Shown here: one piece after another, positions 1 to 64,000 of the stretch | Numbering within the stretch: position 1 is the first letter of the stretch | Layout of the letters: each line of letters begins with the position of its first letter | Made by a program: the position numbers and the translations under genes | Notes under the pieces: model-generated | Seen by the model: only the letters and a program-made list of their open reading frames with translations | Database searches by the model: none | What the model was told of the DNA's origin: nothing | DNA from: Cryobacterium levicorallinum | Lineage (GTDB): Bacteria; Actinomycetota; Actinomycetes; Actinomycetales; Microbacteriaceae | Direction of reading: 5' to 3' | Assembly (NCBI RefSeq): GCF_004402405.1 | Contig: NZ_SOFE01000001.1 | Coordinates: 25,370-89,369, forward strand | Length of the DNA stretch: 64,000 bases

Positions 1-1051
1 GAGTTTCCTCGTCGGCGTGGATGCAGGAGTCGATCACGGGGCCGAGGGCTCCGTTCATGACGGCGTCGAGGTTGTAGGCCTTGTAACCGGTGCGGTGATC
101 GGCGATGCGGTTCTCCGGAAAGTTGTACGTGCGGATGCGCTCGGAGCGATCCATGGTGCGAATCTGCCCCTTGCGCACGAGCGAGGCCGCCGCGTCGATT
201 TCTTCCTGCTGACGCGCCAGGACCCGGGCCCGCAGCACGCGCATCCCGGCTTCCTTGTTCTGCAGCTGTGACTTCTCGTTCTGCATGGCCACCACGATTC
301 CGGTCGGAAGGTGGGTGATGCGCACGGCGGAGTCGGTGGTGTTGACCGACTGGCCACCGGGACCGCTCGAACGATACACGTCGATCTTGAGGTCGTTCGG
401 GTGCAGCTCGACCTCTTCGGGCTCGTCGACCTCGGGGAAGACCAGCACGCCGGCCGCCGACGTGTGAATGCGTCCCTGCGACTCGGTCGCCGGCACGCGC
501 TGCACGCGGTGCACGCCGCCCTCGTACTTCAGGTGCGCCCAGACACCCTCGGCAGGGTCGCTCGAATTGCCCTTGATAGCGAGCTGGATGTCTTTGATGC
601 CGCCAAGATCGCTCGAAGTCTGCTCGATGATCTCGGTTTTCCAGCGATTGGACTCGGCGTAGTGCAGGTACATGCGCAGCAGATCGGCGGCGAACAGCGC
701 CGATTCGGCACCGCCCTCCCCCATCTTGATCTCCATGATCACGTCGCGGGCGTCGAGTTCGTCGCGCGGAATCAGCAGGCGTCGCAGCTTCTCAGCCGTA
801 ACATCAAGCTGTTCCACCAAATCCGGAATCTCTTCGGCGAAGGCAGCGTCTTCGTCAGCGAGTTCACGAGCGGCTTCGAGGTTATCTTCAACCGCTTTCC
901 ACTCGTGGTACGCCGCGATGATGCGACTCAACTCGGCATAGCGCCGGTTGACCTTCTTCGAACGGGCCGGATTCGCGTGCAGCTCCGGATCCGCCAACTG
1001 CGACTGCAGGTCGTCGTGCTCGGCCAGCAGCGTGAGGACGGATTCGAACAT
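1..1051 (-). CDS. prfA: Peptide chain release factor 1 (partial, C-terminus off the window)
   Basis: RF1 recognises UAA/UAG stop codons and triggers peptidyl-tRNA hydrolysis on the ribosome. Reading leftward from the ATG at 1051, the protein begins [16 protein letters not shown] and carries the class I release-factor GGQ motif in [19 protein letters not shown] (around residue 233), so the hydrolysis loop is intact. About 350 residues are inside the window; the last few are cut off. The start codon overlaps the rho stop by one base (TAATG), so translation is probably coupled to rho. The rho-prfA order is common in actinobacteria. The identification is firm. Confidence 0.96.
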
Positions 1052-3537
1052 TACTTATCCTTGTCTGACCCGTTCAGGGTCGGCATCGACTTCTGAACCT
1101 GCATGAGGAACTCCACGTTCGAGGAGGTCTCCTTGAGACGGCCGAGGATGAGTTCGAGCGCCTGCTGCTGCTCGAGCCCGGCGAGGGCGCGACGCAGCTT
1201 CCAGGTGACCTTGACTTCATCCGCGCTCATCAGCATTTCTTCGCGGCGGGTGCCCGACGCGTTCACGTCGACGGCGGGGAAGATGCGCTTGTCGGCCAGC
1301 TGGCGGGACAGGCGCAGTTCCATGTTGCCGGTGCCCTTGAACTCTTCAAAGATGACCTCGTCCATCTTGGAGCCGGTCTCCACGAGCGCGGAGGCGAGAA
1401 TGGTGAGCGAGCCACCGTTCTCGATATTGCGCGCCGCACCGAAGAAACGCTTCGGCGGATACAGAGCGGATGCGTCGACGCCGCCGGAGAGGATGCGACC
1501 AGAGGCCGGGGCCACCAGGTTGTAGGCGCGGCCGAGGCGGGTGATCGAGTCGAGCAGCACGACGACGTCGTGGCCGAGCTCGACCAGGCGCTTGGCGCGC
1601 TCGATGGCGAGTTCGGCGACGGTGGTGTGGTCTTCGGCGGGGCGGTCGAAGGTGGAGGCGATGACCTCACCCTTCACCGTTCGCTGCATGTCGGTGACCT
1701 CCTCTGGACGCTCGTCAACCAGAACGACCATGAGGTGAACCTCAGGGTTGTTGGTGGCGATGGCGTTCGCGATCTGCTGCATGACGATGGTCTTGCCGGC
1801 CTTGGGCGGTGCAACGATCAGGCCGCGCTGGCCCTTGCCGATCGGAGCAACGAGGTCGATGATGCGCTGGGTGAGCTTGCCCGGCTCGGTTTCGAGGCGC
1901 AGGCGCTCCGTCGGGTACAGCGGCGTGAGCTTGTGGAAGTCGACACGGGCCGCGGCCTCTTCAACGGTCTGGCCGTTGATCGAGTCGACCTTGACGATGG
2001 CGTTGTACTTCTGTCGGCCGGACTGGTCCCCCTCGTGCGGCTGGCGAATGGAGCCGACGACGGCGTCACCCTTGCGCAGGTTGTACTTCTTGACCTGGCC
2101 GAGCGAGACGTAGACGTCGCTCGCACCGGGCAGGTAGCCGGAGGTGCGCACGAACGCGTAGTTGTCGAGCACGTCCAGAATTCCGGCGACGGGAATGAGT
2201 ACGTCATCGTCGTTGACCTCGGGCTCGAAGTCATCGCCCTGGTTCGGGCCGCGACGCTTGCGGTCACGGTACCGGTTGCGGTTGCCGCGGCCATTCATGT
2301 CGTCGTCGAGACGGTCGGGACCCTGGTTGCGATCCTGACCCTGGTTACGGTCCTGGCCACGGTCGTTCTGACCCTGATTGCGGTCCTGGTTGCGATCCTG
2401 ACCCTGATTACGGTCCTGATTGCGATCGGCCTGCGCCTGCGCGCGCTCCTGATTGCGTTCCTGGTTGCGCTCATTGCGCGCCTGACGCTGGCTCTGTGCG
2501 CGGGTCAGGCCCTCGTCGTTTGAGCCGTTCTGGTTGCGGTCGTTCTGGTTGTTCTGGTTGTTCTGGTTGTTCTGGTTGTTCTGATCAACCTGGTTACGGT
2601 CGGCGACCTGCGCACGATCGCCACCGCGGCTACGGCTGCGGCTGCGGCCCTGGCGCGGCGCGTTCGTCTCGTTGGAGTCATCGGTCGATTCGTTTGAGTC
2701 GTCTACTGCCTCGACCCGCGGGGCCGCTGCGTCCGCGGGCACCTCGACCGGCGCGGCACTGTCGGTGCCAGCATCGGCTGCGGGAACGTTGCGCTGCGAC
2801 GACGCCCGACGGGACGGACGGCGGGCTGCCGGTGCAGTCTCGGCTGGCGTGCTCGCGGCCGGGGCGCTGTCGGTGGCTGCGCTGTCGGTCGGGGCGCTGT
2901 CAGCGGTGTTGAGGACGACGGCGGCCGCACCATCGAGGTGAACCGGCGCAACCTGCACGCGCTTGCGCGCCTGGCGAACCGGCTTGTCGGTGACCGGTTC
3001 GGTGTTCTCGCCGGTGTTTTCAGAAGCGGATGCCGCAGCATCCGCTGTCGGCGCGCTCGTGGCGGCCGCAGCGCCACGGGCGTTGCGTGCAATACGAGAG
3101 CCGGCGGCCGGAGCGTCGGGGAGGATGATGCCGAATCCGGAGCTGGCGTCGGCATTGACGTGGGATTTGGCGGGAGCGGCGGTGCTGGTGCTGGCACGAC
3201 GAGGCGCACGCTTACGCGGAGCAGCATCGATGGCCTCGGCGAGGCTCTCGACCGGTGCGGACTCGGCCGGCAACGACTCAACTACGGGAGCAACATCGAG
3301 GGGAGCAACGGTCAGGGCCGGAGCAGGGTTACTGGCCTGTTTAGTGCTGGTCTGCTCGGTATCGGCCTGTTCGGTGCCGGACCGAGCCGTTTGGATTGCG
3401 TCCACGAGTTCTCCTTTACGAAGCTTGGAAGCGCCGGAGATTCCCAGCTCGAGAGCCAGAGCCTGCAGCTCGGACACGCGAAGGGTATTGAGACGGGGAA
3501 GATCCGAGCCAGTGGCGCGGAGGTTGACATCAGTCAC
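1051..3537 (-). CDS. rho: Transcription termination factor Rho with long low-complexity insertion
   Basis: Rho is the hexameric RNA-dependent ATPase that terminates transcription. The 828-residue product starts at a GTG (3537) preceded by AAAGGA. It has an N-terminal Rho-N helical region ([14 protein letters not shown]), then a roughly 370-residue Ala/Pro-rich and N/Q/R/D-rich insertion. The cold-shock-like RNA-binding domain starts near residue 445 ([20 protein letters not shown]), and the ATPase follows with Walker A PPKAGKT near residue 575 and Walker [12 protein letters not shown]. coli Rho is about 419 aa; the extra length is the insertion, typical of actinobacterial Rho. It is coupled to prfA downstream by a one-base overlap. 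Confidence 0.97.
2310..2490. repeat. Degenerate in-frame repeats in rho (RNQ/DRNQGQ units)
   Basis: Imperfect tandem units of the type CTGATTGCGGTC / CTGGTTGCGATC encode [13 protein letters not shown] repeats in the disordered Rho insertion. Units differ mostly at synonymous sites, suggesting selection on the protein or old expansion. Confidence 0.75.
2531..2585. repeat. Near-perfect 9-bp tandem repeat in rho (NNQ units)
   Basis: GTTGTTCTG is repeated in tandem, encoding consecutive Asn-Asn-Gln units in the Rho insertion. The near identity of units suggests recent slippage, so copy number may vary between strains. Confidence 0.85.
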
Positions 3538-3815
3538 GAAGGGGGTTCCTTTCCCCTGCCGAACAAAAATTCAGGCCAGGAGATGTATGCAGCGACGGAT
3601 GCGCTGCGGGTGATCCAATCCGACAAGTGGAGGGGATTGGTGTAAACACACACAGCTACGCACGAAATCGCAATAGCAGTGAGGTACAGGGAATGCACCG
3701 GATGTCGCCGGAGGCGGTTTCTATCGGGTGCGCTTCAACCATAGCACTCCACCACCAGTCGAATCGCCAGTCGGGCCGACGCGCACGAGGCACGTCAGCC
3801 CGATCAAAACGAGCG
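3538..3815. other. Rho leader / thrB-rho intergenic region (278 bp)
   Basis: No convincing gene. On the minus strand this holds the rho promoter and leader; a Shine-Dalgarno AAAGGA lies before the GTG start. A hairpin near 3771-3803 may end thrB transcription. Rho leaders often mediate autogenous control; no specific attenuator was recognised. Confidence 0.5.
3771..3803 (-). terminator. Possible terminator hairpin after thrB
   Basis: TCGGGCCGACG and CGTCAGCCCGA form a 10-pair stem with one mismatch and an 11-nt loop, 13 nt after the thrB stop. There is no clear U-tract, so termination is uncertain. Confidence 0.35.
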
Positions 3816-4775
3816 TTACGCGGCGCTCTCGGCCGTGCTCGCGGAAGCGAGCGGATGCACGGTGGCACCCTGCACATCAACGGCGAGCATGAGCGCGCGC
3901 CACGGGGTGTCTGACTGGCTCGCGACGAGTTCGGCTGCGACCAGACGCTGGCCCGGGTCACTCGCCAGCACCAGAATGGATGGACCGGCACCGGACACGA
4001 CGGCCGCGAAGCCGGCTTCGCGCAGCAGGGTGATGAGCTTATTCGTCTCCGGCATGGCCGCGGCGCGGTAGCTCTGGTGCAGCTTGTCCTCGGTCGCGGC
4101 CAGCAGCAGTTCCGGGCTCTGAATCAGCGCGGCGATCAGCAGCGCAGAGCGCGACAGGTTGAAAACGGCGTCCTCGTGCGGCACGGAAGCTGGTTGCAGG
4201 CTGCGCGCAAGCGCGGTGGACATCTCCTGCTCAGGAACGAACACGAGAGGCTTGACGCCGCGGTGCACAACGAGCTTTTTGTGACGCGGACCCTCGGGGG
4301 TGGTCCAGGCGATGGTCAAACCGCCGAACAGTGCGGGGGCGACGTTGTCCGGGTGCCCTTCCATCTCGGTGGCGAGTACGAGCAGCATTTCGGCGTCGAT
4401 GTCGACGACGCCCTCCAGCAGTCCCTTGGCCGCCATGATGCCCGACACGATGGCCGCACCGGAGGAGCCGAGGCCGCGCCCGTGCGGAATAACGTTGTGC
4501 GCGACGATGTTGAGCCCGGGCATGGGCTGACCCACGGCCTCGAAGGTGTGAATGATCGCACGCACTACGAGGTTGCTCTCGTCGGTGGGCACCTCACCGG
4601 CGCCCACTCCGTGCACCTCGACAAAGACGCCGGGTTCGCTGCGCACGGTGACTTCGAGCTGGTCGTACTTGGCCAGCGCGAGCCCGAGCGTGTCGAAACC
4701 GGGGCCGAGGTTGGCCGTGGTGGCCGGCACCTGCACCGAGACGGCGCGCCCAATCAGCGAGAGCGGACTGATCAT
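3816..4775 (-). CDS. thrB: Homoserine kinase
   Basis: Phosphorylates L-homoserine with ATP to O-phosphohomoserine, the substrate of threonine synthase. The 319-aa protein is a GHMP kinase: N-terminal VPATTANLGPGFDTLGLAL and the glycine-rich phosphate loop HGRGLGSSGAAIVSG near residue 98, with the C-terminal motif SGAGPSILVL. The length is normal. Its ATG overlaps the thrC stop by four bases (ATGA), so it is the last gene of the hom-thrC-thrB unit. The assignment is secure. Confidence 0.96.
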   Translation of the reverse strand: MISPLSLIGRAVSVQVPATTANLGPGFDTLGLALAKYDQLEVTVRSEPGVFVEVHGVGAGEVPTDESNLVVRAIIHTFEAVGQPMPGLNIVAHNVIPHGRGLGSSGAAIVSGIMAAKGLLEGVVDIDAEMLLVLATEMEGHPDNVAPALFGGLTIAWTTPEGPRHKKLVVHRGVKPLVFVPEQEMSTALARSLQPASVPHEDAVFNLSRSALLIAALIQSPELLLAATEDKLHQSYRAAAMPETNKLITLLREAGFAAVVSGAGPSILVLASDPGQRLVAAELVASQSDTPWRALMLAVDVQGATVHPLASASTAESAA

Positions 4776-5899
4776 GCCTTGCCCAGGCCGAGCACGCTGG
4801 CGATTTCGGCGGTGTCGACCGGAACGATCGTGGGCACGACGTCGGAGCCGTCGGCGGTGCGCAGCGCCCAGTTCGGGTCCTTCAGACCGTGGCCGGTGAC
4901 GGTGATCACAACGGTCGAGCCCTTGGGGATGAATCCGGCCTCGGCGCGCTCGAGCAGGCCGGCCACTCCAATAGCGGATGCCGGTTCTACGAAAATTCCG
5001 ACCTCGGCCGAGAGGATGCGGTGCGCTTCAAGAATTTTTGCATCGGTGATGGCACCGAAATAGCCGTCGCTCTGCTCCCGCGCGTTCAGCGCGAGGTCCC
5101 ACGATGCTGGGTTGCCGATGCGGATGGCGCTCGCGATAGTGTCGGGGTTGTCGACCCGGTGGCCGAGCACGATCGGGGCGCTGCCAGAGGCCTGGAAACC
5201 GAACATGCGCGGCAGTTTCGTGGTGGCGCCGCGGGCGACCTCTTCGCTATAACCGCGAAAGTAGGCGGTGTAGTTGCCGGCGTTGCCGACCGGAACGAAC
5301 TGAAAGTCCGGGGCGTCGCCGAGCACCTCGACGACCTCAAAGGCGGCGGTCTTCTGGCCTTCGATGCGGTCGGGGTTGACCGAGTTGACCAGGTGCACCG
5401 GGTAGTTGGTGGCGAGCTCACGGGCGATGTCGAGGCAGTCGTCGAAGTTGCCCTGCACCTGCAGCAGCTGCGCGTTGTGGGCGACGGCCTGGCTGAGCTT
5501 GCCCATGGCGATCTTGCCCTCGGGCACGAGCACAGCGGCGGTGATGCCCGCGTGGGTCGCGTAGGCGGCGGCGGAGGCACTCGTGTTGCCGGTCGAGGCG
5601 CAGATGACAGCCTTCGCGCCGTCTTCCATAGCCTTGGAGATGGCCATCGTCATGCCGCGGTCCTTGAACGACCCGGTCGGGTTCATGCCCTCGAACTTGA
5701 TCCAGACCTTCGCGCCGGTGCGCGCGGAGAGCGCTGCGGCGGGGATGAGCGGCGTGCCGCCCTCCCCGAGGGTGATGATCGGGGTCTTCTCGGAGATATT
5801 CAGTCGGTCGGAGTATTCGTTCAGCACCCCGCGCCACTGGCGGCTGACGATTGCGCCGGGCTTGGTCAGATTGGTACTGGTCTCGCTTGGGCTAAACAT
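4772..5899 (-). CDS. thrC: Threonine synthase
   Basis: PLP enzyme converting O-phosphohomoserine to threonine. The 375-aa protein has the PLP-lysine motif GSFKDRGMTMAI near residue 78, the substrate loop STGNTSASAAAYA, and a phosphate-binding PVGNAGNYT. It belongs to the short actinobacterial ThrC class. The start overlaps the hom stop by one base (TGATG) and the end overlaps thrB by four. A second, more distant threonine-synthase-like gene lies at 31.7-32.8 kb; this copy, in the thr operon, is the likely biosynthetic one. Confidence 0.96.
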   Translation of the reverse strand: MFSPSETSTNLTKPGAIVSRQWRGVLNEYSDRLNISEKTPIITLGEGGTPLIPAAALSARTGAKVWIKFEGMNPTGSFKDRGMTMAISKAMEDGAKAVICASTGNTSASAAAYATHAGITAAVLVPEGKIAMGKLSQAVAHNAQLLQVQGNFDDCLDIARELATNYPVHLVNSVNPDRIEGQKTAAFEVVEVLGDAPDFQFVPVGNAGNYTAYFRGYSEEVARGATTKLPRMFGFQASGSAPIVLGHRVDNPDTIASAIRIGNPASWDLALNAREQSDGYFGAITDAKILEAHRILSAEVGIFVEPASAIGVAGLLERAEAGFIPKGSTVVITVTGHGLKDPNWALRTADGSDVVPTIVPVDTAEIASVLGLGKA

Positions 5900-7236
5900 C
5901 AGACTCCTTCAACTCTCAAAACGGATGCGACTTCGGTGACAACACTGTTGGTGGCCAGGTCCTGCACGGTGGCGGCGAGTGCGGCCTCCGTTGCGTCATG
6001 GGTCCCGATCACTAGGGTAGCCGTGGCCGAGCGTGCTGCACGACTCTTCGTTGCCATCACGGCCGGTGTCATGGACTGTTCCACGAGCGCCAACGAGACC
6101 TTGCGTTGGCCGAAGACGCTCGCGATGGTCGCGAGCACGCCGGGTTCGTCGGTGACTTCGAGGGTCACCGCGTACCGTGTGGTGACCCGGCCGATATCAA
6201 AGATAGGCAGTTCGGCGTAGGTCGACGCGGCAACGCCCGGCCCACCGGCAACGTGACGCCGCGCGATGGAGACAACGTCCCCGAGCACGGCCGAGGCCGT
6301 CTCCACTCCCCCGGCTCCGGCGCCGTAGAACATGAGGCTGCCGGCGGATTCCGCCTCGACGAAGACGGCATTGTTGGCGCCGTGCACAGCGGCCAGCGGA
6401 TGGCTGCGCGGAACCATCGCCGGGTAGACCCGTGCCGACACCCCGTCGACGCCGTTTTCGTCGGTGACCCGTTCGCAAATAGCGAGCAGCTTCACGACAT
6501 AGCCGGCCTTGCGCGCCGATTCAATCTGCGCGGGGGTGACCGACTCAATGCCTTCACGGTAAACGGATGCCAGCGGCACCGTCGTGTGAAATGCCAGACT
6601 CGCCAGAATGGCCGCTTTCTGCGCGGCGTCGTATCCGCCGATGTCGGCCGTCGGATCGGCCTCGGCGTAACCGAGCGCGGTCGCCTCGGCCAGCGCGTCT
6701 TTGAGACTGGACCCGTCGGTGTCCATCCGGTCGAGAATGAAGTTCGTGGTGCCGTTCACGATGCCGAGAATGCGCTTGACTTGATCGCCGGCGAGGCTCT
6801 CCCGCAGCGGACGCACGATGGGGATGGCCCCGGCGACCGCGGCCTCGTAGTTGATTTGGGCGCCGACCTGATCGGCGGCCGCGAACAGCTCGGGTCCGGC
6901 TTGGGCGAGGAGCGCCTTGTTGGCGGTGACAACATCCGCTCCACTATTGATCGCCAGCAAAATGTGACTGCGAGCCGGCTCGATGCCGCCCATCAGCTCG
7001 ATCACGATGTCTGCGCCGAGAATAAGCTCCTCGGCATTGGTCGTGAACAGGTCGCGGGGCAGATCGACCGTGCGTTCCGCGTTCACGTCGCGCACCGCGA
7101 TGCCGACCAGTTCGAGGGTGGCGCCGACGCGGTTGGCCAGTTCAGGGCCCTGTTCCAGCAACAGGCGGGCTACCTGGGCGCCCACGTTGCCACCGCCGAG
7201 GAGCGCAACGCGCAGATTGCGGTATTCGATCTTCAA
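5899..7236 (-). CDS. hom: Homoserine dehydrogenase
   Basis: NAD(P)H-dependent reduction of aspartate semialdehyde to homoserine, the branch step towards threonine and methionine. The 445-aa product has a Rossmann start (VALLGGGNVGAQVARLL), the catalytic-domain signature LGYAEADPTADIGGYDAAQKAAILA, and a C-terminal ACT domain (YAVTLEVTDEPGVLATIASVF), which in this family gives feedback control by threonine. Its ATG overlaps the lysA stop by four bases, so lysA-hom-thrC-thrB is probably one transcript. Confidence 0.97.
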   Translation of the reverse strand: MKIEYRNLRVALLGGGNVGAQVARLLLEQGPELANRVGATLELVGIAVRDVNAERTVDLPRDLFTTNAEELILGADIVIELMGGIEPARSHILLAINSGADVVTANKALLAQAGPELFAAADQVGAQINYEAAVAGAIPIVRPLRESLAGDQVKRILGIVNGTTNFILDRMDTDGSSLKDALAEATALGYAEADPTADIGGYDAAQKAAILASLAFHTTVPLASVYREGIESVTPAQIESARKAGYVVKLLAICERVTDENGVDGVSARVYPAMVPRSHPLAAVHGANNAVFVEAESAGSLMFYGAGAGGVETASAVLGDVVSIARRHVAGGPGVAASTYAELPIFDIGRVTTRYAVTLEVTDEPGVLATIASVFGQRKVSLALVEQSMTPAVMATKSRAARSATATLVIGTHDATEAALAATVQDLATNSVVTEVASVLRVEGV

Positions 7237-8651
7237 GATTCTCCTCCATTGGCCGGGCCCGTCGAAGGCATCCCGGTGTCCCGCGCGAGCAGGTCGGCTA
7301 TCGTTTCGCCGCGCACGAGCACCCGCGCCGTGCCATCCAGCACGGCCACGACGGGCGCGCGGCCCTGGTAGTTGTAGTTGTTGGACAAAGCCCAGCAGTA
7401 GGCGCCGGTGGCCGGCACCGCGAGCAGATCGCCGGGGGTCACATCATTCGGCAGATAGTCGGCGTCGACGACGATGTCGCCGCTCTCGCAGTGCTTGCCG
7501 GCGATGCGCACGAGCACCGGCTCGGCCGTCGACACCCGATCGGCGAGGCGTACCGCATAGTCGGCCCCATAGAGGGCCGGGCGAACGTTGTCGCTCATGC
7601 CGCCATCGACGCTGACGTAGAGGCGCTGCGTGCCCGACACGTCGACGGCTTTGGTGGTGCCGACACGGTAGAGGCTCACGCCGGCGCGTCCGATGATGAC
7701 GCGGCCGGGTTCGAACGCGACGACCGGCAGCGGGATGTTCAGCCGCGCGCACTCGGTGGCGACGATGTCGGCCAGGGCCACGGCGAGCTCTCGAATCGGC
7801 GTGGGTTCGTCGGCGCTCGTGTAGGCGATACCGAAGCCACCACCGAGGTTGAGTTCGGGCACCGGGCCGTCTTTGAGCAGGACCGCGTGCAGGTTGAGCA
7901 GCCGGGCGGCCGACTCGGCGAATCCGTCTGCACCGAAGATCTGAGAGCCGATGTGGCAGTGCAGGCCGACAAAGCCCAGCGCGGGTTCGGCGCGAATCAG
8001 CGCGACCAGCCTCGGTGCATCGGTAAGCACGATGCCGAACTTCTGGTCCTCGTGCGAGGTGGCCAGAAAATCGTGGGTATGGGCGTGCACGCCGCTGTTC
8101 ACGCGCAGCCGCACGTTCTGCACCCGGCCGTTTCGCGCGGCGGCTTCGGCGACGCGGCCGATTTCAACCTCGCTGTCGATCACGATCGTGCCGACGCCCA
8201 CCCGGGTGGCCTGGTCGAGTTCGGCGAGGGACTTGTTATTGCCGTGAAAGCCGAGCCTGGCCGGTTCGGCGCCACCAGCCAGCGCGACGGCGAGCTCGCC
8301 ACCGCTGCAGACGTCGATATTGAGGCCCGCGGCGGTGACCCAGCGCACGATCTCGGTCGACAGAAACGCCTTCCCGGCGTAATACACCTTGACGCTCGTG
8401 CCGATCCGCGCGAACTCAGCCTGGAACACGGTGAGCAGCGCGCTCGCTTGGGCGCGGGCATCCGCTTCATCGATGACATAGAGAGGAGTGCCGAATTCGG
8501 CGGCGAGGGCCGAGGCCCTCACCCCGCCGATGAGGAGTTCACCGCTGGTGCTGCGGGCGGCCGTCGCCGGCCAGAGGCCGGGTGCAAGCGCGTTCGCGTC
8601 GGCGGGAAGGCACAGCCAGTCGGGGGCCAGAGAATTAGGTTCAGTCGTCAC
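7233..8651 (-). CDS. lysA: Diaminopimelate decarboxylase
   Basis: PLP enzyme that decarboxylates meso-diaminopimelate to L-lysine. The protein has the PLP-lysine motif VYYAGKAFL near residue 88, the cysteine-glycine motif DVCSGGEL, and C-terminal CESGDIV and GAYCWALSNNYN motifs. A longer reading frame extends to 8738, but the GTG at 8651 is preferred: it has GAGG 8 nt upstream and gives 472 aa, and the extra 29 codons run across an intrinsic-terminator-like hairpin. The gene sits between argS and hom, as usual in actinobacteria. Confidence 0.96.
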   Translation of the reverse strand: MTTEPNSLAPDWLCLPADANALAPGLWPATAARSTSGELLIGGVRASALAAEFGTPLYVIDEADARAQASALLTVFQAEFARIGTSVKVYYAGKAFLSTEIVRWVTAAGLNIDVCSGGELAVALAGGAEPARLGFHGNNKSLAELDQATRVGVGTIVIDSEVEIGRVAEAAARNGRVQNVRLRVNSGVHAHTHDFLATSHEDQKFGIVLTDAPRLVALIRAEPALGFVGLHCHIGSQIFGADGFAESAARLLNLHAVLLKDGPVPELNLGGGFGIAYTSADEPTPIRELAVALADIVATECARLNIPLPVVAFEPGRVIIGRAGVSLYRVGTTKAVDVSGTQRLYVSVDGGMSDNVRPALYGADYAVRLADRVSTAEPVLVRIAGKHCESGDIVVDADYLPNDVTPGDLLAVPATGAYCWALSNNYNYQGRAPVVAVLDGTARVLVRGETIADLLARDTGMPSTGPANGGES

Positions 8652-8718
8652 GGGGAGTACCTCACGAGAGTCGAAGGGGAATCTCAGCGAGCGAACCCGG
8701 TTTGGTCCCTGAAGCCGG

Positions 8719-8757
8719 AAAAATTGGTCAGCCCACAAGACGGGCCGGCCTGACCAA
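8719..8757 (-). terminator. Intrinsic terminator between the argS/LmeA pair and lysA
   Basis: On the minus strand TTGGTCAG and CTGACCAA form an 8-bp stem followed directly by five T residues. It lies 31 nt after the LmeA-like gene and 68 nt before the lysA start. It probably ends the upstream transcript; it could also act as a lysA leader attenuator. Confidence 0.65.
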
Positions 8758-8787
8758 ATTCTACCGCCGCAGGTGACGACGATCGAA

Positions 8788-9549
8788 TTAGTCGGCGCAG
8801 CTGCCGAGGGTGGTCAGCGACTGCACGGTGAGCCGCAAAGTGCTCGACTCCAGCGTAACGCGTGCTCGCTCGGGTGAAATGTCAACGTCGCTCAGTTCGA
8901 CTCCCTCGGGCAGGTAGCTGGCCACGCAGACACCGATCGGGGCCTGCTGGAGGATGAGATTGACCAGCGGTGTTGCGTCGATGTCGCCGATGCCGCTGGT
9001 GACGGTCGCTTCGGTCGGGGTGAAGTTCAGGGTATCGCCGGCGGCGCTGGCCGTGGCCGTGGCGCTGTAGCCGACATCGAACTCGAACAACTTCACCGAC
9101 GCGGTCAATGCAACGTCATTATCGCCGAGGGTCAGGACGGCGTCGGCCGGCGCGCTGCCGGAGGCCTGAACGAGCTGATTGAGGGCGGCCTCATCGAGGT
9201 CGAGGGTCGCACTGAGCGAGCCAATCGCCTTGGCCGTATTGGTCGACACATCGCGGGCAATGACATGAACGGATGCCGGCACGCCGTCGACAGTCAGCTT
9301 CGGCGCGGTCAGTTCCACCTCGTCAAAATTGCCTCCGATGAACTGGGCGATCACCGAGGTGCCGCCGATGGTCACGGTGACGTCCCCGGTCACGGAGGCG
9401 GGCATCCGCTTGCTGATTTCGGTTTCGGCACGGTCCTGGGCGAAAGCGCGCAGTCCGCTATCGACCAGGAAAAACGCGACCACGAGCAGAACGGCAAGCG
9501 TCCCCAGAATTATCAGCGGAACCAGACCGCGACGTTTGCGCTTGGCCAC
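8788..9549 (-). CDS. LmeA-like phospholipid-binding membrane protein (DUF2993)
   Basis: DUF2993/LmeA-family proteins bind phospholipid on the outer face of the membrane; mycobacterial LmeA affects mannan elongation. The predicted 253-aa protein starts MAKRKRRGLVPLI with one N-terminal transmembrane helix (residues ~10-30), followed by an extracellular beta-rich domain (DGLRAFAQDRAETEIS-type start, then IGGNFDEVELTAPKL). The GTG at 9549 is chosen because it lies 2 nt after the argS stop with GGAG upstream; a longer frame to 9630 would overlap argS. It is likely co-transcribed with argS. The family call is good, the precise role unknown. Confidence 0.8.
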   Translation of the reverse strand: MAKRKRRGLVPLIILGTLAVLLVVAFFLVDSGLRAFAQDRAETEISKRMPASVTGDVTVTIGGTSVIAQFIGGNFDEVELTAPKLTVDGVPASVHVIARDVSTNTAKAIGSLSATLDLDEAALNQLVQASGSAPADAVLTLGDNDVALTASVKLFEFDVGYSATATASAAGDTLNFTPTEATVTSGIGDIDATPLVNLILQQAPIGVCVASYLPEGVELSDVDISPERARVTLESSTLRLTVQSLTTLGSCAD

Positions 9550-9551
9550 GA

Positions 9552-11228
9552 TTACATACGCTCCGGGGCGGTGACGCCGAGCAGGTCGAGGCCGTTGCGG
9601 ATCACCTGGCCGGTCGCGTCGTTGAGCCACAGACGGGTGCGGTGCAGGTCGGTGACCGGTTCGTCGCCGAGCGGGATGACGCGGCAGTTGTCGTACCAGC
9701 GGTGGTAGTAGCCGGCGACCTCTTCGATGTAGCGGGCGACGCGGTGCGGCTCCCGCAATTCGGCGGCCTGGGCGACGATGCGCGGGTATTCCTGCAGCAC
9801 GCCGAGCAGCGCGGATTCGCTGTCGTGCACGAGCAGCTCCGGCGAGAACACCGAGCGCTCGACGCCGCTCGCTGCCGCATTGCGGGCGACCGAGCAGGTG
9901 CGGGCGTGGGCGTACTGCACATAGAAGACCGGGTTATCGTTCGTCTTCTTGCCGAGCAGGTCGAGGTCGATATCGAGTTGCGAGTCGCTGTTCGAGCGCA
10001 CCAGGGCGTAGCGGCCGGCGTCAACACCGACGGCGTCGACGAGGTCGTCCAGGGTGACGATGGTGCCGGCGCGCTTACTCATGCGCACCGGTTCGCCGTC
10101 TTTGAGCAGGTTGACCATCTGGCCGATCAGAATCTGCAGGTTCACGCCGGGCTCGTCACCGAAGGCTGACACCATCGCCATCATGCGGCCGACATAACCG
10201 TGGTGGTCGGCGCCGAGCATGATCAGGCACTGGTCGAATCCGCGCTCACGCTTGTCGAGGTAGTAGCCGAGGTCGCCCGAAATATAGGCGGGTTCACCAT
10301 TGGAGCGGATGATCACCCGGTCACGATCGTCGCCGAAGGTGGTGGTGCGCAGCCAGATGGCGCCATCAGCTTCGAAAATATGACCCTGTTCGCGGAGGCG
10401 TTCGATGGCGCGGTTGACGGCGCCGGATTCGTGCAGCGAGTCTTCGTGAAAATACACGTCGAAGTCGACGCCGAAACCGTGCAGCTTGTCCTTGATCTCG
10501 GTGAACATGAGGTCGACACCGATCGAGCGGAACACTTCCTGCTGCTCGTCGCGGGGCAGGGCAGCGACGTCGCCGTCGTACTTCGCAAGCACGTTGGCCG
10601 CGATATCGCCAATGTACGCTCCTCCGTAGCCGTCTTCGGGAGTGGGCTCGTCGAGGTAGCTCGCCAGCACGCTGCGGGCAAAGCGGTCGATCTGCGAGCC
10701 GTGGTCGTTGAAGTAGTACTCGCGGGTGACGTCGGCGCCCTCGGCTTGCAGTACGCGGGCGAGGCTGTCGCCGACCGCGGCCCAGCGCACGCCGCCCATG
10801 TGGATCGGGCCGGTGGGGTTGGCCGAGACGAATTCGAGGTTGATTTTGAGACCGTCGTAGAGGTGGCCGGTGCCGTAGACCTCGCCCAGGTTGACGATGG
10901 TTTTGGCGAGCGCGCCGGCCGCCGCAGCCTCGAGACGGATATTGATGAAGCCGGGGCCGGCGATTTCAACGGATGCGACATCGCTGAGCTGTTCGAGACC
11001 GGCGGCCAACTCCGCTGCAATTTCACGCGGGTTGGTGCCGAGCGGCTTGGCGATCTTCAGCGCGATGCTCGAGGCCCAGTCACCGTGGTCGCGATTGCGC
11101 GGGCGTTCGACGGCGACGTCGGCGAGGGTGAGTCCGAGGTCTACCCTTGCCGTGTCAGCCTCGCGTCGGCGTTCGCTTACGTCCTGGATGAGATCGAAGA
11201 GGGACTGGGAGAGTTCGGCAGGAGTCAC
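9552..11228 (-). CDS. argS: Arginyl-tRNA synthetase
   Basis: Charges tRNA-Arg with arginine. The 558-aa class I synthetase shows the HIGH-like motif [14 protein letters not shown] near residue 143, the KMSKS-like loop VRMSKRAGT near residue 381, and a C-terminal anticodon-binding domain ending [10 protein letters not shown]. The frame is open to 11474, but the GTG at 11228 ([14 protein letters not shown]) fits the family N-terminus and has a TACGAT box exactly 6 nt upstream, as expected for a leaderless mRNA. A tRNA-Arg(CCG) gene lies 0.7 kb away. Confidence 0.97.
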
Positions 11229-11269
11229 TGGACAATCGTACCGGCCCCTCCTGTTGGTAGGGTCAACAC
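11229..11269. promoter_or_regulatory. Divergent leaderless promoters for argS and the 11270 lipoprotein
   Basis: In the 41-bp gap, TACGAT (minus strand, 11235-11240) ends 6 nt before the argS GTG. TAGGGT (plus strand, 11258-11263) ends 6 nt before the lipoprotein GTG. Both match an actinobacterial TANNNT -10 placed so that transcription starts at the start codon; neither gene has a Shine-Dalgarno. Confidence 0.65.
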
Positions 11270-11932
11270 GTGACTGATACCCGCGTCTACCCCTCATTTG
11301 CCCGTACCGTTCCTCGCTTTGCGCGGCGTCGGGCAGGCCTGGTGCTCGCCGGTGGCGCTCTGTTCGCGCTCGTTCTGAGCGGCTGCGCCAGTGGTGACGA
11401 GCCGACGCCGACGAATTCTGCGGCGACGAGCACGGCATCCGCTGAACCGACAGAGAGTGCAGCGCCCTCGTCATCGCCGACGCCGACGCCGGAAGCGACC
11501 GGTTCTCCGATTGAGCGAGCCTGCGATGAGCTGCTCACCCTGCAGGATCTCTACGATTTCAACCCGAATTACGGCACCGCGCCGAGCTTCGCCCCAGCCG
11601 CCGGTGGCCTGGCCGAGTCTGCGCTTGACTACAACGGACTCGCCTGCGGCTACTCGAACCAGACTAGTGGCGAGCTCATCGAGCTCTCGCTGGTGGCGCC
11701 GAACGACGTCTTGATGACCACACTCAAGCAGCAAGCGGATGCCGACAGCCAGGCCGTGCCCACCTACGGAACCCCGCCGACCGTCGACGGCTTCTTTGAA
11801 TACGCCGCCGCCGGCAGCGGCCAGGCACAGGTCTTCACGGGAACCTACTGGGTCACCTTGAGCTCGCCAGCCTTCATCGAGCCGGGCGACTCCGAGCGCC
11901 TCATGTCGGCGGTGCTCGGTCACCTCGGGTAG
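11270..11932 (+). CDS. Putative secreted lipoprotein
   Basis: 220-aa protein with a signal peptide whose lipobox is LVLSGCAS (Cys near residue 43), then a Ser/Thr/Ala/Pro-rich linker (residues ~45-75) and a globular domain beginning with [21 protein letters not shown]. The architecture is that of a membrane-anchored lipoprotein of unknown function, common in Microbacteriaceae. Cysteines in the mature domain (ACDE, LACGY) could form a disulfide. The GTG start gives a normal signal peptide and matches the TAGGGT leaderless box. The gene stands alone, divergent from argS and just before the tRNA. Confidence 0.8.
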
Positions 11933-11954
11933 CTGCTAACCTTGAACCACCCTG

Positions 11955-12026
11955 GCCCCCATAGCTCAGGGGATAGAGCACTGCCCTCCGGAGGCAGGGG
12001 CGGCAGTTCGAATCTGCCTGGGGGCA
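11955..12026 (+). tRNA. tRNA-Arg (anticodon CCG)
   Basis: A 72-nt cloverleaf: acceptor GCCCCCA/TGGGGGC, D-stem GCTC/GAGC, anticodon stem CTGCC/GGCAG with loop CTCCGGA (CCG), T-arm GGCAG-TTCGAAT-CTGCC, discriminator A, no encoded CCA. The 3' part (11990-12023) is duplicated at 26186-26219, so this gene is the insertion target and left end of the genomic island. Confidence 0.95.
11990..12023 (+). other. Attachment-site copy in tRNA-Arg (left)
   Basis: 34 bases from the anticodon loop through the T-arm into the acceptor stem are identical to 26186-26219. Integration here keeps the tRNA intact, the usual pattern for tyrosine-integrase elements. Confidence 0.75.
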
Positions 12027-12247
12027 CATCTGTCACGTGACAGTCCAGTTCGGACTATTGCCACCTACTTCGGACAATCCGGCTATCAAGTTCGTTGAAA
12101 GTCATGTCGTTGTCATGAGTAGACGTGACCCGAACGCGGTCCTCAGCCTGTCGCAGTTGACGTGCCTTGGCGGGATTTCCTTACGCGACAGGTCAAACGG
12201 GACAAGTTTGCTCAGACGGTGCGCGGGGCCCTGTCTTTGCGGGGGCG

Positions 12248-12270
12248 TTCCCGTATGAGGTCCCCCTTTG
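12248..12270 (+). repeat. Island repeat copy A
   Basis: TTCCCGTATGAGGTCCCC form, a diverged copy of the island repeat (core KTCCCGYAKRRGGTTCC). It lies between the tRNA and the first GNAT gene. Confidence 0.55.
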
Positions 12271-12384
12271 CGGACATGCTAGTCAGGAGTTGCATCCGGT
12301 TCGATCCGTGGGATGTTCAACTCGCGGTGCCGACGGCCGAAGACCTGGAGCTCGTCGAGTTAGCAAGCTGTTGCTATCCTCGGT

Positions 12385-12492
12385 GTGGGGAGCGGAAAGC
12401 ACCAGGACCTGTCTTATCTCAGTTTCACAGCGCTGATTCTCGGAGGTTTTGTGGTCGGAATCGGTGTCGCGGGGACCGGGATCATCTGTTGA
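12385..12492 (+). CDS. Possible short hydrophobic peptide (35 aa)
   Basis: A GTG-initiated frame reads MGSGKHQDLSYLSF followed by a run of about 20 hydrophobic/Gly residues ending in GTGIIC, which looks like one transmembrane helix. There is no strong Shine-Dalgarno and no family was recognised. It is the only coding-like stretch in the 590 bp between the tRNA and the first GNAT gene, and may be the tail of a decayed membrane-protein gene. Confidence 0.25.
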   Translation: MGSGKHQDLSYLSFTALILGGFVVGIGVAGTGIIC

Positions 12493-12618
12493 CACGGCGC
12501 GATGTTCGATTCTGCTGGCGGCTTGAACGAATCCGTATGCACTGGCCTGTCTAACTAGTCCGTTAGCATGCTGGGCGAATCCAGCGGGACCCATCAACGA
12601 GACGGAGATAGTTAACTT

Positions 12619-13128
12619 ATGCACGCTCCCGCGAATCTTCCAGTTGCCGTGCGGGTCGCTGTCGCTGGCGATCGAGGCGAGATCCTCCGGTTGGTCGCGC
12701 AAGTGTATTCGGACATGCACACGGTTTACGGCGGAGCCGCACCCGCTACGGACGCGGAATGGGAAGCGCGGGTCGCGGCTTCTCTCGATCGGCGCCTCGG
12801 CAACGATGTCGCGATTTTTGTCGTAGAGGGTGCAGTTGGGCACCTGGCGTCCCTGGCGGTCGGACGGATCAGTGAAACCCTGCCGAGCCCGAGGCACGTG
12901 CACGTCCTGGAGGGGTACGTCGAGTGGGTGGGGACCGACTCCCAGTATCGAGGCAGGGGGTATGCGTCCGCTGCGATGAGTGAACTCCTGCGGTGGTTCC
13001 AAGCCAATGACGCGATGTCGGTCTCCCTCAACGCGAGCCCAGACGCGGAATCAATCTACCTCCGCATGGGCTTCAACGACGACGGACCACGGGCTCTCAG
13101 CATTCGCCTCGGAGAGCACGCATCATAG
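12619..13128 (+). CDS. GNAT family N-acetyltransferase
   Basis: 169-aa single-domain GNAT protein, which transfers acetyl from acetyl-CoA to an amine; the substrate is unknown. The acetyl-CoA-binding motif A is visible as QYRGRGYASAAMSELL (residues ~114-129), followed by the motif B-like SIYLRMGF. The ATG is preceded by GGAGAT. It is flanked by island repeats A (12248) and B (13233), forming a one-gene unit. One of four GNATs in the island. Confidence 0.85.
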   Translation: MHAPANLPVAVRVAVAGDRGEILRLVAQVYSDMHTVYGGAAPATDAEWEARVAASLDRRLGNDVAIFVVEGAVGHLASLAVGRISETLPSPRHVHVLEGYVEWVGTDSQYRGRGYASAAMSELLRWFQANDAMSVSLNASPDAESIYLRMGFNDDGPRALSIRLGEHAS

Positions 13129-13232
13129 TCAACAAGGGGCGCAGCCCAACTTCGCGCACCGGTCGACTTCCCGTTGATAGCCTGTCGCCTATACGCCGTA
13201 CCCGAGGCCCTGGAACACAGGGCGGCGAACTC

Positions 13233-13255
13233 TTCCCGTATGACGTTCCGCTGTG
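13233..13255 (+). repeat. Island repeat copy B
   Basis: TTCCCGTATGACGTTCCGC followed by TGTG, 104 bp after the first GNAT gene and 46 bp before the second. Shares TTCCCGTATGA with copy A. Confidence 0.6.
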
Positions 13256-13300
13256 GCACCCGGCTGCGGCGGTCTGGCTCGGCACAGGTAGCCTCTCCCT

Positions 13301-13747
13301 ATGGAAGATGAGTTGACCATTTCGATCGCCACCCACGCCGACGACGCTGTCGCCGAAGAGATTCGCCGATTGCTTCCGCAGCTGTCACAGACAGCTATGT
13401 TCGACAGGGAGATTCTCAATCGGATGCTGGAGAACGAGTCAGTCGATCTCTTCCTGGCGCGGCTCGCTGGCCGGGTTGTCGGAATGGCCACCCTCGTAAC
13501 GTTTCCCATTCCGACTGGGGTCCGGGGTCACATCGATGACGTTGTGGTGGACGAACTCACCCGTGGCCGAGGGATCGCTCGTGAATTATTGACCGCGATG
13601 ATTGCCAGAGCGCAGGCGTTGGGAGTGCGGAGCCTGGACCTGACGTCGCGCCCATCCAGAGAATCCGCAATCCGGCTTTACGAGGCCTCCGGATTCGTGC
13701 GCCGTGATTCCGTTTTGTTTCGATACCAGCCCATCGATTCTCGATGA
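13301..13747 (+). CDS. GNAT family N-acetyltransferase
   Basis: 148-aa GNAT with acetyl-CoA motif ELTRGRGIARELLTAMIARA (residues ~86-105) and a C-terminal SAIRLYEASGFVRRDS. It differs clearly from the 12.6-kb GNAT, so it is not a recent duplicate. TAGCCT lies 6 nt before the ATG and no Shine-Dalgarno is present, suggesting a leaderless transcript. It lies between repeats B and C as a unit of its own. Substrate unknown. Confidence 0.85.
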   Translation: MEDELTISIATHADDAVAEEIRRLLPQLSQTAMFDREILNRMLENESVDLFLARLAGRVVGMATLVTFPIPTGVRGHIDDVVVDELTRGRGIARELLTAMIARAQALGVRSLDLTSRPSRESAIRLYEASGFVRRDSVLFRYQPIDSR

Positions 13748-13805
13748 GAGATTCCCTTCCGGGTGCACGGAAAACAAAGCCCTGAGACTGCACATTCGCG
13801 GAACC

Positions 13806-13828
13806 GTCCCGTAGGGGGTTCCCCTGTG
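13806..13828 (+). repeat. Island repeat copy C
   Basis: GTCCCGTAGGGGGTTCCCC followed by TGTG, 58 bp after the second GNAT stop. One of the copies closest to consensus. Confidence 0.75.
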
Positions 13829-13908
13829 GAACTGGATCAAGGCCGGTCTTGGACCATGCACGGGGCGGATGTGCCTACGGCCGAGCGGTGTGTGGGACCA
13901 TGCAGTCA

Positions 13909-14307
13909 TGAGGATAGCCAGGGCAGCTCGAGTCTTAACCGTTGTTCCGATTGCCTTGACCATGAGCGGGTGTCAGGCGGTGCTGGAGCCTCGGTCGACT
14001 ATGGGGGTCGATGATGTGGTGGCTGTTTTCACGGCGCAGGCTGACCTTCCCATGACGGATCCACGCGACATTACCGCCGACGCCTGTGCCACAAACGACG
14101 CCTGCATAGCGGCGGTACGGTCAGAAGAAATTTCGATTTAGCGTTTTGCGTCGCCGAACGACGCGGAGAAATTCGCGGAAACACTTGGCGATAACGGCCA
14201 TCAATCCGACTGGATTGTCTTGGAATATCCAGGCGCCAAATTCGATTCCGATCCCACTAAATCGTCGCATGCCGGCCTTATCGACTCCATGTGGACGAGC
14301 GACTGAC
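13909..14307 (+). pseudogene. Small lipoprotein gene interrupted by an in-frame TAG
   Basis: From the ATG at 13909 a signal peptide with lipobox LTMSGCQAV leads into a short domain (GVDDVVAVFTAQADLPMTD, then two Cys in DACATNDAC). A TAG at 14139-14141 stops it after 77 codons. The same frame then stays open for 54 more codons with protein-like content (RFASPNDAEKFAETLGDNG ... DSMWTSD) up to TGA at 14305. The natural product was probably about 132 aa. Either it is a nonsense mutant or the amber codon is read through. It lies between repeats C and D. Confidence 0.6.
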
Positions 14308-14341
14308 GACAACCAGCGAGTCAATCACCGGGACATAGCAG

Positions 14342-14364
14342 GTCCCGCAGGGGGTTCCCATGTG
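14342..14364 (+). repeat. Island repeat copy D (extended)
   Basis: GTCCCGCAGGGGGTTCCC followed by ATGTG, 35 bp after the lipoprotein. Similarity to copy G (19878) continues about 28 bp further downstream (GACACRGCATCGGC and on). Confidence 0.75.
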
Positions 14365-14477
14365 ACACAGCATCGGCGCCCTTGGCGATCGAGTGGAGAG
14401 GCCGCGAATTCGTCGCGTTGGAGGTCCGGCTTGCGGGCATCCGAAGGTGGTGGCCCGTGGCGCTCAGTTTGAGACGA

Positions 14478-15029
14478 TCAGTCTGCGGGATTTGCGCGTA
14501 ACCAGTCACGAACTTGGTCTGCATGACCTTCCGCCGGGAAAACGGGATAAAACACATGCCTGACGGTTTCTCCGTCAATAACAAGAGTCATGCGTTTGAG
14601 AAGCGTCACGCCTTCGACCGTGAAGGTGGGGAGTTTGAGCGCCGCTGTCAATCGTCCCTTCTCATCCGAGATGAGTGGGTACGGTAGGTGAAGCCGCTCG
14701 ACGGCCTCGTGTTGATAGGCCGAGCTCTGCACCGAAACCCCGATCACGTTTTGAGCGCCAGCCTCATTGAGTTCGACCAAGCTGTCACGAAAGCTGCATG
14801 CTTCGGCGGTGCAGCCTTTTGCTCCGGGGATGTCTGCCCATCCGATTGGCTCGGCCTGGCCAGGCACGCCCGTTCGTGGATAGATAAACAAGATCCAGCG
14901 CCCAGTTGAGCATTTTTTCATGCTCAACTCGCCGCCCGATGTCGATGCAAGGTCGATGTCAGGCAGGTGCAATCCGATCAAGTGATCAGCGGCACCGTCA
15001 TCGAGGGGCGTCGGAAGGGTTTTCGCCAT
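14478..15029 (-). CDS. Peroxiredoxin (AhpC/TSA, BCP-like)
   Basis: Thiol peroxidase fold that reduces hydrogen peroxide and organic peroxides. The 183-aa protein has a thioredoxin-like beginning (DIDLASTSGGELSM, RWILFIYPRTGVPG), the Cys motif GCTAEACSFRDSLVEL (residues ~71-86) like the GCTxEACxFRD of bacterioferritin-comigratory proteins, and a C-terminal LPTFTVEGVTLLKRMTLVIDG strand set. The region between the PRTG and GCT motifs is longer than in BCP, so it may be a separate redoxin subgroup. It is followed on the same strand by no close gene and preceded by a minus-strand GNAT 64 bp upstream. Confidence 0.8.
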   Translation of the reverse strand: MAKTLPTPLDDGAADHLIGLHLPDIDLASTSGGELSMKKCSTGRWILFIYPRTGVPGQAEPIGWADIPGAKGCTAEACSFRDSLVELNEAGAQNVIGVSVQSSAYQHEAVERLHLPYPLISDEKGRLTAALKLPTFTVEGVTLLKRMTLVIDGETVRHVFYPVFPAEGHADQVRDWLRANPAD

Positions 15030-15092
15030 GTGGCTTCATTTCGTGGTGTGGTCGAGGTCAGACTTGCGAAAGGTGGGATCAGCGGAAACTAT

Positions 15093-15503
15093 TCAGGTCA
15101 GTCGCTTTGATCGAACCTGAACATCAGCGTTTTCGTAGCCGAGGTGCTCATAGAAACCGAGTACTGCTTCGTTGGTCGAGCGGACCATGAGCTGAACTTT
15201 CACGGCGCCGTGTTTGCGCAGCCAGTCTTCCGCCGTTGACATCAGCTGCCGTCCTAAACCAGTTCCACGTTGGCTTTCATCAACAGCTAGGTAATACACC
15301 CAGCCGCGGTGTCCGTCGTGGCCAACCATAACGGTGCCGATCAATCGGTCATTGTCGAAAGCCCCCAACACGGTTGATGTCCCGCCGTCGAGTGCGCGCT
15401 GCAGGTCAAGCTCCGGCGGATTCCACTGGCGGGTCAACCCCGCTCTGACCCAGAGTGACGTCGCTGCACCGATGTTTGCCGAGGTTAGGTCGCGAATCTG
15501 CAT
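15093..15503 (-). CDS. GNAT family N-acetyltransferase (YpeA-like)
   Basis: 136-aa GNAT starting MQIRDLTSANIGAATSLW, with motif A DESQRGTGLGRQLMSTAEDW (residues ~75-94) and the terminal AVLGFYEHLGYENADV typical of the short YpeA/RimI-like subgroup. Substrate not predictable. It is upstream of, and collinear with, the peroxiredoxin, with 63 bp between them. It begins 33 bp from the weak repeat at 15536. Confidence 0.85.
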   Translation of the reverse strand: MQIRDLTSANIGAATSLWVRAGLTRQWNPPELDLQRALDGGTSTVLGAFDNDRLIGTVMVGHDGHRGWVYYLAVDESQRGTGLGRQLMSTAEDWLRKHGAVKVQLMVRSTNEAVLGFYEHLGYENADVQVRSKRLT

Positions 15504-15535
15504 AGTCCTAGTTTGCCGTCATCATTGCAGACCCA

Positions 15536-15558
15536 ATGCCGTGAGACGTTCGGTTTAC
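15536..15558 (+). repeat. Weak island repeat copy I
   Basis: ATGCCGTGAGACGTTCGG followed by TTTAC. It matches copy E at 18 of 26 positions including the GTTTACGGG end, and lies exactly where a unit boundary would be expected, between a minus-strand and a plus-strand gene. Confidence 0.4.
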
Positions 15559-15642
15559 GGGCTTACCGTGCAGCTCCAATCCACGTCGATCGGGCGCATC
15601 CCACAAGCTGGTAACCGTCAGCAGGCTGTTAGCCTCGGGGTC

Positions 15643-15996
15643 ATGATTGGTTCTGCGCAGTGGATTGAGCATCGACGTGGCGACGGCGAACTGCTCGGAT
15701 GGATGGCACCCGAGGGCGACGGTTTCGTGGTCATCGATCTGCTGGGTCGAACGCGCTCGGACGAGGTGGATTGGCTCACTGCGGAAGAAACCCTCGAGGA
15801 GATCGGTCTGGGCTTCCTCGCAGACCCATTCGAGCTTCGCCTCTCCGACGGACGCTGGCTACCGGTGCGTATCGCCGAGCTCTCACCCGAAAGCATTCGA
15901 GTTACGCGCGACGACTGGGGTGCCGCTGACATCGAGGAACGGGAATTCTCCCTACCATTCCCGATACCCGAAGTACTGCGTCCAAAACTGAACTAA
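15643..15996 (+). CDS. Hypothetical protein (117 aa)
   Basis: Acidic 117-aa protein, MIGSAQWIEHRRGDGELLGW..., with alternating hydrophobic/charged beta-like segments (GFVVIDLLGR, WLPVRIAELSPESIRV) and a Pro-rich end. No domain recognised. TAGCCT lies 7 nt before the ATG, so it may be leaderless. It precedes the 16.4-kb MFS gene in the same unit of the array. Confidence 0.6.
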   Translation: MIGSAQWIEHRRGDGELLGWMAPEGDGFVVIDLLGRTRSDEVDWLTAEETLEEIGLGFLADPFELRLSDGRWLPVRIAELSPESIRVTRDDWGAADIEEREFSLPFPIPEVLRPKLN

Positions 15997-16016
15997 AACG
16001 AAACCGAGACCGTGCA

Positions 16017-16265
16017 TCACCAACCCGTGGAGCGCACGGCTGACGATTTGCTTCCGGCATCGACGGTGCCATTTAGCGCTGCACAAATACCGTCACCTAT
16101 TGGCTCTTCTCCAACCAAGCCACCAACTGCCTGTCCCGGTGAGGGTTCCTCGAAGGCAACAACGTCTAGGACGAAACCACGCGCATGGAACTTGGCGGCG
16201 TGGGTCGCCTGGATGTCGACCGGGCGATTGGAGTTGCAGGGCATCTTCGTTCCGAGTCCGGTCAC
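16017..16265 (-). CDS. Possible hypothetical protein (82 aa)
   Basis: In the 373 bp between the 15643 gene and the MFS gene, the minus strand has the more protein-like frame: PVDIQATHAAKFHARGFVLD and AFEEPSPGQAVGGLVGEEPIG. It starts at GTG 16265 (or ATG 16244) without a clear Shine-Dalgarno. No family recognised; it may be a fragment. An overlapping plus-strand frame is Ser/Pro/Thr-rich and looks non-coding. Confidence 0.3.
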   Translation of the reverse strand: MTGLGTKMPCNSNRPVDIQATHAAKFHARGFVLDVVAFEEPSPGQAVGGLVGEEPIGDGICAALNGTVDAGSKSSAVRSTGW

Positions 16266-16369
16266 TGCAATAGGATCCAGTCAGGGCTTGGCGGTTATCC
16301 AGGCATTGGGGGCGATGTGGGGCGGGCACGGCGCGTATGGATCCGCAGAGTCGTTAAGCGGTCGGGTCT

Positions 16370-17773
16370 TTGGGCGTGATTTCTCCCGGTGGTACGAGCG
16401 GATCACCTTCGATTAGCGTGACCCGAGCTGGGCTCTTGGCCGCGGCTTTGCTGGGGTTGGAGCTTGTCGCGGGCATGCAGGCTTACCTGCTGAACACCGT
16501 GATGCCCGTCATTGGTTCGGACCTCGACGCGAAGGACTTCTATGGTGTGATCGTGGGCTCGGCGCAGATCGCCATGTTCCTAACGATGCCCTTGGGCCCG
16601 TACTTGCTCCAGCGTTTTCGGGTGGATCGGCTGCTCGTTCATCTGAGTTGGCTCACGGTCGCCGGCAGCGTGTCGAGTGCCGTAGCTCCGAACGTCGGTG
16701 TCTTCGTTGCCGGTCGGGTCGCCTCTGGCCTGGGCGCTGGAGCTTTGGCGACCGTGTCCTTGGCGGCAATCGTGTCAGTTCTACCTGCCGGGTGGCGCCG
16801 CGCGGTTCTCGCCGGTTTCAGCGTGACCTGGGTATTCGCCTCACTCGCCGGCCCTCTGTACGCCGCGTGGGTGACCTCTGTTGCGAGTTGGCGCTGGGCG
16901 CTCGTGCTCTACCTCCCGCTCCTCATCGCGGCGCGAATCGTGGCTGCTCGCCAGCTGAGGGGCACCATGCAACCGGGAACCGATAAGGAGCCGTTGACGC
17001 TCGGCTCCGCCGGAATGCTCGCGGGCGGCGTTGCTTTACTCTCCCTCGTGGGCCTGCAGGCAGTGCCCTCCGCCGTAGCTGTCACCATGGGTGCCATCGG
17101 GGCCGTCGCCGTGATCTTTGCCGCACGCCGGCTTCTGCCCCCGGGAACCCTGAGCGCGCGAGCCGGCCGCCCTGCGGCACTGGCCACGATGGGGCTCCTG
17201 GCGGGTGTGTATTTCGGTGCCCAAGCGATCATGTCGATCATCGTTCAAGATCTGCTCGGGGGAACCACCGGACAAGCTGCGCTGGTACTCGCCGGCAGTG
17301 GCATGGGATGGGCGCTCGCGGGTTTGGCAGCAAGTCGATGGCCCCCACGGACGTCCCGAGCGTACGTCTGCCGCGCAGCGGTAGGGGGTTCCCTGATTGG
17401 CTTGGGGCTGTTGGGGACCGGAGCCGTCATTCTCACGGACGACGCTCTGCCGCGCATCACTGTGGTCCTTCTCGGGTGGACGCTCGCGGGCATTGGTATG
17501 GGGCTGGTCTATCTCGACACCCTCAACAAGATCGTAGATGTGCCACCGGAGGTGGATGGCGTCACTGTTCCGCGGGCGGCTGCGGCGACAATCTTGGTCG
17601 AAGCGATCGCAACAGCGGTTGCCGCCACGCTGGCGAGTGCTGTCGTGGGGCGGGCCGTTGCGGTCGGTCAGGACGCGAATCCAGCAGTAGTCATTCTCGC
17701 CGTCACCGGTGCGGGCGCCCTCTCATTGGTGTGGTTGGCCCGCCGCACGGCGATGGTTCATGTGGTGCGATGA
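16370..17773 (+). CDS. MFS transporter
   Basis: 467-aa integral membrane protein with about 12-14 hydrophobic helices. The first loop has the MFS drug-exporter pattern LNTVMPVIGSDL followed by GSAQIAMFLTMPLGPYL, and motif-A-like LLQRFRVDRLLV. Substrate unknown; drug/H+ antiport is the usual role of this type. The start is TTG 16370 or GTG 16376; both precede a short cytoplasmic N-terminus. GTAGGGGGTTCCC near 17379 inside the gene matches the island repeat core. Confidence 0.85.
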   Translation: MGVISPGGTSGSPSISVTRAGLLAAALLGLELVAGMQAYLLNTVMPVIGSDLDAKDFYGVIVGSAQIAMFLTMPLGPYLLQRFRVDRLLVHLSWLTVAGSVSSAVAPNVGVFVAGRVASGLGAGALATVSLAAIVSVLPAGWRRAVLAGFSVTWVFASLAGPLYAAWVTSVASWRWALVLYLPLLIAARIVAARQLRGTMQPGTDKEPLTLGSAGMLAGGVALLSLVGLQAVPSAVAVTMGAIGAVAVIFAARRLLPPGTLSARAGRPAALATMGLLAGVYFGAQAIMSIIVQDLLGGTTGQAALVLAGSGMGWALAGLAASRWPPRTSRAYVCRAAVGGSLIGLGLLGTGAVILTDDALPRITVVLLGWTLAGIGMGLVYLDTLNKIVDVPPEVDGVTVPRAAAATILVEAIATAVAATLASAVVGRAVAVGQDANPAVVILAVTGAGALSLVWLARRTAMVHVVR

Positions 17774-17845
17774 TCGCCTGCTCTGATTCACCTTGAATCG
17801 GCCACCAAGCCCAACCACCATCCCCACAGGACTCGAAGCTCGATC

Positions 17846-17868
17846 GTCCCGTAGAGGGTTCCGTTTAC
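17846..17868 (+). repeat. Island repeat copy E
   Basis: GTCCCGTAGAGGGTTCCG followed by TTTAC, 73 bp after the MFS stop. The last four bases overlap the stop of the small minus-strand frame at 17865. Confidence 0.7.
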
Positions 17869-17975
17869 GGGCGCCTATCTCGGGCCGTTGCCCTGCAGCG
17901 ACGCCATCCGGCAATAGCAACGGACATCGCCATCACGCCGAGGGTGACCAGTACGAAGGTGGGAGTTGGAGTCAT
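17865..17975 (-). CDS. Possible small membrane protein (36 aa)
   Basis: Minus-strand ATG at 17975 reads MTPTPTFVLVTLGVMAMSVA, then IAGWRRCRATARDRRP: one hydrophobic helix followed by a basic tail, a topology seen in many small membrane proteins. A weak AAAGAG lies upstream. It is 26 bp downstream of the GNAT at 18002 on the same strand. No homolog recognised. Confidence 0.4.
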   Translation of the reverse strand: MTPTPTFVLVTLGVMAMSVAIAGWRRCRATARDRRP

Positions 17976-18001
17976 GCGGCTCGCTATCTCTTTCGGAACG
18001 C

Positions 18002-18472
18002 TCAGGTGAGCTTCTTGAGCATCTTCACCGAAGTTGTTTCGTACCCAAGCGAGTTGTAAAGCCCCCGGGCGCCGGTGTTGAATCCGAAGACGCTCAGGCC
18101 GAGAGACTGCGCTCCGTGTGAGTGTGCGTATTCCTCGCCGAGGAGCATTGCCGCTCTCCCGAAACCCTGACCACGCTGGTCAACGTTGATGACAACGTCC
18201 CAGACCCACCACGCCCCTGGATCGGCGCTGACGTCCTGTCCGATCCACAGGTATCCCACTGCGGCACCCGCCTTGTTCATGACGTGAAAGACCTCATTGC
18301 CAGGGCTCGGAGCACCATCCGGGAACAAACGAGCCATGCTCTCGACGGCTCTGCGTTGAGCTTCCTCATGCGATCCACCCTGGGTAACCAAATCACTTAC
18401 GTATTCGGTGCAGCTGCGGTCCAACCACGCTGGGAACTCGCTGGTGAGGATTCGCTGAAGGGTCACAGTCAT
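18002..18472 (-). CDS. GNAT family N-acetyltransferase
   Basis: 156-aa GNAT with acetyl-CoA motif VDQRGQGFGRAAMLLGEEYA (residues ~101-120) and C-terminal LSVFGFNTGARGLYNSLGYE. The N-terminal half (FPAWLDRSCTEYVSDLVTQGGSHEEAQRRA) resembles the YafP/YncA-like GNATs that act on small amines or antibiotics; substrate unknown. It is divergent from the toxin-antitoxin pair at 18588. Confidence 0.85.
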   Translation of the reverse strand: MTVTLQRILTSEFPAWLDRSCTEYVSDLVTQGGSHEEAQRRAVESMARLFPDGAPSPGNEVFHVMNKAGAAVGYLWIGQDVSADPGAWWVWDVVINVDQRGQGFGRAAMLLGEEYAHSHGAQSLGLSVFGFNTGARGLYNSLGYETTSVKMLKKLT

Positions 18473-18550
18473 CCGTCAATTCTTCCAGACAAGTGTCGCC
18501 GGCCAACGATTCCTGGTCGCAGCAGATTCGGTTTATGCGACCCCATCTGA

Positions 18551-18568
18551 TGCTATATTTGTATAGCA
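18551..18568. promoter_or_regulatory. Inverted repeat before the toxin-antitoxin operon
   Basis: TGCTATA and TATAGCA, separated by TTTG, form a perfect 7-bp inverted repeat 20 bp before the antitoxin ATG. It contains the AT-rich -10-like stretch, so antitoxin binding here would repress the operon, as in RHH-antitoxin autoregulation. Confidence 0.6.
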
Positions 18569-18587
18569 CTCTGAGGAGGGATGCCAT

Positions 18588-18806
18588 ATGCCGCAAATCA
18601 ATCTCCGCGTTGACGATGAAACGGATCATCGCCTGCAATATCTGTCGGAGCGCACTGGGCGGTCGAAAACGTTTTATGCGACCGAAGCATTGACCCAGTA
18701 TCTGGACGAGAACGAAGACTATCTCTTGGCCAAGGATGCGCTCGAGGAATTCACTCAGTCCAACGACGACGCCATTGACCTCGCCGATGTGGTCTGGCCT
18801 GTGTGA
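18588..18806 (+). CDS. Ribbon-helix-helix antitoxin (RelB-type)
   Basis: 72-aa antitoxin. The N-terminal MPQINLRVDDETDHRLQYLS is a typical RHH beta-strand plus helix for operator binding and dimerisation; the acidic C-terminal half (DENEDYLLAKDALEEF) would wrap the toxin. GGAGGG lies 8 nt before the ATG. The toxin start overlaps its stop by four bases (GTGA). Pairing with a RelE-like toxin makes it a type II module. Confidence 0.85.
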   Translation: MPQINLRVDDETDHRLQYLSERTGRSKTFYATEALTQYLDENEDYLLAKDALEEFTQSNDDAIDLADVVWPV

Positions 18807-19069
18807 GCTACACGATCAGATTCACCCCGAAGGCAGCGAAGCAGGTCAGGAAACTCGACTCGGCCGCCGCGAAACGGATTCGTGATTTTCTTGAGCAGAG
18901 GCTTTCCGTACTAGACAATCCGCGCCAGCTCGGTAAAAAGCTCGTTAACGAAGAATTCTGGCGTTACCGGGTCGGCGACTACCGAATCCTCACAAATATT
19001 GACGACGATCAAATCCTCATCCTCATTGTCGAGGTTGCACATCGTCGCGAGGTCTACAACAGGCTCTAA
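18803..19069 (+). CDS. RelE/ParE-family toxin
   Basis: 88-aa toxin of the RelE/ParE superfamily: MSYTIRFTPKAAKQVRKLD, IRDFLEQRL, and the C-terminal WRYRVGDYRILTNIDDD...VEVAHRREVYNRL. The conserved R-x-x-x-G-D-Y-R-I and terminal H-R-x-x-V-Y are those of RelE ribosome-dependent mRNA interferases. Starts at GTG 18803, overlapping the antitoxin. This module may help keep the island, since loss would free the stable toxin. Confidence 0.88.
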   Translation: MSYTIRFTPKAAKQVRKLDSAAAKRIRDFLEQRLSVLDNPRQLGKKLVNEEFWRYRVGDYRILTNIDDDQILILIVEVAHRREVYNRL

Positions 19070-19127
19070 ACACAGCAGCGGCGCCGCTCGACGCGCCAAG
19101 TTCGATATTGCCAGCGAAACGAGACGT

Positions 19128-19150
19128 GTCCCGCAGAGGGTTCCTCTTTC
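19128..19150 (+). repeat. Island repeat copy F
   Basis: GTCCCGCAGAGGGTTCC followed by TCTTTC, 58 bp after the toxin stop. The 270 bp between toxin and next lipoprotein otherwise holds nothing recognised. Confidence 0.75.
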
Positions 19151-19342
19151 GCGCACCGGGTCCGGCCCCCGGCGGCGTTGACCTTCTCGCGCGTGGGCAT
19201 GATTCGCAACATCCTGATTGTCGCTCGAGGCGTGGACGTGCCGTTCACTAGCGAGATTTCATCGGCCCGGCTGAGGTGTCGGCAGCGGCGTTCGGCTCTG
19301 TTAGTTTTAGAAAAACTGCAGGACCGACGTTTAGGGGAACGG

Positions 19343-19771
19343 ATGAATAGACGAAGACTTGCTTTGGCCGTGGGAGTGTTCGTGCTCCTGGCTCCGGTGT
19401 TGAGTGCCTGCACGGGGCCACCGGAACCTGGACCTAGGTCACCGTCAGCAACAAGTTCTTCGGTGGACTCTTCGACATCGTCTACGCCCGTTCCCCAGTC
19501 AATCAAGCCGCCCGCCGCAACGGGCACGACACTCGGAACGTGGGTGAGCCTACCCAACACGGCACGTGGCGGTCCTATCGATTCTCTCGGCGAAGGCCTA
19601 TGGGTCGCCCTCAACTGCGCGGGGAGCGGAACGGTGACGGTCGACATCGGCGACGTTACGTCGTCCACATTTCAGTGCACCTCAGACGACACGATGGCCT
19701 ATGCCAATCACTTCAACCAGGCGCACGGACAAGCAACCGTCTCCGTGTCCGCAACGGGAGATGTTATATGA
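19343..19771 (+). CDS. Putative lipoprotein, possibly cut short by a TGA
   Basis: 142-aa lipoprotein: signal peptide MNRRRLALAVGVFVLLAPVL with lipobox LSACTG, a Ser/Thr/Pro linker to about residue 58, then a beta-rich domain with two Cys (ALNCAGSG, FQCTSDD). It ends ATGDVI-TGA. The same frame then continues RLTISSTPVTNSTQG to a TGA at 19817; if the first TGA were TGG (Trp), the reading would extend a beta-strand naturally. So this may be a C-terminally truncated allele. It lies between repeats F and G; function unknown. Confidence 0.7.
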   Translation: MNRRRLALAVGVFVLLAPVLSACTGPPEPGPRSPSATSSSVDSSTSSTPVPQSIKPPAATGTTLGTWVSLPNTARGGPIDSLGEGLWVALNCAGSGTVTVDIGDVTSSTFQCTSDDTMAYANHFNQAHGQATVSVSATGDVI

Positions 19772-19877
19772 AGACTAACGATCTCCAGCACGCCGGTCAC
19801 CAACTCGACACAAGGCTGAGACCGATGCCCAGCGGCCGCGACTCGCCGCCGGTGCAGCACAGGTGTGTCGTCGATTT

Positions 19878-19901
19878 GTCCCCGGATGAGGTTCCCAAGT
19901 G
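19878..19901 (+). repeat. Island repeat copy G (extended)
   Basis: GTCCCCGGATGAGGTTCCC followed by AAGTG, 1 nt longer than consensus. Downstream about 28 bp are similar to the flank of copy D. It too follows a small lipoprotein gene. Confidence 0.65.
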
Positions 19902-20139
19902 ACACGGCATCGGCTCGCTCGGCCATCGGTCAGTTTGGACCAAGATCTGTCGCGCCGGCCGTCCCCTTGTGAGCCGGCCGGCTGACCTCGGAACCGAGAC
20001 CACAGGAACCACGATTTGCGTCGCGCATCAACTTTTCCACGACTGCCTTGATCGAAGACCAAGACGGGGGTAAGGAGTTCGCCCAACAGAATCTTTTCCC
20101 CGAAAAAGCGTTGGCAGGTCTTAATACTGCAATGCTTTT

Positions 20140-20946
20140 CTATCCTCCGAGGAGAACCCCGTGCACGAAGATGATCGCCGGGAATGTCGCGGTGAACGCC
20201 CAAAAGAAAATGTCGAGGCCAATTAGTACGGCGGTTCCGAGATGGAGCATGGCCCCGGCGAAAAGAAACGCGACCAGTACGCCAGGCGGAGCCACAAGGG
20301 CTACGGGAAAAATGATTTCCACGCCGATAACTGACCATCCGACGAAGCCTCCAAGCCAGGGTCGCCTACGAATTACGGCTGCGGCCGTGGAATGTCCATA
20401 TGTAGCCGTGTTGAGAATGCTCTGCATCGCTGATCCTTGACGCCATTGTGCGTTGGATATCTTCGATATCCCCGCAGCGAAATATGCCAACAAAGCCTGC
20501 GCCGCGATGAAATACAAACCCACGGCTTGAAAAGGACTCGACGTTGGAATCAGGAAGGTGAATGCCAAGCCCGCAAGGATGATGACCGATATTTGATTGG
20601 AGCCATCTTTGCCATAGCGAATTTGATAGGCCAGGAAAAGGCTTGACAGCAAAATGATCGTCACGTAAGCGGCGTAGAGCAGGTTGCTTTGAAACGGAGT
20701 GATGAGGGCTATGGAACAGACGATTCGAGCAATCACAACGACACGTAGCCACACTGAGCCGCTGTGCCCGACCATCCATCCACGTGACCCACCGTGTGAC
20801 CTAGCGAGGATCTGTTTACTATTCCAGTCAAACAGCCCGCTCAATCCGAATTCTTTCAAGCTGAAGAGTAATTGCAGAGAACCTTGAAGAATACCTATGC
20901 CCACGATGACGGCGGTAATTCGTGCGGCGCTCTCGATTGTCAACAT
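20140..20946 (-). CDS. HTTM-domain membrane protein (SdpB / gamma-carboxylase-like)
   Basis: 268-aa multi-pass membrane protein with 6-7 predicted helices. The pattern of Trp/Gly-rich helices (GGSRGWMVGHSGSVWLRVVV; AQALLAYFAAGISKISNAQWRQG; WSVIGVEIIFPVALV) is that of the HTTM family, which includes vitamin K-dependent gamma-carboxylase homologs and SdpB of the Bacillus killing-factor system. It lacks the long lumenal domain of true carboxylases, so carboxylase activity is not implied. The start is 3 nt after the stop of the 20950 gene, so the two are co-translated. Confidence 0.65.
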   Translation of the reverse strand: MLTIESAARITAVIVGIGILQGSLQLLFSLKEFGLSGLFDWNSKQILARSHGGSRGWMVGHSGSVWLRVVVIARIVCSIALITPFQSNLLYAAYVTIILLSSLFLAYQIRYGKDGSNQISVIILAGLAFTFLIPTSSPFQAVGLYFIAAQALLAYFAAGISKISNAQWRQGSAMQSILNTATYGHSTAAAVIRRRPWLGGFVGWSVIGVEIIFPVALVAPPGVLVAFLFAGAMLHLGTAVLIGLDIFFWAFTATFPAIIFVHGVLLGG

Positions 20947-20949
20947 GGC

Positions 20950-21483
20950 TTATGACACCGGGTGAGTCAGCGAATAGAAACGAACGAGTGGCACAGATGC
21001 TCCGCTTGGACCGCGTGTTTCAATCAAAGCGAATTGGTATAAGGCCTGCGACGACAATGAACCTCCGAGGCGTTTGCGCGCGACGTCAAGCAAGATTATG
21101 TATGGCGCGGTGAACTGAAGCCTGTCTGTAGAGCAGTTGATACTAGAAAGCGCCAGCAGCTGGAACAATTCAATCATGCCCTCTCGGTAGCGTTTTCGAG
21201 GGTTCCAAAGTGGATAGAGAATTCCTCTCGGGGATAAATTCAACTCCAACCATGGGCTGAAGCTCGTTTCCTTGTCGCGACTGCGATAGACAAAGTGATA
21301 GTTGCTCGCACCGGGATCTGGCGTGAAAAACGACCATTTTGGTACGAGTGTGAACCGGTCAAACCGTGTCGTTAGCCGGCTGAGCCGATTATTTTTCTGA
21401 AATGCGATCGTCAGTAAGAACCAGACAGAGAAAACAACCATTCCAGTAACGCCGAAGACGGAGCTTGCAATATCACTCATCAT
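20950..21483 (-). CDS. HTTM partner protein (DUF5819/SdpA-like)
   Basis: 177-aa protein with one N-terminal transmembrane helix (VFGVTGMVVFSVWFLLTIAF) followed by a domain with VPKWSFFTPDPGASNYHFVY and SPWLEL. A W-x-FF-x-P-x-P motif followed by a short strand set is typical of the small proteins encoded beside HTTM proteins (DUF5819- and SdpA-like). Role unknown; in the Bacillus Sdp system the equivalent pair is needed to mature a secreted toxin. GGGGAAG lies 8 nt before the start. Confidence 0.55.
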   Translation of the reverse strand: MMSDIASSVFGVTGMVVFSVWFLLTIAFQKNNRLSRLTTRFDRFTLVPKWSFFTPDPGASNYHFVYRSRDKETSFSPWLELNLSPRGILYPLWNPRKRYREGMIELFQLLALSSINCSTDRLQFTAPYIILLDVARKRLGGSLSSQALYQFALIETRGPSGASVPLVRFYSLTHPVS

Positions 21484-21622
21484 GTGGACTTCCCCAGATC
21501 GAATCGGTCGGCGAACAACTTGTAACGCAAGCCACTTGACGAGCGAACTCGTAGCGGAATCGTTTACCGATTTTGGTAGCAGGCAGCTGTTGGTGATTTG
21601 AGAACAGGAAGCAGAGTCCGGT

Positions 21623-21850
21623 TCACTTCGATCGGGCGGCCCTCGCGCGCGCCTGGAAGGCTCGAAGAACCTCCAACGTCTGTGCCGGTCGGTGCTCTAC
21701 AGGTACTTCTGCAAGCTCGTCGCTCATACCCTCGGTGTCGCACCGTATAGCCGAACCCCCGTCCGTGACGATCCAGTCGTCCTGGGGGTCGACAGGGGTG
21801 ACGAGGCTGTCGAGGGTCGAGAGTTCTAGATCCGTGAGGCTGATGGCCAT
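21623..21850 (-). CDS. Short acidic protein upstream of the HTTM pair (75 aa)
   Basis: 75-aa frame, MAISLTDLELSTLDSLVTPV followed by DPQDDWIVTDGGSAIRCDTE and a basic C-terminus rich in Ala/Arg. It is acidic for about 55 residues, then basic. It sits 139 bp upstream of the HTTM pair on the same strand with an AT-rich promoter-like TAAATATTC before it. No homolog recognised. A secreted-peptide precursor or a regulator are both possible; there is no signal peptide. Confidence 0.5.
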   Translation of the reverse strand: MAISLTDLELSTLDSLVTPVDPQDDWIVTDGGSAIRCDTEGMSDELAEVPVEHRPAQTLEVLRAFQARARAARSK

Positions 21851-22192
21851 GTGCGTTCCGTCTTTCGGTCTCGGAGAATATTTACAGACGCGCTCTCACT
21901 ATGAATCCAGAATAACTTGCGGTCGCTCATAATCTAGCGGGCCGGTCCACAGAAACGAAAGCTGTGAAGGTTCAACAGCCTGATATTTATTCTCAAAATT
22001 GTCTTTCGTCAACAATGAAAAAAGAGCATGACAGACATCTCAGTTCGTTAAAGGAAGGCCTTGCATCGCAGTGTTCTGGGGTCGCGGAGCATCAACCCGC
22101 CATCCGCGCTGAGTGCGATTACCTCCCGACGGCAGGAACTCTCTCGCATGCCGTTCAAGGTTGCTGTTTGACAGGGTCACAGTCGGGTAGCG
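21851..22192. other. Intergenic region (342 bp), promoter and possible decayed repeat
   Basis: No credible gene. It is relatively AT-rich near 21875-22030. At about 22122-22150 CTCCCGACGGCAGGAAC followed by TCTCTCGCAT resembles island repeat F at about 15 of 26 positions, where a unit boundary would be expected. Confidence 0.35.
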
Positions 22193-23434
22193 CTAATCGT
22201 TGCGCGCGGTTATTAGCGCCGTGTCAGAGTCAGAACTTGCTTGCAGTTCAGATCGAAACAGCCACCAAACGATTACGCCACAGCAGATGAAAAGGGTGCC
22301 GCTCGCCAGGAACGGCACGGACAAGGACAGCGACGAAGCGAGGACCCCGCCGAGGGCTGCTCCCACAGTGAGACCGATAAGACCAAGGACCTTTGACGAT
22401 GCGTTGACCCGCCCTCGGAGGTGCTCGGGGACAACGCGCTGCCGAAGCGAGCTCACGCAGATACCCCACACGACGGAGTGCACGATGTACGCGGTTAGGA
22501 GAGCCGCGGCTACCCATGGAATCCGGACGAACGCGAGCGCGAACATGGATGCGGCGCCGAGGCAGAGACTGCCCACGATCGTCCATCCGTATCCCGCACG
22601 TGAACGCAGTGGAGCAGTGATGATCGAACCGACAAGACCGCCGAGTGCTGACACCGCCAGAATCAGGCCGTACCCGGCGGAGCCAAGTCCTAGAGTCTGC
22701 TGAGCAAATAACACCAGAACGGAAAACGGCATCATGTATGCGACACTCGCGAGCCCGCCAACTACAGCCAGGCCGCGCAATAAACGGTGGCCCCGAAGCC
22801 ACCTGGCACCGTCCGCGGCTTCACGAAACACGGATCGGCGAGGCGAGGGAAGGGCGTTGACGACGCCCCGACGCGGGAGCGCGAGGAAGAAGAACCCGGC
22901 CGCTGCATAGAGGCCGCCAGCGGCCAGGACCGGAACCGCCACCCCGAGGGCGAACAGGAGGCCGCCCAGTGGTGGCCCAGCGAATTCATCGGCGAGGAGT
23001 TGAGCTGCCGAGATGCGGCTGTTCGCCTGGTCTAGTTTGTTCGCTGGAACGACCGACGGCAGGATCGACAGGGCTGCGTTGTCCGCGGCGGTCTCCAGGA
23101 TTCCGACGCCCGCAAGGACGACATACAGGAGCGGAACGGATCCGAAACCGATTGCGAACAAGACCGCCATCATGATCAACAGCGACGCTCGGCTGAGATT
23201 CGTGATCCACAGGATCGTTCGACGGTCGTAGCGATCGACGTAGACCCCGACCGGAACCACCACAAGCAACCGCATCGCCGAGTATATGGCGGCAAGGCCG
23301 GCGATGAGAATGGCATCCGTCGTCAATGATGTTGCCAGCAGCGGTATCGCCACAAAAATCAAGCCGTCGCTCAGGTTACCGGCCGCATTGCCCGCCCAAA
23401 GCTGCCTGAACCCTCTACCTAACGACACGAACAA
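22193..23434 (-). CDS. MFS transporter (macrolide-efflux-like)
   Basis: 413-aa, about 12 helices. The start MFVSLGRGFRQLWAGNAAGNLSDGL and the loop VDRYDRRTILWITNLSRA match the MefA/Bcr-like MFS_3 group often annotated as macrolide or enterobactin exporters. Substrate unproven. It is alone on the minus strand, between the weak boundary near 22.12 kb and repeat H at 23473. Confidence 0.87.
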   Translation of the reverse strand: MFVSLGRGFRQLWAGNAAGNLSDGLIFVAIPLLATSLTTDAILIAGLAAIYSAMRLLVVVPVGVYVDRYDRRTILWITNLSRASLLIMMAVLFAIGFGSVPLLYVVLAGVGILETAADNAALSILPSVVPANKLDQANSRISAAQLLADEFAGPPLGGLLFALGVAVPVLAAGGLYAAAGFFFLALPRRGVVNALPSPRRSVFREAADGARWLRGHRLLRGLAVVGGLASVAYMMPFSVLVLFAQQTLGLGSAGYGLILAVSALGGLVGSIITAPLRSRAGYGWTIVGSLCLGAASMFALAFVRIPWVAAALLTAYIVHSVVWGICVSSLRQRVVPEHLRGRVNASSKVLGLIGLTVGAALGGVLASSLSLSVPFLASGTLFICCGVIVWWLFRSELQASSDSDTALITARND

Positions 23435-23472
23435 ACCCTAGCCGCCCCGAGCCATCAAGCCGCCAAGAGACG

Positions 23473-23495
23473 TCCCGTACAAGGTTCCCCGTGAG
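23473..23495 (+). repeat. Island repeat copy H
   Basis: GTCCCGTACAAGGTTCCCC followed by GTGA, 38 bp from the start of the 22193-23434 MFS gene. Last copy in the island. Confidence 0.65.
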
Positions 23496-23558
23496 GGCTC
23501 TCTCGTGAGCGCTTTGCCGCAAGCCGCTGCGGCAGCTCTGGCACTCGCAGTGCGTCGG

Positions 23559-24068
23559 TCAGGCGGTGAGCAACGCGAGCGGGATGACCGCCACGCCATC
23601 CTGTCGGCGATAGGCGTGGGTGCCAGTGTTGATGACAACGAGGTCGACAATTTGGTCGGGAAGTGACTCCTTCAGCCACAGCAGGTGGCGAACGTCCTGG
23701 TCGGTGATGGCGGACTTGAGCTTGACTTCAATACCGACAGCTTCTGCGTCTTCTCGGTGGATGACGAAGTCAATCTCGTGTCGCCCATCATGGTCGCGGA
23801 AAGGCGACAGCTGCGCGTCGTTCGCCGCCGCATAGGTCTGGAGGCTGAGGGCCACGAGTGCTTCGAAGAAGTCGCCGAGGCGAGTCCGGTCGCGGTTGTT
23901 CGTCGCGGGCCCGGTGGCTGACATCAGTTTGACCGCGTTGAGGCCCAGGAGGCGCGGCAGGAAGTAGAGGGCGGTGCCACTGACCCCCGAAGCTGAACAT
24001 TGGGCTATACCACAGCAGCCCGCGAAGCGCAGTCCCCTCATGAGCCGACGTGTGATCATCTGCGGCAA
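23559..24068 (-). pseudogene. C-terminal remnant of a DUF4143 ATPase
   Basis: Only the DUF4143 part of a DUF4143-containing AAA+ ATPase remains: LLGLNAVKLMSATGPATNNR, then LGDFFEALVALSLQTY and a PD-(D/E)xK-like core HEIDFVIHREDAEAVGIEVK. The Walker A ATPase half that normally precedes it is missing; the first 35 residues of the frame look random. Function of such proteins is poorly known. It is interpreted as a truncated remnant. Confidence 0.7.
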
Positions 24069-24166
24069 GTCGTACCTTTCAATTGCACCTGTGTTGAACG
24101 CTCAATATGGGCAAAGTCATTGGTGACTACTTGGCAATCCACTACCCACAAGGAAAAGGATTTTTC

Positions 24167-25564
24167 ATGCATAAAAGATTTTCGGAACAGATGCGTCTCA
24201 AGTTCTTCACCGTAGCGGCTGCCTCGTCGGCGATCCTGATCGGCATGACCGGACTGGCCCTTAGCACGCCCGCTTCGGCCGCTCCCGCCCCTCAAGCCAC
24301 CGGTACCGCTGCTGCCGCAGTCCCCGGCGAGCTCGTCGTCGGCTACGTGGCCGGCGCCTCCGCCGACCAGCGCGAGCGTGCTCGCGGGCACGCCTCGGCA
24401 CGGTTCGCCGAGCGCATCGTCGCCGCGGCCGCCGACCGCACCGAGGTCGAGCTCGTCCGTCTGCCGCAGGGCAAGAACCTGGACGAGGCGATCGCGCAGC
24501 TGAAGAGTGACCCCGCCGTCGCCTACGCCGAGCCGAACTACGTCCTGACCCACCAGGCCACCGCCACCGACCCCATCTTCACCAGCACCAATACCTCCCA
24601 GGACCTCTGGGGCATGTACGGCGACGCCTCGACCCCCGCCAACGCCTACGGCAGCCAGGCCGCCGAGGCCTGGACCGCCGGCCACACGGGGTCGAAGAGC
24701 GTCTACGTCGGCATCATCGACGAGGGCATCCAGTACACCCACCCCGAGCTCAACGGGCAGGTCTGGACCAACCCCTACGAGATCGCGGGGGACGGCATCG
24801 ACAACGACGGCAACGGCTACGTCGACGACGTCAACGGCTGGGACTTCGCCAACAGCGACAACACTATCTATGACGGTGGCTCCAGAGGCTCGCTCGACAA
24901 CCACGGCACGCACGTGTCCGGGACCATCGGCGCCAAGGCCAACAACGGGCAAGGCGTAGCTGGCATGAACTGGGATGTGACCCTGATCAGCGGCAAGTTC
25001 CTCGGTCGCCAGGGCGGATCCCTGGCCGACGCGGTCAAGTCGGTCGACTACTTCACCGACCTCAAGACCCGCCACGGCCTGAACATCGTGGCGACCAACA
25101 ACAGCTGGGGCGGCGGCGCCTTCTCCCAGACCCTGCTCGACGCCATCACGCGCGCCAACGCCGCGAACATTCTGTTCGTCGCGGCCGCAGGCAACAGCGG
25201 CACGAACAACGACACGACGGCGTCCTACCCGTCCAACTACGACGTCGCCAACGTCATCGCAGTCGCCGCCATCGACCGCAATGGGGCGCTGGCGTCCTTC
25301 AGCCAGTACGGCGCCACGACCGTCGACCTCGGCGCCCCCGGAGTCGGTGTCTGGTCGACGACCGCCTTCAACACCTACTCGTCCTACAACGGCACCTCAA
25401 TGGCCACGCCACACGTCACGGGCGCGGCCGCCCTCTACGCCTCCACGCACCCCGGTGCGACAGCGGCGCAGATCAAGAGCGCGATCCTGAGCTCGGTCGT
25501 CCCGACGGCCTCCCTCAGCGGCAAGACGGTCACCGGCGGACGGCTCAACGTCAGCGGCTTCTGA
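24167..25564 (+). CDS. Secreted subtilisin-like serine protease (S8)
   Basis: 465-aa extracellular endopeptidase. Signal peptide MHKRFSEQMRLKFFTVAAAS to AlaSerAla near residue 38; inhibitor_I9-like propeptide (~50-140, PGELVVGYVAG ... AYAEPNYVL); catalytic domain with Asp in VGIIDEGIQYTHPEL, His in DNHGTHVSGTIGA and Ser in NGTSMATPHVTGAAAL. The Asp motif is DEG instead of the common D(T/S)G. An ATG at 24167 with AAGGA upstream is preferred over 24107. Its codons are strongly C-ending, unlike the island genes to its left, suggesting a separate acquisition. Confidence 0.92.
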   Translation: MHKRFSEQMRLKFFTVAAASSAILIGMTGLALSTPASAAPAPQATGTAAAAVPGELVVGYVAGASADQRERARGHASARFAERIVAAAADRTEVELVRLPQGKNLDEAIAQLKSDPAVAYAEPNYVLTHQATATDPIFTSTNTSQDLWGMYGDASTPANAYGSQAAEAWTAGHTGSKSVYVGIIDEGIQYTHPELNGQVWTNPYEIAGDGIDNDGNGYVDDVNGWDFANSDNTIYDGGSRGSLDNHGTHVSGTIGAKANNGQGVAGMNWDVTLISGKFLGRQGGSLADAVKSVDYFTDLKTRHGLNIVATNNSWGGGAFSQTLLDAITRANAANILFVAAAGNSGTNNDTTASYPSNYDVANVIAVAAIDRNGALASFSQYGATTVDLGAPGVGVWSTTAFNTYSSYNGTSMATPHVTGAAALYASTHPGATAAQIKSAILSSVVPTASLSGKTVTGGRLNVSGF

Positions 25565-25579
25565 CTTAGAAGACGGTCA

Positions 25580-25617
25580 GCGGGTGTGGTCGGGGCGAGA
25601 GCCCGGACCACACCCGC
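25580..25617 (+). terminator. Terminator after the subtilase gene
   Basis: A perfect 12-bp stem, GCGGGTGTGGTC with GACCACACCCGC, extended by GGG/CCC, followed by TTCTCGTT. 16 bp after the stop codon. Confidence 0.75.
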
Positions 25618-25711
25618 TTCTCGTTGCCGAGCGCCGTCTCCAAGACTGACTGACAGTTCACGACGCCACGCTCAACAACGGGCTCGTCATACACCACGTC
25701 CGTGGACTCAA

Positions 25712-25870
25712 CTAGCCGTCATTGCGGCTCTTCTCAGTGTGGTGTTCGGCGCCACAGCGGCGAGTGATCTGGACAGTGTGATCCTCAGCCTCGGCGAACA
25801 CGTCGGCCGAGTGCTTGCGCAGGTCTGATGATCGCCGAGTCGTGGTGCGAAGGTCATTGATCAGAGTCAT
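25712..25870 (-). pseudogene. Truncated Phd/YefM-type antitoxin
   Basis: The ATG at 25870 reads MTLINDLRTTTRRSSDLRKH then SADVFAEAEDHTVQITRR, which fits the N-terminus of a Phd/YefM antitoxin (RxxSDLRxxxxxVFxxAExxxVxITRR). After TRR the sequence diverges (CGAEHHTEK) and stops at residue 52 where the family would continue DGEPLVL. No toxin follows. A remnant near the right end of the island. Confidence 0.6.
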
Positions 25871-26185
25871 GTGATCATCGTGTTCGGAATGCATTCGGAA
25901 GTACAGACACTACCGGCGCTGCGCATCAGTCATGATCGCTCTGGACCAGCCGCAGTCATCCAGCGACAGTAACTACTGATAAGACATGGATACCCATGAC
26001 GAAGTCATGAGCGGAATCTCTGATCGAGGTCCGACCATCTTCACTTGCGGCACGTGCCCACTTCTTGCCCACAATCGTGGCGTTATCATTGCTCAATCAT
26101 GATCGCTATTGTGAGCGAAAACGACTCTTGATCGACTATTTACCGTCGGGAGGAAGACTGGAAAAGGTCCGCGGTTCGCCCTCCA
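25871..26185. other. Right-end intergenic region of the island (315 bp)
   Basis: No gene seen. Contains several short TGATCA/TCATGA-rich palindromes (25855-26130) just inside the right attachment copy; such arrays can be integrase arm sites, but nothing firm can be said. Confidence 0.3.
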
Positions 26186-26219
26186 GGAGGCAGGGGCGGC
26201 AGTTCGAATCTGCCTGGGG
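26186..26219 (+). other. Attachment-site copy (right), partial tRNA-Arg duplicate
   Basis: 34 bp identical to the 3' part of tRNA-Arg(CCG). Similarity continues left to GCCCTCC with one inserted A, and right to CACA with one G missing, so it cannot form a tRNA. Confidence 0.75.
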
Positions 26220-26280
26220 CACACTCTGAAAGCCCCGGTCACGCCAGTTGCAGCAATTGTTCGTTGCGTTCAGGCTGCAA

Positions 26281-26565
26281 CTATCTGGGCCGATACACAT
26301 CGGCGCGGTGATCCACCTGCACGACGATGATCACCAGCCGTTCCTCGACGATGTCGTAAATAATGCGATAGGGGCCACGGCGCGCGCTCCACAGACCTTC
26401 GAGTTCGCGTTGCAAAGGGTTACCAACTCGCCGCGGGCATCGGGCGAGGTCTCCGTAGACGAACTCAATTATCGCTGGCACAATCCGGGGCGGTACTCCT
26501 TGTAAATCTCGGCGGGCCGAACCAGCGAATTCGACCTCGTCGCTCTTCTCGTCGTCCGAGCTCAC
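26281..26565 (-). CDS. RelE-family toxin
   Basis: 94-aa toxin: EVEFAGSARRDLQGVPPRIV, RVGNPLQRELEGLWSARRGPYRIIYDIVEE, and VDHRADVYRPR. These are the conserved RelE mRNA-interferase blocks (RRGPYRIIY and terminal HRxxVYR). The GTG at 26565 overlaps the antitoxin stop by four bases. Lies just outside the right attachment copy, so it belongs to the host side of the junction or to a neighbouring insertion. Confidence 0.88.
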   Translation of the reverse strand: MSSDDEKSDEVEFAGSARRDLQGVPPRIVPAIIEFVYGDLARCPRRVGNPLQRELEGLWSARRGPYRIIYDIVEERLVIIVVQVDHRADVYRPR

Positions 26566-26846
26566 TTCGACGATCGACGGGGAACGTTGAACTCGGCGCG
26601 TATCTCGTCCTCGCCAATCGTGCGACCGTCGACCAGCTCCTGGCGCGCTTGGGCGACGGCAGCAAGAGTCCCGGGCCGAGAGAGCCAAAAGAGCGTCTCC
26701 TGCAACGAATTCCATTCATCGGCTCCGATCAACACCGCCACCGGGAATCCATTTTTCGTGATCGTCACCTGCTCGTGAGTGAGCGACACCGCGTCGACGA
26801 ACTCACTCAGCCGGTCCTTGACCTTAGAAATCGGTAGCGTCTGCAT
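26562..26846 (-). CDS. Phd/YefM-family antitoxin
   Basis: 94-aa antitoxin MQTLPISKVKDRLSEFVDAV with HEQVTITKNGFPVAVLIGADEW, the Phd/YefM DNA-binding fold, and a C-terminal acidic toxin-binding helix. The upstream frame is open to 26888, but M at 26846 matches the family start. It neutralises the RelE toxin encoded next and probably represses the operon. Confidence 0.88.
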   Translation of the reverse strand: MQTLPISKVKDRLSEFVDAVSLTHEQVTITKNGFPVAVLIGADEWNSLQETLFWLSRPGTLAAVAQARQELVDGRTIGEDEIRAEFNVPRRSSK

Positions 26847-26982
26847 GCCACCACCGAAGGCCCGAATCCTGGCCATGAGTAGGTCCATATAGTGGCTCTT
26901 CTTGGCGATCGTTATCTTGCGGTGAGCGAACGGATCAGTCTGCCGCGCTCTGTCGCGTGTCGTCGCGACCTTTGCGCCCCGG

Positions 26983-28311
26983 TCATCGGCCGGCCCACAT
27001 CTCAGCGATTGGGATCTCCCGGTTCAGCACGTTCGATGCGGCGCGGTGGCCGGAGCAGAGCGCCGCGGTGACCGTGGCAGGGTCATCCGTCCAGGTCGCC
27101 TCTCCGGCGATGTGGAGCACCCCGCCGACGGGCGTCGCGAGGTCGTCGTGGTCGGCCGTGGTGGCGCCGCGCGTCATGTACGCGTAGGAACCACGAGCAA
27201 AGGGATCGTCCTGCCACGCGGTGATGTCAACCCGGGTTGGAAACTCCACCTTGTCGCCGTACAGCCTCCGCAGCTGCGCCAGAACCGAGTCGACAACCTG
27301 CAGGTCAGTCCAGTTACGGATCTCGCGGGCCGCAGGCCCGGCGGCGAAAGTCAGCAGGGTAGGCGTTCCGTGCAGGGCCGTCAGGTCGTACCAGGAGTGC
27401 CACGCGCGACCCTCGGGTCCTTGTTGCCGGATTGCAAAGACTCCGTCGTCCCAGAATTTCGTCGGAAACCGCAGGAAAATCTTCTCGAACGCGTTCATCG
27501 TCAGCCGCCCCAAGGCGCCCACGTTTGGTTCCGGGAGCGGCGGTTCGATGGTGAACTCCGGTGACTGGAGAACCCCGACGGGCACCGTCACGACGGCCGT
27601 GTCCGCCGTCAGAATGCCATGGTCTGTCGTGACCGTGACGACCGTTGAGGACCATCGCACGTGGGTGACGACGTGCTCCAGGCGGATGTCGAGTCCGGTC
27701 GCGAGGTGCGTGGCCAGTCGGTCATAGCCGTCGGGAAAAACCACCTCGTCACCCTCTATGACATCGTCGTCGAGTCCGTGGGCGGCAAGATCGTCGATCC
27801 AAACCCCGTACTGCTCTTCGCTGCGGTGCTGCAAAAACTCCCGCACACGTTCGGCCCGAGCCGGGTGCCAGCCCTGGCCAGCGAGCGCTGTCTCGGTCAC
27901 GTCGCGGTAGGAGGCATCCGTTTCTGACGCAGCGACCGCCTGGACGAGCGCGGCATCAACCGAGCGGATGTCGTCGGTGAAGGCCCGCGCGGCATCATCG
28001 GGGAGTCGCTCACCGCTCGGACCGTAGTACGCGATCGGGCGGCTGTCCGGTTGGTATCCGCCGACCGTGAACTCCATGGTTGGCATCCCAAATGCTGCGG
28101 CCGCTGCTGCGACGGGGTTGTCGGTGATGCCGTGGATCCACGATGCGCCGCGGTCGGTGACGAACCCGTCGGCGCGATCCGTGTAGACCCGGCCGCCCAC
28201 ACGGTCGCGGGCCTCGAGCACCACGACGCGGCGGCCGGCGTTCGCCAGCAGTCGAGCAGCGGCCAGCCCCGCCACCCCGGCGCCAACCACGATCGCATCG
28301 AAATGTTCCAT
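26983..28311 (-). CDS. Flavin-containing amine oxidase
   Basis: 442-aa FAD enzyme that oxidises primary or polyamine substrates. The dinucleotide-binding motif FDAIVVGAGVAGLAAARLLA starts at residue 4, then LEARDRVGGRV, and a C-terminal FAD motif near VGGVLHIAGEATWTD. The substrate is not predictable; relatives include putrescine and tryptamine oxidases. The ATG at 28311 with AGGAGAAGG upstream is preferred over an upstream start at 28362. Monocistronic. Confidence 0.9.
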   Translation of the reverse strand: MEHFDAIVVGAGVAGLAAARLLANAGRRVVVLEARDRVGGRVYTDRADGFVTDRGASWIHGITDNPVAAAAAAFGMPTMEFTVGGYQPDSRPIAYYGPSGERLPDDAARAFTDDIRSVDAALVQAVAASETDASYRDVTETALAGQGWHPARAERVREFLQHRSEEQYGVWIDDLAAHGLDDDVIEGDEVVFPDGYDRLATHLATGLDIRLEHVVTHVRWSSTVVTVTTDHGILTADTAVVTVPVGVLQSPEFTIEPPLPEPNVGALGRLTMNAFEKIFLRFPTKFWDDGVFAIRQQGPEGRAWHSWYDLTALHGTPTLLTFAAGPAAREIRNWTDLQVVDSVLAQLRRLYGDKVEFPTRVDITAWQDDPFARGSYAYMTRGATTADHDDLATPVGGVLHIAGEATWTDDPATVTAALCSGHRAASNVLNREIPIAEMWAGR

Positions 28312-28701
28312 GCCTAACCTTCTCCTACGGGGGCGAGCAGCGCTGCCAAAGTCGGCTGACATTCAGCCGTGAGCCCACTCTCCCATGCTCGTCCTCGATG
28401 ACGGCGGCAGGGATCGCTGAGCGTCTGAACTTGACCGTACGGGGGATGCGCATGTTGGGTTGATGCCGCAAACGCTGACCGATTCCCACGGCCACCGACA
28501 TTGCATTCGCTCTCGGAATCCTCGCCGTATTCGGCAAGGGCATTCCCTCCCCGTCGGGCGGCACACCACCGCGACCTGCGCACCCGCGAACAGACGGAGC
28601 TCCAGACCAGTAGATAGACTGATTTACCTGATCGGGGAGGTTGTGGATGGCTGGAAAGAACAGCGTCGGGCGGGCCAAGCCCCAGCCGTGATCGAGGCGC
28701 T
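28312..28701. other. Intergenic region (390 bp)
   Basis: Divergent promoter region between the amine oxidase and the EamA gene. Several short frames exist on both strands, but none has a good start signal or recognised content. Confidence 0.5.
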
Positions 28702-29643
28702 GTGAATCGGCATCGCCTCGCCGGAATCGGCGCGATCACCGTCACGTCCCTTCTGTGGGGCACCACCGGAACCGCCGCGACTCTCGCGCCCGGCGTTGGG
28801 CCGCTCGCGGTCGGCTCAGCGGCTCTCGGCATCGGGGGGATTCTGCAGGCCGTCATCGCCATCCCCGCGCTTCGGGCCGCCCTACCCGCCGTGCGCGGCA
28901 ATTTGCGGCTGATCGTTCTCGGCGCGGTGGCGGTCATGATCTACCCCCTCGCCTTCTACAGTTCCATGCACTTCGCGGGCGTCGCGATCGGATCGGTCGT
29001 GTCACTCGCCTCCGCGCCCCTCGCCTCCGGCCTCCTCGAATTCCTGCTCGAACACAAACGACTCAGCCGGTGGTGGGCCCTGGCGGCGGGCCTGGGAATC
29101 ATCGGCAGCACGCTGCTGTGCCTGTCCAAGATGACGGATGCCGCAGAGTCGGCCGGTCAGACCGTGGCCGGCATCTCCCTCGGACTCCTCGCCGGGGCAA
29201 CCTATGCCACCTATTCCTGGGCAGCACACCGCCTCATGAACCGAGGCATCAGCCGCGCAGCATCGATGGGCTTCGTGTTCGGGCTCGGCGGCACGCTCCT
29301 GCTGCCCGTGCTCATTGTCACCGGCGCCCCGCTGCTCGCATCCACCCAGGCCTTCAGCGTTGCCGCGTACATGGCGATCATTCCGATGTTCCTCGGCTAC
29401 CTTCTGTTCGGCTATGGCCTGACCCGCGTCTCGGCCAGCACCGCCACAACGATCACGCTCACCGAACCGGCAATAGCGGCCATCCTCGCTGTGCTCATCG
29501 TCGGCGAACGCCTCACTACGCTCGGCTGGGTCGGCCTCGCAGTCATCGCCGGCGTCCTGGCCATCCTGGCGATTGCCCCGACCAACGAAGTCGCGGGCAA
29601 GACCGCGACCTCAACGCAGAGAATACCCGCCGCGACCCGGTGA
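28702..29643 (+). CDS. EamA/DMT family transporter
   Basis: 313-aa protein with ten hydrophobic helices in two EamA repeats (first LLWGTTGTAATLAPG; second SLGLLAGATYATYSWAAHRL ... TLTEPAIAAILAVLIVGERL). EamA proteins export amino acids or other small metabolites; substrate unknown. GTG start with GAGG 4 nt upstream, which is tight. It ends 57 bp before a strong bidirectional terminator. Confidence 0.9.
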   Translation: MNRHRLAGIGAITVTSLLWGTTGTAATLAPGVGPLAVGSAALGIGGILQAVIAIPALRAALPAVRGNLRLIVLGAVAVMIYPLAFYSSMHFAGVAIGSVVSLASAPLASGLLEFLLEHKRLSRWWALAAGLGIIGSTLLCLSKMTDAAESAGQTVAGISLGLLAGATYATYSWAAHRLMNRGISRAASMGFVFGLGGTLLLPVLIVTGAPLLASTQAFSVAAYMAIIPMFLGYLLFGYGLTRVSASTATTITLTEPAIAAILAVLIVGERLTTLGWVGLAVIAGVLAILAIAPTNEVAGKTATSTQRIPAATR

Positions 29644-29699
29644 CCGGCTCGGCGCATCCGCTCGTCAGAGGCTGTCTCGTCAACGGCTGTTCGGGCACA

Positions 29700-29735
29700 C
29701 GAAGAGGCCTCAGTCTTTCGACTGAGGCCTCTTCG
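29700..29735. terminator. Bidirectional terminator between the EamA gene and aceA
   Basis: CGAAGAGGCCTCAGT and ACTGAGGCCTCTTCG form a perfect 15-bp stem with a 6-nt loop. It serves convergent genes; T-rich flanks are short. Confidence 0.85.
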
Positions 29736-29750
29736 TTACTCCGATTTAAC

Positions 29751-31367
29751 TTAGTGGCTACTCAAAGCCGGTTCCTCGAACTGGTTGCTCGTGTTGTTCA
29801 CGCCGCCAGCCTTCAGCGCGGCTTCGCCGGCGAAGTACTCCTTGTGGTTGTCACCCAGGTCGGAGCCCGACATGTTCTGGTGCTTGACCGTGGCGATTCC
29901 CTCACGGATTTCGCGACGCTGCACGCCCTTGACGTAGGCGAGCATGCCCTGGTCGGCGAAGTAGCCCTTGGCCAGGTCATCCGTCGAGAGTGCGGCCGTG
30001 TGGTAGGTCGGCAGGGTGATGAGGTGGTGGAAGATGCCAGCCTCTTTCGAGCTATCGCGCTGGAAGGTGCGGATCTTCTCGTCGGCGTTCACGGCCAGTT
30101 CGGTCTCGTCGTAGTCGACGCTCATGAGCTTGGCACGGTCGTAAGCGGAGACGTCCTTACCCTCGGCGAGGAGTGCGTCGTAGGCCTGCTGACGGAAGTT
30201 CAAGGTCCAGTTGAACGACGGGCTGTTGTTGTAGACCAGCTTGGCGTTCGGAATGACCTTGCGCACCTCGTTCATCATGCCCGCAATCTGGCCGATGTGC
30301 GGCTTCTCGGTTTCGATCCAGAGCAGGTCGGCACCGTTCTGCAGCGACGTGATGCTGTCGAGCACGCAACGCGCCTCGCCGGTTCCGGCGCGGAACTGGA
30401 ACAGGTTGCTGGCCAGGCGCTTCGGGCGAAGCAGCTTGCCATCGCGCTTGATGACGACGTCGCCGTTGCCGAGGTCGGCTTCGGTGATCTCGTCAACGTC
30501 GAGGAAGGAGTTGTACTGGTCGCCCAGGTCGCCGGGCGTGTACGTCACGGCAAGCTTCTGCGTGAGGCCGGCACCGAGCGAGTCGGTGCGCGAGACGATG
30601 ATGCCGTTCTCGATACCGAGCTCGAGGAACGCATAGCGAACCGCGTTCAGCTTGGCGATGAAGTCTTCGTGAGGAACGGTGACCTTGCCGTCCTGGTGGC
30701 CACACTGCTTCTCGTCCGACACCTGGTTCTCGATCTGAATGGCGCAGGCGCCAGCCTCGATCATTTTCTTGGCCAGAAGGTAGGTGGCTTCGGGGTTACC
30801 GAAGCCGGCATCGATGTCGGCGATGATCGGCACAACATGGGTCTCGAAGTTGTCAATCTGCACCTGGATCGCAGCTGCCTTGGCGTCGTCGCCAACGATG
30901 CGGGCGTTGTCGAGGCCGGTGAAGAGCAGGTCGAGCTCGCGGGCGTCGGCCTGGCGGAGGAAGGTGTAGATCTCCTCGACGAGAGCGGGAACGGTCGTCT
31001 TCTCGTGCATGGACTGGTCGGGGAGCGGACCGAATTCGCTGCGCAGCGCCGCAACCATCCAGCCGGACAGGTATAGGTAGCGCTTGTTGGTGGTCTTGAG
31101 GTGCTTCTTGATCGAGATCATCTTCTGCTGGCCGATGAAGCCGTGCCATACACCGAGCGACTGGGTGTAGATGGAGGAATCTCCGTCGTACTCCCCCATG
31201 TCCTTGCGCATGATGTCGGCCGTGTACTGCGCGATCTCCAGGCCGGTCTTGAAACGGTTCTGGGCACGCATGCGGGCGACAGACTCCGGGTTGATGGCGT
31301 CCCAGCTGCTTCCAACCTGCTGTTTGAGGGCTTCGATGGCCGCGATGTCTTTCCGGTAGACAGTCAT
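29751..31367 (-). CDS. aceA: Isocitrate lyase (long form)
   Basis: Splits isocitrate into glyoxylate and succinate in the glyoxylate shunt, used for growth on acetate or fatty acids. At 538 aa it belongs to the long ICL subgroup. The active-site motif is KQCGHQDGK (Cys near residue 220), with Gln in place of the second Lys of the classical KKCGH; this variant is typical of the long form. Mg-binding DIDAGFGNPEAT is present. Malate synthase is not in the window. Upstream is a 150-bp intergenic region. Confidence 0.95.
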   Translation of the reverse strand: MTVYRKDIAAIEALKQQVGSSWDAINPESVARMRAQNRFKTGLEIAQYTADIMRKDMGEYDGDSSIYTQSLGVWHGFIGQQKMISIKKHLKTTNKRYLYLSGWMVAALRSEFGPLPDQSMHEKTTVPALVEEIYTFLRQADARELDLLFTGLDNARIVGDDAKAAAIQVQIDNFETHVVPIIADIDAGFGNPEATYLLAKKMIEAGACAIQIENQVSDEKQCGHQDGKVTVPHEDFIAKLNAVRYAFLELGIENGIIVSRTDSLGAGLTQKLAVTYTPGDLGDQYNSFLDVDEITEADLGNGDVVIKRDGKLLRPKRLASNLFQFRAGTGEARCVLDSITSLQNGADLLWIETEKPHIGQIAGMMNEVRKVIPNAKLVYNNSPSFNWTLNFRQQAYDALLAEGKDVSAYDRAKLMSVDYDETELAVNADEKIRTFQRDSSKEAGIFHHLITLPTYHTAALSTDDLAKGYFADQGMLAYVKGVQRREIREGIATVKHQNMSGSDLGDNHKEYFAGEAALKAGGVNNTSNQFEEPALSSH

Positions 31368-31516
31368 GTTAATTCCTTCGACGTGTGAGTTGGGCTGAGC
31401 CGGAACTTCTGACTCAACGAGCCGCTATCGGCTGATAAACCCAGATTGGCGCAAGAACAGTGAGTCTTTCCCAAGAAAGTCGAGAGAATAAATGCGATTC
31501 TTCTGCAATTGAAAAG

Positions 31517-31687
31517 TTATTCACGGAGTTGGGTGTTCTCGGGGGCATCTCCGGGCACGACGATGACCAGCCGGCACCTGGGGCACCGATGGCACTCTTC
31601 CAGACCGTCAGCGGTGTCGACGCCGTCCGGGATCATCTCGGTGCCGCAGGCCGGGCAAGCGGGACCGTCGTCGTCAAAGTCCTTCAT
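31517..31687 (-). CDS. Small zinc-ribbon protein (56 aa)
   Basis: MKDFDDDGPACPACGTEMIP ... CHRCPRCRLVIVV: two CxxC pairs that would bind one Zn. The ATG overlaps the stop of the threonine-synthase-like gene by one base (TGATG), which supports it as a real, coupled gene. Function unknown; zinc ribbons of this size often bind nucleic acid or act as partner subunits. Confidence 0.65.
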   Translation of the reverse strand: MKDFDDDGPACPACGTEMIPDGVDTADGLEECHRCPRCRLVIVVPGDAPENTQLRE

Positions 31688-32829
31688 CACACAGGCGATT
31701 TCAGGCCGGCGCCGCACAGCGGCACGACCACGGACTCGGCCGTGAGCAGGCTCGCGGCCACCGCCCAGGTGGGGCTGGCTTTGTCGAACGTCGAATCAAC
31801 GGCGGCGCGCACGGCAGCGAAGCAGACAGCCGAGGTCGGCTCGACGAAGAGTCCCTCATCGGCCAATTCCTGGCGCGCGCCCGCGGTTTGCCGGTCACTG
31901 ACGGAAACGATCGTGCCACCGGTGGCACGCACGGCGGACAGAATCTGCCGGCCCCGGGGAGGCGCCGCGATGGCGATACCCTCGGCGATCGTGGCGCCGC
32001 CGTCAACCGCCGCGGGCATCGCAAATCCCTGCGCCATGGCCTGTTCCAGCGGCGAACAAGCGGATGCCTGCACCGCGACAATCCGCGGCATCCGCTCGGC
32101 GAGACCAGCGGCGACCAGCTCGCTGAAGGCGAGGTAACAGCCGAGCACCAGCGTGCCGTTGCCGACCGGAACCACCACCGTCTCGGGCAGCGAGCGCCCG
32201 CGCTGCTCCCAGATCTCATAACCGTAGGTCTTCACGCCGTGCAGAAAGTACGGGTGATAGACGTGGCTCGCGTACATGACGCCGGGTCGGCCCGCTGCCC
32301 GAAGGGCCGCCGCGGAGGTATCCGCGCGCGAGCCGGGTACCAGCTCGACCGTGGCGCCGTGCGCCCGCATCTGCGCGAATTTGCCGGGCGAGGTGGACTC
32401 GGGAACGTAGACCGTGCAGCCGATGCCGGCCCGCCCGAAATAGGCGGCCATCGCCGTGCCGGCGTTTCCGCTGCTGTCGACCATGGCGTTGGTCACACCG
32501 AGCCGTTGGGCGAGGGTTGCGAGCAAGACCGCGCCGCGGTCTTTGAACGAGAGCGTCGGCAGCAGAAAGTCGAGTTTGAGCTGTACGTGGGCCAGAGAGC
32601 GGGACGGCACGAGGGGCGAAAAGCCCTCTCCCAGGGTGATCGCCGGGTCGACGGCGATCGGCAGCGCCTCGGCATAGCGCCAGAGCGAGGGGGCGCGGCC
32701 GGGCAGCGCCTGGGCATCCACTTTAATGTCGAATTCGGCGACGTCGAGTAGGCCGCCGCAGGTGCAGCGCCAGACCAGGCTCGCGACCGGATAGACGGCG
32801 GCGCACTCGGAGCAGACAAGGTCAGGCAT
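31687..32829 (-). CDS. Threonine-synthase-like PLP enzyme with zinc ribbon
   Basis: 380-aa fold-type II PLP enzyme. The N-terminus has a zinc ribbon (LVCSECAAVYP ... WRCTCGGLLD), then the PLP-lysine motif LSFKDRGAVLLA near residue 93, DSSGNAGTAMAAY, and phosphate-binding VPVGNGTLVLG. This resembles the archaeal/plant-type threonine synthases and related lyases, not the ThrC of the thr operon. Substrate uncertain: threonine synthesis, beta-elimination or a dehydratase role are possible. TAGCAT lies 6 nt before the ATG (leaderless). Coupled to the zinc-ribbon gene. Confidence 0.82.
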   Translation of the reverse strand: MPDLVCSECAAVYPVASLVWRCTCGGLLDVAEFDIKVDAQALPGRAPSLWRYAEALPIAVDPAITLGEGFSPLVPSRSLAHVQLKLDFLLPTLSFKDRGAVLLATLAQRLGVTNAMVDSSGNAGTAMAAYFGRAGIGCTVYVPESTSPGKFAQMRAHGATVELVPGSRADTSAAALRAAGRPGVMYASHVYHPYFLHGVKTYGYEIWEQRGRSLPETVVVPVGNGTLVLGCYLAFSELVAAGLAERMPRIVAVQASACSPLEQAMAQGFAMPAAVDGGATIAEGIAIAAPPRGRQILSAVRATGGTIVSVSDRQTAGARQELADEGLFVEPTSAVCFAAVRAAVDSTFDKASPTWAVAASLLTAESVVVPLCGAGLKSPV

Positions 32830-32853
32830 CCCTCGATGCTAGCTGCCCCGCCG

Positions 32854-34575
32854 TCAGCTGCCGGTGGTGAACCTCCAGATGCTCGTCGAGACGGGGTTGC
32901 CGGCCAGATCACGCACGGCACTGCTGCCGCCGGTGACCGTGACGGTGACGTTGGTGGTGGCGGCCAAGGTGTTGCCCGGGTTCAGAATCCACTGATTCGT
33001 TGTGCCGCTTCGGGAGACGACGGCGGCGATCGCAGCGCCGGTCGCGGTGTTCTTCAGCCTGAAAGTGGATGCCGCCACCCCCGCCATTCCCTCGCTGAAC
33101 GTCACCGAGACACTCGCGGTGCGGCTGGCACCCGTCGCCCCGCTGGCGGGAGTGCGCGTGGTGATCGTCGGCGCTGGGCCGGTCGTGAAGCTCCAGCTGG
33201 TTGACACCAGCGGTGTGCCCGTCGCGTCACGGATTGCTGCGGCCCCGCCGGTGAGGCTGACGCTGTATTTGGTGTCCGGCGCGAGGGTCGCGGTCGGATT
33301 GAGCGTCGCGACCCGGGTGGTCGCGTTGTAGCTGACCGCGGCGGAGAGAACCGTGCCGGCCGGATTCTTCACCCGCATCGTTGTCGTCGACACCCCCTGC
33401 ACGGCTTCGCTGAAGGTTGCGGTCGCGTTGGCGGTCTGCGCGACCCGGATGGCCAGGCTGACCGGTGGTTTCGCCGTGACGGTCGGCGGGACCTCCGCCG
33501 CCACAATCGGGCTTAGAAAACCGCTCCTGGCGGTGTTCCAGTGCGTGGCCAGGTAGTTCGACGCGGGCGGCGTGCCCGAGAAATAGTAGTCCTCGTCGTG
33601 ACAGTCGATGGCCCATTCGGTGCCCGGGCAGGTGAAGGTCAGGGTGCCGCCCGCGGCGAAGTGCGGCCCGCCGTCGTCGTAACACATGAGGTCGGCCTCG
33701 TCGTAGCAGTGGCCGGCCTGGCTGGAATGCGGCGCCGAGTACTGCACCGCCCCGATATTGTGGCCGATTTCGTGGGCGATCACGAGCAGGTCCAGGTAGG
33801 CCGACATCGAATAGCGCGGCCGGGTGTCGTTGTTGGCGTTCAGCGCGGGATTCGGCTGGTCGTCGATCGAGAGCTCACCCTGACCTCCGTCGGGATAGAC
33901 ATCCTGAATCTGATCGATATAGGTGATGTACAGACGATCATTGGCGATGAAGTCGACCGGTCCCAGCCCGAATGCGACCTGATTTTGCAGGCTCCAGACG
34001 TAGTCGTTGAAGTCGTAGGTGGCGTCGGATCCGACCGGCAGCAGGGTCACGTTGCGCACCGTGACGTCGACGCCGTTGGTGCACAAAAAGCGGTAGTTCT
34101 GGCTGGTAGCGGCACCCGCTGCCTCGAGATTGTTGTTCACTTGCCGCATCACGTCACGCAGGGGTGTCAACATTGTTGCGTACCGGTTGGTGCGATCCTG
34201 CGGAACCCCGTAGATCACCTCGATGCGCTTACCACTCACACCGCCGGCGCTGCACAGTGCGGTCAGCTCAGAGGCCGGTGCGGCGGGAACGCTCTCTTCT
34301 GCCGCAGCGGCTGTCTGTTTCAGCCTGGCCGCGCCGCCGAACGCCTCGACCGGGTCGGGTCCGTGGCTGCACAGGAGGGTCTTGGCGACCGTGATCTTGA
34401 GCTTGGCGCACAGTTTGGCCAGATCGGGAGCGGTCCGCACGCTGCTCGAGGTCGAAGCGTCGGCGACATTGGTCGGCAGCAGCGCACAAGAGGTGGCGAC
34501 GAGGGCACCCAGCGCGAGCGCGGCCAAGGAGCGACAGATGATGCGGGACGGCTTCGGAGCACGAACAAATTTCAA
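32854..34575 (-). CDS. Secreted zinc metalloprotease with two Ig-like domains
   Basis: 573 aa. Signal peptide MKFVRAPKPSRIICRSLAAL to about residue 40, a catalytic domain with HEIGHNIGAVQ near residue 267 and a disulfide-like AGHCYDEADLMCYDD, then two Big_5-type Ig-like repeats (~370-475 and ~475-573; TNATATFSEAVQGV, TASVSVTFSEGMAGV). The HExxHxxG core is metzincin-like, but Gln replaces the third His. Probably an extracellular or wall-associated peptidase. Monocistronic. Confidence 0.85.
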   Translation of the reverse strand: MKFVRAPKPSRIICRSLAALALGALVATSCALLPTNVADASTSSSVRTAPDLAKLCAKLKITVAKTLLCSHGPDPVEAFGGAARLKQTAAAAEESVPAAPASELTALCSAGGVSGKRIEVIYGVPQDRTNRYATMLTPLRDVMRQVNNNLEAAGAATSQNYRFLCTNGVDVTVRNVTLLPVGSDATYDFNDYVWSLQNQVAFGLGPVDFIANDRLYITYIDQIQDVYPDGGQGELSIDDQPNPALNANNDTRPRYSMSAYLDLLVIAHEIGHNIGAVQYSAPHSSQAGHCYDEADLMCYDDGGPHFAAGGTLTFTCPGTEWAIDCHDEDYYFSGTPPASNYLATHWNTARSGFLSPIVAAEVPPTVTAKPPVSLAIRVAQTANATATFSEAVQGVSTTTMRVKNPAGTVLSAAVSYNATTRVATLNPTATLAPDTKYSVSLTGGAAAIRDATGTPLVSTSWSFTTGPAPTITTRTPASGATGASRTASVSVTFSEGMAGVAASTFRLKNTATGAAIAAVVSRSGTTNQWILNPGNTLAATTNVTVTVTGGSSAVRDLAGNPVSTSIWRFTTGS

Positions 34576-34626
34576 TCTCGTGTCCTTCCGGTGCTGGCCA
34601 CGGCGTGACCGTCACATTAACGCGGT

Positions 34627-35524
34627 TCATCCCAACCGACAAGGACTAGTCGTGCTCGCGCAGAGCCAGTCCATCGCGAGGGCGCAGGCGTTCAGCACGG
34701 AACTGTGGCCGTCCCGAGGCCGCAGCCGCAATTCCATCTCGGGCGTGTTCTGCAGCAGCCAGGTCACGTGCGGTGGCGGCACGACACGGTCACGGCCGCT
34801 CTGCGCGTACAGCACCGGTGTCACAATGTCGGCAACACTGAATCCCCACGGCAGCACGAAGGCCAGGTCGTCGACGACGAGCCCCTCGGTTCCGTCTGCT
34901 GCCGCGAGCCGACATCGGTTCCAAGGGACGCCCAGGTGCCAGCCAGGGTCGCATAATCGCGGTCGTTGAAACTTTCGGGATCGAATTCGGCGGTCAGCTC
35001 GAACTCTTCGCGGGCAGCACGGCCGAGCAGGGCGACGCGCAGGGACTCCCCGTCGGAGGCCATCCCGCCGAACCAATCGAGGGCATCCGCTTGCAGCGGA
35101 GCGAGGCTCGCCAGGCAGGCTGTGGCTGGGACCTGCTCGGGAAGCACCGCGGCGCAGGCGAGCGCATGCGGACCCCCTCCCGATGCACCCATCACCGCGA
35201 ACCGCTCGAGGCCGAGCTGATCGGCCAGTTGGGCCACGTCGGCGCTGGCCGAGGCAACGGTGCGCCCGCGCAGCCGGTCGATCCGCCGTAGCTCGGCCTG
35301 CCATACGACACCAGACGGATGCCCCGCACGGCCGCCGCCACCAGCACCGGCTCGAGCAGTGCCCCGGTTTGCGGCGAGCCGCGGTGCCCGAGCACGGTGA
35401 AGGCATCCTTTTGGGAATGCGCGTCGGCGCTGTCGTGCACTCGCAATGTGCGTCCGTCGGACAGGGCCAGATTCTGCGTGGAAACCGCTGAAACAGAGTA
35501 GGACGATAGCCGGGACGAGTCCAT
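34627..35524 (-). pseudogene. Alpha/beta hydrolase broken by two frameshifts
   Basis: The fold is spread over three frames. Frame 1, from ATG 35524, gives GHRGSPQTGALLEPVLVAAA and SYGRPSYGGST. Near 35277 one base is missing (ACCGG for ACCCGG), and frame 2 continues ASADVAQLADQLGLERFAVM with nucleophile elbow GASGGGPHAL. Near 34910 a second base is missing, and frame 3 ends VVDDLAFVLPWGFSVADI ... DGHSSVL with the catalytic His. All catalytic elements exist, so the gene decayed recently, unless these are sequencing errors. Its start codon overlaps the divergent vapB start. Confidence 0.8.
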
Positions 35525-35765
35525 GCGAGAGGTCATGTCGCGGCAGTCCGCCTACTACGGCGCACACCTGAAGGACCGGGTCATCGACACCGATCCTGCC
35601 CTGCTTCGTGAGCTTAAGGAAGCCTACGGGCTCCGTTCGAACAAGGAGGCGGTCGCGTTCGCCATCGGCGAGGCTGTCATGCGGCGCAGGCAATTAGTCG
35701 CCATTGACGCAATTGCGGCTCTCCACCTCGATCCACAGCCAAAGCGCTTCGACCTCGACGAATGA
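35523..35765 (+). CDS. vapB: VapB-family antitoxin
   Basis: 80-aa antitoxin, MREVMSRQSAYYGAHLKDRV with DTDPALLRELKEAYGLRSNKEAV, the DUF2191/VapB-type domain found before PIN toxins, and an acidic tail KRFDLDE. A start at 35535 is also possible. The ATG shares bases with the start of the divergent hydrolase pseudogene. The downstream toxin gene is damaged at its 5' end. Confidence 0.75.
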   Translation: MREVMSRQSAYYGAHLKDRVIDTDPALLRELKEAYGLRSNKEAVAFAIGEAVMRRRQLVAIDAIAALHLDPQPKRFDLDE

Positions 35766-35820
35766 ATAGGACGGATCCCCGATTTCGACGTCTCACAATT
35801 CGTCCCATGCCCGGCTTCAG

Positions 35821-36243
35821 GTCAAACGGTTCATCATCAACCACAGCGTGTGGGCCCGGTTAGGTACGTCGCCCAGTCTTGTGGCCGCCTTGCGCAAAGT
35901 CGTCGAGCTGCACAGCCCCGCCTCAATCTGGGTTTGCGCGCCGACCGCCATAGAAATTGGATTCAGCGCACGAAATGGGCCCGAGCATGACAGCGCGTGG
36001 ACTCCGCTCTCGGCCTTTAGCGATTGCCCACGTGCGCCCACAATCGACGAATCTTTAGTCATCCAAAACCGACTCTGGCATGCCGCGCTCGTGCGGTCGG
36101 TCGGTGAGGTCGACACGCTTATCGCCGCATACGCTCTCATAAATGATGCGACGGTTTTGCACTACGACAGTGACTTCGAGTATGTCGCGAGGGTAATGCC
36201 CCGGTTCAGACACGAGTGGATCGTGCCACGCGGTACCGTTTGA
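35821..36243 (+). pseudogene. vapC: VapC PIN toxin, 5' end and first Asp damaged
   Basis: The frame reads VKRFIINHSVWARLGTS ... APTAIEIGFSARN ... SVGEVDTLIAAYAL ... LHYDSDFEYVA. It fits a VapC PIN-domain ribonuclease, but the family start (F-L-V/I-D-N/S-S-V-W-A-R) is changed: the catalytic first Asp is Asn, and the expected start codon at 35821 is GTC. The only start in frame is GTG 35848, which would remove the first strand. The other acidic residues (E, D, D) remain. Probably inactive. Confidence 0.7.
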
Positions 36244-36316
36244 GGTTTCAGGCTCGTCTGAGACTCTAAATTGTTTCGATAAGGTCGAAGGTAGCGATCC
36301 ACAAACCGGGGGAATC

Positions 36317-37411
36317 ATGGAATTTGCAGAACTAATCAGGGCATTGGCTCTCAAGGTGCGCAACCAGCGCGAAGCAATTCAGACTGAAGAAGCAACCAAG
36401 AACGCGTTTATCATGCCGTTCATCTCGACCATTTTGGGCTACGACGTTTTTAATCCATTGGAAGTTGTCCCCGAATTTACCGCTGATGTCGGCGTGAAAA
36501 AGGGCGAGAAAGTTGACTATGCGATTATGCGCGACGGTGAGGTCCAGATCCTCATCGAATGCAAGAAATCCACGGAAGCATTGAAGATAGAACACGCCTC
36601 GCAACTCTTCCGTTACTTCGCGGTCACCAATGCGCGTATCGCCGTTCTCACGAATGGCGAGATTTACCAGTTCTACACGGACCTGGATGCACCCAACCGC
36701 ATGGACGAGAAGCCGTTTCTGGTTCTCGATTTGATGGACATCGATGAAACACTGATTCCGGAACTGCGGAAGCTCACCAAGGAAGTCTTTGATCTCGACT
36801 CGATCATCAACTCGGCTGAAGAGCTCAAGTACATTGGTCAAATCAAGCGCACTATCGCAGCTCAGTTCACGGAGCCCGAAGACGACTGGATTCGATTCTT
36901 CACGACGCGAGTCTATGAGGGTGCGTTTACGCAGAAAGTCCGTGAGCAGTTTACTTCCCTGGTCGCAAAGTCTACGAAGCAGTTCCTGAATGACCAGGTC
37001 AATGACCGCTTGAAGTCGGCGTTAGGCGGGTCGAACTTCTCAGGAGCTTCAGCAACAGAGAGCGGTGTCATCAACAGCCACGACATTGTTGAAGTTGATC
37101 TCGCCCGTGACACGGAGATTGAGACGACCCTTGAGGAGTTGGAAGGGTATCAAATCGTTAAGGCGATCGCCTGCAGCGAGGTGAAGCCTCAGCGAGTGAT
37201 GCACAGGGATTCCAAGTCGTATTTCGCTGTTCTTCTCGATGACAACAATCGCAAGCCGGTCGCTCGACTTCACTTCAACGGAAAGAAGCAGAAGTATCTT
37301 GGAGTCTTCGACGCTGAGAAGGTCGAGACTCGCCACCCTATTGAAACTCTCGATGAGATCTACCTATTTGCGAATGACATCCGCGAAACGATTAAGAGTT
37401 ATCAGGACTAG
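36317..37411 (+). CDS. Solitary HsdR N-terminal-domain nuclease-like protein
   Basis: 364-aa protein whose N-terminus matches the type I restriction R-subunit N-terminal domain: EATKNAFIMPFISTILGYDV, with the PD-(D/E)xK core VDYAIMRDGEVQILIECKK (residues ~75-93) and QLFRYFAVTNARIAVLTNGE. There is no helicase part and no hsdM/hsdS nearby, so it is not a complete R-M system. Such stand-alone proteins are common in phages and islands and may act in defence or phage competition. Base composition is visibly lower in GC than its neighbours. Confidence 0.82.
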   Translation: MEFAELIRALALKVRNQREAIQTEEATKNAFIMPFISTILGYDVFNPLEVVPEFTADVGVKKGEKVDYAIMRDGEVQILIECKKSTEALKIEHASQLFRYFAVTNARIAVLTNGEIYQFYTDLDAPNRMDEKPFLVLDLMDIDETLIPELRKLTKEVFDLDSIINSAEELKYIGQIKRTIAAQFTEPEDDWIRFFTTRVYEGAFTQKVREQFTSLVAKSTKQFLNDQVNDRLKSALGGSNFSGASATESGVINSHDIVEVDLARDTEIETTLEELEGYQIVKAIACSEVKPQRVMHRDSKSYFAVLLDDNNRKPVARLHFNGKKQKYLGVFDAEKVETRHPIETLDEIYLFANDIRETIKSYQD

Positions 37412-37450
37412 ATACGTTCAAGTCAATCTCCGCATTTTAGGGTTGGACGC

Positions 37451-37945
37451 ATGATGGTTCACCGCTACTGGCGCATCGCGCTGGTTGCGCCCGTGATCGG
37501 GTTCCTCCTCGGTGCCGCCGTGGTGGGAGTGATGTCCTTGGGCAGTAACCCCCAGGCGCGAGCCGGCCAGACGATCGAAGGCGTCGTGCGGGCGATTCTG
37601 GGCTTCGGTGCCGTCGGCCTGGTCGTCAGCATCGCCGCGCTGGTCGGCGGCGTCGTTCTGGTTGGCGGCCTCGACCGGCACCTCGCAAAATCGTCGGGTG
37701 CGCGCACCGCCCTGGCCTCCCTCGGTGCGGCCGGTGGCGTGCTGATTCTCGGAATCGTGTTCGCCACCGTGCAGGGAATAATCGGAGCGGGCTGGGCGTA
37801 CCTCATCATTACCTTCACGGTGGCGCTCGCTATCGCGGCGGGGATCGCGGCAGCGTTTCTGGTGCACCGGGCTGAGCGACGAAGCGAGCGCACCCGGCCA
37901 GAGCGGCTGGAGCATCCGCTGCCCAGCGCCTGGGTCGATTTCTAG
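37451..37945 (+). CDS. Four-helix membrane protein, paralog 1
   Basis: 164 aa: MMVHRYWRIALVAPVIGFLL and three further hydrophobic helices, basic tail. No family name recognised. The neighbouring gene (37983) is a paralog with the same beginning (RRYWRIAVFAPIVGFL). TAGGGT lies 7 nt before the ATG (leaderless). Confidence 0.65.
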   Translation: MMVHRYWRIALVAPVIGFLLGAAVVGVMSLGSNPQARAGQTIEGVVRAILGFGAVGLVVSIAALVGGVVLVGGLDRHLAKSSGARTALASLGAAGGVLILGIVFATVQGIIGAGWAYLIITFTVALAIAAGIAAAFLVHRAERRSERTRPERLEHPLPSAWVDF

Positions 37946-37982
37946 AATGCCGGTGCGAACCGTCGCAACGTAGGGTGGGCAC

Positions 37983-38420
37983 ATGATAGTTCGGCGCTAC
38001 TGGCGCATCGCGGTGTTCGCACCGATCGTGGGGTTTCTGATAGCGGCCTGCGTCGCAGTCGTCATGACCGACGCCGGCAGCGGTGAAACCGAGTTTCGGT
38101 TCTGGTTTGTCGTGCGTTCCATGGCGAATTATGGCGTGATCGGCCTCGTTATCGGGGCGGTCGCTTTGCTGGGCGGTCTCGTGGCGGTGGCGATTGCTGA
38201 TCGAAAGCTCACTAAATCGCGGCGCCTGCGCACGACAGCGGCCGCATTGGGCGCGATGGGCGGTGTGGTGTTGCTGTCCCTGACGATCGCCGCAGTCTTG
38301 ACGATGCTGGACGACGGACTGTATGCGGGCATCACCATCGCCTTCGGCGTTGCCTTTGGCGCGGCGGCAAGCGTGGTGGCGGCCGTGATGGTGCTCTACG
38401 CGGAACATCACACCCGCTAG
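37983..38420 (+). CDS. Four-helix membrane protein, paralog 2
   Basis: 145 aa with the same four-helix plan as the gene before it: MIVRRYWRIAVFAPIVGFLI, VIGLVIGAVALLGGLVAVAI, an LTKSRRLRT cytoplasmic loop (LAKSSGART in the paralog) and two terminal helices. TAGGGT lies 6 nt before the ATG, so each copy has its own leaderless promoter. The stop codon overlaps that of the convergent DUF2277 gene. Confidence 0.65.
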   Translation: MIVRRYWRIAVFAPIVGFLIAACVAVVMTDAGSGETEFRFWFVVRSMANYGVIGLVIGAVALLGGLVAVAIADRKLTKSRRLRTTAAALGAMGGVVLLSLTIAAVLTMLDDGLYAGITIAFGVAFGAAASVVAAVMVLYAEHHTR

Positions 38421-38689
38421 GCCGCAGCAAACCGCTTCTGCGAGCGCGCTTTGGCGTTCTCGGCCTCGATTTCCCGGTTTTTCGGCGGTGCGGAGCTCAC
38501 CAGATCTTCGAGCAGGTGCCGAGAGATGCGCGCTATCTCGTGCACGGCCAGCTAAAAGGCTTCTTCGTTCGCCTTCGACGGATGCGTCGACCCGCTGATC
38601 TTGCGCACGTATTGCAGCGCCGCCGCGTGTACCTCATCGGCGGTCGCGGCGGGTTCAAAGTTATGCAGGACGTGAATGTTTCGGCACAT
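38417..38689 (-). pseudogene. DUF2277 gene with an in-frame amber codon
   Basis: MCRNIHVLHNFEPAATADEV and HAAALQYVRKISGSTHPSKA are the DUF2277 N-terminus. After NEEAF a TAG (38552-38554) interrupts the frame, which continues LAVHEIARISRHLLEDLV ... KNREIEAENAKARSQKRF to the normal end at 38417. Total 90 codons, the family length. One nonsense mutation, or amber readthrough, is the only defect. Confidence 0.8.
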
Positions 38690-38771
38690 GATTTCAGGGT
38701 AATCACAGTTCGCGCACCCTTCAAGACCCGGGCGCAGGATGCTTCTGCCCGCCGTCGACAGGAGGCGTCCC

Positions 38772-39562
38772 ATGCCTGCACCCACCCCCGATCTGGTAGG
38801 CATCACTTCACGGTTGAGCGCTGCCGGCTGCGTCTTTGCCGAGGAGGAGGCCGGCCTGCTGCAGTCCGTGCAGCAGTCGCCCGACCAGCTCAGCGCGATG
38901 ATCGAGCGCCGTCTCGCGGGCGTGCCGCTCGAGCAGATTGTGGGCTGGGCCGAGTTCTGCGGCCGGCATATTCTGGTCGACCCTGGCGTGTTCGTGCCGC
39001 GTCGCCGCACCGAGTTCCTGGTCGAGCAGACCCTGGCGCTGTGTCCACCCGAGGCGGTCATCGTCGATCTCTGTTGCGGATCCGGCGCGTTGGCAACCGT
39101 GCTGGTCGCGCCCCGACCCGGCGCGGGGCTGGTCGCGGTCGACATCGATCCGATCGCGGTGGCCTGCGCTCGCCGCAACCTGGCTGACCGCGTTCAGGTG
39201 TTGCAGGGTGACCTGTTCGCGCCGCCGCGTGCGTCGCTCACGGGGCGGGTCGACATCATTGTGGCCAACGCACCGACGCGCCGACGGACGAGGTCGAACA
39301 GATGCCGATGGAGGCCCGACTCTATGAGCCGCGCGCTTCGGCCGATGGTGGCGACGACGGCCTCGACGTTCAGCGGCGCATCAGTGCCGCCGCACCACAC
39401 TGGCTCTCTTCCAGCGGATGCCTGCTCGTCGAGACCGGGCAGCGGCAGGCTCCGCATACGGCCGAGATCTTCGCCCGGCACAGTCTGCTCCCCCGCATTC
39501 TGCGGAGCGAGGAGCTGGACGCGACGGTGGTCCGGGGCGCGCGGGAATGGACTATGCCGTGA
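38772..39562 (+). pseudogene. PrmC/HemK-like N5-glutamine methyltransferase, frameshifted
   Basis: MPAPTPDLVGITSRLSAAGC leads into a complete AdoMet-binding domain (VDLCCGSGALATVLV, AVDIDPIAVACARRNL, GDLFAPP). At 39276 one T seems missing in the catalytic NPPY-like motif: the sequence is VANAP|TRR, while restoring the base gives NAPYAPTDEVEQMPMEARLY. The other frame then runs to a proper end at 39562 (LVETGQRQAPHTAEIF). The canonical prmC is expected after prfA, so this is a paralog of the putative N5-glutamine methyltransferase type. Confidence 0.82.
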
Positions 39563-40340
39563 TCGTGAGTGCCGAGTGAGTCTTGGCCTTCTGAATCTCT
39601 GCATACAAGTCATGGCGCAGCTCGGAGAATCGCGGCAACGAACGGGTGGAAAGCTGATCGCGTTCCGCAGGCAGGTCGACGATCATCTCTCGCTGCACGA
39701 TGGTGGGCGTTGACGAGAGCACGATGACGCGCTCGGCCAGGTAGACGGCCTCGTCGATGTCGTGCGTGACGAACAGGGTCGTGATCTTCAAGTCGCGCCA
39801 GATCGTGCGAACGAGGTCTTCCAGCTCGGCCCGCGTCTGGGCGTCGACGGCCGCGAAGGGTTCGTCCATGAGCAGCACGTCGGGCCGGTAGGCGATAGCC
39901 CTGGCGATGGCCACCCGCTGTTGCATTCCACCGGAGAGTTGCCACGGGTACGACCTCGCCGAGTTCTCGAGGCCGACATGAGCCAGCGCTTCGGCGACCC
40001 GCGCCAGCCGTTCCTTCTTCGGCAGTCTCAGTTCCTTGAGCGGCAGCTCGACGTTCTCGGCGATGCGCAGCCAGGGAAACAGGCTGCGACCGTACTCCTG
40101 GAAGACTAGGGCAAGTCCTTCCGGCGGGCCAGAGACTGCTTTGTCGGCTACCCGCACCGAACCGGCCGACGGTTTCATCAGCCCAGCCATGCACTTGAGC
40201 AGCGTGGTTTTGCCGCTGCCGGAGGGCCCGACCAGGCAGACGAATTCGCCGGGGGCGACGGTGAAATGCACGTCCCGCAGTGCTTCAAAGCTGGTGTCGG
40301 CGGTGCGGTAGATCTTTTGCATGTGGGTGACCTCGAGCAT
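39552..40340 (-). CDS. ABC transporter ATP-binding protein (SsuB/TauB-like)
   Basis: 262-aa ATPase of a nitrate/sulfonate/taurine-type importer: Walker A VGPSGSGKTTLLK (~36-48), signature WQLSGGMQQRVAIARA (~134-149), Walker B VLLMDEPFAAVD, H-loop TLFVTHDIDEA. The ATG at 40340 (MLEVTHMQKIYRT) fits the family; a longer frame to 40616 would overlap the permease. Last gene of a four-gene operon with two permeases and a binding protein. Confidence 0.93.
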   Translation of the reverse strand: MLEVTHMQKIYRTADTSFEALRDVHFTVAPGEFVCLVGPSGSGKTTLLKCMAGLMKPSAGSVRVADKAVSGPPEGLALVFQEYGRSLFPWLRIAENVELPLKELRLPKKERLARVAEALAHVGLENSARSYPWQLSGGMQQRVAIARAIAYRPDVLLMDEPFAAVDAQTRAELEDLVRTIWRDLKITTLFVTHDIDEAVYLAERVIVLSSTPTIVQREMIVDLPAERDQLSTRSLPRFSELRHDLYAEIQKAKTHSALTITA

Positions 40341-40368
40341 GGGATTCCTTTGTTTCTGGTCTGGTCGA

Positions 40369-41154
40369 TCAGGCGTCACGTGCGGCGCGGCGCATGCCGG
40401 TGTACCACCGCAGGGAATGCGACTCGAAGTATTGGAAGACAACGGACGCCACGAGTCCCAACAGACCGAGCACGATGATTCCCGTCCACATTTCAGGCAA
40501 GGCGAAGTTGCGTTGGAACTGCACGACGCTAAATCCAAGCCCATTCGTAGCGGCAAACATCTCACTGATGACCATGAGGATGATGCCGACCGAAAGGCCT
40601 TGACGCATACCGGCAAGAATCTGCGGAGATGCCGCCGGGAGGATGAGGGTGAAGATGCGACGCCGTGCGCTGAGACGGTAGGACCTGGCAGTGTCGATCA
40701 TGACGGAATCGACCGCCCGGACGCCCTCGACGGTGTTCAGGAGAATCGGCCAGAGGCAGCCGAGGAGTACCACGATGATCTTCATCGTGTCTCCGATCCC
40801 GGCGAACAGCCCGATGATCGGCACAAGTACCGGCCCCGGAATGGCACGGAATAATTCCAGGGTCGGCTCGCAGAACGCCCGAACCCGCGGCAACAGGCCG
40901 ATCAGCGTTCCCAGGGATACAGCGATGACGGTTGCTGCGACAAAGCCGAAGAGCAGCCGCCAGATGCTGGCAAAGCCGTCCACGACCAGGCGTGATTCCC
41001 CACCACCGTCGAGCCAGGTCGCCGGGAACGCAGCGAGAATGCGCTGCAGAGAGGGGAAATAGACATTCGTGCTGTCGTAACTGACGATCCACCAGGTCGT
41101 AAGGAGCACGACTGGCAGAGCGAGGATATAGCCGATGGACTGCAGTGTTTTCAT
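40369..41154 (-). CDS. ABC transporter permease (SsuC/TauC-like)
   Basis: 261 aa, six helices with the BPD_transp_1 signature region around DTARSYRLSARRRIFTLILPAASPQILAGMR. It forms a transmembrane channel with the 41151-42011 permease. Its ATG overlaps that gene's stop by four bases. Confidence 0.92.
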   Translation of the reverse strand: MKTLQSIGYILALPVVLLTTWWIVSYDSTNVYFPSLQRILAAFPATWLDGGGESRLVVDGFASIWRLLFGFVAATVIAVSLGTLIGLLPRVRAFCEPTLELFRAIPGPVLVPIIGLFAGIGDTMKIIVVLLGCLWPILLNTVEGVRAVDSVMIDTARSYRLSARRRIFTLILPAASPQILAGMRQGLSVGIILMVISEMFAATNGLGFSVVQFQRNFALPEMWTGIIVLGLLGLVASVVFQYFESHSLRWYTGMRRAARDA

Positions 41155-42011
41155 TCGCTGGCATCCTTTCGAAACGACATGTGCCAGGCCAACACGCGCT
41201 TCTCCACCAGCCGCACGACGATGTTGACCGCGAGGCCGAGGAGCCCGGTGATGAGTACGAGCGCATACATTCGCGCGTTCGCCCCGCCGGATTCGGCCTG
41301 AGCGATGCTCTGCCCGAGGCCGGGGGTACCGATGATCAGTTGAGCGGTCACGGTCAGCACCAGGGCCACCGTGGCGGCCAGGCGGATACCGGTCATCACG
41401 AAGGGCAGTGCAGTCGGCCAGATCACGTAGCGCATCACACCCCAGCGGCTGAATCGGTACGACCGGGCGGTATCGGCGACGACCGGGTCGACATCCGCTA
41501 CGCCGTACACCGTTTGCACCAGCACCTGCCAGAAGGCGGCGTAGATGACCAGGACGAGGGCTGACTCGTACCGCGGGCCAAAGACGAGCACGACCAGCGG
41601 CACGAGAGCAACCGAGGGAATCGGCCGCAGAAACTCAACGGTTGAGGAGGTCGCGCGGCGCAGGGGTTCGATGCTGCCGAGGAGTATCCCGACGACGACA
41701 CCGGCCACAGAGGCCACGGCGAGTCCGATAGCCCAGACGTAGATCGTGTCGTAGACGGCCATCCACATCGTGGATTCGCCGAGAAGTCCTGCCAAGGCGG
41801 CCATGATCACGGTCGTCGGCGGCAGGTCCTGTTCCCGAACAATGCCCAGCGGGGCAAGAAATTGGGCGACGAGCGCTACGGAAAGCAGCCCGGCACAGCC
41901 GAGCAACACGTTCGTCACTCGGCCGCGTGCCCGGAACCGCCGCCGCGGCACCGGAGTGAAGGCGCTGGCCTCCACTCCGACCGCGGGCACGACATCCAGG
42001 CGAGTACTCAT
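41151..42011 (-). CDS. ABC transporter permease (SsuC/TauC-like)
   Basis: 286 aa with six helices and the EAA-loop region VADTARSYRFSRWGVMRYVI. Start at ATG 42011 (MSTRLDVVPAVGVEASAFTP), which overlaps the binding-protein stop by four bases; a longer frame exists but would run into that gene. Two distinct permeases suggest a heterodimeric channel. Confidence 0.92.
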   Translation of the reverse strand: MSTRLDVVPAVGVEASAFTPVPRRRFRARGRVTNVLLGCAGLLSVALVAQFLAPLGIVREQDLPPTTVIMAALAGLLGESTMWMAVYDTIYVWAIGLAVASVAGVVVGILLGSIEPLRRATSSTVEFLRPIPSVALVPLVVLVFGPRYESALVLVIYAAFWQVLVQTVYGVADVDPVVADTARSYRFSRWGVMRYVIWPTALPFVMTGIRLAATVALVLTVTAQLIIGTPGLGQSIAQAESGGANARMYALVLITGLLGLAVNIVVRLVEKRVLAWHMSFRKDASE

Positions 42012-43012
42012 TCCGCGATGAAGCCGTCGTAGTCTGGCTCGCCGCTCAGTACGCCGTACGAGACGGCGGCGGCGGCGAGGGTTTCGAGACCGGACCGATT
42101 GATCTCGGGGAGCCACTGCGACAGGCCAACCGAGGCTGCCAACTCAGGGCTGAGCGAAGCATAGTCCTGGATGATCTCCCGAACAGCGTCTTCATTAGCG
42201 GATGCGTACGCAAACGATTCCGCGAGCGCCGCCCGGAAACTCGTGACTAGGGCCGGGTTGATCTCGACCGTTTGCGCCGACGCGAAGTAGAACGCGGAGT
42301 CGAAGTTCTCGGCCATGTCGACCATGGGGCTGGCAACAATAACGCCACCCTCCTGCACGATCTGGGTGCGGAACGGTTCCGTCGTCCACGCGGCGTCGAC
42401 CTCTCCGGCGGCCAGCTGGGCCGGCATGTTCGGGTAGGGCACCTCGACGAACGAGATGGAATCGGGGTCGCCGCCGGCCTGCTCCAGGGAATTTCGAATT
42501 GTAATCTCACCGAAGTTGCTCAGCGCATTGATGGCGACCGTCTTGCCTTCGAGATCGAGGACGTCGGCGACACCGCTGTCGGCCAACGCAGCCACCTCGG
42601 TGGTGTCGGCGCCGTCCACGTTTGTTGACGTCGATCCGTTCGAGATTACCCGAATCGGGATGTCGTTCTGGTGGGCTACCAGAAGGGAGACCACGTTACT
42701 GTAGCCGAAATCGTATTCGCCGGAGACGACGGCGGGAACGATAGCGGCACCGCCCTGAGCCAGCTGGATATCCAATTCCAAACCGTGATCAGCGAAAATT
42801 CCCTGTTCAATGCCCAGGTAGATGGGTGCAACATCCGTGATGGGGATGAGCCCGAGCGTCACCGTGGTGAGTTTCCCGTCTGCGGTGGTGTCGCTGCCGC
42901 CGGGATCGCTCGGGCTGCAGCCGGCCAAAGCGAGGGCAGCGACGAAGCCGATCGCGGCCGACCTGATTACCGGGCCGAAACTGCGTGGCGAGCTGGAACG
43001 ATTTGCGCTCAT
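42008..43012 (-). CDS. ABC transporter substrate-binding lipoprotein (SsuA/TauA/NMT1-like)
   Basis: 334 aa. Signal peptide with lipobox ALAGCSP (Cys near residue 32), then an NMT1/THI5-type periplasmic-binding fold (TLGLIPITDVAPIYLGIEQG, SGEYDFGYSNVVSLL, AGEVDAAWTTEPF). Substrates in the family include taurine, sulfonates and pyrimidines. Divergent from an IclR regulator and next to hut genes, so an N-containing heterocycle or its breakdown product is a reasonable guess, but the sequence does not settle it. Confidence 0.9.
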   Translation of the reverse strand: MSANRSSSPRSFGPVIRSAAIGFVAALALAGCSPSDPGGSDTTADGKLTTVTLGLIPITDVAPIYLGIEQGIFADHGLELDIQLAQGGAAIVPAVVSGEYDFGYSNVVSLLVAHQNDIPIRVISNGSTSTNVDGADTTEVAALADSGVADVLDLEGKTVAINALSNFGEITIRNSLEQAGGDPDSISFVEVPYPNMPAQLAAGEVDAAWTTEPFRTQIVQEGGVIVASPMVDMAENFDSAFYFASAQTVEINPALVTSFRAALAESFAYASANEDAVREIIQDYASLSPELAASVGLSQWLPEINRSGLETLAAAAVSYGVLSGEPDYDGFIAE

Positions 43013-43351
43013 GGTGGGTGGTCCTTCCGAAAACGCTGAGCTCCTCCGACATGGTCGGGGAGGTTACTGAATCAGGTACTGGCTGACAACGACGCACAGG
43101 CGTTCAAAATGAAACTTCATTGTCAATCTATGAAAAGTAACGGCCAGTGCCAAACAATGTCAAGGTCTCGTCAGATGGTAATGATCACGTTACCTGAGCG
43201 AAACATCCGCTCCACAGGCTGACTGTGCACTCATTGCGAGCACCGGACCGGCGTTCAACCGACAGTGATGACTGAATTCTCTTGTCATCTAATGAAATAA
43301 GTGTTTTACTAAATGCAATTGTGAGTGGCATGGAAACACGAGGAGCTTGAC
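43013..43351. promoter_or_regulatory. Divergent regulatory region of the ABC operon and IclR gene
   Basis: An AT-rich 339-bp gap. Inverted repeats: AATGAA-AC-TTCATT (43108-43121), GGTAATGATCACGTTACC (43177-43194, imperfect) and TCAT-CTA-ATGA (43285-43295). IclR proteins bind such palindromes, so these are candidate operators for control of both directions. Confidence 0.45.
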
Positions 43352-44008
43352 ATGAGCGCAATACCCGGCAAACCAGACACGACCACGCGAACGGCCGAGC
43401 GTGCCCTCGCTCTGCTCAGCGTCGTCTGCGAGCGAGGCTCACTCACCCTCGGTGAGGCCGCGAAAGCGGTCGATCTCTCCGCCAGCACAGCACTTCGCCT
43501 CTTGCGCACCCTCGAGGCAGCCACCTTTATTCGCCGTGACGACGAGGGCTCCTACCGCCCAGGAGTGGCGATCGTGCAGCTCGGCGTACTCGCCCTGAGT
43601 CAGGAATCACTCGTGGCGCTCTGTCGCGATCCGATGACGCGAATTGTCGAACAAACCGGAGAATCCGCGTATCTGAGCATCCCGGCCCCGGGACGACAGG
43701 GCCTCTACGTGGCCATTGTCGAAGGAACCCACTCCGTTCGGCACTCGAATTGGGTGGGCCGCAAGTTTCCCCTTGACTCGAGCGCCTCGGGGAAGGCCCT
43801 GCAGGGCGGCACCGGTGACACCGGCTACTGCGTCGTGAGTGACGGTGTAGAGCGTGACGTCACGGCAATAGCGGTACCGATCAGCGTCGGCGACCGCATC
43901 GTGGGCGCCCTCAGTGTGGTCGTTCCGAGCTACCGCATCACCACGTCAAGCATCGAACGTATCGGCCAGCTCTTGCTCGGCGAAGCGCGCCAGCTCTACG
44001 CCCGCTGA
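43352..44008 (+). CDS. IclR-family transcriptional regulator
   Basis: 218 aa: N-terminal winged helix ([40 protein letters not shown]) and a C-terminal effector domain ending with [20 protein letters not shown]. IclR family members sense small carboxylates or aromatics. The domain is slightly shorter than usual (family ~250 aa). ATG 43352 has GAGGAG 7 nt upstream and is preferred to 43325. It sits between the ABC operon and the hut genes and is the likely regulator of one or both. Confidence 0.9.
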
Positions 44009-44066
44009 TCACCCTGAAACTTTCCCGCACCATCCACTGCCCCGCCAGAACAAGGGAGCCCCACCT

Positions 44067-45749
44067 ATGACTCACACCTCGTCGCACCCGACCACCCACA
44101 CCCCACGCCCCGTTCGCGCCGCCCGCGGCACCGAACTGACCGCGAAGAGCTGGCAGACCGAGGGCCCGCTGCGCATGCTCATGAACAACCTCGACCCCGA
44201 GGTTGCCGAGCGCCCCGACGACCTCGTCGTCTACGGCGGAACCGGCAAAGCCGCCCGCAACTGGGAGTGCTACGACGCGATCGTGCGTACCCTCGAAACC
44301 CTCGAGAAAGACGAAACCCTGCTCGTACAGTCGGGCAAACCGGTCGGCGTGTTTCGCACCCACGAATGGGCGCCGCGGGTGCTGATCGCCAATTCCAACC
44401 TCGTCGGCGACTGGGCCACCTGGCCGGAGTTTCGCCGACTCGAGCACCTGGGGCTCACCATGTACGGGCAGATGACCGCTGGATCGTGGATCTACATCGG
44501 CACTCAGGGCATTCTGCAGGGTACTTACGAAACCTTCGGCGCCGTGGCCACCAAGAAGTTCAACGGCACCCTGGCGGGCACGCTGACCCTCACCGGCGGG
44601 GCCGGCGGCATGGGCGGCGCGCAGCCGCTCGCCGTCACCATGAACGACGGCGTTGTGCTCATTGTCGACGTCGACCCGGCGCGGTTGCAGCGCCGCGTCG
44701 ATCACGGTTACCTCGACGAAATGACCGACGACATCGACGACGCCATCGCCCGGGTGCTCGCGGCCAAGGCGGAACTCCGCGCTCTGTCGGTGGGTCTGGT
44801 CGGCAATGCCGCGACCGTGTTCGCCGAATTGCTCGCCCGCAAAGTGCCGATCGATATCGTGACCGACCAGACCAGCGCGCACGACCCGCTCTCCTACCTG
44901 CCCGAGGGCGTCACCGTCGAGGAATGGCACAGCTACGCGGCCGAAAACCCGGAGGAGTTCACCGTGCGCGCCCGCGCCGCCATGGCCAAGCAGGTCAAAG
45001 CGATGGTCGAATTTCAGGATGCCGGTGCCGAGGTCTTCGACTACGGCAACTCGATTCGGGCCGAGGCGAAGCTCGGCGGCTACGAGCGGGCGTTCGAGTT
45101 TCCGGGGTTCGTGCCCGCCTACATTCGCCCGCTGTTCGCCGAGGGCAAGGGCCCGTTCCGCTGGGTGGCCCTCTCCGGCGACCCGGCCGACATCGCCGCC
45201 ACCGACAAGGCCGTTCTGGAGCTGTTTCCGAACGACGCCGGGCTGCACCGCTGGATCACCAAGGCCGAAGAAAAGGTGCAGTTCGAGGGCCTGCCGGCCC
45301 GCATCTGCTGGCTCGGCTATCAGGAACGCCACCTGGCCGGGCTCAAATTCAACGAGATGGTCGCCTCCGGCGAGCTGCGCGCCCCGATCGTGATCGGCCG
45401 CGACCACCTCGACTCCGGCTCGGTCGCTTCGCCCTACCGTGAGACCGAGGGTATGTTGGACGGCTCCGACGCGATCGCCGACTGGCCGCTGCTGAACGCG
45501 CTGCTCAACACCGCCTCCGGCGCGACCTGGGTCTCCATTCACCACGGCGGCGGGGTCGGAATCGGCCGCAGCATTCACGCCGGGCAGGTCATCGTCGCCG
45601 ACGGCACCCCGCTGGCCGCGGAGAAGATCGCGCGTGTGCTCACCAACGACCCGGGCACCGGAGTGATGCGGCACGTCGACGCCGGCTACGAGCGGGCCAA
45701 GGGAGTGGCCCGCGACCGCGGCCTGCGTGTGCCCATGTGGGAGGACTAA
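44067..45749 (+). CDS. hutU: Urocanate hydratase
   Basis: Hydrates urocanate to 4-imidazolone-5-propionate using tightly bound NAD+. The 560-aa protein has the family features: [25 protein letters not shown], the NAD-binding [23 protein letters not shown], and the active Cys in [17 protein letters not shown] near residue 414. Start ATG 44067 has GGGAG 11 nt upstream. First gene of the hut operon; hutH (histidine ammonia-lyase) is not in the window. Confidence 0.96.
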
Positions 45750-45751
45750 AC

Positions 45752-46942
45752 GTGCTCGCCGGTCTCGCCGAGATCGCCGAGGTCGGCCGCGACCACCGGC
45801 GCGGCGGGTACTCCCGCCATCTCTGGCAGGTGGCCGACCTCGAACTGCGCTCCTGGTTCGTCGAACGCGCCGAACGGCTCGGCCTGCAGGTCGAAACCGA
45901 CCGCAACGGCAACCTCTGGGCCTGGTGGGGTCAGCCAGGACCGGATGCGGTCGTCACCGGCAGCCACCTCGACTCCGTTCCCGGCGGCGGCGCCTACGAC
46001 GGGCCGCTCGGCGTGATCTCTTCGCTCGAGGCCATCGGCCGGCTGCAGGCGAGCGGGTTCGTGCCGACCCGGCCGTGCGCGGTGCTGATGTTCGCCGAAG
46101 AAGAGGGCTCCCGTTTCGGCATCGCCTGCCTCGGCTCGAGGCTGCTCACCGGAGCGATCGACGCCGATCAGGCCCGCGCCTTGACCGACCGTGACGGCGT
46201 CACGCTGGCCGAGGCCGCCCGGAAAATTGGTGTCGACCCGGCGCACCTCGGCGTCGACCTCGTTGCACTAGAACGCATCGGACTGTTCATCGAACTGCAC
46301 GTCGAACAGGGCCGCGGCCTGATCGACCTCGACCAGCCGGTGGCCGTGGCATCATCGATTCTGGCCCACGGTCGCTGGCGCCTCACCGTCACCGGCCAGG
46401 GTAATCATGCCGGCGCGACCACCATGATCGAGCGCCGCGACCCGATGGTCGCGACTGCCCAGGCCATCGTGGGTGTGCAGGCCGCCGCTCTGGGTCGCCC
46501 GGGAACCCGGGCGACGATCGGCCGCATCGAAGCGATCCCTGGCGGAACCAACGTTATCGCCAGTTCGGTGCACGCCTGGCTCGACGCCCGCGCCGAGACC
46601 GACGAAGAAACCCGCCTGCTCGTGGCCGACATTGCAGCCCGCGCCCAGCAGGCCGCCCAGCAGAACGGATGCTCCGCCACCCTCACCGAGGAATCCTGGG
46701 CCGGCGCCGTGCAGTTCACCCCCGGCTTGCGCGAGCGGTTCGCGCAAGCGCTCGGCCAGGTGCCGCAACTGTCGACCGGAGCCGGCCACGATGCCGGCGT
46801 GCTCGCCGCCCACGTGCCGAGCGCAATGCTGTTCGTGCGCAACCCGACCGGAATCTCCCACGCGCCGGAGGAATTCGCCGAAGCCGCGGACTGCGTGGCC
46901 GGCATCGACGCGCTCGAACTGCTGCTGAGGGATCTGCTATGA
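45752..46942 (+). CDS. M20 amidohydrolase (allantoate amidohydrolase-like), candidate formylglutamate deformylase
   Basis: 396-aa zinc hydrolase of the M20/AllC (hydantoinase/carbamoylase) family: metal motifs GSHLDSVPGGGAYDGPLGV and FAEEEGSRFG, ELHVEQG, and dimerisation-domain VTGQGNHAGATTMIERRDP. The family hydrolyses N-carbamoyl or allantoate-type amides. It lies inside the hut operon between hutU and hutF, with ATGA overlap to hutF. No hutG is present, so it is placed to convert N-formylglutamate to glutamate. That role is inferred from position. GTG 45752 has GGAGG 8 nt upstream. Confidence 0.85.
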   Translation: MLAGLAEIAEVGRDHRRGGYSRHLWQVADLELRSWFVERAERLGLQVETDRNGNLWAWWGQPGPDAVVTGSHLDSVPGGGAYDGPLGVISSLEAIGRLQASGFVPTRPCAVLMFAEEEGSRFGIACLGSRLLTGAIDADQARALTDRDGVTLAEAARKIGVDPAHLGVDLVALERIGLFIELHVEQGRGLIDLDQPVAVASSILAHGRWRLTVTGQGNHAGATTMIERRDPMVATAQAIVGVQAAALGRPGTRATIGRIEAIPGGTNVIASSVHAWLDARAETDEETRLLVADIAARAQQAAQQNGCSATLTEESWAGAVQFTPGLRERFAQALGQVPQLSTGAGHDAGVLAAHVPSAMLFVRNPTGISHAPEEFAEAADCVAGIDALELLLRDLL

Positions 46943-48258
46943 GCAACTTCTGGTGCGAAACCCTGCTGATCGACGGGGTCGCCGTGACCGGGGTGAGGGT
47001 CGAGGTCGACGACCACGGTCGCATCTCTCGGGTTCAGATTCACGGGGCGGAGGCCGCGGACATCCGTTTGGGAACGGTGCTTCCGGGGTTCGGTAATGCT
47101 CACTCGCACGCCTTCCACCGGGCCCTGCGCGGTCAGACCCACACCGAGGGTGGCGATTTTTGGATTTGGCGCGAGCGGATGTACCGGGTCGCCGCGCAGC
47201 TCGACCCCCTGAAGTACCAGGCGCTGGCGACGGCGGTGTTCGCCGAGATGCTGGTGAGCGGCTACACCGCCGTCGGTGAGTTTCACTACGTGCATCACCG
47301 CGCGAATGGCGAACCGTATGAGACGGAGCACGCCATGGAACTGGCGCTTGCGGCGGCGGCGCGGGCCGTCGGCATCCGTTTGGTGCTGCTCGACACGGTG
47401 TATCTGCAGGGCGGAATCGGGCAGGAGTTGGCACCCGAACAGCGGGCGTTCGGCGACTTTGACGCCGCGGGCTGGCTGGCCCGATGGCACTCGCTGCGCG
47501 CAGCACTGGGGAACGACGACCTCGTGACGCTCGGCGCCGCGCTGCACTCGGTGCGTGCCGTCACGCCCGAGGCGATGCGTGAAGTGCTCGCCGGGTTGCC
47601 GGCGGACGTTCCGCTGCACGTGCACCTGTCGGAGCAGCCGCAGGAGAACGCGGATTGCCTCGCGGCGTATGGCCTGACCCCGACCGGTGTGCTCGATTCG
47701 CTCGGTGCCCTCGGACCGCGACTGAGTGTGGTGCACGCAACGCATCTGAGCGACGCGGACCGCGCGCTGCTCGGCGACGCCGGCGTGACCGTCGTAATGT
47801 GCCCGACCACCGAGGCCGATCTCGGCGACGGAATCGGTCCGGCGCTCGCCCTGGCCGAGGCGGGCTGCCCGATTGCCCTAGGCTCCGATCAGCACGCCGT
47901 CATCGACCCGTTTTTGGAGATGCGCGGATTGGAAATGGGCGAGCGGCTGGCCTCGCGACAGCGCGGACGCTTTGCCCCGACCGCCCTGCTCACCGCGGCC
48001 ACGAGCGCCGGCTATGCCTCGCTCGGGCTCGGCCGTCTCACGATGCGCGAGGGCGACCCGTGCGATCTGGTCGAGATCAGCACCGCCGGCGTGCGCACGG
48101 TCGGATCGTCTGTCGAGCAGCTTCCGCTGACCGCGACCGCCTCCGATGTGCTGCGGGTCATCGTGGGCGGACAGGTCGTGGCCGATGGCGGTCGGCTGGT
48201 CGGCGGCGCGCGGCCGTCGGAGCTGATGGCCGACGCGCTTGGAAGGCTCGGCGAATGA
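46939..48258 (+). CDS. hutF: Formimidoylglutamate deiminase
   Basis: Converts N-formimidoyl-L-glutamate to N-formylglutamate plus ammonia. The 439-aa amidohydrolase has the metal motif PGFGNAHSHAFHRALRG near residue 54, VHLSEQPQENADCL, VHATHLSDADRALL, and CPTTEADLGDG ... LGSDQHAVIDPF. Presence of HutF implies the two-step deiminase/deformylase route. Overlaps both neighbours by four bases. Confidence 0.93.
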   Translation: MSNFWCETLLIDGVAVTGVRVEVDDHGRISRVQIHGAEAADIRLGTVLPGFGNAHSHAFHRALRGQTHTEGGDFWIWRERMYRVAAQLDPLKYQALATAVFAEMLVSGYTAVGEFHYVHHRANGEPYETEHAMELALAAAARAVGIRLVLLDTVYLQGGIGQELAPEQRAFGDFDAAGWLARWHSLRAALGNDDLVTLGAALHSVRAVTPEAMREVLAGLPADVPLHVHLSEQPQENADCLAAYGLTPTGVLDSLGALGPRLSVVHATHLSDADRALLGDAGVTVVMCPTTEADLGDGIGPALALAEAGCPIALGSDQHAVIDPFLEMRGLEMGERLASRQRGRFAPTALLTAATSAGYASLGLGRLTMREGDPCDLVEISTAGVRTVGSSVEQLPLTATASDVLRVIVGGQVVADGGRLVGGARPSELMADALGRLGE

Positions 48259-49418
48259 GCGGCACCGAGCTCATCACCGGAATCGGTGAACTGACCACGC
48301 ACGATGAGTCCGGCGAGCGTCGGCACGACGCGGCACTCGTGATCGGCGACGGCCGCATCCTCTGGATCGGTGCGGCCAGCCAGGCTCCGGCTGCCGATCG
48401 TCGAACGGATGTCGATGGCCGCGCCGTTCTGCCCGGTTGGGTCGACTCGCACACCCACCTCGTCTTTGGCGGCGACCGTTCGGCAGAGTTCGAAGCCCGC
48501 ATGGCCGGCCAGAAGTACGCCGCCGGCGGCATCAACACGACCGTCGCCGCAACCCGCGCGGCGTCCGAGGAGCAGCTTGTAGCCACAGCGCTGGGCCTGC
48601 GCCACGAAGCCGAAACGCAGGGCACCACCTTTCTCGAGACCAAAACCGGCTATGGGCTCGACGTGGACAGTGAAGCGCGGTCGGCCCGGGCCGCCGCCCG
48701 TGTCGCCGACGTCGTCAGCTATCTCGGCGCCCACATCGTGCCGACCGGGCTGGATCGTCGCGACTACCTCGACCTCGTCACCGGGCCGATGCTCGCCGCG
48801 GTGCTTCCCTACGTGCAGTTCATCGACGCGTTCTGCGAGCAGGGCGCGTTCGACGTGGAAGAAACGCGGGAGGTGCTGCTGGCCGGCCGGGCCGCCGGCC
48901 TCGGGCTGCGCGTGCACGGCAACCAGCTCGGCTTCACTGGCGGCGTGCGGCTGGCCGCTGAACTCGGCGCGCACAGCGTTGACCACTGCAACTACCTGGA
49001 GCCATCCGATATCGACGCACTGGCGGCGTCGGCCACGGTCGCCACGCTGCTACCGGCCTGCGACCTGTCCACCCGGCAACCGTTTCCGCCGGCCCGCCAG
49101 CTGTTCGACGCCGGTGTGACCATCGCCCTGGCGACCAATTGCAATCCAGGCACCTCCTACACCACGTCAATGCCGTTCTGCGTGGCGACCGCCGTGCTGC
49201 AGATGGGGCTGACCGTGACCGAGGCGGTCTGGGCGGCGACCCGTGGTGCGGCCGCGTCGCTCGGCCACGATCAGGGAACGGATGCCGTCGGCTCGCTGCG
49301 GGTCGGCGGCCTAGCCGACCTGCAGGTTCTGAACGCCCCGTCGATCTCGCACCTGGCCTACCGCCCCGGCGTGCCGCTGACCGCAAACGTCTGGAGACGG
49401 GGAGTGCGGGTGGCCTGA
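48255..49418 (+). CDS. hutI: Imidazolonepropionase
   Basis: Opens the ring of imidazolone-propionate to N-formimidoylglutamate. 387 aa; motifs GWVDSHTHLVFGGDRSAEFE near residue 65, ETKTGYGLDVDSEAR, RVHGNQLGFTGGVRLAAELG, and ALATNCNPGTSYTTSM. Length is normal. Last gene of the hut operon. A weak hairpin (TGCTTC/GAAGCA followed by CCTTTTT) at 49442-49473 may terminate it. Confidence 0.95.
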   Translation: MSGTELITGIGELTTHDESGERRHDAALVIGDGRILWIGAASQAPAADRRTDVDGRAVLPGWVDSHTHLVFGGDRSAEFEARMAGQKYAAGGINTTVAATRAASEEQLVATALGLRHEAETQGTTFLETKTGYGLDVDSEARSARAAARVADVVSYLGAHIVPTGLDRRDYLDLVTGPMLAAVLPYVQFIDAFCEQGAFDVEETREVLLAGRAAGLGLRVHGNQLGFTGGVRLAAELGAHSVDHCNYLEPSDIDALAASATVATLLPACDLSTRQPFPPARQLFDAGVTIALATNCNPGTSYTTSMPFCVATAVLQMGLTVTEAVWAATRGAAASLGHDQGTDAVGSLRVGGLADLQVLNAPSISHLAYRPGVPLTANVWRRGVRVA

Positions 49419-49441
49419 ACCGCGAAAGCGAGAAAATAGCT

Positions 49442-49473
49442 GCTTCAGCACACCCGAAGCAACCTTTTTCCCG
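49442..49473 (+). terminator. Weak terminator after hutI
   Basis: TGCTTC / GAAGCA (6 bp, 9-nt loop) followed by ACCTTTTT, 24 bp after hutI and 34 bp before the peptidase. Confidence 0.4.
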
Positions 49474-49506
49474 CTCTGGCGAGACGCGGCAAACTACGCT
49501 GGGGGG

Positions 49507-51621
49507 ATGACCTTTGGCCCGATCACCCCTCCCCTGGCAACCAAGAAGCCGCAACGCCGCGAGCACCACAACGACGTCTACGTCGACGATTACGAGTGGT
49601 TGCGCGACAAGGACAGCCGCGAGGTCATCGCCCACCTCGAGGCCGAGAACAGCTACACCGCGGCCCGCACCGCCACCCAGGAACCACTCCGGCAGCAGAT
49701 TTTCACCGAGATCAAGAACCGCACCCAGGAGACCGACCTGAGCGTTCCGGTGCGTCGCGGCGCCTTCTGGTACTACACCCGGACGGTCGAGGGCCAGGAA
49801 TACGGCATACACTGTCGCGCACCGATCAGCGGCCCGGATGACTGGGCGGCGCCCGTGCTCGGCACCAACCAGAGCGTGCCCGGCGAGCAGATCCTGCTCG
49901 ACGACAACGTCGAAGCAGCCGGCCACGAGTTCTTCTCGCTCGGCAGCTTCGACCTCAGCGACGACGGCACTCGGCTGCTCTACGCCGTCGACGTGGAGGG
50001 CGACGAACGCTACACGATTCGGGTGCGCACCATCGCGACCGGCGAGAACCTGCCAGACACGATCGAAAACACGAGCGCCGGCGCCCTGTTCGACCCGAGC
50101 GGACGCTACCTCTTCTACACCACCGTCGACGACGCCTGGCGCCCGGACACCGTATGGCGGCACGAAATCGGTGCCGCTGAAGTCGCTGACGCCAGCATCT
50201 TTCACGAGCCCGACGAACGATTCTGGGTGGGCGTCGGCATCACCCGCAGCCGCAAATTCCTCATGATCGAGGCCGGATCCAGCGTCACGACCGAATCGTG
50301 GGTGCTCGACGCGAGCAACCCCACCGGCGACTTCGCCGTGGTCTGGCCGCGCCAGGACAACGTGGAATACGATGTCGAGCACGCCGTGATCGCCGCGGAA
50401 GACCGCCTGCTGATCGTGCACAACGGCGGCGCGGCCGTCAATTTCGAACTGGTCAGCGTCGCAGCCGCAGACCCGCAAGGCGAAAAGCGGATGCTGCTGC
50501 CGCACGACCCGCAGATCCGGCTGGAAAGCGTCGATGCCTTCGCCGACTTTCTCGTCGTGGAGTACCGCCGCGACGGCCTCACCCGCCTCGCCATCGACCG
50601 ACACGACGCGAGCGGCCTGACCGAGCTCGACTTCGACGAACCGTTGTTTGCCGTCGGTTCAGCCGGCAACCCGGAGTGGACCCAGCCGACCCTGCGGTTT
50701 GGCTTCACGAGCTTCATCACCCCGTCAACGGTCTACGACCTCTTCGTCGCGACCGGCGAACGACGCCTGCTCAAGCAGCAGCCCGTGCTCGGCGGCTACG
50801 ATCCGGCGCTCTATGAGCAGCGCCGCGAGTGGGCGACCGCCGAGGACGGTACCCGGGTGCCGATCTCGCTGGTCTACCGCCGCGACCTCGTTACGCCCGG
50901 AACCCCGGCGCCGACCCTGCTCTACGGCTACGGATCCTACGAGCACAGCATCGACCCCGGCTTCGGCATCGCCCGGCTCAGCCTGCTCGACCGCGGCATG
51001 ATCTTCGCCATCGCGCACGTGCGCGGCGGCGGCGAACTCGGCCGCACCTGGTATGAAACCGGTAAAACCACGACCAAGCGCAACACCTTCACCGACTTCG
51101 TGAGCTGCGCCCGGCACCTCATCGACGCAGGCTTCACCACCCCGGCCCGGCTGGTCGCCGAGGGCGGCAGCGCCGGCGGACTGCTCATGGGTGCCGTCGC
51201 CAACCTCGCGCCCGAGCTGTTCGCCGGCATCCTCGCCGAGGTGCCGTTCGTCGATGCGTTGACCTCGATTCTCGACCCGTCACTGCCGCTGACCGTGATC
51301 GAGTGGGACGAATGGGGTGACCCGTTGCACGACGCCGCGGTGTACGCCTACATGAAGTCCTACTCCCCCGTCGAGAACGTGCGGAACGTCGCCTACCCGG
51401 CGATTCTCGCCGTGACCAGCCTGAACGATACCCGGGTGCTCTATGTGGAGCCGGCCAAATGGGTGGCCAAGCTGCGCGAGGTGGGAGCGGATGCCCTGCT
51501 CAAGACCGAAATGTCAGCCGGCCATGGAGGAGTCTCCGGTCGGTACAGTGCCTGGCACGAACGCGCGTTCAACTACGCCTGGGTGCTCGACACCGCCGGC
51601 CTGAACATGCCCGAGAGCTAG
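49507..51621 (+). CDS. ptrB: Oligopeptidase B (S9A serine peptidase)
   Basis: Cytosolic peptidase that cleaves short peptides after basic residues. 704 aa, with N-terminal beta-propeller (~70-420, e.g. DDGTRLLYAVDVEGDERYTI) and C-terminal alpha/beta hydrolase domain with catalytic Ser in AEGGSAGGLLMGAV (~556), Asp in VTSLNDTRVLYVEP and His in SAGHGGVSGR. TACGCT lies 6 nt before the ATG, with GGGGGG in between, so it may be leaderless or SD-led. Confidence 0.94.
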   Translation: MTFGPITPPLATKKPQRREHHNDVYVDDYEWLRDKDSREVIAHLEAENSYTAARTATQEPLRQQIFTEIKNRTQETDLSVPVRRGAFWYYTRTVEGQEYGIHCRAPISGPDDWAAPVLGTNQSVPGEQILLDDNVEAAGHEFFSLGSFDLSDDGTRLLYAVDVEGDERYTIRVRTIATGENLPDTIENTSAGALFDPSGRYLFYTTVDDAWRPDTVWRHEIGAAEVADASIFHEPDERFWVGVGITRSRKFLMIEAGSSVTTESWVLDASNPTGDFAVVWPRQDNVEYDVEHAVIAAEDRLLIVHNGGAAVNFELVSVAAADPQGEKRMLLPHDPQIRLESVDAFADFLVVEYRRDGLTRLAIDRHDASGLTELDFDEPLFAVGSAGNPEWTQPTLRFGFTSFITPSTVYDLFVATGERRLLKQQPVLGGYDPALYEQRREWATAEDGTRVPISLVYRRDLVTPGTPAPTLLYGYGSYEHSIDPGFGIARLSLLDRGMIFAIAHVRGGGELGRTWYETGKTTTKRNTFTDFVSCARHLIDAGFTTPARLVAEGGSAGGLLMGAVANLAPELFAGILAEVPFVDALTSILDPSLPLTVIEWDEWGDPLHDAAVYAYMKSYSPVENVRNVAYPAILAVTSLNDTRVLYVEPAKWVAKLREVGADALLKTEMSAGHGGVSGRYSAWHERAFNYAWVLDTAGLNMPES

Positions 51622-51623
51622 AA

Positions 51624-54296
51624 ATGTCAGAGGGCACCCCAGCCTGGAAGCGGCTGGTTCTGCCGGGGGAACCGCCGGCATCCGCTGGTCTGCGCATCGG
51701 CAATTTTGGGCAGCCGAGACCGCTGGCCACGGGACTGAAAGTGCCGATGGGGCTGCAGTTCGAGCTGCGCGAGCAGACTCCGCGCACCAACGACCGCTGG
51801 CGCGGGCCGACCGCTAAACCGGTGAAGGCGCTCGTGGCCGGGCACGGCGACTATCGGCTCGGCGTTCGGCCGGTCATCCACAATGCGCAGGGCAACTGGG
51901 TGCGCAGCAACGTCACCTGGAGCCACCTCACTTTTCAGCTCAACCGGTTCAACCTCGACCCCGAACACCACCGCTGGATCTCCCAGTTCGCCGCCCTGTA
52001 CAAGGCCGTGCGCGAGGTTTACACGAGCCAGGAAACCGACTGGATCTACCTCGACAACTTCACCAGCCCGCTGCTGTGGCCGCTGCTGCGCGAGGCCGAG
52101 CAGCTCGGCATCGGCTTCGTCGGCAACAAAAAAGACGTCGTCGTACGCATCGGTTCGCTCGCCGAAATCAGCCTCGACGCCTCGCAAACGGATGCTGCTG
52201 GCCCGCTGCTCCTGCAGTCCCGCCTGCAGATCGACGGCGTCGACCATCCGCTCGAGGCCGCCGGAGTCATCGCCGGCCACGGTATCTACAGCGTGCGCTT
52301 CGGCACGCCGACCGTGTTCACGCTCGCCCCGGCCGCCGGCCCGCTGAGCGGCGAACAGCGTCACCTGGTCGGGCAGGTCGAGGCGGCGAGCGTTCCCGCC
52401 GAAGACACGGTCGAGTTTCTCGGCACGGTCTACCCGGCCCTGCAGCGCACGGTCGCGGTCACCAGCATGGATTCCTCGGTGCGCTTTCCCGCGGTAATGC
52501 CCGACGACTTTGAGCGCACCGAAACGCCCCACCTCGTGATCACGACGGTCGAGACCGACCAGCGCGACTGGTTCGACCTCGGTGTGATCGTCACGGTCGG
52601 CACGATCACGGTGCCGTTCGGCCCACTGTTCAAGGCCCTCGCGAAGGGGCAGACCCGCCTGAAACTGGTCGACAACAGCTATCTCTCGCTGCAGAGCCCT
52701 GAGTTCGAGCAGCTGCACGAGCTCATCAACGAGGCCCGCGCGCTGCACGAATGGGAGACCGGCCTGCGCATCAGCCGCTATCAGGCCAGCCTGTGGAGCG
52801 ATTTTGAGGATCTCGCCGATGAGACCGTTCCGGCCGTGTCGTGGCGAGCGGCCGCCGCCGGTCTGAAAGATCTGACCGGGATCGACCTGGTCGACCTCCC
52901 CGCTGGCGTGAACGCGACCCTCCGGCCGTACCAGCAGGAGGGGTTCGCCTGGCTCGCCTTCCTCTGGAAGCACCAGCTCGGCGGGGTGCTCGCCGACGAC
53001 ATGGGGCTCGGCAAGACCCTGCAGACCCTCGCGCTGCTGGTGCACGCGCGCGACTCGAGGCCGTTTCTGGTGGTGGCGCCGACATCCGTTGTCATGAATT
53101 GGCTGAACGAAGCCACCCGGTTCGCTCCCGGGCTGCGGATACGCACGGTGACGGCGACCGAGGCCAAAAGCCGCACGCAGCTCGCGGATGCCGCCGCCGA
53201 CGTCGACGTGCTCGTCACCTCCTACGCTCTGTTCCGTCTCGACTTCGACGCATACCAAGCCCTGAATTGGGCCGGCCTCATCCTCGACGAGGCGCAGTTC
53301 GTGAAGAACCGCACCAGCCGCGCCTACGCCTGCGCAAAAGAGCTGAACACACCGTTCAAACTGGCGATCACGGGCACTCCGCTGGAGAACAACCTGATGG
53401 ACCTGTGGTCGCTGTTCAGCATCGTCGCACCCGGCTTGTTCGCGTCCGCGCGCAAATTCACCGAGAACTACGTGCGGCCGGTGACCCTTGGATCGAGCCC
53501 GGAGCGGCTCGCCAAGCTGCGCCGGCGCATCCGCCCGCTGATTTTGCGCCGCACCAAAGAGGTCGTCGCCCGCGATCTACCGCCGAAACAGGAACAGGAA
53601 GTGCAAATCGCGCTGAACCCGGCGCACCAGAAGCTCTACGACACGTTCCTGCAGCGCGAACGGCAGAAACTGTATGGGCTGATCGAGGACCTCGACAAGA
53701 ACCGCTTCATTATTTTTCGCTCACTCACCCTGCTGCGACTGCTGAGCCTCGACGCCTCGCTGGTCGATCAGAAGTATTCCGGCGTGCGCTCCAGCAAGCT
53801 CGACGCCCTGTTCGAGCAGCTCGACGACGTCATCGCCGAGGGGCACAAGGCCCTGATTTTCAGCCAGTTCACGTCGTTTCTGAAGCTCGCCGCCGCCCGG
53901 CTGGACGCTCTGGGCGTTCCGTACTGCTACCTCGACGGGTCGACGCTACGGCGCAGCGAGGTGATCGACCGGTTCAAGAGCGGCGCGACCCCGGTGTTTC
54001 TGATCAGCCTGAAAGCCGGTGGCTTCGGCCTCAACCTCACCGAAGCCGACTATGTTTTTCTGCTCGACCCCTGGTGGAATCCGGCGACCGAGGCGCAGGC
54101 CGTTGACCGCACCCACCGCATCGGCCAAACCCGCAACGTCATGGTCTACCGGATGGTCGCCACCGGCACGATCGAGGAGAAGGTGATGGCGCTCAAGGCC
54201 CAGAAGGCGCAGTTGTTCAGCGCGGTGCTCGACGACGACGCCCTGTTCAGCACCGCGCTGACCGCCGACGACATTCGCGGCCTGCTCGAGCCCTGA
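51624..54296 (+). CDS. SNF2-family DNA helicase/ATPase
   Basis: 890-aa Swi2/Snf2 protein that translocates on duplex DNA. Helicase motifs: Walker A ADDMGLGKTLQTLAL (~462), DEAQ in LILDEAQFVKN (~555), GTPLENNLMDLWS, FSQFTSFLKL, GGFGLNLTEADYV, and motif VI DRTHRIGQTRNVMVYRMV. The first ~400 residues are a non-helicase region without SWIM Cys motif. It follows ptrB by 2 nt. Role in repair or transcription not determined. Confidence 0.92.
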   Translation: MSEGTPAWKRLVLPGEPPASAGLRIGNFGQPRPLATGLKVPMGLQFELREQTPRTNDRWRGPTAKPVKALVAGHGDYRLGVRPVIHNAQGNWVRSNVTWSHLTFQLNRFNLDPEHHRWISQFAALYKAVREVYTSQETDWIYLDNFTSPLLWPLLREAEQLGIGFVGNKKDVVVRIGSLAEISLDASQTDAAGPLLLQSRLQIDGVDHPLEAAGVIAGHGIYSVRFGTPTVFTLAPAAGPLSGEQRHLVGQVEAASVPAEDTVEFLGTVYPALQRTVAVTSMDSSVRFPAVMPDDFERTETPHLVITTVETDQRDWFDLGVIVTVGTITVPFGPLFKALAKGQTRLKLVDNSYLSLQSPEFEQLHELINEARALHEWETGLRISRYQASLWSDFEDLADETVPAVSWRAAAAGLKDLTGIDLVDLPAGVNATLRPYQQEGFAWLAFLWKHQLGGVLADDMGLGKTLQTLALLVHARDSRPFLVVAPTSVVMNWLNEATRFAPGLRIRTVTATEAKSRTQLADAAADVDVLVTSYALFRLDFDAYQALNWAGLILDEAQFVKNRTSRAYACAKELNTPFKLAITGTPLENNLMDLWSLFSIVAPGLFASARKFTENYVRPVTLGSSPERLAKLRRRIRPLILRRTKEVVARDLPPKQEQEVQIALNPAHQKLYDTFLQRERQKLYGLIEDLDKNRFIIFRSLTLLRLLSLDASLVDQKYSGVRSSKLDALFEQLDDVIAEGHKALIFSQFTSFLKLAAARLDALGVPYCYLDGSTLRRSEVIDRFKSGATPVFLISLKAGGFGLNLTEADYVFLLDPWWNPATEAQAVDRTHRIGQTRNVMVYRMVATGTIEEKVMALKAQKAQLFSAVLDDDALFSTALTADDIRGLLEP

Positions 54297-54365
54297 CCGC
54301 CGCCCCTGGTCAGAGCGTCACCGCCACTTCCGTTGGCCGGCCCGGAAGAAAGCCGGCGGGAGAGG

Positions 54366-55391
54366 CTAGACGTCGCTTGAGGCTGACCACAGGTTGATGC
54401 CGTTGTCGACGGCATGCACGTCGATCGCGGTCAACTCCGCAGCGCTGAACTCGAGGTTCTTCAGAGCTCCCACGTTCGTTTCGAGCTGGGCGACCGACGA
54501 TGCGCCGACGAGCGCGCTGGTCACTTCGGAGTTGCGCAGGACCCAGGCCAGGGCCATCTGGGCGAGCGACTGACCGCGCTCGACGGCGATCTCGGTCAAC
54601 GCCCGGATGTGCACGAGCGCCTCGGTGCTCACCATGGACTTCTTGGCCGAACCCCCCCGCGCGACGCGGGAGTCCGAAGGGATTCCCCCGAGGTAGCGGT
54701 CGGTGAGCAGCCCCTGCGCCAGCGGCGAGAACGCAATGCAACCCGCTCCGATGTCTTCGAGGGTATCGAGCAGATCGCCCTCAACCCACCGGTTGAACAT
54801 GGAGTACGAGGGCTGGTGAATCAGCAGCGGTGTGCCGAGGTCGGCCAAAATCGCCGCGGCCTGGCGGGTGCGCTCCGGCGAGTACGAGGAGATCCCGGCA
54901 TACAGGGCGCGGCCACTCGTGACGGCGGTGTGCAGCGCGCCCATCGTCTCTTCGAGCGGGGTGTCTGGATCGGCGCGGTGGGAGTAGAAGATGTCAACGT
55001 AGTCGACGCCCATGCGGCCGAGCGACTGGTCGAGGCTCGAAAGCAGGTACTTGCGGCTGCCGAAGTTTCCGTAGGGGCCCGGCCACATGTCGTAGCCAGC
55101 CTTGGTCGAGAGCACGACCTCGTGACGGTGGGCGGCGAAGTCTTCGCGGAACAACTGACCGAAGTTCGTTTCGGCTGAGCCGTACGGGGGGCCATAGTTG
55201 TTGGCGAGGTCGAAGTGGGTGATGCCGAGGTCGAAGGCCCGGCGCAGAATGGCCCGCTGCGTTGCGAGCGGCTTGTCATCGCCGAAATTCTGCCACAGTC
55301 CGAGGGAAATGGCGGGAAGTTTGAGGCCGCTGCGTCCGACGCGACGGTAGGGCATGGACTCATATCGAGAGTCATTGGGAAGATAAGTCAT
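54366..55391 (-). CDS. Aldo/keto reductase (YghZ-like)
   Basis: 341-aa NADPH oxidoreductase: PYRRVGRSGLKLPAISLGLW, catalytic Asp/Tyr in HFDLANNYGPPYGSAE, His in DIFYSHRADPDTPLEE, NADPH-binding ALVGASSVAQLETNVGAL. Best match is the L-glyceraldehyde 3-phosphate reductase type (YghZ), which detoxifies aldehydes such as methylglyoxal. ATG 55391 with GGAAG upstream. Monocistronic. Confidence 0.9.
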   Translation of the reverse strand: MTYLPNDSRYESMPYRRVGRSGLKLPAISLGLWQNFGDDKPLATQRAILRRAFDLGITHFDLANNYGPPYGSAETNFGQLFREDFAAHRHEVVLSTKAGYDMWPGPYGNFGSRKYLLSSLDQSLGRMGVDYVDIFYSHRADPDTPLEETMGALHTAVTSGRALYAGISSYSPERTRQAAAILADLGTPLLIHQPSYSMFNRWVEGDLLDTLEDIGAGCIAFSPLAQGLLTDRYLGGIPSDSRVARGGSAKKSMVSTEALVHIRALTEIAVERGQSLAQMALAWVLRNSEVTSALVGASSVAQLETNVGALKNLEFSAAELTAIDVHAVDNGINLWSASSDV

Positions 55392-55460
55392 TCGATTATT
55401 CTTCCACTTCCAGGCCACGCCACGCCACGCCAGAGGCTTGTACGAAAGCTCGCCTGCGAA

Positions 55461-56249
55461 TCAGTGCGCCACTTCAGTGTCAGCCCAATCGGGTTTGATG
55501 TGTTCGCGCAGGTACTCGGCGAACCCCGCCGGGGCTCGGCCGACGCGTCGTCCCGAGGTCAGCACCGGAATCAACGCCGTGCGTGCCTCGGCGACCCCCA
55601 GTTCACGCAGGGCTGCCACGAGAAGCCTGTCTTCATCGCAATCGACCGGCGCAAATTCGCCGGCGGCCAGGTACAGATCAGCCCGCACGCCCAGATTGCC
55701 TCCGTGAACGTGCGGATGCCCCTCACCGATCATGTGCAGGGACTCCCAGTTCACCAGCTCGTGGGCGGCCAGGTCGTCGTCGGGATGCACCGTTCCGAGC
55801 ACCAGATCGACACCGTTGCGGGCAAACGCCAACTGGGTGATCAGCCAGTTCGGCGGCACGGCCGAGTCCGCGTCGGTGCTGGCGATCCAGATTCGCTCGG
55901 CTTGGCCATCACCCACAGCGGATGCCGCCGCACCCGACGCCGAGACCGCTTCCAGCCGGCGCAGCGCGCGCTGCACACCGAACCGACGCGCCACGCCGAC
56001 GGCGCCGGCCTCAATTTCAACTCGGTCGAAGTCGGGCCAGAGTGCGGCGACTCGGGCCGATAAATCGGTGCACTGGTCCAGGACCAGCAGCACCGACACC
56101 GCTGGGCGGTCCGGCTGCGGCAGCACGGTGAGCGCGTCGATCGCCACGGCGAGTGCTGCCAGGGCGCGCGGCAGCAGGACCTCCTCGTTGCACACCGGCA
56201 CCACGATGGTCACGAATTCGGGGCTCGACGGACTTGTTTGTACGCTCAC
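55461..56249 (-). CDS. Family 2 glycosyltransferase
   Basis: 262-aa GT2 protein: VTIVVPVCNEEVLLPRALAA at the start, DXD-type STDADSAVPPNWL (~115), and GGNLGVRADLYLAAGEF acceptor region. No transmembrane helix, so cytosolic or membrane-peripheral. Overlaps the PIG-L/methyltransferase gene by four bases; with the acyl-CoA dehydrogenase it forms a three-gene operon making an unknown glycoconjugate. Confidence 0.85.
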   Translation of the reverse strand: MSVQTSPSSPEFVTIVVPVCNEEVLLPRALAALAVAIDALTVLPQPDRPAVSVLLVLDQCTDLSARVAALWPDFDRVEIEAGAVGVARRFGVQRALRRLEAVSASGAAASAVGDGQAERIWIASTDADSAVPPNWLITQLAFARNGVDLVLGTVHPDDDLAAHELVNWESLHMIGEGHPHVHGGNLGVRADLYLAAGEFAPVDCDEDRLLVAALRELGVAEARTALIPVLTSGRRVGRAPAGFAEYLREHIKPDWADTEVAH

Positions 56250-57667
56250 GGCACGAGGCCGTCGCGCTGCGCGACCGAGAGTGCGGGCCGGGGTTCATAC
56301 ACCTCGAGCACGAAGTCGCGTTCGAGGTGATGCACGGTGCGCTGCAGCCCGACCACGTGGGTGAGCTGCGTGTGCACAGCATCGCCAGTGAGGGGACACT
56401 CCGCTACCGGGTGTCGCCAATGGCAGGCCACCAGAACCCCGTCGGGGGCGAGGCTGGCCCGGCAGCGCTCGAGCAGTCGCCGCAGGTCGGCACTGGAACA
56501 GTAATATCCGACCTCGGACAGCACAATCAGGTCGAACTCCCCCTCCGGCCAGTCCGCCGGAACCGTTCGCCGCTCAAACCTCACGCCGGGCTGGCCGGCG
56601 AGTCGCGCTCGTGCAATGCTGAGCGGCTGTTCGATCAGATCAATGCCGAGCACGGTGTCACACCGTTCGGCCAGCTCGGCCGTGAGCACACCGTTCGAGC
56701 AGCCGAGTTCGAGGGCTGCGCCGAAGCGCTGCCGGGGCAGCGCCGCGATCAGGGCGGCTCGTTTGCGCTTCTCGTACCAGCGGGTCTCGAACCCCCACGG
56801 ATCCGGACCCGAGGAATAGATCGAGTCAAAGTACCCGGTCGTGAGCGTGTGATTCGGGTCGGCGGGTGCGGGGGCATCCGTTTGCGGGCGCGCTGGCGCT
56901 CCTCCGGATTTTTTCACGGTCACCTCGATGAGGGTCTCGAAGGTGCGCGTGAAATGTTCCTGAAAACCGGCCGGTAGGATCACTTCGTCGCCGAACGAAT
57001 CCGACAACGGGCCGACCTGACTGCGATGCAGCGCCAAAGCGCGCGCCTTGGCCTTGCGCTCGGTCGGCAGCAGATCAAAGACGCGCACGGTGGAGTCCGA
57101 CCAGATGGGGGCATCCGGGTTTGACCAGTGCCAGGCCCAGATCGGGTACTCGAACAGGCGGGCGCTGCGTTCTCGTGCGGCTCGGTCGGCGGCCGCGCTG
57201 GCTGCCGCATGATCCGGATGCCCATCGGCTCGCCACGGTGCCACCACCCAGGTCGACGCGTCCACGTCGCCGATCGCCTCGACGATCGCCCCGGCGGCCA
57301 GGTCGATGTGCTCGGCGAGTTTGCCGTCGGGGAGCTCGAGCAGGTGCACCTGCGCGTTCGGTGCCAGGTGTGCGAGAGCATCCGTCACTTCGATGCGGCG
57401 AATCTGGGCGAGTCGGGCCAGGTTGTGGGTCGGGGAGCTCGGGTGAGACGCCTCGCCGTTGCTGAGTACGATGACCACGATCGGCACGTCGAGCCCCGCA
57501 ACGTGCGCGATCAATCCGCCAACGCCGAGGCTTTCGTCGTCCGGATGCGCCGCGACCACGACGAGACGGCCGAGCCCGTCCGTGCTCAGCGCGGCGAACC
57601 GGTCTGGCCAGTTCGCTGCCTCCCAGCTCTTCTCAGGTGTTCCGCCATCGAGGTTGTTGAATGTCAC
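56246..57667 (-). CDS. PIG-L deacetylase / SAM methyltransferase fusion
   Basis: 473 aa. N-terminal PIG-L/LmbE zinc N-deacetylase (residues ~1-235): VVVAAHPDDESLGVGGLIAH, WRADGHPDHAAAS, typical for removing N-acetyl from GlcNAc-containing intermediates. C-terminal class I methyltransferase (~285-473): ALELGCSNGVLTAELAERCD, FDLIVLSEVGYYCS. Start GTG 57667 overlaps the upstream gene by four bases (GTGA); 57670 is also possible. Mycothiol MshB is related only to the first half. Confidence 0.87.
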   Translation of the reverse strand: MTFNNLDGGTPEKSWEAANWPDRFAALSTDGLGRLVVVAAHPDDESLGVGGLIAHVAGLDVPIVVIVLSNGEASHPSSPTHNLARLAQIRRIEVTDALAHLAPNAQVHLLELPDGKLAEHIDLAAGAIVEAIGDVDASTWVVAPWRADGHPDHAAASAAADRAARERSARLFEYPIWAWHWSNPDAPIWSDSTVRVFDLLPTERKAKARALALHRSQVGPLSDSFGDEVILPAGFQEHFTRTFETLIEVTVKKSGGAPARPQTDAPAPADPNHTLTTGYFDSIYSSGPDPWGFETRWYEKRKRAALIAALPRQRFGAALELGCSNGVLTAELAERCDTVLGIDLIEQPLSIARARLAGQPGVRFERRTVPADWPEGEFDLIVLSEVGYYCSSADLRRLLERCRASLAPDGVLVACHWRHPVAECPLTGDAVHTQLTHVVGLQRTVHHLERDFVLEVYEPRPALSVAQRDGLVP

Positions 57668-58668
57668 CACGGTGCACTCCCCTTCGTTACGAGCATGCGC
57701 CCCAACGCAGCGTCATCGTGCTCGGCATGGTGCTGGCGTACGTACAGCTGCAGATCGGCGACCCGCTGCGCGTGCCGATCGTTCAGGGCCAGCGGCGCCG
57801 GTCCGAGGGCATGCCCGATATGGAATATGACGTCTTCGGCCGCGCGGGCGACGATCCCGCGAACCCGGGCGGCCAGGAGGGAACCGGCCGGTCCGTCGGC
57901 CTCGCCGGCATCGATCGCGGCCGCGGCCGCGGCCAGTGCCGTCGCCGCAGTGGTCACTGCCACGTCGACAGCGCCGAGATGGGCGAGCGCAATCTGGTCG
58001 GGGGCGCGCCCCTGGGTCGAGTCGTAGAGGGTGCGCGCCAGGCCGACGGCACCGCCGCACCACACGGCGGCGACTCCGATACCGCCCCACGCGAACCCAG
58101 GCCGGCGCAGGTACCAGCCCGCATCACCAACCGCATCGGCCCCAACACCGTCGAAATCGACCGGGCCGCTCGTCACCTGCGGCAGGCCGCGGGCGATCCA
58201 CAGCTCGTCATGTACCGTAATGCCGGCCTGCCGCAGGTCGACGGCGAACAAGCGTCTGCCGTGGTCGCCGACGTGGGCGGTGACCAGCGCGTGAGTCAGC
58301 AGTCCCGCGAGGGAACACCACGGCTTGGTGCCGTCGAGCCGCCAGCGGTCGCCCTCTGGCGTCGCTGTGAGCACCGTGTCGGCGGTCTCCGCGGCGAACA
58401 CGCCCCAGGTGTGATCGGACTGGGCGTCCTGGCCGGCCTGGGCGAGAATCGCCCGCGCATCGAGGTGCGCCTCGGCCACTCGTGCTGCCGTGAGGTCGGC
58501 CAACGCGAGCGTGCACAGCGTGTCGAACAGAACGGCCGTTTTTCCCTCCCCCGGGCGGGGAACGGATGCGAGACTGCTCGCCAGTGCAATCGCCCGCTGC
58601 GCGTCACCGTTGACCTCTAACGCAGCGGCACTGAGCGGGCCCGGTGGAAGCTGCGATTCAAGCCTCAT
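57664..58668 (-). CDS. Acyl-CoA dehydrogenase-like protein
   Basis: 334-aa flavoprotein-like enzyme of the acyl-CoA dehydrogenase superfamily: GVFAAETADTVLTATPEGDR and WRLDGTKPWCSLAGLLTHAL (substrate loop), VGLARTLYDSTQGRAPDQIA (helical C-terminus). Shorter than classical members (~380 aa). Start ATG 58668 with GGGGAG. First gene of the operon with the PIG-L fusion and GT2; this trio recurs in actinobacteria but its product is unknown to me. Confidence 0.78.
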   Translation of the reverse strand: MRLESQLPPGPLSAAALEVNGDAQRAIALASSLASVPRPGEGKTAVLFDTLCTLALADLTAARVAEAHLDARAILAQAGQDAQSDHTWGVFAAETADTVLTATPEGDRWRLDGTKPWCSLAGLLTHALVTAHVGDHGRRLFAVDLRQAGITVHDELWIARGLPQVTSGPVDFDGVGADAVGDAGWYLRRPGFAWGGIGVAAVWCGGAVGLARTLYDSTQGRAPDQIALAHLGAVDVAVTTAATALAAAAAAIDAGEADGPAGSLLAARVRGIVARAAEDVIFHIGHALGPAPLALNDRHAQRVADLQLYVRQHHAEHDDAALGRMLVTKGSAPW

Positions 58669-58704
58669 TACTCCCCCTCGACCCACGCGGCATCAACCGA
58701 TGTG

Positions 58705-59193
58705 TTACGACACCCGCGAGGTGGATTTCAGTGCTGCGCGCTTGCGCGGTTTACGGTTCTCCGCACTGACCATCCAGGAATACTGCTCGAGCTTCTCAAT
58801 GAACGCGTGCAGAATATCCGCGCTCGTGGGGTCTTCCTCATCGACCTCATCGTGCACCTTGCGAATATTGTCGACGGTGGCATCGAGTCGTTCGGTGATG
58901 AGCGTCACCGTCTCCGCCGTGTCGACTTCGCCATCGGGAAACTTGGGCAGATGGGTGGTTTTGGTGACCGTCTCGCTGCGGCCATCGGGCATGGCGTCGA
59001 GGGCGCGCATCCGCTCGGCTACTTCGTCGGAGAATTCGCGCGCATCGAGAATGATTTCGTCGAGTTGCAGGTGCAGGTCGCGAAAGTTCTTTCCAACGAC
59101 GCTCCAGTGCGCCTGTTTTCCCTGCACGTGCAGCTCGATCAGGTCGACCAGAACGGACTGCAGGTTATTACTGAGTGTTTCTGAGGCTTTCAT
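58705..59193 (-). CDS. dps: Dps / starvation-inducible ferritin-like protein
   Basis: 162 aa. Dodecameric iron-storage and DNA-protecting protein: NNLQSVLVDLIELHVQGKQA then HWSVVGKNFRDLHLQLDEII, the conserved ferroxidase His/Asp/Glu set. A Lys/Arg-rich tail (RKPRKRAALKSTSR) probably binds DNA, as in mycobacterial Dps. Monocistronic. Confidence 0.94.
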   Translation of the reverse strand: MKASETLSNNLQSVLVDLIELHVQGKQAHWSVVGKNFRDLHLQLDEIILDAREFSDEVAERMRALDAMPDGRSETVTKTTHLPKFPDGEVDTAETVTLITERLDATVDNIRKVHDEVDEEDPTSADILHAFIEKLEQYSWMVSAENRKPRKRAALKSTSRVS

Positions 59194-59337
59194 GGTGTCC
59201 TCTCAATTGGGGGGAATTTGACTCGAGACTATATCACCGGAGGCGAATCCGGTCCAGAATTCCATCACTCCCATTGGGCGGCCGCTGACCCGACGTGTGG
59301 CCCCCGGTTTTCGGGCGTGCTGATGGCTGCCTGCCCG

Positions 59338-59625
59338 TCAGTCGCCTCGCGGCGGGCGCGGCTTGCTGTACTTCTTGTGTGCGGTCTGCGGAGCGGTACC
59401 GAGAATTCGTGCGATGTCGGCCCAGGAGCATCCGCCGTCGCGCATGGCGTTGACCGCCGCGGTCACCCGGAGGTTGACCTCCACCCGATCGCGCACCGCC
59501 CGTTCCAGTTCGCGTTCGAGAGCTCGGTACGGACGCGCAATGTGCGGGGCGACGTCTTCCGCGCGCGGAAAAACGGACGCGGATTCGTTGGGCTGGTCGT
59601 TATTGGCGGGCGCAACACTGGTCAT
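59338..59625 (-). CDS. Small helix-turn-helix protein
   Basis: 95 aa; C-terminal half VNLRVTAAVNAMRDGGCSWA then DIARILGTAPQTAHKKYSKP is a homeodomain-like/sigma-r4-like HTH, as in many small actinobacterial regulators. The N-terminus is acidic and probably flexible. AAAGG 9 nt before ATG 59625. The longer frame up to 59901 is not coding-like. Confidence 0.65.
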   Translation of the reverse strand: MTSVAPANNDQPNESASVFPRAEDVAPHIARPYRALERELERAVRDRVEVNLRVTAAVNAMRDGGCSWADIARILGTAPQTAHKKYSKPRPPRGD

Positions 59626-59764
59626 TGAGAAACCTTTCCATTGATGCAATGTAGGCCTCGGGCGGTGCCGCGTCAACGGGTTTACACAGACACGGTGACG
59701 TATCCGGTTACAGGGCTGCTGGCATGCCTTCGAACGCGCGTGCGCCTGTGGCAGAATCGTCTGC

Positions 59765-60322
59765 ATGACACACGACAAGCGCCCCGGCACGGTCGTTTCG
59801 GTCAGCCGCGACGACCTGCACCGGTTCAGCAAGCCGGCGGTGGGCAGCATCCGTTTGCTGGCTGGAATCGGAGTCGAGGGCGATTCCCACGCCGGAGTCA
59901 CCGTGCAGCACCGCTACGCGAAGAAGCGCAACCCATTGGCACCGAACCTCTGCCAGGTGCACTTCATGGCCGCCGAGCTGTTCGACGACCTCGTGCCGAC
60001 CGGGTATACCGTGACGCCGGGCGAGCTCGGCGAGAACGTGACCACCGCCGGAATCGGCCTGATGACCCTACCGCTCGGCACCCGGCTGCATCTCGGCGCC
60101 GAGGCCGTGGTCTCGATCACCGGCATGCGCAGCCCATGCTCGCTCATCAACGGCTACCAAAAAGGCCTGATGAAGCAGCTCATCACAACGGATGCCGTCG
60201 GCACAGTGCACCGCCGCGGCGGCATCATGGGCGTCGTCGTCACCGGCGGGGTCGTGAACCCGGGCGACGGCATCCGGGTGGAGCTACCCGCCGGCGAACA
60301 CGTGCCCCTCGGGGTCGTGTAG
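59765..60322 (+). CDS. MOSC domain protein
   Basis: 185 aa. MOSC domains bind sulfur/molybdenum cofactor-type ligands: GIGVEGDSHAGVTVQHRYAK, LGENVTTAGIGLMTLPLGTR, and the Cys in SITGMRSPCSLINGYQKGLM that carries sulfur in this fold. Stand-alone proteins like YiiM reduce N-hydroxylated compounds with partners; role here unknown. Confidence 0.87.
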   Translation: MTHDKRPGTVVSVSRDDLHRFSKPAVGSIRLLAGIGVEGDSHAGVTVQHRYAKKRNPLAPNLCQVHFMAAELFDDLVPTGYTVTPGELGENVTTAGIGLMTLPLGTRLHLGAEAVVSITGMRSPCSLINGYQKGLMKQLITTDAVGTVHRRGGIMGVVVTGGVVNPGDGIRVELPAGEHVPLGVV

Positions 60323-60354
60323 CAGGACCCATAGCCGGGGCATCCCGCGACCGG

Positions 60355-60425
60355 GCCCACGCCCGCATCCGCATCCGCATCCACATCCGCCCCCCGGGCC
60401 CACGCACGCATCCGCCCCCGGGCCC
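60355..60425. repeat. GC-rich simple repeat region
   Basis: Short repeats of CGCATC and GGGCCCACGC-type units, (CGCATC)n and CCCCCGGGCCCAC, between the MOSC gene and a terminator. Non-coding. Confidence 0.6.
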
Positions 60426-60434
60426 ACCTTAGGG

Positions 60435-60466
60435 AACGGGGCCCACGATAGAACATGGGCCCCGTT
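60435..60466. terminator. Bidirectional terminator (MOSC / DarT-like genes)
   Basis: AACGGGGCCCA and TGGGCCCCGTT form an 11-bp perfect stem with a 10-nt loop, flanked by TTT. It separates convergent genes. Confidence 0.75.
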
Positions 60467-60500
60467 TCCGGGCCCGGGCCCCGGACAGAAAAGGGTCGGG

Positions 60501-61409
60501 CTACTCGGCGTCGGCGGAGGTGTGGAACCACGGCGGGTAGACCGCGACCTTGGGCTTGAACGCGCTTGCCTTCAGAATGCCCCGAACCGTCTCGCGCACA
60601 TTGTCGTTGCAGACGCCGATGAGCGTCACCAGCTCCATTGGGACAGCATCGGGAACGAGCAGCTCGGCTTCGAGCATCATCGCGCCGTCGGCTTCGGCGC
60701 GGAGCGTCTGCAGCATGCGCTCGGCCGTGGCCGGTGTGGCACCGAACCGGGTGAGCGATCCGGCCGCATCACCGTTGGTGACGGCGACCAGGCTGGGAAC
60801 GAGGGGGGTCTCGTCGTCGGTGGTGGAAGCATCCGTTACAGCGGCGAGCCCGTCGTTGATCTTCTTCACGGTGCTCACGAGCATGACGAAGGCGAAAGCC
60901 TCGGAGCCGTGGGCGTCGAGGGCGAGGCGCGGGTCGGTGGACTCGGCACGAATGCTCTCCCACACGGTCGCATTCGGCGACAGGAAGAACGGCACGTACT
61001 CTGCGACACTGCGTTCAGTGCCAGCGACGAGGGCGTCGCGACGCGATTCGCGCGTGGCGGGCGCCGAGATGTCCACGGCGGGTCGGGTGGTGAGCGCAGC
61101 GTTGGCAAACAGGCATCCGTCGCGCAGAATGGCGGCGAGGTTGCTGATGTGGGTGAGGTGGTACACGCGCTGCTCGTCGACGTTGTCGGTCGAAGCTTTC
61201 TCGGCGCGCACCGGGCGGGGAGCGCCTGCCACGCGAACCGGGCGAGCCGCGCGGGCGGGCGGTGTAGCCGCCGTGGGCAGCGGGTCGCGCAGGGACGACA
61301 GCTTGGGAGCGCGGGTCTTCTTCACCGGCACCAGGGGCTCAGTAACGACTTTGGGATAACACAGGGCGCACAATTTGCCCTCAAGTCCGTGGATGCATTC
61401 GTCGTCCAA
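60501..61409 (-). CDS. DarT-like ADP-ribosyltransferase with N-terminal Cys motif (DUF4433)
   Basis: 302 aa. DarT enzymes ADP-ribosylate thymidine in ssDNA. Shared blocks: VYHLTHISNLAAILRDGCLF (NAD-binding start), AEYVPFFLSPNATVW, and AELLVPDAVPMELVTLIGVC, whose Glu (~248) matches the catalytic Glu of DarT. The Arg of the usual ARSPM block is replaced (LSPNATVW). Before the domain, DDECIHGLEGKLCALCYPK could bind Zn, then a basic Ala/Pro-rich linker (~35-70). No macrodomain DarG antitoxin is adjacent. Start is TTG 61409 with AAAGG 9 nt upstream. Confidence 0.75.
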   Translation of the reverse strand: MDDECIHGLEGKLCALCYPKVVTEPLVPVKKTRAPKLSSLRDPLPTAATPPARAARPVRVAGAPRPVRAEKASTDNVDEQRVYHLTHISNLAAILRDGCLFANAALTTRPAVDISAPATRESRRDALVAGTERSVAEYVPFFLSPNATVWESIRAESTDPRLALDAHGSEAFAFVMLVSTVKKINDGLAAVTDASTTDDETPLVPSLVAVTNGDAAGSLTRFGATPATAERMLQTLRAEADGAMMLEAELLVPDAVPMELVTLIGVCNDNVRETVRGILKASAFKPKVAVYPPWFHTSADAE

Positions 61410-61512
61410 GTGCCAAAACCTTTCTCTTCGCGTACTCGCGCCACCCGGAAAAGCCGAACGTGCATACCGCCTATCAACGTTACGTTCATTTGGGCCCGGG
61501 CGGTGACCGTTC

Positions 61513-62193
61513 TTAGCTTTTCGGTGACTCCACGTGAACGATCAAACCGTCAGGCGTGACCTCAATGCGCAGCGAGTCGAGCCCGGGCACGACCAGATCG
61601 GCGTCGAGCTCGGCGGCTGGGTAGGTTCCGGTGACGGCGATCGTGGTGCAGCCGGCGGCGCGGCCGGCCTGCAGACCGGCGGGTGCGTCCTCGATTACCA
61701 GGCAGCGGTTCGGGTCTACGCCAAGCCGCGCCGCCCCCTCCAAAAACGGGTCGGGCTCGGGCTTGCCGTTCGGAGTGTCATCGATGGTCACGATCACCGC
61801 GGGTGCCGGAAAAGCGGATGCTGCCAGCCTCGCTCCGGCCAACGGCCGGGCGCAGGACGTGACGATCGCGCGCCGGGCTTCGGGCAGGCTCGTCATGAGC
61901 GCGGCGGCGCCGGGCAGCACGGTGATATCGTCCGTGTCGGCTGTTTCGAGCGCGAGGACGCGGGCAATGGCTTCGTCTACCCGGTCGGCCGGTACCAGTT
62001 CCTCGATAATGTCGCGCGCCGGACGGCCGTGGGCGGTGTCGTCCTTCGCCACTCCCCATTCCCGCGCCCAGGCAGCCCAGGAGCGGTCGACCGCCGGCGT
62101 GGAGTCGATGAGGGTGCCGTCCATATCGAACAGCACGGCATCGAAGGTGCGCCCTTGCAGAACGTTCTCGGTGGGCAAGCTCGCGTGGGGCAT
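61513..62193 (-). CDS. HAD-family phosphatase
   Basis: 226 aa, HAD-IA type: AVLFDMDGTLIDSTP (~19-33), IVTSCARPLAG, and PNGKPEPDPFLEGAARLGVD with IEDAPAGLQAGRAAG. Similar to sugar-phosphate phosphatases (YfbT/GS1-like, e.g. glycerol-3-phosphate or sugar phosphate). Substrate not predictable. AAAGGA 7 nt before ATG. Confidence 0.9.
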   Translation of the reverse strand: MPHASLPTENVLQGRTFDAVLFDMDGTLIDSTPAVDRSWAAWAREWGVAKDDTAHGRPARDIIEELVPADRVDEAIARVLALETADTDDITVLPGAAALMTSLPEARRAIVTSCARPLAGARLAASAFPAPAVIVTIDDTPNGKPEPDPFLEGAARLGVDPNRCLVIEDAPAGLQAGRAAGCTTIAVTGTYPAAELDADLVVPGLDSLRIEVTPDGLIVHVESPKS

Positions 62194-62332
62194 CCACTGT
62201 CCTTTCGTCGATTTGTCGGGTGACTGCCGTGCAGCGGCCCCGCATTAACGGTAGCCCACGCGTCCGCGACGTCGGTTGGTGTGGTCTGGGCCGGTATCGT
62301 TGGGTGCAACAACCGAGCTGGGAGACCGTACC

Positions 62333-63076
62333 GTGTGGACGACCGTTCTGGTGATTGCGGCCGTGCTGATCGGCTCGAGCATGCAGCGCATCACCGGCAT
62401 GGGGTTCGCCCTGGTCGCTGCGCCCTTTCTGGTCCTGCTGTTGGGGCCGATTGACGGTGTCATCGTCGTCAACGTCTGCGGGGCCCTTACCGCCGGGGTG
62501 ATCCTGACGCGCGTGTTTCGAGACGTGGACTGGCGGCGCTACGGAATTCTGGCGGCCTGCGCCGTGATCGGCATCGTGCCGGGCTCCTACGTTTTGCAGT
62601 TCGTACCGGTGGCGTGGCTTGAGATCTCGATCGGTGTACTCGTGGCCGCCGGGCTGACCGTATCGGTGAATCTCGGCCGGGTGGTCGTGCGGGACCGGCT
62701 GAGTTTTCGCGTGATAGCCGGCATGACCAGCGGGGTCATGAACACGACGGCCGGCGTCGGCGGCCCGGCAGTGAGCATCTACGCGATCGCCACAGGCTGG
62801 CCGCAGCGGTCCTTCGCCGCGACCATGCAGCCGTACTTTCTGACCATCGGGCTGGCCTCGTTGTCGTCCAAATTCGCCCTCGGATCCGCCGGCGTGCCGG
62901 AGCTGCCCGTGCTGGTCTGGATTCTGATCGGGTGTGCCTGCATCGTCGGGCTCATCGTCGGCGACCTGCTGTCGCGGGTGATCGAGCCGCACGTAGCCCG
63001 CCGCCTGCTCGTGATAGTGGCGTACCTGGGGTCGTTTGCGACGATCGTGCGCGGCGTGCTCGAGCTGCTCGCCTGA
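62333..63076 (+). CDS. TauE/SafE-family permease
   Basis: 247 aa, eight hydrophobic helices. RITGMGFALVAAPFLVLLLG and MTSGVMNTTAGVGGPAVSIY are the paired TauE/SafE signature loops; family members export sulfite, sulfoacetate or similar anions. GTG 62333 with GGGAG upstream preferred over the upstream start at 62276. Confidence 0.88.
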   Translation: MWTTVLVIAAVLIGSSMQRITGMGFALVAAPFLVLLLGPIDGVIVVNVCGALTAGVILTRVFRDVDWRRYGILAACAVIGIVPGSYVLQFVPVAWLEISIGVLVAAGLTVSVNLGRVVVRDRLSFRVIAGMTSGVMNTTAGVGGPAVSIYAIATGWPQRSFAATMQPYFLTIGLASLSSKFALGSAGVPELPVLVWILIGCACIVGLIVGDLLSRVIEPHVARRLLVIVAYLGSFATIVRGVLELLA

Positions 63077-63096
63077 CCGCGCGAGACGCCGCGGGG

Positions 63097-63858
63097 CTAG
63101 ATCGTGAAGTCGGCGCCTTCGACCGTGACGGACTCACCGGTAGCGGGATTGGCCAGGTGATGCGCGGCATCCGTTTGCATCGGTTGTTCGTCAGGGTAGG
63201 TAGCCGTCACCAGAATGGGCATGTGATCTGAGGTGCCCTGCGGAAGGGTCTCCACGTTGGTGATCGCCAGGCCCATCGAGGTTGCGAGGTCGAAGTGTCC
63301 GCGAAAGAACTTGTACCGGGTGTAGGTGCGGGTGTCGCTGAGGGTCAGGTCGTAACCGGACTGGTTGACCTTGTTGCCGAGCTTGCCCTGGAAGATCGGG
63401 TAGTTGTAATCGCCGACCATCAGGGTCGGCAGACCGGGGCCGAGCAGACTGAGCTCTTCGTGGGCGGTGCGAATCTGTTTGCGGCGCAGGGAGTTGAGCG
63501 CGGTCAGCGGCGCTGCGTGAAAGGATGCGACGACGAGCTCCCGCTGGGCGACGTTGTCGATCAGGCGGGTGGCGATCAGGCGCTCGTGTGCCGGCGCCGC
63601 CAGGTGATCATGCAGGGATTTCTTCAGCGCGAAGGCCTGCGTCTTGATCGCCGTGTAGCGGTCCCGGTTGTAGTAGATGGCCAGGCCCAGCCGGTTGCGC
63701 CGGGTCGCGTCGGCGAGGTGCAGAGTGCCGACCTCGGCCGGCAGGTCGATGGTGTTGCATTCCTGCAGGCAGAGAATGTTGGGACTGTAACGCTCGGACA
63801 GCGCGACCAGTTCGCCGCTGGCACGATTCTTGCGGAGGTTGTAACTAATGACCCTCAT
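63097..63858 (-). CDS. Endonuclease/exonuclease/phosphatase (EEP) family protein
   Basis: 253 aa with the EEP motifs MRVISYNLRKN, LCLQECN (Mg-binding Glu), VVASFHAAPL, VGDYNYP (catalytic Asp, Asn) and terminal GTSDHMPILV (catalytic DH). Members act as DNA nucleases, phosphodiesterases or sphingomyelinases; the compact length without signal peptide favours a cytosolic nuclease/phosphatase. It has a ~40-aa C-terminal extension after the DHMPIL motif. Confidence 0.88.
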   Translation of the reverse strand: MRVISYNLRKNRASGELVALSERYSPNILCLQECNTIDLPAEVGTLHLADATRRNRLGLAIYYNRDRYTAIKTQAFALKKSLHDHLAAPAHERLIATRLIDNVAQRELVVASFHAAPLTALNSLRRKQIRTAHEELSLLGPGLPTLMVGDYNYPIFQGKLGNKVNQSGYDLTLSDTRTYTRYKFFRGHFDLATSMGLAITNVETLPQGTSDHMPILVTATYPDEQPMQTDAAHHLANPATGESVTVEGADFTI

Positions 63859-64000
63859 GGCACCCGTCTCAGACTTGATGGCTTTGAGACAAGCCTACGG
63901 CTCTCGCCCGCGTTGAAATTGAACTTCTATCGCAAATTGGGATATACGCAGGCGGCATCCAGTCTGCGCCGGGTTAGCCGGCACCGACGATGAACATCGT

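Follow-up and report, generated by a model that had tools for sequence, protein, structure and literature searches.

A genomic island of Cryobacterium levicorallinum, contained in the 64,000-nucleotide stretch of DNA analyzed here (the window), carries about 14 copies of a short near-palindromic site that share one direction and separate small gene units, and we consider it likely that this repeat forms the junctions between the cassettes of an array whose units are exchanged by a serine recombinase of the resolvase/DNA-invertase family. Among cassette arrays that exchange genes singly, the known examples, integrons and pdif modules, use tyrosine recombinases. A serine-recombinase counterpart would mean that integron-like storage and swapping of genes arose more than once, here as a system with the workings of an integron but assembled from unrelated parts, and would account for much of the accessory gene content beside such sites in Cryobacterium. 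The broader reading, in which the integron was invented again and independently from resolvase-family serine recombinases, with res site I as the cassette site, a res-derived, attI-like leader and a recombinase gene travelling as a cassette, appears on balance probable.

Sites and units of the island

The sequence-only reading of this DNA had described a 23-bp repeat in eight clear copies, all of which were recovered on the + strand to within 1 bp (12248, 13233, 13806, 14342, 17846, 19128, 19879 and 23472). The repeat is real but longer than thought: where the genome has complete copies outside this array, they form near-palindromes of 26-28 bp, KTCCCGYARRGGG-TT-CCNCTTRCGGGM, of which the 23-bp repeat constitutes most, with two arms of ~12 bp flanking a non-palindromic 2-bp centre, TT or sometimes TC. 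At up to 3 mismatches, the window contains 12 repeat matches, compared with a mean of 2.86 in shuffled sequences, and none of 100 shuffles reached 12. A weak ninth copy at 15536 proved genuine, with homologous blocks from two genomes ending or beginning there, and so did a doubtful tenth, although it lies at 22148-22175 instead of 22122. Four additional sites (14412, 16133, 18514 and 19949) had been overlooked, which is why two units listed as 'hypothetical+MFS' and 'GNAT+toxin-antitoxin' turned out to be composites of two units each (Table 1). The label HTTM given to another unit was not recovered, its two tested ORFs having no Pfam family at E ≤ 0.001. The sites do fall between the ORFs taken as genes, as had been noted, and those at 15536, 18514 and 22148 are degenerate. 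The attC site of integrons is recognised by its enzyme as a folded single-strand hairpin; here, folds computed for single sites with their flanks, with no control set, pair in some cases, as near-palindromes may, and in many do not. The whole array sits inside an island (12028-26228) that has a tRNA repeat at either end.

Table 1. Features of the island in window coordinates, with matches in other Cryobacterium genomes (G numbers; q, position in the block search)
Feature	Position	Strand	Content	Matches and remarks
tRNA-Arg (CCG)	11955..12027	+		ARAGORN, Rfam
Left island repeat	11983..12032		tRNA-Arg 3' end	matched by BLAST, via sister loci, to 26173-26228
Leader before first site	12028..12260	+	possibly attI-like	last ~105 bp (about 12155-12260) recur before sites elsewhere
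Site 1	12248..12275	+	centre TC at 12261	array start; leader homology stops here in G025, G023, G020, G003, G032
Unit	12262..13246		GNAT acetyltransferase 12619-13128 (+)	
Site 2	13233..13260	+	centre TT at 13246	
Unit	13247..13819		GNAT acetyltransferase 13301-13747 (+)	G019, G011, G006, G047 at 93-96%, other contexts
Site 3	13806..13833	+	centre TT at 13819	
Unit	13820..14355		small ORF(s) 13869-14141 (+), lipoprotein in the sequence-only reading	no Pfam match; G028 and G014 at 92%
Site 4	14342..14369	+	centre TT at 14355	encloses a non-coding 70-bp mini-unit with site 5
Site 5	14412..14439	+	centre TC at 14425	70 bp past site 4
Unit	14426..15549		Redoxin 14478-15029 (-), GNAT 15093-15503 (-)	G012 at 95%, adjoining clade recombinase; G053 at 90%
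Site 6 (weak)	15536..15563	+	centre TT at 15549	G012 block ends on centre (q 4051 = window 15550); G011 block begins at q 4048
Unit	15550..16146		hypothetical ORF 15647-15991 (+)	G011 at 93%, q 4048-4650
Site 7	16133..16160	+	centre TT at 16146	
Unit	16147..17859		MFS transporter 16370-17773 (+)	G011 and G006 at 98-99%, left neighbour different
Site 8	17846..17873	+	centre TT at 17859	
Unit	17860..18527		GNAT acetyltransferase 18002-18472 (-)	G021 and G011 at 90%; homology stops about 34 bp before next site
Site 9 (degenerate)	18514..18541	+	centre TT at 18527	G015 and G034 blocks begin at q 7028
Unit	18528..19141		toxin-antitoxin: TraY-like 18588-18806 (+), ParE toxin family 18803-19069 (+)	
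Site 10	19128..19155	+	centre TT at 19141	
Unit	19142..19892		putative lipoprotein 19343-19771 (+)	LSAC lipobox from sequence; no Pfam match
Site 11	19879..19906	+	centre TT at 19892	
Site 12	19949..19976	+	centre TC at 19962	70 bp past site 11; 6 of 9 blocks of next unit begin ≤16 bp from centre
Unit	19963..22161		ORFs 20140-20946 (-), 20950-21483 (-); HTTM in the sequence-only reading	nine genomes at 84-89%
Site 13 (weak)	22148..22175	+	centre TT at 22161	8 of 9 blocks of preceding unit end ≤23 bp from centre; five different right-hand neighbours in five genomes
Unit	22162..23485		MFS transporter 22193-23434 (-)	lacking in G026, with the neighbours on its two sides joined to each other
Site 14	23472..23499	+	centre TT at 23485	last site seen
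Right copy of tRNA-Arg 3' end	26173..26228	+		

The site is enriched and clustered, as opposed to being equally abundant in ordinary intergenic regions: the genome of C. levicorallinum has 18 motif matches against 1 for the control, and 57 Cryobacterium genomes together yield 417 matches to the site core against 20 for a reversed-pattern control, with a match in 48 of them. Neighbouring sites up to 4 kb apart point the same way in 167 of 182 pairs. Arrays and breakpoints are also found away from tRNA genes, ARAGORN detecting no tRNA in most of the 33 loci. As far as seen, the sites are on chromosomal contigs; a plasmid search gave no close match.

Homology breakpoints at the sites

The array units occur singly in other species, and homology ends at the sites. 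Matches at 88% identity or more to other Cryobacterium genomes delimit 55 block ends, 38 of which are no more than 16 bp away from a site (13 sites considered), compared with a mean of 1.90 and a maximum of 16 under a rotation null (0 of 5000 rotations reached the observed count). The eight clear sites alone account for 19 of the 55 ends (null 1.18, maximum 10, again 0 of 5000 rotations) and, when the identity cut is lowered to 80%, for 21 of 133, a count reached by 47 of 5000 rotations. At the junctions themselves, identity switches inside GG-TT-CC in 148 pairs, 94 with a common right flank (34 distinct) and 54 with a common left flank (31 distinct), at -2 to +3 of TT. The expectation that sister species would have their unit boundaries at the repeat was thereby borne out. 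Shared units and breakpoints together argue for unit-by-unit exchange at the site in this array, and cassette exchange at the repeat is well supported by these sequence comparisons.

The candidate recombinase and its leader

A search for site-linked recombinases, suggested by the sequence-only reading, singled out one clade of ~194-aa serine recombinases of the resolvase/invertase family. At 12 of 14 places a clade member lies no more than 900 bp from a site; the corresponding count is 0 of 25 for other distinct small serine recombinases. Among tyrosine-recombinase loci, 2 of 50 are near a site of at least 11 bits, one of them being 1.6 kb from a weak fragment; a 13.6-bit site lies about 150 bp from tyrosine recombinase L274. 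The 194-aa clade protein falls within the ~180-210 aa of Tn3-type resolvases and, like them, matches the Resolvase N-domain (PF00239, 141 bits) and HTH_7 (PF02796, 30 bits); among solved structures it is closest to a DNA invertase and gamma-delta resolvase. The motifs Y-A-R-V-S-T, with the serine, and K-L-D-R-L-x-R-S are invariant in 11 aligned members, one of them non-clade. The large serine recombinases CcrA/B/C of SCC cassettes were considered and rejected, the Ccr models matching only the N-domain at 30-43 bits against cut-offs of 700-900.

Site counts in the 25 clade-bearing genomes exceed those in the other 32 (Mann-Whitney p 2.9e-7, uncorrected for kinship), and two genomes, G028 (18 matches) and G053 (19), have many sites and no clade recombinase at E ≤ 1e-60. 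C. levicorallinum itself encodes a full-length clade member (C35) and an altered one (C32), both outside the island. In four places the recombinase gene forms a unit of 690-692 bp with a site on either side; in some of these units the two end sites differ in their centre, one being TT and the other TC, so that under a strict 2-bp homology rule they would not be excised. It may also be that another enzyme moves the clade gene as cargo. Judging from these associations, the likely catalyst of unit exchange is a small serine recombinase of the resolvase/DNA-invertase family.

Twelve sites are preceded by a conserved leader of ~105 bp, which may contain accessory sequence for recombinase binding and, by analogy with attI, may serve as an array start. 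Half-sites in leaders are only weakly above the shuffled level (0.69 versus 0.22 per leader). In Arthrobacter, Pseudonocardia and Solirubrobacterales, genes for relatives of the enzyme are often preceded by the same site, which then lies about 120-145 bp before the start codon. Across 54 relative loci outside Cryobacterium, a site-like sequence in the upstream 150 bp beats 99% of random windows taken from the same locus in 20 and 95% in 31, with 34 falling below the 99% level, and the placements are mostly -121 to -145 or -50 to -56. By eye, the relatives have room and conserved-looking sequence between site and gene, in the position of subsites II and III. In the compact Cryobacterium clade the site is only ~55 bp from the start codon, which probably leaves too little room for res subsites II and III. 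Because the relatives often carry the site at the position of res site I of a Tn3-type resolvase, res site I, stripped of accessory subsites, is the likely ancestor of the cassette sites. A resolvase system has likely been converted to one that runs cassette arrays.

Alternatives, mechanism and known systems

The two site-rich genomes that have no clade serine enzyme raise the alternative that a tyrosine recombinase, XerC/XerD-like or other, acts on the sites and that the serine gene is frequent cargo, as in pdif modules. Such recombinases are encoded in all 12 genomes searched, site-free ones among them, and, with GGTTCC being conserved, the breakpoints are resolved only to about 4-5 bp, which leaves room for the hexamer to be a tyrosine-type 6-bp overlap. 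In Acinetobacter, XerC/D sites can bound mobile modules, some with serine recombinase cargo (PMC9455709). We nevertheless regard this explanation as unlikely, given the scarcity of sites near tyrosine loci relative to the serine clade, the arm-2 bp-arm geometry, which is of the resolvase/invertase type, and the site in res position in the non-Cryobacterium relatives, which cargo status does not predict.

That the units are immobile old relics, with a tRNA-targeting integrase carrying the island and ordinary inter-island recombination producing the sharing, is even harder to accept: units 93-99% identical occur in unrelated contexts with breakpoints within a 26-bp site, ordinary recombination requires longer homology and would not end in the site, and ARAGORN detected no tRNA gene in most of the 33 array loci scanned. 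The relic explanation does fit the two copies of the tRNA-Arg 3' end around the island, the absence of the clade recombinase from it and its several degenerate sites. A regulatory or terminator-like motif, compatible with an intergenic, near-palindromic, multi-copy repeat, is hardly credible when site direction is independent of gene direction (the 167 of 182 pairs), homology breakpoints fall inside the repeat and an Rfam scan of the window gives no family besides the tRNA.

Under the preferred reading, exchange by a resolvase-type serine recombinase, dimers of the enzyme would bind the site arms, cut at the centre, in most sites TT, and exchange the halves. The asymmetry of the 2-bp centre would set the direction of the site and account for one-way sites despite genes pointing either way. 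A unit would be the DNA from one site centre to the next; once excised, it would form a one-site circle able to insert again wherever a site matches, be it on the same molecule or another. The recombinase gene itself would travel in arrays and, on the broader reading, would as a cassette spread the machine together with its cargo. Box I of a Tn3-type res site described in PMC12217951 is 28 bp long with 12-bp arms, cut at the central 2 bp and distal to the start codon. According to the same paper, Tn3 resolvase does not recombine two isolated copies of site I and disfavours intermolecular exchange; the clade enzyme would therefore have to behave otherwise. The proposal opens to test how a resolvase, normally kept to one DNA molecule by accessory sites, joins separate molecules, and would provide a directional site family, coded by two bases, usable for DNA assembly.

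The proposal that this is an integron-like layout with neither an integrase nor attC cores, perhaps belonging to a different shuffling system, is supported by the breakpoints, the clustering and the integrase and core searches. As in integrons and CALINs, small gene units have one site each, the sites are one-way, there is a start region before the first site and genomes exchange at the level of units. Unlike integrons, no IntI reached the cut-off (TIGR02249 gave only sub-cut-off matches in 12 of 12 genomes, the best 83 bits versus 265) and the sites lack the attC core GTTRRRY/RYYYAAC, 0 of the 66 window matches to GTTRRRY overlapping the 14 sites (66 being below the shuffled mean of 71.5). 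Further differences are the likely serine enzyme, as opposed to the tyrosine enzyme of integrons, the mobility of the recombinase gene as a unit of its own and genes in either orientation. The Acinetobacter pdif modules are similarly bounded by short recombination sites and some contain toxin-antitoxin genes, but they depend on XerC/XerD tyrosine recombinases and reside on plasmids (PMC9455709), whereas here gene proximity showed no link to tyrosine recombinases (a site at 2 of 50 loci). With the Tn3-family resolvase/res systems the array shares the enzyme family, a 28-bp crossover site with ~12-bp arms and a 2-bp centre, and, in the relatives, a site upstream of the gene; it differs in that dozens of sites, with neither an adjoining res gene nor a full res, bound ordinary genes. 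Module shuffling at res sites was reportedly described by Kholodii in 2001. The Gin and Hin DNA invertases use 26-bp hix/gix-type sites with a 2-bp centre and resemble the present system in nearest solved structure, site length and centre, but the sites here are direct, not inverted, and unit exchange is seen instead of inversion.

Recurrent sites in the island and across Cryobacterium

The sequence-only reading had described eight copies of a 23-bp repeat separating the small gene units of the island; all eight were confirmed in place, all on the plus strand, and with up to three mismatches allowed the window holds 12 matches, against a mean of 2.86 in shuffled sequence (0 of 100 shuffles reached 12). 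The genome comprises 3.75 Mb on 36 contigs, and its copies outside the island, for example GTCCCGTAGAGGGTTCCCTTTACGGGA on contig C10, reveal the complete site as a near-palindrome of 26-28 bp in which TT is flanked by two arms of ~12 bp. We delineated 14 sites in the island from the ends of homology blocks and from a matrix of 36 positions, for which 112 copies, themselves pattern matches, served as the training set; the degenerate sites at 15549, 18527 and 22161 escape the matrix at 9 bits and were placed by the homology ends. The island has tRNA-Arg on one side and, on the other, ~50 bp that repeat the 3' end of this tRNA; several sister genomes carry tandem tRNA-end copies with other cargo. 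A search of the window against Rfam matched the tRNA alone.

Features of the island, with the identity of unit matches that end at sites (among the matches listed; G numbers denote compared genomes)
Feature	Position in window	Basis or remark
Direct repeats, tRNA-Arg 3' end	11983-12032 and 26173-26228	bound whole island
Site centres	12261, 13246, 13819, 14355, 14425, 15549, 16146, 17859, 18527, 19141, 19892, 19962, 22161, 23485	matrix and block ends
GNAT unit	13246-13819	93-96% in G006, G011, G019, G047
Mini-units, non-coding	14355-14425 and 19892-19962	70-71 bp, between site pairs
Unit	14425-15549	95% in G012
Unit	15549-16146	93% in G011
MFS unit	16146-17859	98-99% in G006, G011
HTTM unit	19963-22161	

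The mini-units, also present at another examined locus (L011, 13850/13920/13991), end in hairpin-like sequences, GTGACACAGC...CTGTGTCGC, and vary in between. Pairing of GTGACACAGC with CTGTGTCGC in a longer form of the site had first suggested an attC-like single-strand hairpin, a reading that may still hold but was put aside once the paired halves turned out to be two sites exactly 70 bp apart and complete single sites to be near-palindromes.

In 57 Cryobacterium genomes, a 16-base core of the site, with at most one mismatch, yielded 417 matches compared with 20 for the reversed pattern, and 48 of the genomes contain at least one. A set of 64 loci (931 kb), picked because they hold sites, recombinases or the tRNA-Arg locus, contains 253 sites scoring at least 14 bits, compared with 7 in shuffled sequence; neighbouring sites within 4 kb share their orientation in 167 of 182 pairs, and same-way pairs have a median spacing of 1247 bp. 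A scan of 199 Microbacteriaceae genomes found the TT pattern clearly raised only in Cryobacterium (2-15 matches in four sampled genomes) and in the genome G141 (8 matches), the other members of the family having 0-5 matches, mostly near the control; large arrays therefore look mainly like a Cryobacterium trait. The tallies of the same scan contained no array-like excess of an AT-centred pattern. Single loci of Frigoribacterium, Okibacterium, Subtercola and Curtobacterium carry a few sites each, with TT/TC, CC/TC or AT centres. The centre bases of site-like sequences vary by genus: Subtercola has CC/TC, Curtobacterium and a Microbacterium MAG have AT, and the upstream sites of Arthrobacter have AT/AC (loci L209, L211-L214, L246 and L249); an AT centre is palindromic, so that the direction of the site would be lost.

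Exchange of single units at the sites

We compared the DNA of window positions 11500-24200 (along which q coordinates are counted) with the 57 genomes, scoring at most five candidates per genome. Single units recur in other genomes as blocks that end at sites (see table), and in G026 the HTTM unit directly adjoins the unit that follows 23485, the second MFS unit of the island (22162-23485) being missing from between them. Breakpoints were counted in the 69 rows among the matches listed that reach 80% identity, once the match of the window to itself and rows confined to q values below 700 had been removed. At 88% identity or more, 38 of the 55 array block ends among the matches listed are no more than 16 bp away from one of the 13 site centres used, two of which (15549 and 22161) had been accepted partly because blocks end there; under rotation of the sites the mean is 1.90 and the maximum 16, and 0 of 5000 rotations reach 38. 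The eight originally noticed sites alone account for 19 of the 55 ends among the matches listed (null mean 1.18, maximum 10, 0 of 5000). When the threshold is lowered to 80%, where many matches span a gene only, they account for 21 of 133 ends among the matches listed, a number reached by 47 of 5000 rotations.

Among 391 distinct site contexts, pairs with a common right flank but different left flanks number 94 (34 distinct right flanks); the converse, a common left flank with different right flanks, holds for 54 pairs (31 distinct left flanks). Identity in these pairs is ~1 on the shared side and drops to background past the site arm, the switch lying between -2 and +3 of TT; the crossover can be placed no finer than GG-TT-CC because this core is conserved anyway. 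Taken together, the genome comparison gives good support to the view that units are exchanged at the repeat and that this exchange is real, non-random and precise. The two central bases are identical in 144 of 148 junction pairs, with TC/TC occurring three times and TC/TT once; TC is the second commonest centre, yet rare among junction pairs. Because the context filter favours TT, equal centres are only suggestive of a matching rule for the 2-bp centre.

In several genomes, homology blocks among the matches listed begin or end at about 23948-23956 (q 12449-12466), where there is no recognisable site.

A candidate serine recombinase

The loci examined encode 38 distinct small serine recombinases, 13 of which, found at 14 places, form a clade of ~194-aa proteins (at least 221 bits to the enzyme of genome G037). 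A site lies within 900 bp at 12 of these 14 places; of the two others, one is at the edge of its locus and one, G011:C13, has none. None of the remaining 25 small serine recombinases has a site at 9.5 bits. At four places (G037:C34, G011:C14, G006:C15 and locus L183) the clade gene sits between two sites spaced 690-692 bp from each other. The clade is present in 25 of the 57 genomes (E<=1e-60), and core matches are more numerous in these than in the remaining 32 (Mann-Whitney p 2.9e-7). Exceptions are G028 and G053, with 18 and 19 core matches and no clade recombinase at E<=1e-60; these site-rich genomes may hold relics, have missing contigs or use another enzyme.

The enzyme has Resolvase and HTH_7 domains, and among solved structures it comes closest to a DNA invertase and gamma-delta resolvase; all 11 aligned proteins (one of them non-clade) keep the serine of their ARVST motif. 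In a FastTree phylogeny the compact clade comprises 38 proteins (support 0.86) and, with a second Cryobacterium subclade, 46 (support 0.996). One clade recombinase of the C. levicorallinum genome (G000:C32:305250-305711; L141 9230-10159) has a 26-bit site just upstream; this gene looks altered, its match stopping at residue 155 of 194 within a 310-aa open frame. A plasmid collection contained no close DNA match to 12261-23485; protein relatives of the candidate enzyme were found on 538 plasmid records, the best among the matches listed being 69-77% identical.

Tyrosine recombinases, including tandem trios of such genes, were considered as the enzyme and rejected, as only 2 of their 50 loci in the 12 genomes searched have a site of at least 11 bits. 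At one locus (L266) the gene is 1.6 kb from a weak site fragment and at another (L274) a 13.6-bit site is about 150 bp away; a trio in G012 shares its contig with sites 3.8 kb away. RIT-like trios, in which three tyrosine recombinase genes are neighbours, were seen in seven places (G006:C13, G006:C14, G011:C22, G011:C34, G012:C36, G019:C53 and G034:C43). No match to a tyrosine integrase in the C. levicorallinum genome falls inside the window. By association with the sites and by the cognate sites upstream of its relatives, the clade serine recombinase is the best candidate.

Relation to res sites and integrons

Relatives of the enzyme were collected from 80 named loci, 55 of them outside Cryobacterium and 54 of these with enough upstream DNA to be scored. 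When the highest-scoring site-like sequence of the 150 bp preceding the gene is ranked against random windows from the same locus, it surpasses at least 99% of them in 20 of the 54 cases and at least 95% in 31. This upstream site lies for the most part between -121 and -145 in Arthrobacter, Pseudonocardia and Solirubrobacterales, at about -131 for the second Cryobacterium subclade, and at about -50 to -56 for the compact one. According to PMC12217951, a Tn3-type res site lies ~120 bp ahead of the gene; its box I, the part most distant from the start codon, is 28 bp long, has 12-bp arms and is cut at the 2 bp in its centre. Given this position and geometry, the sites of the arrays resemble box I in a Tn3-type res site. 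Exchange between molecules without accessory sites would be unusual for a resolvase, as recombination by Tn3 resolvase does not occur between box I sites on their own (PMC12217951), and is the main weakness of the proposed mechanism.

The array system draws its parts from the resolvase/res family, but no description of such parts arranged as a cassette array was found in the open-access PMC literature searched, which yielded neither a serine-recombinase cassette array nor a paper combining Cryobacterium with a serine recombinase. The integron-like layout proposed from sequence alone, lacking integrase and attC cores, holds: the array works like an integron without belonging to that class, as tests for both hallmarks found neither here, with no integron integrase above the cut-off in the 12 genomes searched, G028 and G053 included.

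We infer that the leader, the stretch preceding the first site, may be a full res site that acts like attI. Half-site-like pairs, GTCSCG...TTACGSGAC, were read in it by eye, and half-sites above 4 bits number 0.69 per leader compared with 0.22 in shuffles, a weak excess. Seven genomes have its last ~105 bp ahead of a site, at 12 distinct places in all (13 rows, two being one place), three of these places being in the C. levicorallinum genome (C33, C25 and C32), and the homology always stops at the site. Sister genomes retain the tRNA and the next 235 bp, as far as the centre of the first site, beyond which the sequences diverge.
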